In this document: piece by piece, positions 1 to 22,100 of the stretch | Position numbering within the stretch: the stretch's first letter is position 1 | How the letters are laid out: every line of letters starts with the position of its first letter | IMG/VR virus record: IMGVR_UViG_3300033998_000355 | Coordinates: 1-22,100 of that record | Length of the DNA: 22,100 nt | Source: a virus | Direction: 5' to 3' (one strand) | Notes under the pieces: generated by a model | What the model was told of the DNA's origin: nothing | Seen by the model: the letters and a program-made list of their open reading frames with translations, nothing else | The model's database searches: none | Translations under genes and position numbers: made by a program

Positions 1-2644
1 TGTACCTTAATCTTTCTGTTTCGTTAACTAAGCGGTTGTATTCAGCTTGAGAAATGCCTAATAAGTCCATATTATCTTTAATTAATTTTAATGCATCATC
101 AAACTGACCTACACTAAATAATTCTTTTGCTTTAGCGATAACATTAGAAATTCTTTCTGCTTGTTCAGCGTTTCCTTGCTCTAGTAATTTATTGGCTTTT
201 TCTATAGATGTACTAAATACATTAAACCAATCTGGTGCTTGTTCTTGAGTTATATTAATTGTTGGACCTAGTCCTAATTCTGCTTTTTTACGAGCTAACC
301 ATTTAGCTGGATTTTGTGCAAATGTCTTATCTCTTAGCGCTTCAGAAAGAATGATTTTTTGACCATATGAAGATAATTGCCTGTATTCAGGAAGATTATA
401 TAATTGTTGCAATGCCTGATTGGCTGTTATATTAGCTTCTTGTACTTGCTGTACTGCTTGCTGCCCTAAATATTGTGTTGCATATCTTTCTCTTTCTGTT
501 TGACTCATTTGATTCCATTGTTCTGCAGTTATTGTTTTGCCGTTTATATTTATTTGTCCCGCTTTCTTTATCTCATCATTTATTTTGTTTAACATTTGAT
601 TGAGTTCAGATGGTTTTATACCTAATATAGATTTACCTAATAATTCATTTAAAATAGCTCTTAATTCATCTGGTGTAAGGGACTTTTCCTTTAATACGGT
701 TAATTGTTCTTTAGCACCGGTAATTACTTCTGGTGCAATTAATTTATATGCTTCGTTACCTAATGCAAGTCTTGACAAGGCAGAAACATTAGTTTCTAAG
801 GTAGGAGTAATTTCTCTACCGCTACTTAATGCCTGAATAAGTGATTCATATTTTAATGTACTCGGTTGAGTTAACTGTTCAAAGATATCTATAGCTTGAT
901 TCTTTAATGGTTCTAATGAATATTGATAATTCTTTCTAAATGTTAATCTATCAATAAACGAGGCATATTCTCTTTGTATATTTGTCCCTATACCAGTAAA
1001 GAATCTCGGGATACTTGTAAAGAATGATTTTAAATTATCCCACATTGAATACAATCGTCTATTTAATGATTGTTCATATTCACTAAGATAATCTAATTTA
1101 AATGCGCCACGCTGTACAACTTCTGGATTTTGCGCATTATATTGGAAAATATCAACTAAACGTGTTGCTATATTTTCAGGTAATCTATATTTATCTATTA
1201 AAATATCTCTCATTACTTCTTGTTCACTTAATTGTGGAGAAGTTAATTTATATTGTCTGAATTCAGGACTTGAGCGTAAATTAGAATAAATCATTCCCAT
1301 TAGTGTTTCAGGGTGTTCAATAAAGGTTGATTCTAATAATCTTCTTCTTGCAGATGGGCTTGTAAAAAGCCATGTAGCTCCCGATTGTTGAATCTTCTGT
1401 GTTGCTATACTCATAATTTGCTCTGCAGGAATTTCACCTGATGTAATTCTCCTTAACATTTCATAATCAGGAGTTGCAGTTAATCTACCATTTTGTATTT
1501 GTGGATTAACTGCTGCAAGCATCATATAATTAAATTGCTGATTTTCTAAACTACCACCAATTAATGTTTCTAATGCAGATAAAATTTCCTCTTCGTAATT
1601 ACCTGTAAGTTGTCTATACTGAGTTGGATTAATTGTTTTTATTGCACTTAAGAATCGTGGTACAGTTTGTGCTATCTTTAATGCACTTTCTCCTGTATAT
1701 CCAATGTTATACAACTGCTGTGCAGTTGAAACAATTCTTTCCGTTAATGCTCCTTCATTCATTCTAAGTGCAGCTGAATAAGTTCTAATATTAAATGCGG
1801 TTCTTGATGCGAGTTCCGGTGCATTTTTAATTCCCATTCTACTAAATGTTTCCATGAATTTAACAGCATCTTCGTATGATACTTTTAGTGCATCAGATAT
1901 TTCTCTGACGTTTTTAACTAATTTAGACATATTTTCTTTAAATTCTTCAGCTGTTCTAACTCCTCTCATAAGAGAAGTAGAAACCAATTGTTTACTAAGT
2001 TCTCTAACTTCTTTTTCTGTAAATGAGAATGTTTCATATGAAACTTCTTTCATTGCACGTCTTAATTTAACTGCATCTTCTAATCCTAAGCTTTTATATC
2101 CTATTCTTTCTTCAGATGAGAACAGTGTTTGGAACATAGGTGCAATTTCATCACTTAATAATTTTTCTGGTGTAGGAGTAAGTGCATAGCCCAAGATACC
2201 ACCAATAAGACTTCCTACAGGTCCCAAAAATGCACCGCCTACAGCACCACCAAGCCAACCACCCATCATTTTAGGTAGTTCAGAATACAAAGCAACTTGC
2301 CTCATTCTTTCTTTTGTTTCAATTGGTGTTAAATAAGCTGCAGGTGGTGTCTGCCCTATCATTTGTAAAACACTTATATTATAAGGTGTTGTTCTGGTTT
2401 GCCAAAATACAGGAGAACTCGGGGTATATAAAGGTCCGCCAAATGTAGTTGGTGTTAATGGTATGTATTGATTTGATGCAAATGATGTATACGGCAACGC
2501 TTGATTAAAAAACATCATTGGCTTGGGTATTGCTGTAGTCATTTGCACCTTACTTAAGTTCGTATTTAATTGTGATAGCTGTGATAATAACTGTGAATTA
2601 ATTAAATTTTGTGTTGGTTGATTAATTTGTGCATTTTCGGGCAA
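1..2644 (-). CDS. Tape-measure-like tail protein, C-terminal part beyond the window
   Basis: An open frame on the minus strand starts at 2644 and reaches the left edge without a stop in the stretches I translated (about 881 codons visible). The start is a TTG preceded by GGGGG, which lies inside the last codons of the upstream gene. Visible features are a Gln/Asn/Pro-rich N terminus, a glycine-rich hydrophobic stretch at about residues 126-157 (GGWLGGAVGGAF), then long, mostly helical charged sequence. The order frameshifted chaperone gene followed by a very long gene is the classic arrangement for the tape measure, which sets tail length and may be injected with DNA. The call rests on position, length and composition, not on a recognised domain. 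A minor virion or injection protein is the alternative. Confidence 0.65.
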   Translation of the reverse strand, partial: MPENAQINQPTQNLINSQLLSQLSQLNTNLSKVQMTTAIPKPMMFFNQALPYTSFASNQYIPLTPTTFGGPLYTPSSPVFWQTRTTPYNISVLQMIGQTPPAAYLTPIETKERMRQVALYSELPKMMGGWLGGAVGGAFLGPVGSLIGGILGYALTPTPEKLLSDEIAPMFQTLFSSEERIGYKSLGLEDAVKLRRAMKEVSYETFSFTEKEVRELSKQLVSTSLMRGVRTAEEFKENMSKLVKNVREISDALKVSYEDAVKFMETFSRMGIKNAPELASRTAFNIRTYSAALRMNEGALTERIVSTAQQLYNIGYTGESALKIAQTVPRFLSAIKTINPTQYRQLTGNYEEEILSALETLIGGSLENQQFNYMMLAAVNPQIQNGRLTATPDYEMLRRITSGEIPAEQIMSIATQKIQQSGATWLFTSPSARRRLLESTFIEHPETLMGMIYSNLRSSPEFRQYKLTSPQLSEQEVMRDILIDKYRLPENIATRLVDIFQYNAQNPEVVQRGAFKLDYLSEYEQSLNRRLYSMWDNLKSFFTSIPRFFTGIGTNIQREYASFIDRLTFRKNYQYSLEPLKNQAIDIFEQLTQPSTLKYESLIQALSSGREITPTLETNVSALSRLALGNEAYKLIAPEVITGAKEQLTVLKEKSLTPDELRAILNELLGKSILGIKPSELNQMLNKINDEIKKAGQININGKTITAEQWNQMSQTERERYATQYLGQQAVQQVQEANITANQALQQLYNLPEYRQLSSYGQKIILSEALRDKTFAQNPAKWLARKKAELGLGPTINITQEQAPDWFNVFSTSIEKANKLLEQGNAEQAERISNVIAKAKELFSVGQFDDALKLIKDNMDLLGISQAEYNRLVNETERLRY

Positions 2645-2648
2645 TTAA

Positions 2649-3448
2649 TTATCCCCCTTTATCATCTTCAATACCCAACATTTTTTTGGCTTTTTCAATG
2701 AATTCATCTAGTCGCGATTTCTTTTGATGAACCATTTCTGGAAATAATAGTTCTGTATATCTATCAAGATGCTTTTTAAGATCCTCGCTTCTTGCAAGAG
2801 CAAGTAAATTTAGTATCGTTTCTTGAAATCTTATTTGTCTATTATATGAATCTTCCAACATAACAAATTTTGCTATCCATGGATTGGATATATATTCTTC
2901 ATGTAATTTAGAACCAAGAGATTTAATATATCCTCGAATCCATGGATCACTTATGAGTTTTTTTCTACGTCCTCATTTCCTTGCAATGCTTTCTTTATCT
3001 CTTCTTGCGATGCATTTAATTGTGCTATTATTTCATCTAATACAACACTTGGTATTTCTAAAATAACCATTAGACGTGGCTCAATGTATTTTTCATAAAT
3101 ATTATTTACATATTCTTTTAATTCTTCAGAAGTACCAAATCCCATTGAATATTTAACTATATCTTTATAAATATCAGATGTTAATTCAGGTTTTAATGGT
3201 TCGCCATCTATACTAACTAATCCTACTGCTAATTTAAGTAATGAATCTAAAGTTAAGAACATCTGATTACTTATCATTCTTTGCGCAATAATTTGCTCTT
3301 GTAATGTGTTAATTAAAAAAATCTCTTTGGTAGTTAATGTTTTATACTCTACTGTTTTACCACCTACGTTAGCTTTTAAAATAGTATATCCATTTACAAT
3401 AAAGTCTCTTAACTGTTTTTGAGAAAATGTTAATTTTTCCTCTGCCAT
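2649..3448 (-). CDS. Tail assembly chaperone, -1 frameshift fusion (gpGT-like, 266 aa)
   Basis: A -1 shift at A AAA AAC (2963-2957) joins residues 1-164 of the upstream frame to an open frame of 102 codons beginning CTC at 2957, giving 266 aa. The frame immediately after the shift reads LISDPWIRGYIKSLGSK and continues without a stop into the sequence that otherwise starts at an ATG at 2861 (MLEDSYNRQI), ending at 2649. The extension has two related segments, ISDPWI and ISNPWI, suggesting a small duplication. A GAGG sequence just upstream of the slippery site could act as an internal Shine-Dalgarno stimulator. The fusion form normally bridges chaperone and tail-tube subunits. A separate 70-aa protein from 2861 is possible but has no clear ribosome binding site. 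Confidence 0.6.
2951..3448 (-). CDS. Tail assembly chaperone, short form (gpG-like)
   Basis: This 165-aa protein is the zero-frame product of a chaperone locus directly upstream of the tape-measure-like gene. The start ATG follows a very strong GGAGGAGGAGG ribosome binding site. The protein is acidic and mainly helical, with a short strand region (VEYKTLTTKEIF) near residues 33-44 and a charged tail ending EDVEKNS. Its last sense codons are GAA AAA AAC TCA TAA, so the stop lies one codon after an A AAA AAC heptamer. By analogy with lambda G/GT, this short form would coat the tape measure during tail assembly. I infer the function from locus architecture; no sequence similarity could be checked. 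It is the first gene after a terminator and has its own promoter. Confidence 0.6.
   Translation of the reverse strand: MAEEKLTFSQKQLRDFIVNGYTILKANVGGKTVEYKTLTTKEIFLINTLQEQIIAQRMISNQMFLTLDSLLKLAVGLVSIDGEPLKPELTSDIYKDIVKYSMGFGTSEELKEYVNNIYEKYIEPRLMVILEIPSVVLDEIIAQLNASQEEIKKALQGNEDVEKNS
2957..2963 (-). promoter_or_regulatory. Programmed -1 ribosomal frameshift site A AAA AAC
   Basis: On the minus strand the heptamer reads A AAA AAC in register with the zero frame (GAA AAA AAC), which fits the X XXY YYZ rule. The zero frame stops after one more codon, and the -1 frame is open for 102 codons. Two copies of the palindrome ATCCATGGAT lie downstream (about 2938-2947 and 2874-2883), but no strong stimulatory hairpin is obvious. 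Confidence 0.65.
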
Positions 3449-3485
3449 ATTCTACCTCCTCCTCCATTATCATAAGTTCACTACA

Positions 3486-3514
3486 ATTATATCTATTGAA
3501 TAGTTTAATGTCGA
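3486..3514 (-). promoter_or_regulatory. Sigma70-type promoter for chaperone/tape-measure genes
   Basis: On the minus strand TCGACA (3514-3509) is followed by a 17-bp spacer and a perfect TATAAT (3491-3486). It lies directly downstream of a terminator and about 40 bp upstream of the chaperone start, so the tail genes to the left can be transcribed independently of the sheath-portal block. Confidence 0.65.
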
Positions 3515-3520
3515 TTCAAA

Positions 3521-3548
3521 ATAAAAGCCCCCGCATTATGCGGAGGCT
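3521..3548 (-). terminator. Rho-independent terminator after the small-gene cluster
   Basis: On the minus strand a GC-rich 10-bp stem (AGCCTCCGCA with TGCGGGGGCT, loop TAA) is followed by TTTTAT. It separates the 96-aa gene from the chaperone promoter. Confidence 0.8.
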
Positions 3549-3580
3549 GCGCTGGTCAAATACAAACATATTCAGTTGTG

Positions 3581-3871
3581 TTACTTCATCTGTTCAAGTA
3601 TTGCAGATACAATATCGTTTACAGAATAGTCATTATCATCATCGTACAAGAATGCACCGTTTTCAATTTGATGTGCAACTTTTTCTGTTGCAAAAGCATA
3701 AGCTTCATCAACAAGTGCTGGAAGGAACTCTTCAATAATCTCTGCAGCTGTTTTTTCAATTTCATATTGAATAAGTTCCTCTGCTATCTTTTCTTCAGCA
3801 AGTTTTTGAAGCTCTGCTACTTTGTCCATAGAACTATAACCGTTTTGTGCAAGAATTTCTCTCATAGTCAT
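3581..3871 (-). CDS. Small acidic helical protein of unknown function, 96 aa
   Basis: The start ATG overlaps the stop of the upstream gene as ATGA and follows AAAGGAGTG. The protein is strongly acidic, with a long predicted helix rich in Ala, Glu and Ile (residues about 15-65, AEEKIAEELIQ) and a DDDNDYS acidic patch near residues 77-83. It is translationally coupled to the membrane protein before it and ends just before a terminator, so it is the last gene of that operon. I recognise no family. A small virion or assembly protein is plausible from its place between portal and tail chaperone, but this is inference. Confidence 0.7.
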   Translation of the reverse strand: MTMREILAQNGYSSMDKVAELQKLAEEKIAEELIQYEIEKTAAEIIEEFLPALVDEAYAFATEKVAHQIENGAFLYDDDNDYSVNDIVSAILEQMK

Positions 3872-4191
3872 ACGTTTTCACTCCTTTCGTTTGATAAAAT
3901 CTTCTCTCTTATTTTATTAGCTTTAATAGCGATATCATCTGCAATTATTTCAATTTCTGGTGAATCAGGTTCCGCTTTAATTAACTCAACTAAGAATATA
4001 ATTGCTTCTGCCGATAACAGATTAGAGAGATCATTTGCTTTAGTACCAAATATCTTTGCAAATAAATAATTGTATAACCACTTAGCTGTTTTTTCCTTGT
4101 TCCATTTACCTAACAACTTAATTATAAAAGGCAAGACTACTAATGTTGAAATAACACCGAGTATAGCCATAAGAAGGTTGTTTAATTCCAT
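3868..4191 (-). CDS. Small membrane protein, holin-like, 107 aa
   Basis: I chose the ATG at 4191 (MELNNLLMAILG) because GGAGGTGAC sits at the right distance; an upstream start at 4218 overlaps the previous gene and lacks a good ribosome binding site. Residues about 5-29 form one hydrophobic segment (LMAILGVISTLVVLPFIIKL) followed by a basic stretch (KWNKEKTAKW) and a soluble acidic domain. This layout resembles some phage holins or small membrane virion proteins. It lies among structural genes rather than next to a lysin, so holin is only a possibility. The downstream gene overlaps it by 4 nt. Confidence 0.6.
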   Translation of the reverse strand: MELNNLLMAILGVISTLVVLPFIIKLLGKWNKEKTAKWLYNYLFAKIFGTKANDLSNLLSAEAIIFLVELIKAEPDSPEIEIIADDIAIKANKIREKILSNERSENV

Positions 4192-4210
4192 AATGTCACC
4201 TCCAGCAATT

Positions 4211-4441
4211 TTAACCATTTTTATCTAAGATATACCATACAGCTACAAGATAATTACCTATTTTATCAAATTGTGTTTCTATTTTTGTAATTTGTACTTT
4301 TGATGAATTTATTAATTTTTCTAGTTCTTCTGCTTCTGTATCGTCATCTTCAGGCGAAAGTCTGAATACCCTAACTTTTTTTATTCTCAAATCATCTGTA
4401 AGATTTCCTGATGTTTCTGGATCAATGTATTTTCCGCCCAT
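4211..4441 (-). CDS. Hypothetical protein, 76 aa
   Basis: The ATG follows AGGAGGTGC. The product begins MGGKYIDPETSGNL and has an acidic middle (PEDDDTEAEELEK) and a C-terminal hydrophobic strand (YLVAVWYIL). It is 11 nt downstream of the portal gene in the same operon and its neighbour starts at 4191. No family recognised; probably a small virion-associated protein by context. Confidence 0.65.
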   Translation of the reverse strand: MGGKYIDPETSGNLTDDLRIKKVRVFRLSPEDDDTEAEELEKLINSSKVQITKIETQFDKIGNYLVAVWYILDKNG

Positions 4442-4452
4442 GTTCGCACCTC

Positions 4453-6138
4453 CTAAATTCCACTTTTTGCACTTCTTGGTGGTTTCTGTTCAGGTAATTG
4501 CTGTGGTTCTATCATTTGATCTGGTTGTTGTTGTACCTGCTGCATGTTCATCGGTGGTGTTATTTGCATCATTCCTATTTGATTTGTTAATGGTCCCAAA
4601 CCCATGTTTTCTTGTACTATATTCAACTCTTGATTTGGCATTGAAGCTGCTTGTGCTTCTGCTTGTGCCTTAGCTTGTGCTATTATTTGCTCTTTCTGAA
4701 TTTCACTGTTGTTCTTTGCTTCTTGTTTAATTTGTTCTATTTCTCTATCATAATCAAGTTCAAATTCTTTTAATAATGTTTTCATTGATATAGCAGACAT
4801 TTGTGCTAAGTTTAACATCATTTGTTTTCTTTGTAGATCATCAGCCATTTTGAATGATCTTAATTTAACTTTTACCTTAGGAATATTCAAAATCAGAGAT
4901 ATCTTTTGAACTATTCTTTCAAGCAATTCTTCTAAACGCTCTCTGTAATTTAAGAAGTGATTTTCTAACATTCTTAATGATACAGAACTACCACTCCAAG
5001 TTAAACCACCTTTTATAAATTCTTGTGGAACTTGTAGAGATTGAATTATTTGTGTATTTGCAAAATCTAATTCACCAAACATATTTAATGTTTTGCCTTC
5101 TCCTGATAATGTACCAACTTGAAGTGGCACAGGGAATATTTGTACGTTATTTGGATTAAGTTTCCATGCAGTTAATGCTTCAGTTACCTTTTGTCGCCAT
5201 TGCCTTATATCAAAAGCCATAGGTGACCCTTCTGTTAATAATTCAGTTGGTGGGAATACAAATCTATATGGTATCATTCTTTCTCTTAAAATAGTATCTT
5301 GTGTTTTTTGTAAAAGTAAATAATGATGAGCATCTAAGAATGTATGAATTAACCAAGGTAATCCCCAACCTTTAAATAATCCAGATGGAGATACTCTTTG
5401 GAAGATAATTACATTTGATTTATTCAATTTAACTGAACGTGAACCTTTCATTATTGCTGTTAAAATAGGTTCAGGCGTTGTTTCAAGTAAGAACGGATCT
5501 TTTTTTACTCTGGATATAAAATTCTTGTTTATTGCTACATAATATTCTGCTTGATCTGCATATTCATTGTAATTTATCTCTATATCATGTGGATTCCAGA
5601 TTTGCAAGCGGAAATTAGTATTTTTTAAACTAATATCCTTAATTTCAAGTGGTTCACTTATATTATCTTCTCTAATCCACAGTTCATTCCCTTCAAATGA
5701 CCAATTTGGACCTCTATTAGTAATTTGTAATTTATATTCTTTACCCGTTCTTTTCCCTATAAACTTTCTTTCATAAGGTGTAACTACAGAAGCAAATGCA
5801 TTTCCATATACAAAATAATCAAAACCAAGTTTGAACATACGCTTAGTTATTTCCATTTTATCAATTAAAATTTCGCGATATGTTTGTTCTAATTTTGGAT
5901 CATTTGTTTCAATCATTATTTCAGTTAATGCATATTCAACGAGTTTTTCTATACCGGAAGCAATAGTACCATTTACTGCATACAAAAACTCAGAAAAATG
6001 GAAAATATCTTTTATATTATTTGTTAATGTAGCGGTATCTAAATTAATAATTTTATTGATAAATTCCTTAACAGAATTTGTAGAAGGTAATTTATAAATA
6101 GTCATTTCATAGTCTGAATAGAAGGGTGTTGTTGACAT
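4453..6138 (-). CDS. Portal protein
   Basis: This 561-aa product has the size and texture of a phage portal, the dodecameric ring at the capsid vertex through which DNA is packaged. Visible signs are an N-terminal helical region with MFKLGFDYFVYGNAFASVV (about 101-119), a central region with ERMIPYRFVFPP, and a helical crown region LENHFLNYRERLEELLERI with QVPQEFIKGG just before it. The last 80 residues are Gln/Met/Pro-rich and probably disordered (NMQQVQQQPDQ). The start ATG follows GGGGTG and is 5 nt from the preceding stop, implying coupling. It lies after sheath and tube, the T4 18-19-20 order. I recognise it from composition and motifs rather than from an alignment. Confidence 0.75.
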   Translation of the reverse strand: MSTTPFYSDYEMTIYKLPSTNSVKEFINKIINLDTATLTNNIKDIFHFSEFLYAVNGTIASGIEKLVEYALTEIMIETNDPKLEQTYREILIDKMEITKRMFKLGFDYFVYGNAFASVVTPYERKFIGKRTGKEYKLQITNRGPNWSFEGNELWIREDNISEPLEIKDISLKNTNFRLQIWNPHDIEINYNEYADQAEYYVAINKNFISRVKKDPFLLETTPEPILTAIMKGSRSVKLNKSNVIIFQRVSPSGLFKGWGLPWLIHTFLDAHHYLLLQKTQDTILRERMIPYRFVFPPTELLTEGSPMAFDIRQWRQKVTEALTAWKLNPNNVQIFPVPLQVGTLSGEGKTLNMFGELDFANTQIIQSLQVPQEFIKGGLTWSGSSVSLRMLENHFLNYRERLEELLERIVQKISLILNIPKVKVKLRSFKMADDLQRKQMMLNLAQMSAISMKTLLKEFELDYDREIEQIKQEAKNNSEIQKEQIIAQAKAQAEAQAASMPNQELNIVQENMGLGPLTNQIGMMQITPPMNMQQVQQQPDQMIEPQQLPEQKPPRSAKSGI

Positions 6139-6143
6139 TTATT

Positions 6144-6797
6144 TCACCCCTTAATCCTAAATTCTCTGCGTATCTGTTGATTGTATTCTGCAGAGTAGCC
6201 GTAATCTTTTAAAAAGCTAGAAATAATATTTAAACGATTAGCTTGTGCTTCAATTAAATTTTTAGAAAGTGATGGAACTACGATATCACTAAATGTCTTT
6301 TCTTTTACTTCAAGCGCATTTAAAATAGCATCAACTTGATTTGTTGGACCATTCCAAAAAGGGATAAGAACGGAATGAGGTGCGGCATAGCCATAATGTT
6401 TATGCCATGTTACAGTTACATACGTTTTTACCTCATCGGATAATAATTTCAATTTATTTTTAAAATCTCTATATATTATCCATGCTGTAAAAGCTAATTC
6501 TATTTCTGATGGTGGTTCAATTACCTCAGGAGAAAACACACCATCTAACACAGCACTAGCTACCTTTTCAAATACATGCCAATGCTTATATGGTAACTCA
6601 GAATTACCCAAAGCCCAATATGCTCTTATTTTATCGATTACTGTTGGGTGTAAATTAATACCTAATTTAGCAAGTAAGCCCAAAGCAGTATCAACACCAT
6701 CAGTTTCTACTTTGGTGTAGTAAATACTTATTTTATTATCAATCTCTTGAATAATCTGCTTTGGATCAGCTAAGCTCTGCTGAGTTAAAATATCCAT
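6144..6797 (-). CDS. Unknown protein preceding the portal gene, 217 aa
   Basis: A clean ORF with AAGGAGG before the ATG and a candidate promoter 33 bp further upstream. It is mainly helical with an aromatic-rich centre (VTVTWHKHYGYAAPHS, about residues 127-142) and a basic C terminus (QQIRREFRIKG). No signal peptide, membrane segment or known motif is apparent. Tight spacing to the portal gene (5 nt) suggests a role in head or portal assembly. This is a guess from context. Confidence 0.7.
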   Translation of the reverse strand: MDILTQQSLADPKQIIQEIDNKISIYYTKVETDGVDTALGLLAKLGINLHPTVIDKIRAYWALGNSELPYKHWHVFEKVASAVLDGVFSPEVIEPPSEIELAFTAWIIYRDFKNKLKLLSDEVKTYVTVTWHKHYGYAAPHSVLIPFWNGPTNQVDAILNALEVKEKTFSDIVVPSLSKNLIEAQANRLNIISSFLKDYGYSAEYNQQIRREFRIKG

Positions 6798-6829
6798 ATT
6801 ATTTCCTCCTTAATTATTTTTTCGACTTT

Positions 6830-6858
6830 ATTGTATCACTAACTCTTATTTATGTCGG
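6830..6858 (-). promoter_or_regulatory. Putative sigma70-type promoter before the portal operon
   Basis: On the minus strand CCGACA (6858-6853), a 17-bp spacer, then TACAAT (6835-6830). It lies in the 68-bp gap between the 350-aa gene and the 217-aa gene, the largest gap in this stretch. Confidence 0.45.
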
Positions 6859-6865
6859 GCGTCTT

Positions 6866-7918
6866 TCAGAGGTTAAGTAAATCACTTGCTACTTTAGTAA
6901 CGAAATCTTTTACTTCTCTTGGTGGCTCTTTTTCAAATTTAATTGGTTCTTCTATTTTATTGGTTTTATTAAATAGATAAGAAGCTGTTTTATTCAAACC
7001 AGAAACAATTTCTTCAGGTGTACCTAAAACATTCCAATATTTATCTACACCTGCATCTTTATCTATTTTCTCTATTGTTTTTGCTACAGCAGTTGGATCA
7101 TATTTTTCTGCTACTGAAGCAATTTTTTCATATACAGGGATAAATTTCTTTGGTGCATATTTTTCTCTTAATGCAATTGCTTTATAGAAATCTCTATCAA
7201 TTTGTTCTGATGCATATTTGTTTAATGCATTATCAGGTGCAATGTTTATACCATATTGTTTTGCTTTTTGCTTTATCTTTCTTGCTAATTGACTTCTATA
7301 TTGAGGTGGTATTTTATTTTCGTGCATATTAAAGAATGTAATAGCGGCTCTAACGTGATTTTCATCATGCATAGGATATTTTCTTATTTTTCTTCCTGAT
7401 TTAGTTTTAATAACCAAACCGAAAGCTGAATCAGGAAGGCTTTCTCTTTGTTGAGCTGTTAATTTAGCTGCTTTTTTCTCTAATTTTGGTTGTGGTACTG
7501 GTTCTTTAATAAACATGGTATTAATTACTACAGGACCTTCTGGTAATTCCATAGGACCATATTGCGCTAATTTTCTTAATGGTTGAATATAACTTAATTT
7601 ATTATGGATATTATTTTCAATAAGAGCTTGATTAATTTTAGCTGCTACTTCTGGTACATATTTTTGTGGAATGTACTTAGCGGTTTTAGTAAAATACCAA
7701 GCTGAAACAGCAGCATCTAATGGATTATCTATTCTATATTTGAATTGAGCACCTTTAGGAGTAATATATGCAACTGCATACTCCCTCTCGGTTTCTGCAG
7801 CTGCTTGTTTAACCATGTCTGGTGTTCTTAATTCTCGTGGTAATAGATTTATATCAAACCCCAATCTATTATCTTTATCATCATATTGATCGAATATTTT
7901 ACCAGCAATTGAATACAT
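6866..7918 (-). CDS. Virion-associated protein with internal duplication, 350 aa
   Basis: The start at 7918 (MYSIAGKIFDQYDD) follows AAAGGAGGCG; a longer frame starting at 7969 overlaps the upstream gene and lacks a ribosome binding site. The protein contains two related segments: residues about 59-104 (FKYRIDNPLDAA ... YIPQKYVPEVAAKI) and about 179-225 (RKYPMHDENHVRAA ... KIPPQYRSQLARKI). The second segment (LPDSAFGLV ... YPMHDENH) resembles a short domain that recurs in phage structural or hypothetical proteins; I cannot name it securely. The rest is charged and helical. It lies between the tube-like and portal genes, so a neck, head or adaptor role is possible. Confidence 0.65.
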   Translation of the reverse strand: MYSIAGKIFDQYDDKDNRLGFDINLLPRELRTPDMVKQAAAETEREYAVAYITPKGAQFKYRIDNPLDAAVSAWYFTKTAKYIPQKYVPEVAAKINQALIENNIHNKLSYIQPLRKLAQYGPMELPEGPVVINTMFIKEPVPQPKLEKKAAKLTAQQRESLPDSAFGLVIKTKSGRKIRKYPMHDENHVRAAITFFNMHENKIPPQYRSQLARKIKQKAKQYGINIAPDNALNKYASEQIDRDFYKAIALREKYAPKKFIPVYEKIASVAEKYDPTAVAKTIEKIDKDAGVDKYWNVLGTPEEIVSGLNKTASYLFNKTNKIEEPIKFEKEPPREVKDFVTKVASDLLNL

Positions 7919-7932
7919 TTTATTCGCCTCCT

Positions 7933-8361
7933 TTATTTTTCGGAGCTTTCTTCCTCGTAATAACCACATTCGAAGACTACGTTTTCGTATATTGCAAGAT
8001 CACCAACATTAGCTGAAGAACCATAATTAGATAAAACGCACATATGGTATACTTTATCATCTATTCTTATATTCACATATTCATCTGTATAAAGTTTACC
8101 TAAGCCCATTAAGCCTGCAATTTGAATTACGTTAGTTCCTGGTCCTACCAAAATTTTTGATTTAGGCTTAGCGTTAAGTAAGAAAGTTCTTTGAGACATA
8201 ATATTTTCTTGAACAGAAACATTAACAGCGGCGTAATCTTCATATTCAGATGCGGTACCATCTTCATTTATTTTTGCTATCTGAATAACAGTTTCATCAC
8301 TAGCTTTAACTAAATTTTTTGGAAGCACTCCGTTTTTTATTAAATCATTAATATTAGCCAT
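7933..8361 (-). CDS. Small virion protein, possibly second tube-like subunit, 142 aa
   Basis: The ATG follows GAGGAGGCG. The 142-aa product is strand-rich (KSKILVGPGTNVIQIAGL, VNIRIDDKVYHMCVL) with an acidic tail (EEESSEK), similar in size to the tube-like protein encoded immediately before it. Tail-tube and related baseplate-tube proteins share this size and beta-rich composition, so a paralogous tube or tube-initiator subunit is possible. The assignment rests on position and composition only. Confidence 0.55.
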   Translation of the reverse strand: MANINDLIKNGVLPKNLVKASDETVIQIAKINEDGTASEYEDYAAVNVSVQENIMSQRTFLLNAKPKSKILVGPGTNVIQIAGLMGLGKLYTDEYVNIRIDDKVYHMCVLSNYGSSANVGDLAIYENVVFECGYYEEESSEK

Positions 8362-8388
8362 TATATCGCCTCCTCATAGCAAATAACT

Positions 8389-8826
8389 TTATTTATCCAT
8401 AGAATTTTCAATTACACCATCTTCACATTCAAGTGAGAAATCGTCATAAATAAGAACTGTTCCTGCTTGAACTGCTTTTGCTTTACTAATAACGTAGCAA
8501 CCTGTAAATGATGCTACTCTTTCATTATTTAAAGAATAAATAGATATCTCAGGAATATATTGTTTCAATTCAAATTTAGGCAAAGAAGCAGTTGCTTCTG
8601 TTTCTTTTAAACTTACATTTCTAAGCGATAGTGTATATGCAGGATAAGCTGCAAATGGGGTATTATTTGCTGTTCCAAGAGCCATTAATCTATCTGTTTG
8701 CTTTGCTACGTTATATGATATCGATTGAATGAATGCATCAACTGGTTCTGATGTTTCAGTAAGTTTTATTTTAGCTTTCACATCGGAATAAGAAGCTATT
8801 TTGGTTCCACTAATTTCTTTAGACAT
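8389..8826 (-). CDS. Tail tube-like protein, 145 aa
   Basis: The 145-aa product is encoded directly after the sheath gene, the usual place for the inner tube subunit of contractile tails, and has the expected size (T4 gp19 is about 163 aa). It is beta-rich, with QSISYNVAKQTDRLMALG (residues about 34-51) and a C-terminal half matching a two-sheet fold pattern (EISIYSLNNERVASFTG). The ATG follows CAGGAGGTG. A hairpin separates it from the sheath gene, which may adjust the high tube expression. I infer function from order and size. Confidence 0.55.
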   Translation of the reverse strand: MSKEISGTKIASYSDVKAKIKLTETSEPVDAFIQSISYNVAKQTDRLMALGTANNTPFAAYPAYTLSLRNVSLKETEATASLPKFELKQYIPEISIYSLNNERVASFTGCYVISKAKAVQAGTVLIYDDFSLECEDGVIENSMDK

Positions 8827-8862
8827 TTATACGCACCTCCTGATAGATTTAATATAGAGTAA

Positions 8863-8880
8863 CGGCCCACAATGGGGCCG
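8863..8880 (-). other. Intergenic stem-loop between sheath and tube genes
   Basis: CGGCCC and GGGCCG form a 6-bp GC-only stem around CATTGT on the minus strand. It is not followed by a T run, so it is more likely a processing, stability or attenuation element than a full terminator. Confidence 0.5.
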
Positions 8881-8885
8881 AATAA

Positions 8886-10580
8886 TTAAACTTGTGCTCC
8901 AGCTACGACTTTTAAATCGACGTAATTTAATGGGAAGACTATTTGAAGTCTTACATTAGCAATTAATGTGTCTGGTGATTCTTCAGAAACAACTAATTCA
9001 ACAAGTCTTGTATTATTACCAACTATTCCAGCTATCTTAAAGAGTTCTAGTTTCTTTTCAATTGCTGGTTTAATAACGTTATTTATATTATCTTCTGTAA
9101 GAACTATTCTTGCTACAAAGTCCTTTAATGTTGATTTTAAAGAGTTAGATACATAATCAACGCTTCTTATAATACTATCTTCTAATGTAGCTACGTCCAA
9201 GTTAGCAGTTGTAATTTGATGTCTAACTTTGATCTTATCATCTTCATCTTTATAAAGTATCCAATATCCCATAGCCGCAATTTCATTAAGATCCATTTCA
9301 CTGAAGTAATATCTCAAGAAATTTGGATAGATTATATCGTTAAATACAGGAACTTCAGTTTCAGTTAATATTTCAGATGGTTTACCTGTGAGTTCATTCA
9401 TTAAACCAGCAACTTGTCCTGCATAGAATGCACCGTACATGTATCCTGGAACGGGATAATTGAGTCCGTTGTAGTTAATTCTAAATGCAGGGTTCATACA
9501 TATTCTTAATCTCTTTTCTTCTAATGGAGCAATTATATTATTTAAATATGTCTTGACAGCTGATTTATCGTTTGTATTTGTTCCAAATGCACTTTCAATA
9601 TTTTTAAATCCGAGCATTGCAACTCTAAATTGCCTCATATAGTTTTCAGAATATGCTTCATTAATTGCTTGAATAGTTGAATTAATTACTGTTGGATTAG
9701 CTGCATCGGCAAGTGGAGCTAATGCATAAACATTTGGGCTGACTCCAACTCTTAAAATTGCATCAGTTAATGCATCTGTATCTGGCTCTAATGGATCAAT
9801 TGCAGATTGTTTAATTGGTGTTGCAATTACAGGGAGCAATCCACCATTTGCTATAAAAGCTAAATAAGCACCAAATGCTAATCTGTTCATTGGATGTATT
9901 TTACCCAATACATCCTCAATCTGTGAAATACTTGAAACTTTTTGTGGATAACCAAGAATTGGGTTATCTTCAGTTGGATATGCGACAAATTCAATAAAGA
10001 CTCTTACATAATCAAATCCTTTAGGGATACTATAATCAACTGTTGTTGTTGATCCGGTATCAGGATCGGTTATTGTTTCGCTAACAGTTTCAAATACGAT
10101 ATTTGGTGATGCTTGAATTAACGACATTTCGTCGTTTGTAAATTTGATTTCTTCTGGTATATAAACTGTTTGTCTACCATCTTCTACACATGTAATTGTA
10201 TTAGAATCTACAGTTACTGTTTTTGTTTTAAGCCACTCGGTAATATCGATGTAATCTGCTGGGATAGTATATTTTAATCCGAAGTCTTCGTATACTTTCT
10301 TAGATACAGATTTAATATTCATACTTGTTCCGCTGGTTGGAATAATAAAGACTCTCAACGTAGAATAATCAATTGCAAAATGTTCTTTAACAGGTAGTGC
10401 GTAACTTGTAAAACTACCAGCAGTTAATTTTCTGGCTCTAATACCAAAATAAGCATCTTCTCCTTCTACAACTTGAGCTATAGTCCCAAACAATGCAGGG
10501 AGATAATTTTCAATGTTTCTAGCTGGTTTTACACTTGCAAGATATTCTTGAGTTACATATACACCAGGTTTTCTATACAT
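8886..10580 (-). CDS. Contractile tail sheath protein
   Basis: A 564-aa protein beginning MYRKPGVYVTQEY, the typical PGVYV-type N-terminal strand of tail sheath subunits, which exchange strands with neighbours in the contractile sheath. The C-terminal ~110 residues (TANLDVATLEDSIIRSVDYV ... FVARIVLTEDNI ... VRLQIVFPLNYVDLKVVAG) follow the conserved sheath domain pattern, ending in alternating hydrophobic strands. Size is normal for the family. The ATG follows GGAGGTG. The tube-like gene follows 60 bp later. This is the clearest functional call in the left half. Confidence 0.85.
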   Translation of the reverse strand: MYRKPGVYVTQEYLASVKPARNIENYLPALFGTIAQVVEGEDAYFGIRARKLTAGSFTSYALPVKEHFAIDYSTLRVFIIPTSGTSMNIKSVSKKVYEDFGLKYTIPADYIDITEWLKTKTVTVDSNTITCVEDGRQTVYIPEEIKFTNDEMSLIQASPNIVFETVSETITDPDTGSTTTVDYSIPKGFDYVRVFIEFVAYPTEDNPILGYPQKVSSISQIEDVLGKIHPMNRLAFGAYLAFIANGGLLPVIATPIKQSAIDPLEPDTDALTDAILRVGVSPNVYALAPLADAANPTVINSTIQAINEAYSENYMRQFRVAMLGFKNIESAFGTNTNDKSAVKTYLNNIIAPLEEKRLRICMNPAFRINYNGLNYPVPGYMYGAFYAGQVAGLMNELTGKPSEILTETEVPVFNDIIYPNFLRYYFSEMDLNEIAAMGYWILYKDEDDKIKVRHQITTANLDVATLEDSIIRSVDYVSNSLKSTLKDFVARIVLTEDNINNVIKPAIEKKLELFKIAGIVGNNTRLVELVVSEESPDTLIANVRLQIVFPLNYVDLKVVAGAQV

Positions 10581-10605
10581 TTTTTTACACCTCCATAACT
10601 AAGAA

Positions 10606-11238
10606 TTATTCTTTTTGGATATCTTCTTCAATTGTTGTAGATTCAGGCTCCGTTTCTATTGCTAAGTGTATTTTGTTCAATACAGGATCATCCTTAATTA
10701 ATGTTAATTGATGTTCATAAGAGAAAGACAAATTAAGCATAACATCGTAATTAGAGCTACCAATTGCACCACTTTCATCTGGTATTACTACTGTTGCAGA
10801 CATACCATCTACTTTTAACTCATTAAATCCAAATTGTTTAAAGAATGGTCTATGAACTAAGAGCAGAGACATTAATGCCGTGGCTAATCTATGTGCAAAA
10901 ATTTCATTTTGACTAATCACGTGTATTAATGCTGTACCACCAAACATAAAAATGTGTAATCCTTTAAAATACCTTTCTGAATGTCCCACATTAGGAAATG
11001 CAGGAGATATATTATTAATTGTACCCACATCTATTACTATTGTCGTTTTAGTCATTTTTGTTAGCAATGGATTATTATACACAGGTACTACTTCGACGTC
11101 ATCACCTAATTTAAGGTCTGTATATTCTTCTATAAAATACTTAATTGTTTCCATCAAACTAAGGGTTAATAGCTCATATATAGAATAAACTTCATTATTA
11201 CCTGTTAATTCTTTTATTACGACCTTATGTTCTTCCAT
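10606..11238 (-). CDS. Tail terminator/completion-like protein, 210 aa
   Basis: I chose the ATG at 11238 (MEEHKVVIKELTG) because AGAGGTGG precedes it; an upstream GTG at 11277 adds 13 residues but has no ribosome binding site. The 210-aa product lies immediately upstream of the sheath gene, where contractile-tailed phages often encode the tail terminator or completion protein. Visible segments are IFAHRLATALMSLLLVHRPF (about 113-132) and a strand-rich part SSNYDVMLNLSFSYEHQL. The acidic C terminus (TIEEDIQKE) looks disordered. It is the first gene of the leftward virion operon. Function is inferred from position. Confidence 0.5.
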   Translation of the reverse strand: MEEHKVVIKELTGNNEVYSIYELLTLSLMETIKYFIEEYTDLKLGDDVEVVPVYNNPLLTKMTKTTIVIDVGTINNISPAFPNVGHSERYFKGLHIFMFGGTALIHVISQNEIFAHRLATALMSLLLVHRPFFKQFGFNELKVDGMSATVVIPDESGAIGSSNYDVMLNLSFSYEHQLTLIKDDPVLNKIHLAIETEPESTTIEEDIQKE

Positions 11239-11324
11239 ATAATCCACCTCTACCTTCAACGAATTCCTTCCAATCACTTAAAATATTAACACGGTGAATA
11301 TTTGACGTTGAAAGGTGTGGGAAA

Positions 11325-11879
11325 GTGGATTTCGTAGATATACTTCCAATAACAAACAGGATAAAAGCAATAAGTTTTGAGAGCATTAATGTTCCTGACG
11401 GTGTGGGTTATTTAATTTTTTGGAGTGGAAATAATGAAGTTTTAATTCCGGAATTATCAAGGAGGATAAGAGAGAACCTACGCGCAATTTTAATTAATGC
11501 AGGTTGGAGCGAAAGGACAATAGATAGGATAGTAAACAACTTAAAGGTAGCTATTCAAAGGAATGGTATATTAGTTTCAATTACAGATAAAATATTTAAA
11601 GCGCAGGAGTTAGGTGTAAAACCAAGATACATGACACACTTAGTTGGTAAGACCGTGCCAATAGAAACACCTTTCGGTGTAATATTTAGAAAGGTAACAT
11701 TTGAAAGCATACGAAAAGGTAGTTGGTTTAACAGAGGAATTGAACCAAATTATTATCTTAGGCAAGCACTTGAAGAAGTCTTGCCTGATATTGAAATGTC
11801 TATTGCAGAACAATCAAGATATCTCTTTGAAGAGCTTCACGAATTACTAAACCGTATGATGGCTGGGGAGTCCCGGTGA
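11325..11879 (+). CDS. Putative head-tail or neck virion protein, 184 aa, rightward
   Basis: The frame starts with GTG at 11325 after AAAGGTGTGGG and encodes 184 aa. The segment GKTVPIETPFGVIFRKVTFE followed by IRKGSWFNRGI (residues about 108-139) resembles a pattern I associate with phage head-tail joining or tail-completion proteins (HK97 gp10-like), but I cannot confirm it. It is the only gene on the plus strand within the first 15.6 kb, starting 86 bp from the divergent tail operon. Its end overlaps the replication gene tail-to-tail by 33 bp. No clear promoter was identified. Confidence 0.6.
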   Translation: MDFVDILPITNRIKAISFESINVPDGVGYLIFWSGNNEVLIPELSRRIRENLRAILINAGWSERTIDRIVNNLKVAIQRNGILVSITDKIFKAQELGVKPRYMTHLVGKTVPIETPFGVIFRKVTFESIRKGSWFNRGIEPNYYLRQALEEVLPDIEMSIAEQSRYLFEELHELLNRMMAGESR

Positions 11880-13868
11880 AGCTAAAGGCCGAGCTGTATT
11901 TAATTTTTCTAAAAGTTTGAAGTTTGACCACTTAACTAACGAGTGAATTTTTACACCGTTTGATGGACAAATTTCTTTGTTTTCTTTTACAACAATTGTT
12001 CTCTCTGGGTGGACTATTTTAATTATTCCACATTTTGTTCTGATTAATTTTCCTGCCAATCTAAATTGTCTAATTCTTGCTTTTTTCATTTCAAGTGCGC
12101 GTTTTCTAAGTCTTCTCTTTATTTCTTCGTTTCTTTCCTTAATCAAATTCTGTAATACTTCTTCTGGTATTTTTGCACCGAGAAATTCTGTCATGAGTCT
12201 ATATGCGACCTCTTCTAAGTTTGATTCATTAAAACCTAAAGTATATACATGAGCAGATTTTTTTGTTCCGTGTATGCGTTTTTTTCCAGTTATCTTTAAG
12301 AAACCTGATTTCACAATTACTTCACGCATAATGTATTTAATAGTACCTGCTGGTATACTTTCAACGATTTTATGTGCGTATTCAGCTGTAAATATATCCT
12401 CTACATTGGTTGAATACATTAAGTTATATCTATAAGCTTCAATTATCTTCATTACTTTATGATACTTAGATAAAATTGGCTTTTTAGTTGCTGAATCGTA
12501 AAGCTTCTTCATTGTAGCAATGAATTTATCAATTAATCTAACTTTTTCGATAATTTTTGGAAGGTTAATCGCAAGTCGAGCAAGCATAAATCTATATACA
12601 ACCATGAATAAACCGTCACCGCGTTTCATTGGTAAATCTATACCTAATGCCTGAGAGGCTATTGCTTCCATTAATGTTCTTGTAGATTTTAATGCATAAC
12701 TGTGAAAATCTTTTATTATATAAACTCCTCTAGCTTCAATAAAATAAATTACAGCAGATGATTTTCTTTCTTTGTGGAAAGGACAAAGGATATTCTGCTT
12801 GTGTCTTACAGGAATTCCAAATATTTCTTCAAAAGCTTTTGCTTCAAATTCATAAAAGTCTAATTGTAAATCAGAAGTCTGTGCTTCTTTTCCTAATTGA
12901 ATTTGTGTTTTTATAATATTTGCCATCATAGTACTTGTTGTAAGTTTGTTGAACTGTTTTTCTAAGCCTAACTTTTTAAAGGCTTCTCTTGCTTCTTTTC
13001 TTGCTTTAGCTTTGTGTCTCCTTGCATTTATTTCTTCTTTCTTTAATTCTTTCTTTACAGGATCGCCTAACCCTTTTGCCCATGGTAAATGTTTTGGATT
13101 AATTGTTTTTATAATTTTATCGAAAGTGATAATAGGCCAACTTTTGACAAAATCGTCTGTCCAATCATCTATATAATTCGTATCATAAGAATAGATTTTA
13201 GACTTTGGATTAGTTGCTTCAATTAATTTCCATGCTTCCTTTACTGGTGTTTCAAATGTAATTTTTCCTTCTTTAAAGAGTTTTTTGAAGGTCATAAAAG
13301 CAGATCTATTTCCAACGAAAGAAAGAGGGAGCATACTTCTTCTCAAAAATTCTATTTTTAATACACGTTCTCTTTTTCTTTGACTTGCAAATGCGCTGCC
13401 TGTATTTGTCCCGATGATTTCATCTGCTTCTTTTAAGGTAAGATATCCGCTTTTAACCAAATATCTGAGTTTTAAGTAGCTTTGGGTATACAACCTAACA
13501 AAATCAGTGATTTCCATTAAATAAAAGAAATGAACCCCGGTTCTTGTAAGCATAATAACAGTCTCCCCGAGGTTATCTAAAATATAATTAATTATCTTAT
13601 CATCTTGTGTATCTTCTAAATCAATACAGACGGGAATTAGTTCTAATCCATCTTCGGTTTTGAAAGGCTTAAAGATAGCTTGTTCTCCGGTTGGATATCT
13701 CTTCTTATTTGGGTCTTTCGGGACAAAGTATTTTGCAAAGGAATGAGTAGGTCTTACTTCGAATGTTTTATTCTCTTTATTTTCTTCTATTTCTTTCCTT
13801 AATCTCTCTATTTTTGATAAATATGCCGCCATAGCTAATCCGTCACTTGGAGTCTTTAATTTCCTCAT
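11847..13868 (-). CDS. Primase-like replication protein
   Basis: The start at 13868 (MRKLKTPSDG) follows GGGGGTG; a TTG six codons upstream is less likely. The 673-aa product shows hints of two primase features: VCIDLED (about 80-86) and TRTGVHFFY (about 108-116), spaced like the acidic and histidine motifs of archaeo-eukaryotic-type primases, and a CPFHKERKSSAV segment (362-373) that matches the first half of the DnaG CHC2 zinc motif. The second Cys pair is absent (DFHSY at 387-391), so the zinc site is lost or altered. The middle is very basic (about 275-305) and the C-terminal part is helical and Lys/Arg-rich. A replication initiator is the main alternative. Confidence 0.5.
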   Translation of the reverse strand: MRKLKTPSDGLAMAAYLSKIERLRKEIEENKENKTFEVRPTHSFAKYFVPKDPNKKRYPTGEQAIFKPFKTEDGLELIPVCIDLEDTQDDKIINYILDNLGETVIMLTRTGVHFFYLMEITDFVRLYTQSYLKLRYLVKSGYLTLKEADEIIGTNTGSAFASQRKRERVLKIEFLRRSMLPLSFVGNRSAFMTFKKLFKEGKITFETPVKEAWKLIEATNPKSKIYSYDTNYIDDWTDDFVKSWPIITFDKIIKTINPKHLPWAKGLGDPVKKELKKEEINARRHKAKARKEAREAFKKLGLEKQFNKLTTSTMMANIIKTQIQLGKEAQTSDLQLDFYEFEAKAFEEIFGIPVRHKQNILCPFHKERKSSAVIYFIEARGVYIIKDFHSYALKSTRTLMEAIASQALGIDLPMKRGDGLFMVVYRFMLARLAINLPKIIEKVRLIDKFIATMKKLYDSATKKPILSKYHKVMKIIEAYRYNLMYSTNVEDIFTAEYAHKIVESIPAGTIKYIMREVIVKSGFLKITGKKRIHGTKKSAHVYTLGFNESNLEEVAYRLMTEFLGAKIPEEVLQNLIKERNEEIKRRLRKRALEMKKARIRQFRLAGKLIRTKCGIIKIVHPERTIVVKENKEICPSNGVKIHSLVKWSNFKLLEKLNTARPLASPGLPSHHTV

Positions 13869-13886
13869 ATTTGAATTCACCCCCAA

Positions 13887-14006
13887 TTAATCGTCTTTTT
13901 CTAAAATCTCTTTTGCTTTCTTCTCTGCTTCTTCTCTTGTCATATCTGGATTCTTGGCTAATAATTCTTTAATTAATTCCTCTAATTCAATACCGTACTT
14001 TTCCAT
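13887..14006 (-). CDS. Small ORF, 39 aa, upstream of the primase-like gene
   Basis: ATG at 14006 follows GAAGGTGAT, and the frame encodes a charged helical peptide (MEKYGIELEELIKELLAKNP ... ending LEKDD). An extended -10 promoter lies just upstream. The stop is 18 nt before the primase-like start, so the two are probably co-transcribed. A leader or coupling peptide or small regulator is possible; no family recognised. Confidence 0.6.
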   Translation of the reverse strand: MEKYGIELEELIKELLAKNPDMTREEAEKKAKEILEKDD

Positions 14007-14025
14007 ACTATCACCTTCAGCAAAT

Positions 14026-14054
14026 ATTATACCATAACCCTGAAATATGAACAA
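14026..14054 (-). promoter_or_regulatory. Promoter for the 39-aa ORF and primase-like gene
   Basis: On the minus strand TTGTTC (14054-14049), 17-bp spacer, then TATAAT (14031-14026) preceded by TGG, an extended -10 element. The -35 box is weak. It sits at the very end of the upstream membrane-protein gene. Confidence 0.55.
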
Positions 14055-14480
14055 TTACTTTCCAAACAGCCAAAAAACACCGAAAGTTACACCAATTACA
14101 CCTGTTAAAGCACCTAAAAGATATGAAATCAAAATTTGATTCAAAATTTTCTCCTTTGTTTTTGATAATTCCAAGCTTAATTCTTCATTTTTTATTTGAG
14201 TTTCTTCTAATAAATTTTTCAACTCAAATATTGTATCGCTTGCCTCTTTTAATGTAGTTTCTAGTTTGTTCATATAATTTGATAAAGTTAAAAATTCGTC
14301 CTCAGTTAGAATTACTATTGTTCCTTCCTGGGTTAGACTTATTTTCATTGAGAATACTTTCGATGTGTTTAAAAGCAGCATCAAAATCAATACCATTATT
14401 AAGACTACTGTTCTTGTCCAATGTTTCTTTGATTTTATTGAGCACTTTGTTTGCTTTCTGAATAGACTCTTTAAACTCAT
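14055..14480 (-). CDS. Membrane protein with coiled coil, 141 aa, overlapping the upstream gene
   Basis: The ATG at 14480 is preceded by AAGGAGG about 10 nt away, located inside the coding sequence of the 92-aa gene. The product has a basic N terminus, a hydrophobic segment at about 24-37 (TVVLIMVLILMLLL) that may be a signal anchor or signal peptide, a coiled-coil-like region at about 65-112 (KLETTLKEASDTIFELKNLL), and a C-terminal hydrophobic segment at about 118-140 (YLLGALTGVIGVTFGVFWLF). A shorter start at residue 45 (MKISLTQEG) would leave a coiled coil plus one membrane helix, like XhlA-type proteins. A lysis accessory (spanin or holin partner) is possible but unproven. Confidence 0.6.
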   Translation of the reverse strand: MSLKSLFRKQTKCSIKSKKHWTRTVVLIMVLILMLLLNTSKVFSMKISLTQEGTIVILTEDEFLTLSNYMNKLETTLKEASDTIFELKNLLEETQIKNEELSLELSKTKEKILNQILISYLLGALTGVIGVTFGVFWLFGK

Positions 14481-14580
14481 TAGTATTCAACCTCCTTATA
14501 GAAGATTTTGTTATAAGCCATACTTGTACTAAACTCACAATTAAATTTGCAATAACAATAGCAAGAATAGCAATTTCCAT
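14302..14580 (-). CDS. Small membrane protein, 92 aa, overlapping the next gene
   Basis: ATG at 14580 (MEIAILAIVIANLIVSLVQV) follows GGGGGTGAT; a longer start at 14610 has no ribosome binding site. Residues about 2-22 form one membrane helix, followed by a charged helical domain and an Asn/Ser-rich end (NPGRNNSNSN). Its last 179 nt are shared out of frame with the 141-aa membrane protein. The nested arrangement recalls Rz/Rz1 spanin pairs, but no lipobox is visible in either product. Confidence 0.6.
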   Translation of the reverse strand: MEIAILAIVIANLIVSLVQVWLITKSSIRRLNTNEFKESIQKANKVLNKIKETLDKNSSLNNGIDFDAAFKHIESILNENKSNPGRNNSNSN

Positions 14581-14720
14581 AATAATCACCCCCGAATAGT
14601 ATTCTAACATGTAAAAAACTTTCCTGTAGTAGAGCTCTTTTTTTCCTCAATTACATAGTAACAACTTTTGAAAAATCAAAATTACGAATTTATGCGGGGT
14701 TGTAGGGTGCTTTTCCTTAC

Positions 14721-15163
14721 TATTATATTATAGGAATATATCTTTATGGTAGCTTATTGTGTTGTTTCATATGTATCTAATCTGTTTAAAGATTTCCACG
14801 TTGATTGATAACCTAATATGAGTAAACTAAAGCGAAAAGTCTAACACAAAAATATAAAGCTAAGAAAGATTAAAGAAAGTTTTAGCTATGAAGCGAACGA
14901 AGTGAGCGAAATAGCTAAAACGTTAATCTTGTTGACTTACGTCAACAAGATACAACAAAAACACTCATTAGACAACTAACGTACATTTAGGTTAAAGCCA
15001 TACATAGGAAAAAAGTATTTTAAGCCTAATATGAATTAAAAACCTAATATAGGATCAATAACCGTATATGGTAAAACACATTCAAGTCAAAAACAATAAT
15101 TCTTTAAGTACATATCAGGAACAAATTTACAAAAACAGAAATACAACATTTAAGCATGTATGT
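14721..15163 (+). repeat. Long imperfect direct repeat, copy A
   Basis: About 440 bp, non-coding. It begins TATTATATTATAGGAATATA and ends near AAGCATGTATGT, and recurs as copy B from 15181. The most conserved core is 14812-15055. It contains the two-helix RNA element, CCTAATAT boxes, and AGGTTAAAGCCATACATA. The 14,600-15,690 gap holds no plausible gene on either strand. Confidence 0.85.
14866..14949 (+). ncRNA. Structured RNA element, copy A (two adjacent helices)
   Basis: An outer helix AAGATTAA:TTAATCTT (14866-14873 with 14923-14930) encloses GTTTTAGCTA:TAGCTAAAAC (14879-14888 with 14912-14921). A second hairpin follows, CTTGTTGAC:GTCAACAAG with loop TTAC (14928-14949), sharing CTT with the first. 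No T run follows, so it is not a simple terminator. Copy B changes one outer base pair from T-A to C-G, supporting a real RNA structure. Whether it is transcribed is unknown, and orientation is assumed from the downstream rightward genes. Confidence 0.55.
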
Positions 15164-15180
15164 TTAACACTTTTTCTTAC

Positions 15181-15598
15181 TATTATATTATAGGAATATA
15201 CCCTCATAGCAACCTAATGTGTGTGTTTTATTTTCATATTTTAAAACTAACCTAAACAAGTTACTAACTTGATATAGGTTCTAACACATATGAGTCATTA
15301 CCTAATATGAGTGAACTAAAGCGAAAAGTCTAACACAAAATATAAAGCTAAAAAAGATCAAAGAAAGTTTTAGCTATGAAGCGAACGAAGTGAGCGAAAT
15401 AGCTAAAACGTTGATCTTGTTGACGCAAGTCAACAAGATACAACAAAAACACTCATAAGTAAAACTAACGTACATTTAGGTTAAAGCCATACATATAGGT
15501 TAAAGCCATACATAGGAGAAAAACACTTTAAGCCTAATATGAACTAAAAACCTAATATAGAATCAAAAGCGTAATGCCATATAAGCTAAGCATGTATG
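15181..15598 (+). repeat. Long imperfect direct repeat, copy B
   Basis: Second copy of the ~440-bp non-coding unit, ending just before the promoter region of the 221-aa gene. Relative to copy A it carries a local tandem duplication of TAGGTTAAAGCCATACATA near 15475-15513 and a diverged 15201-15300 segment. The core from 15301 is nearly identical to copy A. Confidence 0.85.
15354..15437 (+). ncRNA. Structured RNA element, copy B (two adjacent helices)
   Basis: Same fold as copy A. The outer helix is AAGATCAA:TTGATCTT (15354-15361 with 15411-15418), where one T-A pair of copy A is replaced by C-G. The inner helix GTTTTAGCTA:TAGCTAAAAC (15367-15376 with 15400-15409) is unchanged. The second hairpin (15416-15437) keeps its 9-bp stem but has a GCAA (GNRA-type) loop instead of TTAC. 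Confidence 0.55.
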
Positions 15599-15645
15599 TC
15601 TAAAATTTGAGCAAGATTTTTTCTCCTAAAAACTTTCCAATAGTG

Positions 15646-15651
15646 TATAAT
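15646..15651 (+). promoter_or_regulatory. -10 element upstream of the 221-aa gene
   Basis: A perfect TATAAT lies 38 bp upstream of the start codon; no convincing -35 box at 16-18 bp spacing was found, so activation or an alternative sigma factor is possible. Confidence 0.4.
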
Positions 15652-15689
15652 ATAAGTGTACTTAATCCGAAAACTTTGGAGGTGTTAAT

Positions 15690-16355
15690 ATGGTATTAAA
15701 GGCACATATTATTCACGAAGACACAGATTTACATGATGAGATTTGTGATTTAGTGAATTATGAGCTATTTGAATTTGATTTTGATGTATTATCAAAGGAT
15801 TTTATGGATTTTGTACCGGATATATACACTGATTTCGATGGAGTTACTGTTGAATGCCGTTGCACGACGGAAAGAACGCTCGAAAAAGCATACAAATTCT
15901 TTACCGATAACATTTCTAAAAAGCTACCTGTAGGTTCAATTATGCTGATTATTAGTACAAACGAAAAGATGCCACCGCACACTAAATTTGGAATGTATAA
16001 AGTTGTGGACGAAGGTAAAGTTGAAGGCAATGATGTTGTAATAAACTTAAATGACATCAAAGAAGCTCTGAAAGAGAAAGCAAGTAAAAACAAGAAAAAG
16101 TTAGCACCAGCGGCGCTAAATAGCCTTTCAAATGAAATTGATTTATTCTTATTTAATGCTTTCCCAGAAGATATAATTCCACACAATGTAGATGAGTACG
16201 AGAATGCACAAGAGCTAATTAAGAGTATAATGGATAAGTTAGTTGATGTTTGTGTTGAAAATCCATCGGAAGTAATCAAGTTTGGTTTGGAGGGCTTTTT
16301 GATGATTATAAGAGACGAAAAGATACGTGAGATGGAAGAAGACGACGAGTGGTGA
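15690..16355 (+). CDS. Acidic protein of unknown function, 221 aa
   Basis: The ATG follows TTTGGAGGTG. The product is very acidic (ends EEDDEW) with an N-terminal region rich in Asp and Phe (FEFDFDVLSKDFMDFVPDIY), a strand segment (VTVECRCTTERT, with two Cys), and a helical C-terminal half. No membrane segment, signal peptide or known catalytic motif seen. It is the first gene of the rightward accessory region, just downstream of the repeat/control region, which suits an early-expressed phage protein. Function not recognised. Confidence 0.7.
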   Translation: MVLKAHIIHEDTDLHDEICDLVNYELFEFDFDVLSKDFMDFVPDIYTDFDGVTVECRCTTERTLEKAYKFFTDNISKKLPVGSIMLIISTNEKMPPHTKFGMYKVVDEGKVEGNDVVINLNDIKEALKEKASKNKKKLAPAALNSLSNEIDLFLFNAFPEDIIPHNVDEYENAQELIKSIMDKLVDVCVENPSEVIKFGLEGFLMIIRDEKIREMEEDDEW

Positions 16356-16424
16356 TAAGGAGTGATTCATCTATGGTGAGAATACAAGGTATCTTTGTTA
16401 ACAGGAGTGGTGCACAATATGTGC

Positions 16425-16674
16425 GTCAACTACCCACCACCTATAGAGGTGGAGGCTTGCAAAAGCCTTAGTTGACTACCCTCAGCCAGGGGAAGTTAAT
16501 CTTCCTATCGGGCTACGTTAGACTGGTCATGACACCCTGGGATGCTGCTCAAGTTCCAGGCTCTGTCGTATGTACCTAAACAGTCCTGAGGGGTAGGGAC
16601 AGTGGTACGTACATAACAAGCCAGTCTAACATTGGGGATGAGCACCTAACTCTTTCAAAGGAGGCTTACCGCAT
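16425..16674 (+). ncRNA. IscB-associated omega RNA (HEARO-type)
   Basis: The region directly upstream of the IscB fragment has the hallmarks of a HEARO/omega RNA: an outer helix GTCAACTA:TAGTTGAC (16425-16432 with 16469-16476) enclosing two hairpins, CCACCT-ATAG-AGGTGG and AGGCTT-GCAA-AAGCCT, followed by CAGCCAGGGG, ATCGGGCTACGTTA and long-range pairing segments up to the IscB ribosome binding site. The second copy near 19956 shows compensatory changes. Omega RNAs guide IscB nucleases using a spacer from the flank at their 5' end. The scaffold looks intact although the protein is not. Confidence 0.75.
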
Positions 16675-16995
16675 ATGGTATATGTTATTTCAAAGGATGG
16701 TAAACCATTAATGCCAACAAAAAGGCATGGTAAAGTTAGAAGACTTTTAAAACAAGGTCTTGCTAAAGTTGTTAGAAGAGAACCATTTACAATTCAGTTG
16801 TTGTATGACACAACGACATATACACAACCTGTTACAGTTGGTGTAGACATTGGTTCAAAAACAGTTGGTATTTCAGCAATAACAAACAAACAAGAATTGT
16901 TCAGTGCTGAAGTTGAACTTAGACAAGATATCAGAAAGTTGCTGCTGAAGAGAAGAGAATACAGAAGTTTTAGAAGATATCGCAAGAGAAGATAG
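16675..16995 (+). pseudogene. iscB: IscB N-terminal fragment (PLMP, RuvC-I and arginine-rich bridge)
   Basis: The ATG follows AAAGGAGG. The 106-aa frame begins MVYVISKDGKPLMPTKRHGK, containing the PLMP motif (residues 11-14) and downstream basic residues typical of IscB. VGVDIGSKTVGIS (55-67) is RuvC-I with catalytic Asp58. Residues 84-106 form an Arg-rich bridge helix (LLLKRREYRSFRRYRKRR), where the frame stops. Intact IscB is usually 400-500 aa, with HNH and RuvC-II/III domains that are missing here, so it cannot be an active nuclease by itself. It is truncated exactly where a left-end-type hairpin begins, suggesting an insertion/deletion event. RNA binding by the remnant is conceivable. 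Confidence 0.85.
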
Positions 16996-17000
16996 GGAAC

Positions 17001-17053
17001 AGCGCATTCCTCTCCATCTTAAAGAAGATGGAGTCTCCTGCGCTGGCTTATAA
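17001..17053 (-). mobile_element. Left-end-type hairpin of the TnpB-family element
   Basis: On the minus strand TTAT is followed by a hairpin (outer AGCGCA:TGCGCT, inner CTCCATCTT:AAGATGGAG) and the box GAGACTCC. It matches the left ends at 19700 and 20586-20633 in layout. It abuts the IscB truncation point. Confidence 0.55.
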
Positions 17054-17232
17054 TGAAAGCACCTGTGGTAGATGGTGTAGCATAAAGCGATAGTCTACCA
17101 GCCCTAGGGTCTATATGACCTGCCTAGGGAGGGGTGATGGCACACCCTTAACTTGGGCGTTGTCCGAACCAGAAATGGATGAGGGCGTTAACGACCCAAG
17201 AATCCCCTGACTTTAGTCATGGGGAGTGTCAA
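17054..17232 (+). mobile_element. Right-end segment with guide-RNA-like scaffold
   Basis: No gene. A frame ending ALSEPEMDEGVNDPRIP at 17203-17213 may be the last codons of a lost TnpB/IscB-type gene. The terminal hairpin and AGTGTCAA mark the right end. The stretch contains several GC-rich pairings (for example CCCTAGG with CCTAGGG), unlike the surrounding AT-rich DNA, as expected for a 3' guide RNA scaffold. Confidence 0.45.
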
Positions 17233-17308
17233 TAAGGCATTGTTTGGCTATGATGATAACAGTCTTTTCATACCTTTGTTTTAGATTCAAAGGTAATTAA
17301 TAGTAAGC

Positions 17309-17332
17309 CGCCCTAATTTGGGGCGTTTTTTT
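17309..17332 (+). terminator. Rho-independent terminator
   Basis: CGCCC:GGGCG stem with loop TAATTTG, followed by seven T. It follows the reconstructed stop of the interrupted small gene. Confidence 0.75.
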
Positions 17333-17422
17333 ATTGGCAAAAAAATTGATTTTTTTTGTTATATATTGTTTGAAAACAAAGTTATTTAATTAATTACCAA
17401 AAAAAGGGGGCGAGAAAGAGGA

Positions 17423-17638
17423 ATAGTAATAGTCGAACCATTAGCCCCAAATACAGCTGCAGTGAACTACCATGACTTCTATAAGTCATGGCTTCCTGCT
17501 TCAACCAGTGATGGCTCGTAGACCCCTTTCGGGTTCCGCCGCCAGAGCACTGTCCACAGGCGTAAATACGGAGTCTTCTTTGCGTTTTATTCGATAAAAT
17601 TCCATCTATCAGAGTTATTCATAAAGGTAGAAATATAG
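17423..17638 (+). pseudogene. Possible small ORF split by the 132-bp MITE
   Basis: Removing 17462-17593 rejoins an open frame from ATA at 17423 (IVIVEPLAPNTAA) to IKFHLSELFIKVEI and TAG at 17638. It lies between an AAAGGGGG motif and a terminator, as the other cassettes here do. There is no ATG/GTG/TTG start, so a mutated start codon would be needed, and a second joined frame is also open. Weakly supported. Confidence 0.25.
17462..17593 (-). mobile_element. 132-bp MITE of the TnpB/IS605 family
   Basis: On the minus strand it reads TTAT (flank), CGAATAAAACGCAAAGAAG, then jumps at GACTCCG directly to the last ~105 bp of the element (from TTTACGCCTGTGGACAG to the terminal hairpin and GTTCAC). 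It is an internal-deletion version of the 253-bp copy at 19700-19952 in inverted orientation. It carries no protein gene but retains most of the presumed guide RNA scaffold. Confidence 0.75.
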
Positions 17639-17647
17639 AAATAATCA

Positions 17648-17673
17648 GGGGCGAATAAGCCCCGTCTTTTTTT
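17648..17673 (+). terminator. Rho-independent terminator with in-loop stop codon
   Basis: GGGGC:GCCCC stem around GAATAA, followed by GTCTTTTTTT. A frame ending in GAA TAA places its stop in the loop. Confidence 0.75.
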
Positions 17674-17721
17674 ATTACTTTTTGGAAACGATTCCAAATA
17701 AAAAAACAAGGAGGGGATATT

Positions 17722-18009
17722 ATGTCATTTGGTGAATTTTTGGAATATGCTAAAAACAAATATAGGATATGTTTCATTAAGACGGACATGAAGCTTGCGG
17801 AAGAACTTTTGTACTACGCAAGCAAGTATCCAGAATACAAAATATTTTCAGCCCAAAAAGAAATCACAGCAGATGATATTTTGTCCGCAAAGTATGTTGT
17901 AGAAATAGACGAATCTAACAAAACTTGTGTCGTCTATGAGTTGCGCACAGACGACATAGAAAGGTTATACCAATTGCATTTGGATCACGTAAGGTACAGT
18001 TTTGTTTAG
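17722..18009 (+). CDS. Small protein of unknown function with hairpins in its mRNA, 95 aa
   Basis: The ATG follows AAGGAGGGGA. The 95-aa product has a helical N-terminal half (MSFGEFLEYAKNKYRICFIK) and a strand-rich C-terminal half with three Cys in total; no family recognised. A hairpin TTTGGAA-ACGA-TTCCAAA precedes the ribosome binding site (17681-17698). Inside the gene are perfect stems GCTTGCG:CGCAAGC (17793-17823) and ATAGACGA:TCGTCTAT (17905-17937). A strong terminator starts directly after the stop codon, so this is a self-contained cassette like its neighbours. Confidence 0.7.
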   Translation: MSFGEFLEYAKNKYRICFIKTDMKLAEELLYYASKYPEYKIFSAQKEITADDILSAKYVVEIDESNKTCVVYELRTDDIERLYQLHLDHVRYSFV

Positions 18010-18047
18010 AAAATCAGGAGGGGTTTTCTCTCCTGATTTTTGTTTTT
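18010..18047 (+). terminator. Strong terminator after the 95-aa gene
   Basis: An 11-bp stem, AAAATCAGGAG:CTCCTGATTTT, begins one base after the TAG and is followed by TGTTTTT. Confidence 0.85.
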
Positions 18048-18080
18048 AGATGTCCAAAAAAACGTCCTTTTTTCGTTATA

Positions 18081-18086
18081 TATAAT
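18081..18086 (+). promoter_or_regulatory. -10 element of the hairpin-rich gene
   Basis: TATAAT within TTTTTTCGTTATATATAATG, 54 bp before the start codon; no matching -35 box. A similar string, TTTTTTGTTATATATTG, lies near 17352-17368 upstream of the split ORF. Confidence 0.4.
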
Positions 18087-18139
18087 GTGAAATTTTTTAA
18101 TTCCAACACCTACCTTAAATTATAGAAGGAGGGGATTTT

Positions 18140-18640
18140 ATGTTAAAAAAAAATATGTTAAAAAAACATTTGGAAATCATAAAAAAATGGGATAGGCCTC
18201 TAAAACCAGAGGACCTAATCCCAAATCAAAAAAAAGAAAATTTCGATGCCGGCGATATATTCTTTTTAGCCGGCAAAGAAAGTTTTGTGTACTCAATGGT
18301 CATTGGTAAGTATGGTGATCTTTTCGAATGCATCATACTTGCCGACGACCCATTTTTGGTTCCATCTTCAGCTTTGAAGCTGAAGGTGGATCATTTTATC
18401 GACGAGGTCTACGTGACCTCGATATATATATACTTTCCAGAGAAGGTGTTAGACACCTTCGGATGGAAAGTATGCAAATTAAACTCAACATTGCTAGAAA
18501 AAATAAAAAGCAATGTTGAGACTTTAGAAGCATCGGACCATCTTCTTCACGGTCCGCGCAAGGCATACAACGACTTGTTGGTCAATAAAATAAAGTCGTT
18601 GTATGACTATTTCCTAAGTGAGATTTGTAAGGAGGACTGA
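18140..18640 (+). CDS. Unknown protein encoded by a hairpin-saturated gene, 166 aa
   Basis: The ATG follows GAAGGAGGGG. The N terminus is a short repeat (MLKKN MLKKH), so residue 6 is an alternative start. The protein looks globular: a basic helix, DAGDIFFLAGKESFVYSMVI (about 37-56), further strands (DEVYVTSIYIYFPEKV), and a helical C terminus (YNDLLVNKIKSLYDYFLSEI). No family recognised; the SH3-like GDIFFLAG start recalls PemK/MazF folds but without supporting residues. Nine stem-loops fill codons 17-155, and a tenth, the terminator, overlaps the stop codon. It is flanked by its own -10 element and terminator. It could be a phage anti-defence or host-takeover protein, but this is speculation. 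Confidence 0.75.
   Translation: MLKKNMLKKHLEIIKKWDRPLKPEDLIPNQKKENFDAGDIFFLAGKESFVYSMVIGKYGDLFECIILADDPFLVPSSALKLKVDHFIDEVYVTSIYIYFPEKVLDTFGWKVCKLNSTLLEKIKSNVETLEASDHLLHGPRKAYNDLLVNKIKSLYDYFLSEICKED
18189..18605 (+). other. Array of nine stem-loops inside the coding sequence
   Basis: Stems in order: GGGATAGGCCTCT with a two-bulge partner (18189-18222); TGCCGGC:GCCGGCA (18247-18275); AAGTATG:CATACTT (18308-18340); CCATCTTCAGC:GCTGAAGGTGG with one G.U pair (18362-18389); CGAGGTC:GACCTCG (18403-18421); ATACTTTCCA:TGGAAAGTAT enclosing GAAGGTGT:ACACCTTC (18430-18473); CTCAACATTGCT:AGCAATGTTGAG (18484-18520); CGGACC:GGTCCG (18534-18556); CATACAACGACTT:AAGTCGTTGTATG (18564-18605). Stem sequences are unrelated to each other, so they are not copies of one repeat. 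Confidence 0.8.
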
Positions 18641-18654
18641 GGTCCTCCTTTTTT
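18629..18654 (+). terminator. Terminator overlapping the stop codon of the 166-aa gene
   Basis: AAGGAGGAC:GTCCTCCTT stem with the TGA stop codon in the loop, followed by T4. It ends the hairpin array. Confidence 0.85.
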
Positions 18655-18668
18655 GTTTTTTGCTTTAT

Positions 18669-18709
18669 CGAGTGAACTACCATGACTTCTATAAGTCATG
18701 GTAGTTCAC
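18669..18709. mobile_element. Solo right-end palindrome of the TnpB-family element
   Basis: TTAT and CGA (left-end tip) are followed by a perfect 38-bp palindrome (18672-18709; 17-bp arms from GTGAACTACCATGACTT around CTAT) matching the terminal hairpin of the 19700-19952 and 17462-17593 elements. It is a minimal, REP-like remnant. Confidence 0.65.
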
Positions 18710-18740
18710 TAAAAATAACTAAAGGAGGAGAAAGTTAAGT

Positions 18741-18792
18741 AGAGAGGTGTATAGCCTCTCTTCTTGTGAAACACCACATTAGAAAGGAGAGG
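18741..18792 (+). promoter_or_regulatory. Possible translational switch before the 68-aa gene
   Basis: CCTCTC (18755-18760) can pair either with GAGAGG at 18742-18747 (7-bp hairpin AGAGAGG:CCTCTCT) or with GAGAGG at 18787-18792, which is the ribosome binding site of the next gene. The two pairings exclude each other. Confidence 0.35.
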
Positions 18793-18798
18793 GTAGCT

Positions 18799-19005
18799 AT
18801 GGCAAAATTCGGAAAATGGTTTAACGATGAAGGAGATGAAGAATTCAACCAAATGTTAGAGGAATCATCAAAAAAAGCAAAAGACTCACTTAAGTCTGGA
18901 CTAATCTTTGGAGCAATAGCGCTTGCTTTGATGGGAGCAGGTGTGTTGATTGCAGCTCTAACTTCAGATGATTCCTCAAATTCCGATTCCGATAACAAGG
19001 ATTAG
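18799..19005 (+). CDS. Small membrane protein, 68 aa
   Basis: ATG at 18799 (MAKFGKWFNDEGDEEF) follows AAAGGAGAGGG; a longer frame from 18766 lacks a ribosome binding site. One transmembrane helix at about residues 36-58 (LIFGAIALALMGAGVLIAAL) is flanked by a Lys-containing amphipathic helix and an acidic tail (TSDDSSNSDSDNKD). The lytic transglycosylase gene follows 98 bp later, so a holin or pinholin-like role is possible by context; other small phage membrane proteins are equally possible. A strong hairpin follows the gene. Confidence 0.7.
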   Translation: MAKFGKWFNDEGDEEFNQMLEESSKKAKDSLKSGLIFGAIALALMGAGVLIAALTSDDSSNSDSDNKD

Positions 19006-19023
19006 CCATGGTAATATTCTAGT

Positions 19024-19043
19024 GCAGGGGAACACTCCCCTGC
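19024..19043 (+). terminator. GC-rich stem-loop after the 68-aa gene
   Basis: GCAGGGGA:TCCCCTGC with loop ACAC, 18 bp after the stop. The downstream sequence is CTCTCCTATTTT, a weak T tract, so this is an imperfect terminator or an mRNA 3' stabiliser. Confidence 0.5.
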
Positions 19044-19103
19044 TGTGCCCTCTCCTATTTTCAATTTTAATACAAAATTACGTAAAAAGGAGGAAGAAAA
19101 AGT

Positions 19104-19634
19104 ATGAGGAAAAAGTTTCTTTGTATTTTGGTATTATTTGTAAGTATCGTATTAGCAAGTGAATATACTGATGCATTTAACTTTACGTATAACGTCGCTT
19201 TAAAATACGGTGTTTCTCAAGAAAGAGCAAAATTAATAGCAGAAACTGTAGCAGAGGAATTTGAACATTTTCCAGCTGTACCATATCAAGTGTTTGTAGC
19301 TTTAATTGTTTCTGAATCTGGTTTTAGAAATGTATACGGTGATTCAGGTAAAGCAGTTGGTTACTGTCAGCTCCATCAATCAGCGGTATGGTATGTGAGC
19401 AATTTCTTTCCGGATATACGCGAAAAAATAAAGAAAATACCAGAGCATTCTGAACTCATCAAATACCCAGCTCTCCAAATCAAAATTGCGTATAGATATC
19501 TCTACCTAATCATGAGAAATATCACGAGCTACAATATTATTGAAGCCCTGAATTTTTGGAATAATAATTCCAAATATTATGTTAGAATTTTTAATATTTT
19601 AGGATATATTGAAAGTTTGGTATACGTTCGGTAA
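19104..19634 (+). CDS. Secreted lytic transglycosylase (SLT/lysozyme-like fold)
   Basis: The ATG follows AAAAAGGAGG. Residues 1-19 are a signal peptide (basic MRKK, then LCILVLFVSIVLAS). The motif VSESGFRNVYGDSGKAVG (69-86) followed by YCQLH fits the lytic transglycosylase pattern, with Glu71 as the likely catalytic acid and the Gly-rich GKAVGYCQL turn. At 176 aa it is a single-domain enzyme without a cell-wall-binding repeat. It would cleave the peptidoglycan glycan strand outside the membrane, either as the phage lysin exported by the host Sec system or as an entry enzyme. The nearby small membrane protein could be its partner. A terminator-like hairpin follows. Confidence 0.8.
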   Translation: MRKKFLCILVLFVSIVLASEYTDAFNFTYNVALKYGVSQERAKLIAETVAEEFEHFPAVPYQVFVALIVSESGFRNVYGDSGKAVGYCQLHQSAVWYVSNFFPDIREKIKKIPEHSELIKYPALQIKIAYRYLYLIMRNITSYNIIEALNFWNNNSKYYVRIFNILGYIESLVYVR

Positions 19635-19655
19635 GGTTAATTTGACGTCACACAA

Positions 19656-19692
19656 AAAATCCAAAAAAAGTGTTATATTCAAATTGGATTTT
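19656..19692 (+). terminator. Terminator after the transglycosylase gene
   Basis: A 9-bp AT-rich stem AAAATCCAA:TTGGATTTT with a 19-nt loop, followed by AGCTT. The palindrome TGACGTCA lies just upstream. Confidence 0.55.
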
Positions 19693-19699
19693 AGCTTAT

Positions 19700-19952
19700 C
19701 GAATAAAACGCAAAGAAGACTCCGCCTTCTATAAGGTGGAGATGAATTTGCGATTTTTGTGGAGCACATCATGATAGAGATGTAAATACTGCTAAGAATC
19801 TAGCTAAGTATGGCTTAATACTATCAGTAGGGCGGGAACCGTCCGAATTTACGCCTGTGGACAGTGCTCTGGCGGCGGAACCCGAAAGGGGTCTACGAGC
19901 CATCACTGGTTGAAGCAGGAAGCCATGACTTATAGAAGTCATGGTAGTTCAC
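19700..19952 (+). mobile_element. 253-bp TnpB/IS605-family deletion derivative
   Basis: Flanked on the left by TTAT. The left end CGAATAAAACGCAAAGAAG carries a hairpin (CGCAAA:TTTGCG outside CTCCGCCTT:AAGGTGGAG). After ATTTGCG the sequence jumps to the last 54 codons of tnpB and the right-end hairpin CCATGACTT-ATAG-AAGTCATGG, ending GTAGTTCAC. No transposase. It is the longest of the family members in the window and the parent form of the 132-bp MITE. Confidence 0.75.
19749..19913 (+). pseudogene. tnpB: TnpB C-terminal fragment, 54 codons
   Basis: The frame reads CDFCGAHHDRDVNTAKNL, then ends GLRAITG and TGA. CxxC followed by HDRDVNTAKN is the last zinc-ribbon Cys pair and RuvC-III motif (catalytic Asp in DRDVN) of TnpB. 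The preceding ~300+ codons are deleted and no start codon is present, so no active RNA-guided nuclease can be made. The coding 3' end also overlaps the presumed guide RNA scaffold that extends into the right end. Confidence 0.8.
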
Positions 19953-19955
19953 CGA

Positions 19956-20115
19956 GTCAACTACCCACCGCCTATAGAGGCGGGGGCTTGTGAAGAACAA
20001 GCCATAGTTGATTAGACTCAGCCAGGGGGGAATATTCCCTATCGGGCTACGTTATGCAGGAATATATAGGCACCATGGGATACTCCACAAGTTCCATGCT
20101 CTGCGGGTAGTAGTT
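19956..20115 (+). ncRNA. Orphan IscB-type omega RNA, 3' truncated
   Basis: It begins with GTCAACTACCCACC and repeats the fold of the 16425 copy: outer GTCAACTA:TAGTTGA, CCGCCT-ATAG-AGGCGG (one A-T pair changed to G-C), an extended second hairpin GGCTTGT:ACAAGCC, then CAGCCAGGGG and TATCGGGCTACGTTA. Similarity fades after CATGCTCTGCGGG near 20110 and no IscB frame follows. It starts 3 bp after the end of the TnpB derivative. Confidence 0.7.
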
Positions 20116-20185
20116 CACGCCTTTTCAGTCCGGATCTGCCACCCGGGCAAATTAAAAAAATAAAACAAAACAAAAAGGAGGTGGG

Positions 20186-20219
20186 TGTCCTTCTCTGCGG
20201 TGGCAGGCGGAGAAGGACA
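20186..20219 (+). promoter_or_regulatory. Stem-loop between Shine-Dalgarno and start codon
   Basis: TGTCCTTCTC:GAGAAGGACA, a perfect 10-bp stem, lies between AAAGGAGG (20174-20181) and the ATG at 20227. Folding would bring the ribosome binding site close to the ATG, or, if GTG at 20185 is used, would sit at the 5' end of the coding region. Confidence 0.55.
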
Positions 20220-20226
20220 GAAGAGT

Positions 20227-20526
20227 ATGACAGAGAAAAAAAGGATTATTGCCACGGCAAAAAAGATCAGGAGACATGCAAAAGATACAAACATCAGAAT
20301 TTCCCTTCCTATTTCAATTAAAATTGCTAAGATGTTTTTAAGGAAGGGGAAATTCAGGGGAGGATTCGGCCTCAAAGATTTCGTGGAGGCTGGTTTGTCT
20401 CCTGATCAAGCCCGAATTCTGTGGTTACATTTCCTTGATTTTTACAACGATCCAGGTCTAGAGACCTGGTCGTTGAAGCCTCAATTTGTAAAAGATTTTT
20501 TCTCGGACTGTGTACGTAAGTTATGA
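20227..20526 (+). CDS. Small basic protein encoded within a multibranch RNA fold, 99 aa
   Basis: I take ATG at 20227 (MTEKKRIIATAKKIRRHAKD); GTG at 20185 is in frame, adds 14 residues and is nearer to AAAGGAGG, but at a short spacing. The protein is strongly basic in the first half (KIAKMFLRKGKFRGGFG) and helical with aromatic residues in the second (DQARILWLHFLDFYNDPG), which would suit a nucleic-acid-binding protein. No family recognised. Almost the whole coding sequence takes part in stems, including an 11-bp long-range helix, and the stop codon lies in the loop of a 12-bp hairpin. A terminator follows directly. Confidence 0.6.
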   Translation: MTEKKRIIATAKKIRRHAKDTNIRISLPISIKIAKMFLRKGKFRGGFGLKDFVEAGLSPDQARILWLHFLDFYNDPGLETWSLKPQFVKDFFSDCVRKL

Positions 20527-20537
20527 CAGTCCGAGAA
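20265..20537 (+). other. Multibranch RNA structure spanning the coding sequence
   Basis: GATCAGGAGAC (20265-20275) pairs perfectly with GTCTCCTGATC (20397-20407), 11 bp. Enclosed are GAATTTCCCTTCC paired with GGAAGGGGAAATTC (20297-20309 with 20342-20355, one bulge) and GCCTC:GAGGC (20369-20390). Outside follow CAACGA-CCAGGTCT:AGACCTGG-TCGTTG (20445-20475, one bulge) and TTCTCGGACTGT:ACAGTCCGAGAA (20500-20537) holding the stop codon. Confidence 0.75.
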
Positions 20538-20546
20538 TTCATAATT

Positions 20547-20575
20547 GCCCGGAACTTTCGCCCGGGCTTTTGTTT
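20547..20575 (+). terminator. Terminator after the 99-aa gene
   Basis: GCCCGG:CCGGGC stem followed by TTTTGTTTT. Confidence 0.75.
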
Positions 20576-20585
20576 TGATTGTATA

Positions 20586-20637
20586 GCGATTCATCTCCAT
20601 CTTACAGAAGATGGAGTCTTCTTTGCAAAAACGATAA
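20586..20637 (-). mobile_element. Solo left-end hairpin of the TnpB-family element
   Basis: On the minus strand: TTAT, CG, TTTTTGCAAAGAAGACTCC, then a 9-bp hairpin (CTCCATCTT:AAGATGGAG) and GATGAATCGC. No right end is seen near it. It lies just before the ribosome binding site of the 287-aa gene, so it is part of that gene's leader. Confidence 0.6.
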
Positions 20638-20662
20638 AAACACAAAAAAAGGGGGAAAAAGT

Positions 20663-21526
20663 ATGAAAAAGATCAAAACAATTAGAACACAAAAAGAATT
20701 AGCGAATGTTTTGGCGTCGTATGGCATTATTTCAGACAAACCAACAGATATAATAAAGAAGATAAAAAAAATGGATCTTGAGGATTTCAAAAATTCATTT
20801 AACAAAGTTTTCCCAAGAATGGTTTTTGATTCATTAGATACACTAAAACAATACATTATCAACGAAAATATTATTGAAAAAGGTCCAAAGGTTGATTTGT
20901 TTGACAAAACAAAAATCGATTACAGGAGATATAAAATATACAAAGTAAAATTACTTACCAGAACATTTGAATTTTACTTGTTAATTGACAAGACATATGA
21001 TTATACTTGGTTCAAAACCGCTATTAACAAAGCTATATCTACGGTAATGTTTGAAAAGAATTTGTCTAAGAAAAAAGAGGAGCCAATAAAGAAGCCTAAC
21101 AATCAGAAAGTTTTGTTTGTTGATAATTTCAACTTGTTCGCTTTGTTAGTTCCATATCTGAAAGATATATTTCAATTTAGTCTTCTACCAAATGTAAAGG
21201 TAGAAGAGAAAGCTTTAACTAATGATATATTACAATCGGAACCCATGATAAAACACACCTTAGATGGTGAAAATATAGTAAGATATTTTGTAGTAAACAA
21301 ACGCAGAAATTCAATCATAGAAGTGTTGCCTATAAAGATTACAGTTGAAGATGTGTATGAGTTCGTAATTACATTTAACAAAGGAATAAAGATAATAGAT
21401 TTCTTAAAAGATAATAAATTGCAGGATAATTTCGACTACATTATTGCGTATGAATTTAAGGGCCCGAATCCATATAGATCCAATAAAGATGATGAAATAT
21501 ACAAAATAACAATATACAAAAGATAG
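20663..21526 (+). CDS. Unknown lysine-rich protein, 287 aa
   Basis: ATG at 20663 (MKKIKTIRTQKELANVLASY) follows AAAGGGGG; the frame extends upstream to a TTG at 20579 but that lies in the left-end remnant and terminator. The N-terminal third is basic and helical; two strand-rich halves follow a Lys/Pro-rich linker (KKKEEPIKKPNNQ, about 140-152). The halves have related outlines (strand-helix-strand with Tyr/Phe), so an internal duplication is possible but not clear. One 9-bp hairpin, TCTTCTACC:GGTAGAAGA, lies at 21181-21207. No membrane segment or known motif. Terminator follows. Confidence 0.7.
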   Translation: MKKIKTIRTQKELANVLASYGIISDKPTDIIKKIKKMDLEDFKNSFNKVFPRMVFDSLDTLKQYIINENIIEKGPKVDLFDKTKIDYRRYKIYKVKLLTRTFEFYLLIDKTYDYTWFKTAINKAISTVMFEKNLSKKKEEPIKKPNNQKVLFVDNFNLFALLVPYLKDIFQFSLLPNVKVEEKALTNDILQSEPMIKHTLDGENIVRYFVVNKRRNSIIEVLPIKITVEDVYEFVITFNKGIKIIDFLKDNKLQDNFDYIIAYEFKGPNPYRSNKDDEIYKITIYKR

Positions 21527-21527
21527 T

Positions 21528-21555
21528 AATAACCCGCTTGTTGCGGGTTATTTTT
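21528..21555 (+). terminator. Terminator after the 287-aa gene
   Basis: AATAACCCGC:GCGGGTTATT, 10 bp, loop TTGTT, followed by T3. It begins one base after the stop codon TAG. Confidence 0.85.
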
Positions 21556-21573
21556 AAGAAAAGGAGAGGTTTC

Positions 21574-21987
21574 ATGGTGGACATGGAAATAGTACGAATA
21601 TTCGCAAGATTGTTAAATATCCAAGAATCCCATAAAAAATACGGATGGTTTTTGCTTGAAGTCGAACCAGGGCACAAATGCAAACAATGTGGTAGGAAGT
21701 ATAATTATACAGTATCGAGCTCTAAAGCATTTAGAGAGTATTTAGAGAACAACAAAATTGAATTAGACTTTTTACGGTTAATGTATAGAGTTTTTGGTAA
21801 TGTTCAAATTTCTCATAATCCTCGAAAATGTTTGCTTTGTGAATTAGAGGAACGCGGTGAACATGATTTTGTAAGATTGTATTCTACAGCTAGAAAACCG
21901 CTTTCTCTAAGAAACAAAGCAAAAACTCTGAGAAAGTTAAAAAAAATGGCAAGGTTGAAAGATTGGATTATATGGGGTGGAATATGA
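21574..21987 (+). CDS. Cys4 zinc-ribbon-like small protein, 137 aa
   Basis: ATG at 21574 (MVDMEIVRIFARLLNIQ) follows AAAAGGAGAGG; an upstream TTG lies in the terminator and is rejected. HKCKQCGRKYNY (about residues 35-46) and PRKCLLCELEE (about 85-95) supply two CxxC pairs about 48 residues apart, suggesting a structural zinc site. The C-terminal 30 residues are very basic (RNKAKTLRKLKKMARLK), fitting DNA or RNA binding. No family recognised; a phage transcription regulator is plausible. Confidence 0.7.
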   Translation: MVDMEIVRIFARLLNIQESHKKYGWFLLEVEPGHKCKQCGRKYNYTVSSSKAFREYLENNKIELDFLRLMYRVFGNVQISHNPRKCLLCELEERGEHDFVRLYSTARKPLSLRNKAKTLRKLKKMARLKDWIIWGGI

Positions 21988-21997
21988 GAAGTATTCA

Positions 21998-22033
21998 CAT
22001 TTTAGGCTCTTCGCTTCGCTCATCGTTAAAATG
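21998..22033 (+). other. Stem-loop after the zinc-ribbon gene
   Basis: CATTTTAG:TTAAAATG (terminal G.U pair) encloses GCTCTTCGCTTCGCTCATCG. The loop resembles, in reverse complement, the GCGAACGAAGTGAGCG loop of the tandem RNA elements at 14.9 and 15.4 kb. Confidence 0.4.
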
Positions 22034-22072
22034 AATCGGGGAGCTATTTTAATAGGTAAAGAAAAACATAAA

Positions 22073-22091
22073 GTGCGATACGCACATTTTT
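22073..22091 (+). terminator. Probable terminator at the right edge
   Basis: GTGCG:CGCAC with loop ATA, followed by ATTTTT. Confidence 0.5.
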
Positions 22092-22100
22092 AAATAGGAG

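Follow-up and report, generated by a model that had tools for sequence, protein, structure and literature searches.

Nine consecutive hairpins in the coding sequence of a probable phage accessory gene related to CalpT-type proteins

The coding sequence of a 166-aa gene carried by a dsDNA phage is organised as a chain of consecutive local hairpins whose stability depends on the choice of synonymous codons, and its product is related at the profile level to a partner protein of type III CRISPR systems. The DNA analysed, hereafter the window, is the 22,100-bp IMG/VR virus record IMGVR_UViG_3300033998_000355 (positions 1-22,100; 33% GC), and portal and sheath matches in a profile search identify its phage as contractile-tailed. 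Window positions 1-11206 recur at 99.97% identity in another IMG/VR record (62.8 kb), which lacks the focal region. An IscB fragment of that record shows 78% identity to one from Thermoanaerobacter thermocopriae and the transposon end hairpins of the window have many matches at 90-98% in related genomes; these two similarities point to a thermophile of the Thermoanaerobacter lineage as the probable host. The CRISPR spacers of 37 genomes gave no convincing match to window positions 1-16400. The explanation favoured here, tentatively and with less than even confidence, is that of an accessory gene of a thermophilic phage, the messenger of which was selected at the RNA level to form hairpins and the product of which serves a CalpT-like counter-defence.

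The initial annotation had described ten consecutive stem-loops covering most of the gene, several of them perfect, and folding prediction recovers this arrangement. Nine hairpins run from codon 17 to the stop codon and are followed by a terminator hairpin that holds the stop codon (Table 1); together they cover approximately 74% of positions 18140-18654, and several stems of 10-13 bp are free of mismatches. The nine hairpins, which are predictions from one sequence, differ from one another in sequence, and a search of 18140-18654 against Rfam returned no known RNA family up to E 1. The folding energy is almost entirely local: restricting pairs to 80 nt retains -192 of -202 kcal/mol. Predicted pairing is lower in the first 50 nt of the frame than in the remainder, as expected if translation must start there.

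Table 1. Features of the focal gene and of the related elements around it (window positions).
Feature	Positions	Strand	Remarks
TnpB-derived element, short inverted copy lacking an internal segment	17461-17597	-	weak RAGATH-18 match
AT-rich promoter-like motif	18068-18088	+	putative promoter
RBS AGAAGGAGGGG	18124-18134	+	before ATG 18140; from sequence
Focal ORF, 166 aa, with nine-hairpin coding sequence	18140-18640	+	related to PADLOC Unk_02 and CRISPR-T (CalpT)
Hairpin 1	18188-18223	+	folding prediction
Hairpin 2 (core 18247-18275)	18235-18288	+	folding prediction
Hairpin 3 (stack of 15 pairs, G.U among them)	18298-18350	+	folding prediction
Hairpin 4	18357-18393	+	folding prediction
Hairpin 5	18403-18421	+	folding prediction
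Hairpin 6 (outer stem 10-11 bp, inner stem 8 bp)	18429-18474	+	folding prediction
Hairpin 7 (perfect 12 bp)	18484-18520	+	folding prediction
Hairpin 8	18530-18559	+	folding prediction
Hairpin 9 (core perfect 13 bp)	18562-18608	+	folding prediction
Intrinsic terminator, stop codon within loop	18629-18650	+	
TnpB-derived remnant, partner of 17461-17597	19696-19952	+	
Second ORF rich in hairpins (99 aa), preceded by a weak HEARO omega-RNA match	20227-20526	+	

The amount of structure is far beyond what the encoded protein imposes. Synonymous shuffles that hold the protein and the codon usage fixed fold at -112 ± 6 kcal/mol, against -183 kcal/mol for the native sequence (z -11.1 and -11.3), and the best among 100 of them is still 49 kcal/mol short of the native value. 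A far stricter context-preserving synonymous null gives z -6.4, and dinucleotide shuffles of 18110-18660 give z -13.0. Comparison with codon-shuffled versions was one of the checks that the initial annotation had asked for, and selection for structure on the synonymous sites of the gene withstands it, because the folding energy lies far outside the range of the shuffles. At 37 C the excess resides in helix stability more than in the paired fraction, which after nt 50 is 0.61 compared with 0.56 in shuffles. At 65 C all nine hairpins are kept in the prediction and the paired fraction is 0.52 in the native sequence versus 0.40 in shuffles, and at 75 C 49% of the bases are paired versus 33%, z remaining at about -10 up to this temperature. 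After nt 50, stretches of 36 nt with a mean accessibility above 0.6 are absent from the native sequence and make up 4.1% in shuffles, a modest difference.

This property is rare. Eighteen other gene segments of the window have synonymous-shuffle z values from -2.3 to +1.7, and the sole other outlier is the second hairpin-rich ORF, with z -5.7, or -6.6 when counted from a GTG at 20185. The same was seen in a screen of 240-nt coding segments (8,164 segments from 2,328 ORFs) that covered the window and 2.4 Mb of a genome of the Thermoanaerobacter class, in which the two focal segments ranked 1 and 4 and the second gene ranked 7. The two host entries between ranks 1 and 4 seem to be false ORFs, called over a terminator and over RNA-like sequence. 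Three host outliers near the top were inspected: in L100 the ORF is drawn too long and takes in a terminator, L141 is an ORF placed on RNA-like sequence, and L117 is a membrane-protein gene of the ordinary kind. With these ranks and the host outliers explained, strong coding hairpins are a habit of neither the phage nor thermophiles. This bears on the possibility, which we regard with some doubt, that the mRNA structure was selected for reasons apart from immunity, namely stability or slowed translation at 60-75 C in an acquired gene devoid of host-adapted regulation. The hairpins do persist at 65-75 C, where shuffled versions largely melt, and the gene is autonomous and has its own terminator. 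Nevertheless, the other phage genes and nearly all ORFs of the Thermoanaerobacter-class genome lack the property, so temperature alone does not explain it. Taken simply, a role in thermal stability is nearly as likely as one in immunity.

Genome-scale ordered RNA structure (GORS) is a feature of RNA viruses, and coding sequences under strong selection for RNA structure are, to our knowledge, known chiefly from such viruses. The focal gene resembles GORS in that the fold of its coding RNA is more stable than those of its synonymous shuffles. It differs in that the carrier is a dsDNA phage, in that the structure is a chain of short local hairpins, and in that one or two genes are involved instead of the whole genome, as the z values of the other window genes indicate. 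In this dsDNA phage, strong selection on coding-RNA structure is seen in individual accessory genes and amounts to about 11 standard deviations.

At the level of gene layout, the 18140-18640 frame is preceded closely by a good RBS and is backed by codon statistics, and each of the other frames holds between 5 and 16 stops. Its GC3 is 0.44 compared with approximately 0.2 in phage structural genes, which marks the gene as acquired. The first 15 positions of the promoter-like motif fit a pattern shared with 17351-17365; this TTTTTTNGTTATATA motif lies 5' of two small accessory genes (17351-17365 and 18068-18082) and is possibly a phage promoter, its chance occurrence being not rare once mismatches are permitted. 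A structured non-coding RNA in which the reading frame arose by chance would agree with the extreme structure and with the failure of Pfam, PHROGs and NCBIfam to match the 166-aa protein. This reading is barely credible given the RBS and the coding statistics, the lack of any Rfam match and a protein-family profile match at E 1.5e-18.

That match is to PADLOC Unk_02 (PDLC01140), a family with no described function, and aligns residues 27-163 with profile positions 21-145 of 252. PADLOC CRISPR-T (PDLC01048) is matched at E 2.1e-6, residues 24-156 aligning with positions 19-142 of 237. Either half of the protein alone matches Unk_02, and the reversed sequence gives no match. It has been reported that CRISPR-T is a 32-kDa protein cut by CRISPR-Lon (CalpL) upon cA4 binding, which yields a MazF-like N-terminal fragment of 23 kDa (PMC9704534), and that CalpT is an anti-sigma factor in the CalpL/T/S system of the thermophile Sulfurihydrogenibium (PMC11417357). 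The PADLOC profile CRISPR-T is read here as CalpT on the basis of the shared name. The phage protein is similar to these families over residues 24-163; it has 166 residues, whereas the profiles have 237-252 positions, and the matches stop at profile positions 142 of 237 (CRISPR-T) and 145 of 252 (Unk_02), so that the C-terminal fragment released by CalpL (the CalpT10 region) is missing. CalpT-type genes belong to type III loci, in contrast to the phage carrier, where a scan of the window ORFs recognised neither calpL nor calpS nor any cas gene. The phage product, encoded by a hairpin-rich gene, is best read as a relative of the N-terminal part of CalpT-type proteins devoid of their C-terminal region; membership in CalpT proper is not claimed, because the protein lacks the C-terminal part and its gene lacks the expected neighbours. 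As to a MazF-like fold, an AlphaFold single-sequence model is poor (pLDDT 37.5) and Pfam gives no match. Patterned scans of viral and genome contigs, one of them with a query widened by conservative variants, yielded no homologue, and neither did tblastn searches of phages and plasmids with a cut-off of E 10 or searches of 37 class-level and 398 phylum-level genomes. A lone match at E 0.007 in the latter genomes lies inside a 2,847-aa frame and was taken as chance; the Unk_02 and CRISPR-T profiles were silent there, but so were the controls.

Regarding the level at which selection acts, the coding strand exceeds the antisense in folding stability by 13.9 kcal/mol, compared with -0.8 ± 5.6 kcal/mol in shuffles, an asymmetry of about 2.3 standard deviations for the focal gene that is not significant for the second one. 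The initial annotation had argued for selection at the RNA level from a G.U pair and single bulges. The better folding of the coding strand speaks for that conclusion, while the strand-neutral mismatch count in the stems (G:T 3, A:C 1) is too small to contribute to it, and selection on RNA over DNA is moderately supported, favoured and not proven. It is decidedly improbable that the hairpins act in single-stranded DNA, for instance in IS200/IS605-type transposition or as hotspot insertion targets. Remnants of IscB and TnpB do abound at the locus, as do terminal hairpins; those end hairpins, however, are repeated sequences located outside the ORF, whereas the focal ones lie within it, are diverse in sequence and stop at the terminator of the gene, and the strand asymmetry in energy also argues against a DNA-level function. 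Mutation alone might also have produced perfect stems if repeated template switching during replication copied arm onto arm. One report (PMC8794818) describes template switching as a process that creates and maintains RNA hairpins, and several stems of the gene are perfect at 10-13 bp. This origin is improbable, as the protein is still recognisable as an Unk_02 relative from residue 27 to residue 163, a span that takes in almost all of the region bearing hairpins, only two genes are affected, the coding strand is favoured and the start region is spared.

According to the favoured explanation of RNA-level selection and counter-defence, selection on the coding-strand RNA would have shaped the synonymous sites into a local hairpin chain that stays folded at the growth temperature of the host, and ribosomes would still read the hairpin-packed message. 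The phage protein may interfere with the signalling branch of type III CRISPR immunity; for example, it might hold the CalpS sigma factor or another partner of CalpT while itself escaping cleavage by CalpL. As the product is a short CalpT-type relative, the gene would most likely function in counter-defence. The hairpins, for their part, would shield the mRNA from pairing with type III crRNAs, from cOA-activated single-strand RNases and from ordinary decay at high temperature. Of the roles proposed in the initial annotation, mRNA protection at high temperature and a decoy for a CRISPR-type effector may both apply, and the latter gained unexpected support because the protein matches a partner protein of type III CRISPR. 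A more specific version, in which the hairpins block RNA-guided or RNase-based immunity on the very message that disarms it, the product being CalpT-like and lacking the cleavable C-terminus, is unlikely. Hiding of MazF-type ACA sites was considered and rejected: the four sites all lie in paired positions, yet GCC and CCT show the same degree of shielding. If the hairpins do shield a counter-defence message, they would offer a way to escape type III CRISPR with no change in the protein, and a phage-borne CalpT-like protein would be added to what is known of CalpL/T/S.

The focal gene lies within a hotspot of IS200/IS605-type debris at ~16.4-20.7 kb. Its neighbours are IscB/HEARO and TnpB elements, yet it is outside any omega-RNA and its hairpins have no match among the element ends or the Rfam families. 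The TnpB-derived copies at 17461-17597 and 19696-19952 are 99-100% identical in their shared parts (99% over 111 nt) and bracket the gene as an inverted pair, like a composite element. At 16425-17045 a HEARO omega-RNA is accompanied by an iscB of which the first 106 codons (RRXRR) are left, joined to the right end of the element, and the stretch reads as an internally deleted IscB element. The second hairpin-rich ORF (region 20185-20570) occupies the position of iscB. Its 99-aa protein is predicted to be all-helical (pLDDT 74.8) and no relatives of it were found, with no significant match in a fold search and none in PADLOC. A hairpin of 10-13 bp at 20186-20219 would pair the likely RBS of this ORF. 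Just 3' of the focal gene, at 18671-18710, there is a perfect 18-bp stem with a 4-nt loop, an isolated copy of the element-end sequence AGTGAACTACCATGACTT. Further upstream, the C-terminal end of a 679-aa ORF (11847-13886) resembles the IscB C-terminus and its DNA is 81% identical over 11895-11958, suggesting that the ORF captured an IscB tail. The non-coding stretch at 14800-15570 contains two copies at a spacing of ~490 bp, which share 91-94% identity across long parts and each carry 11-bp hairpins.
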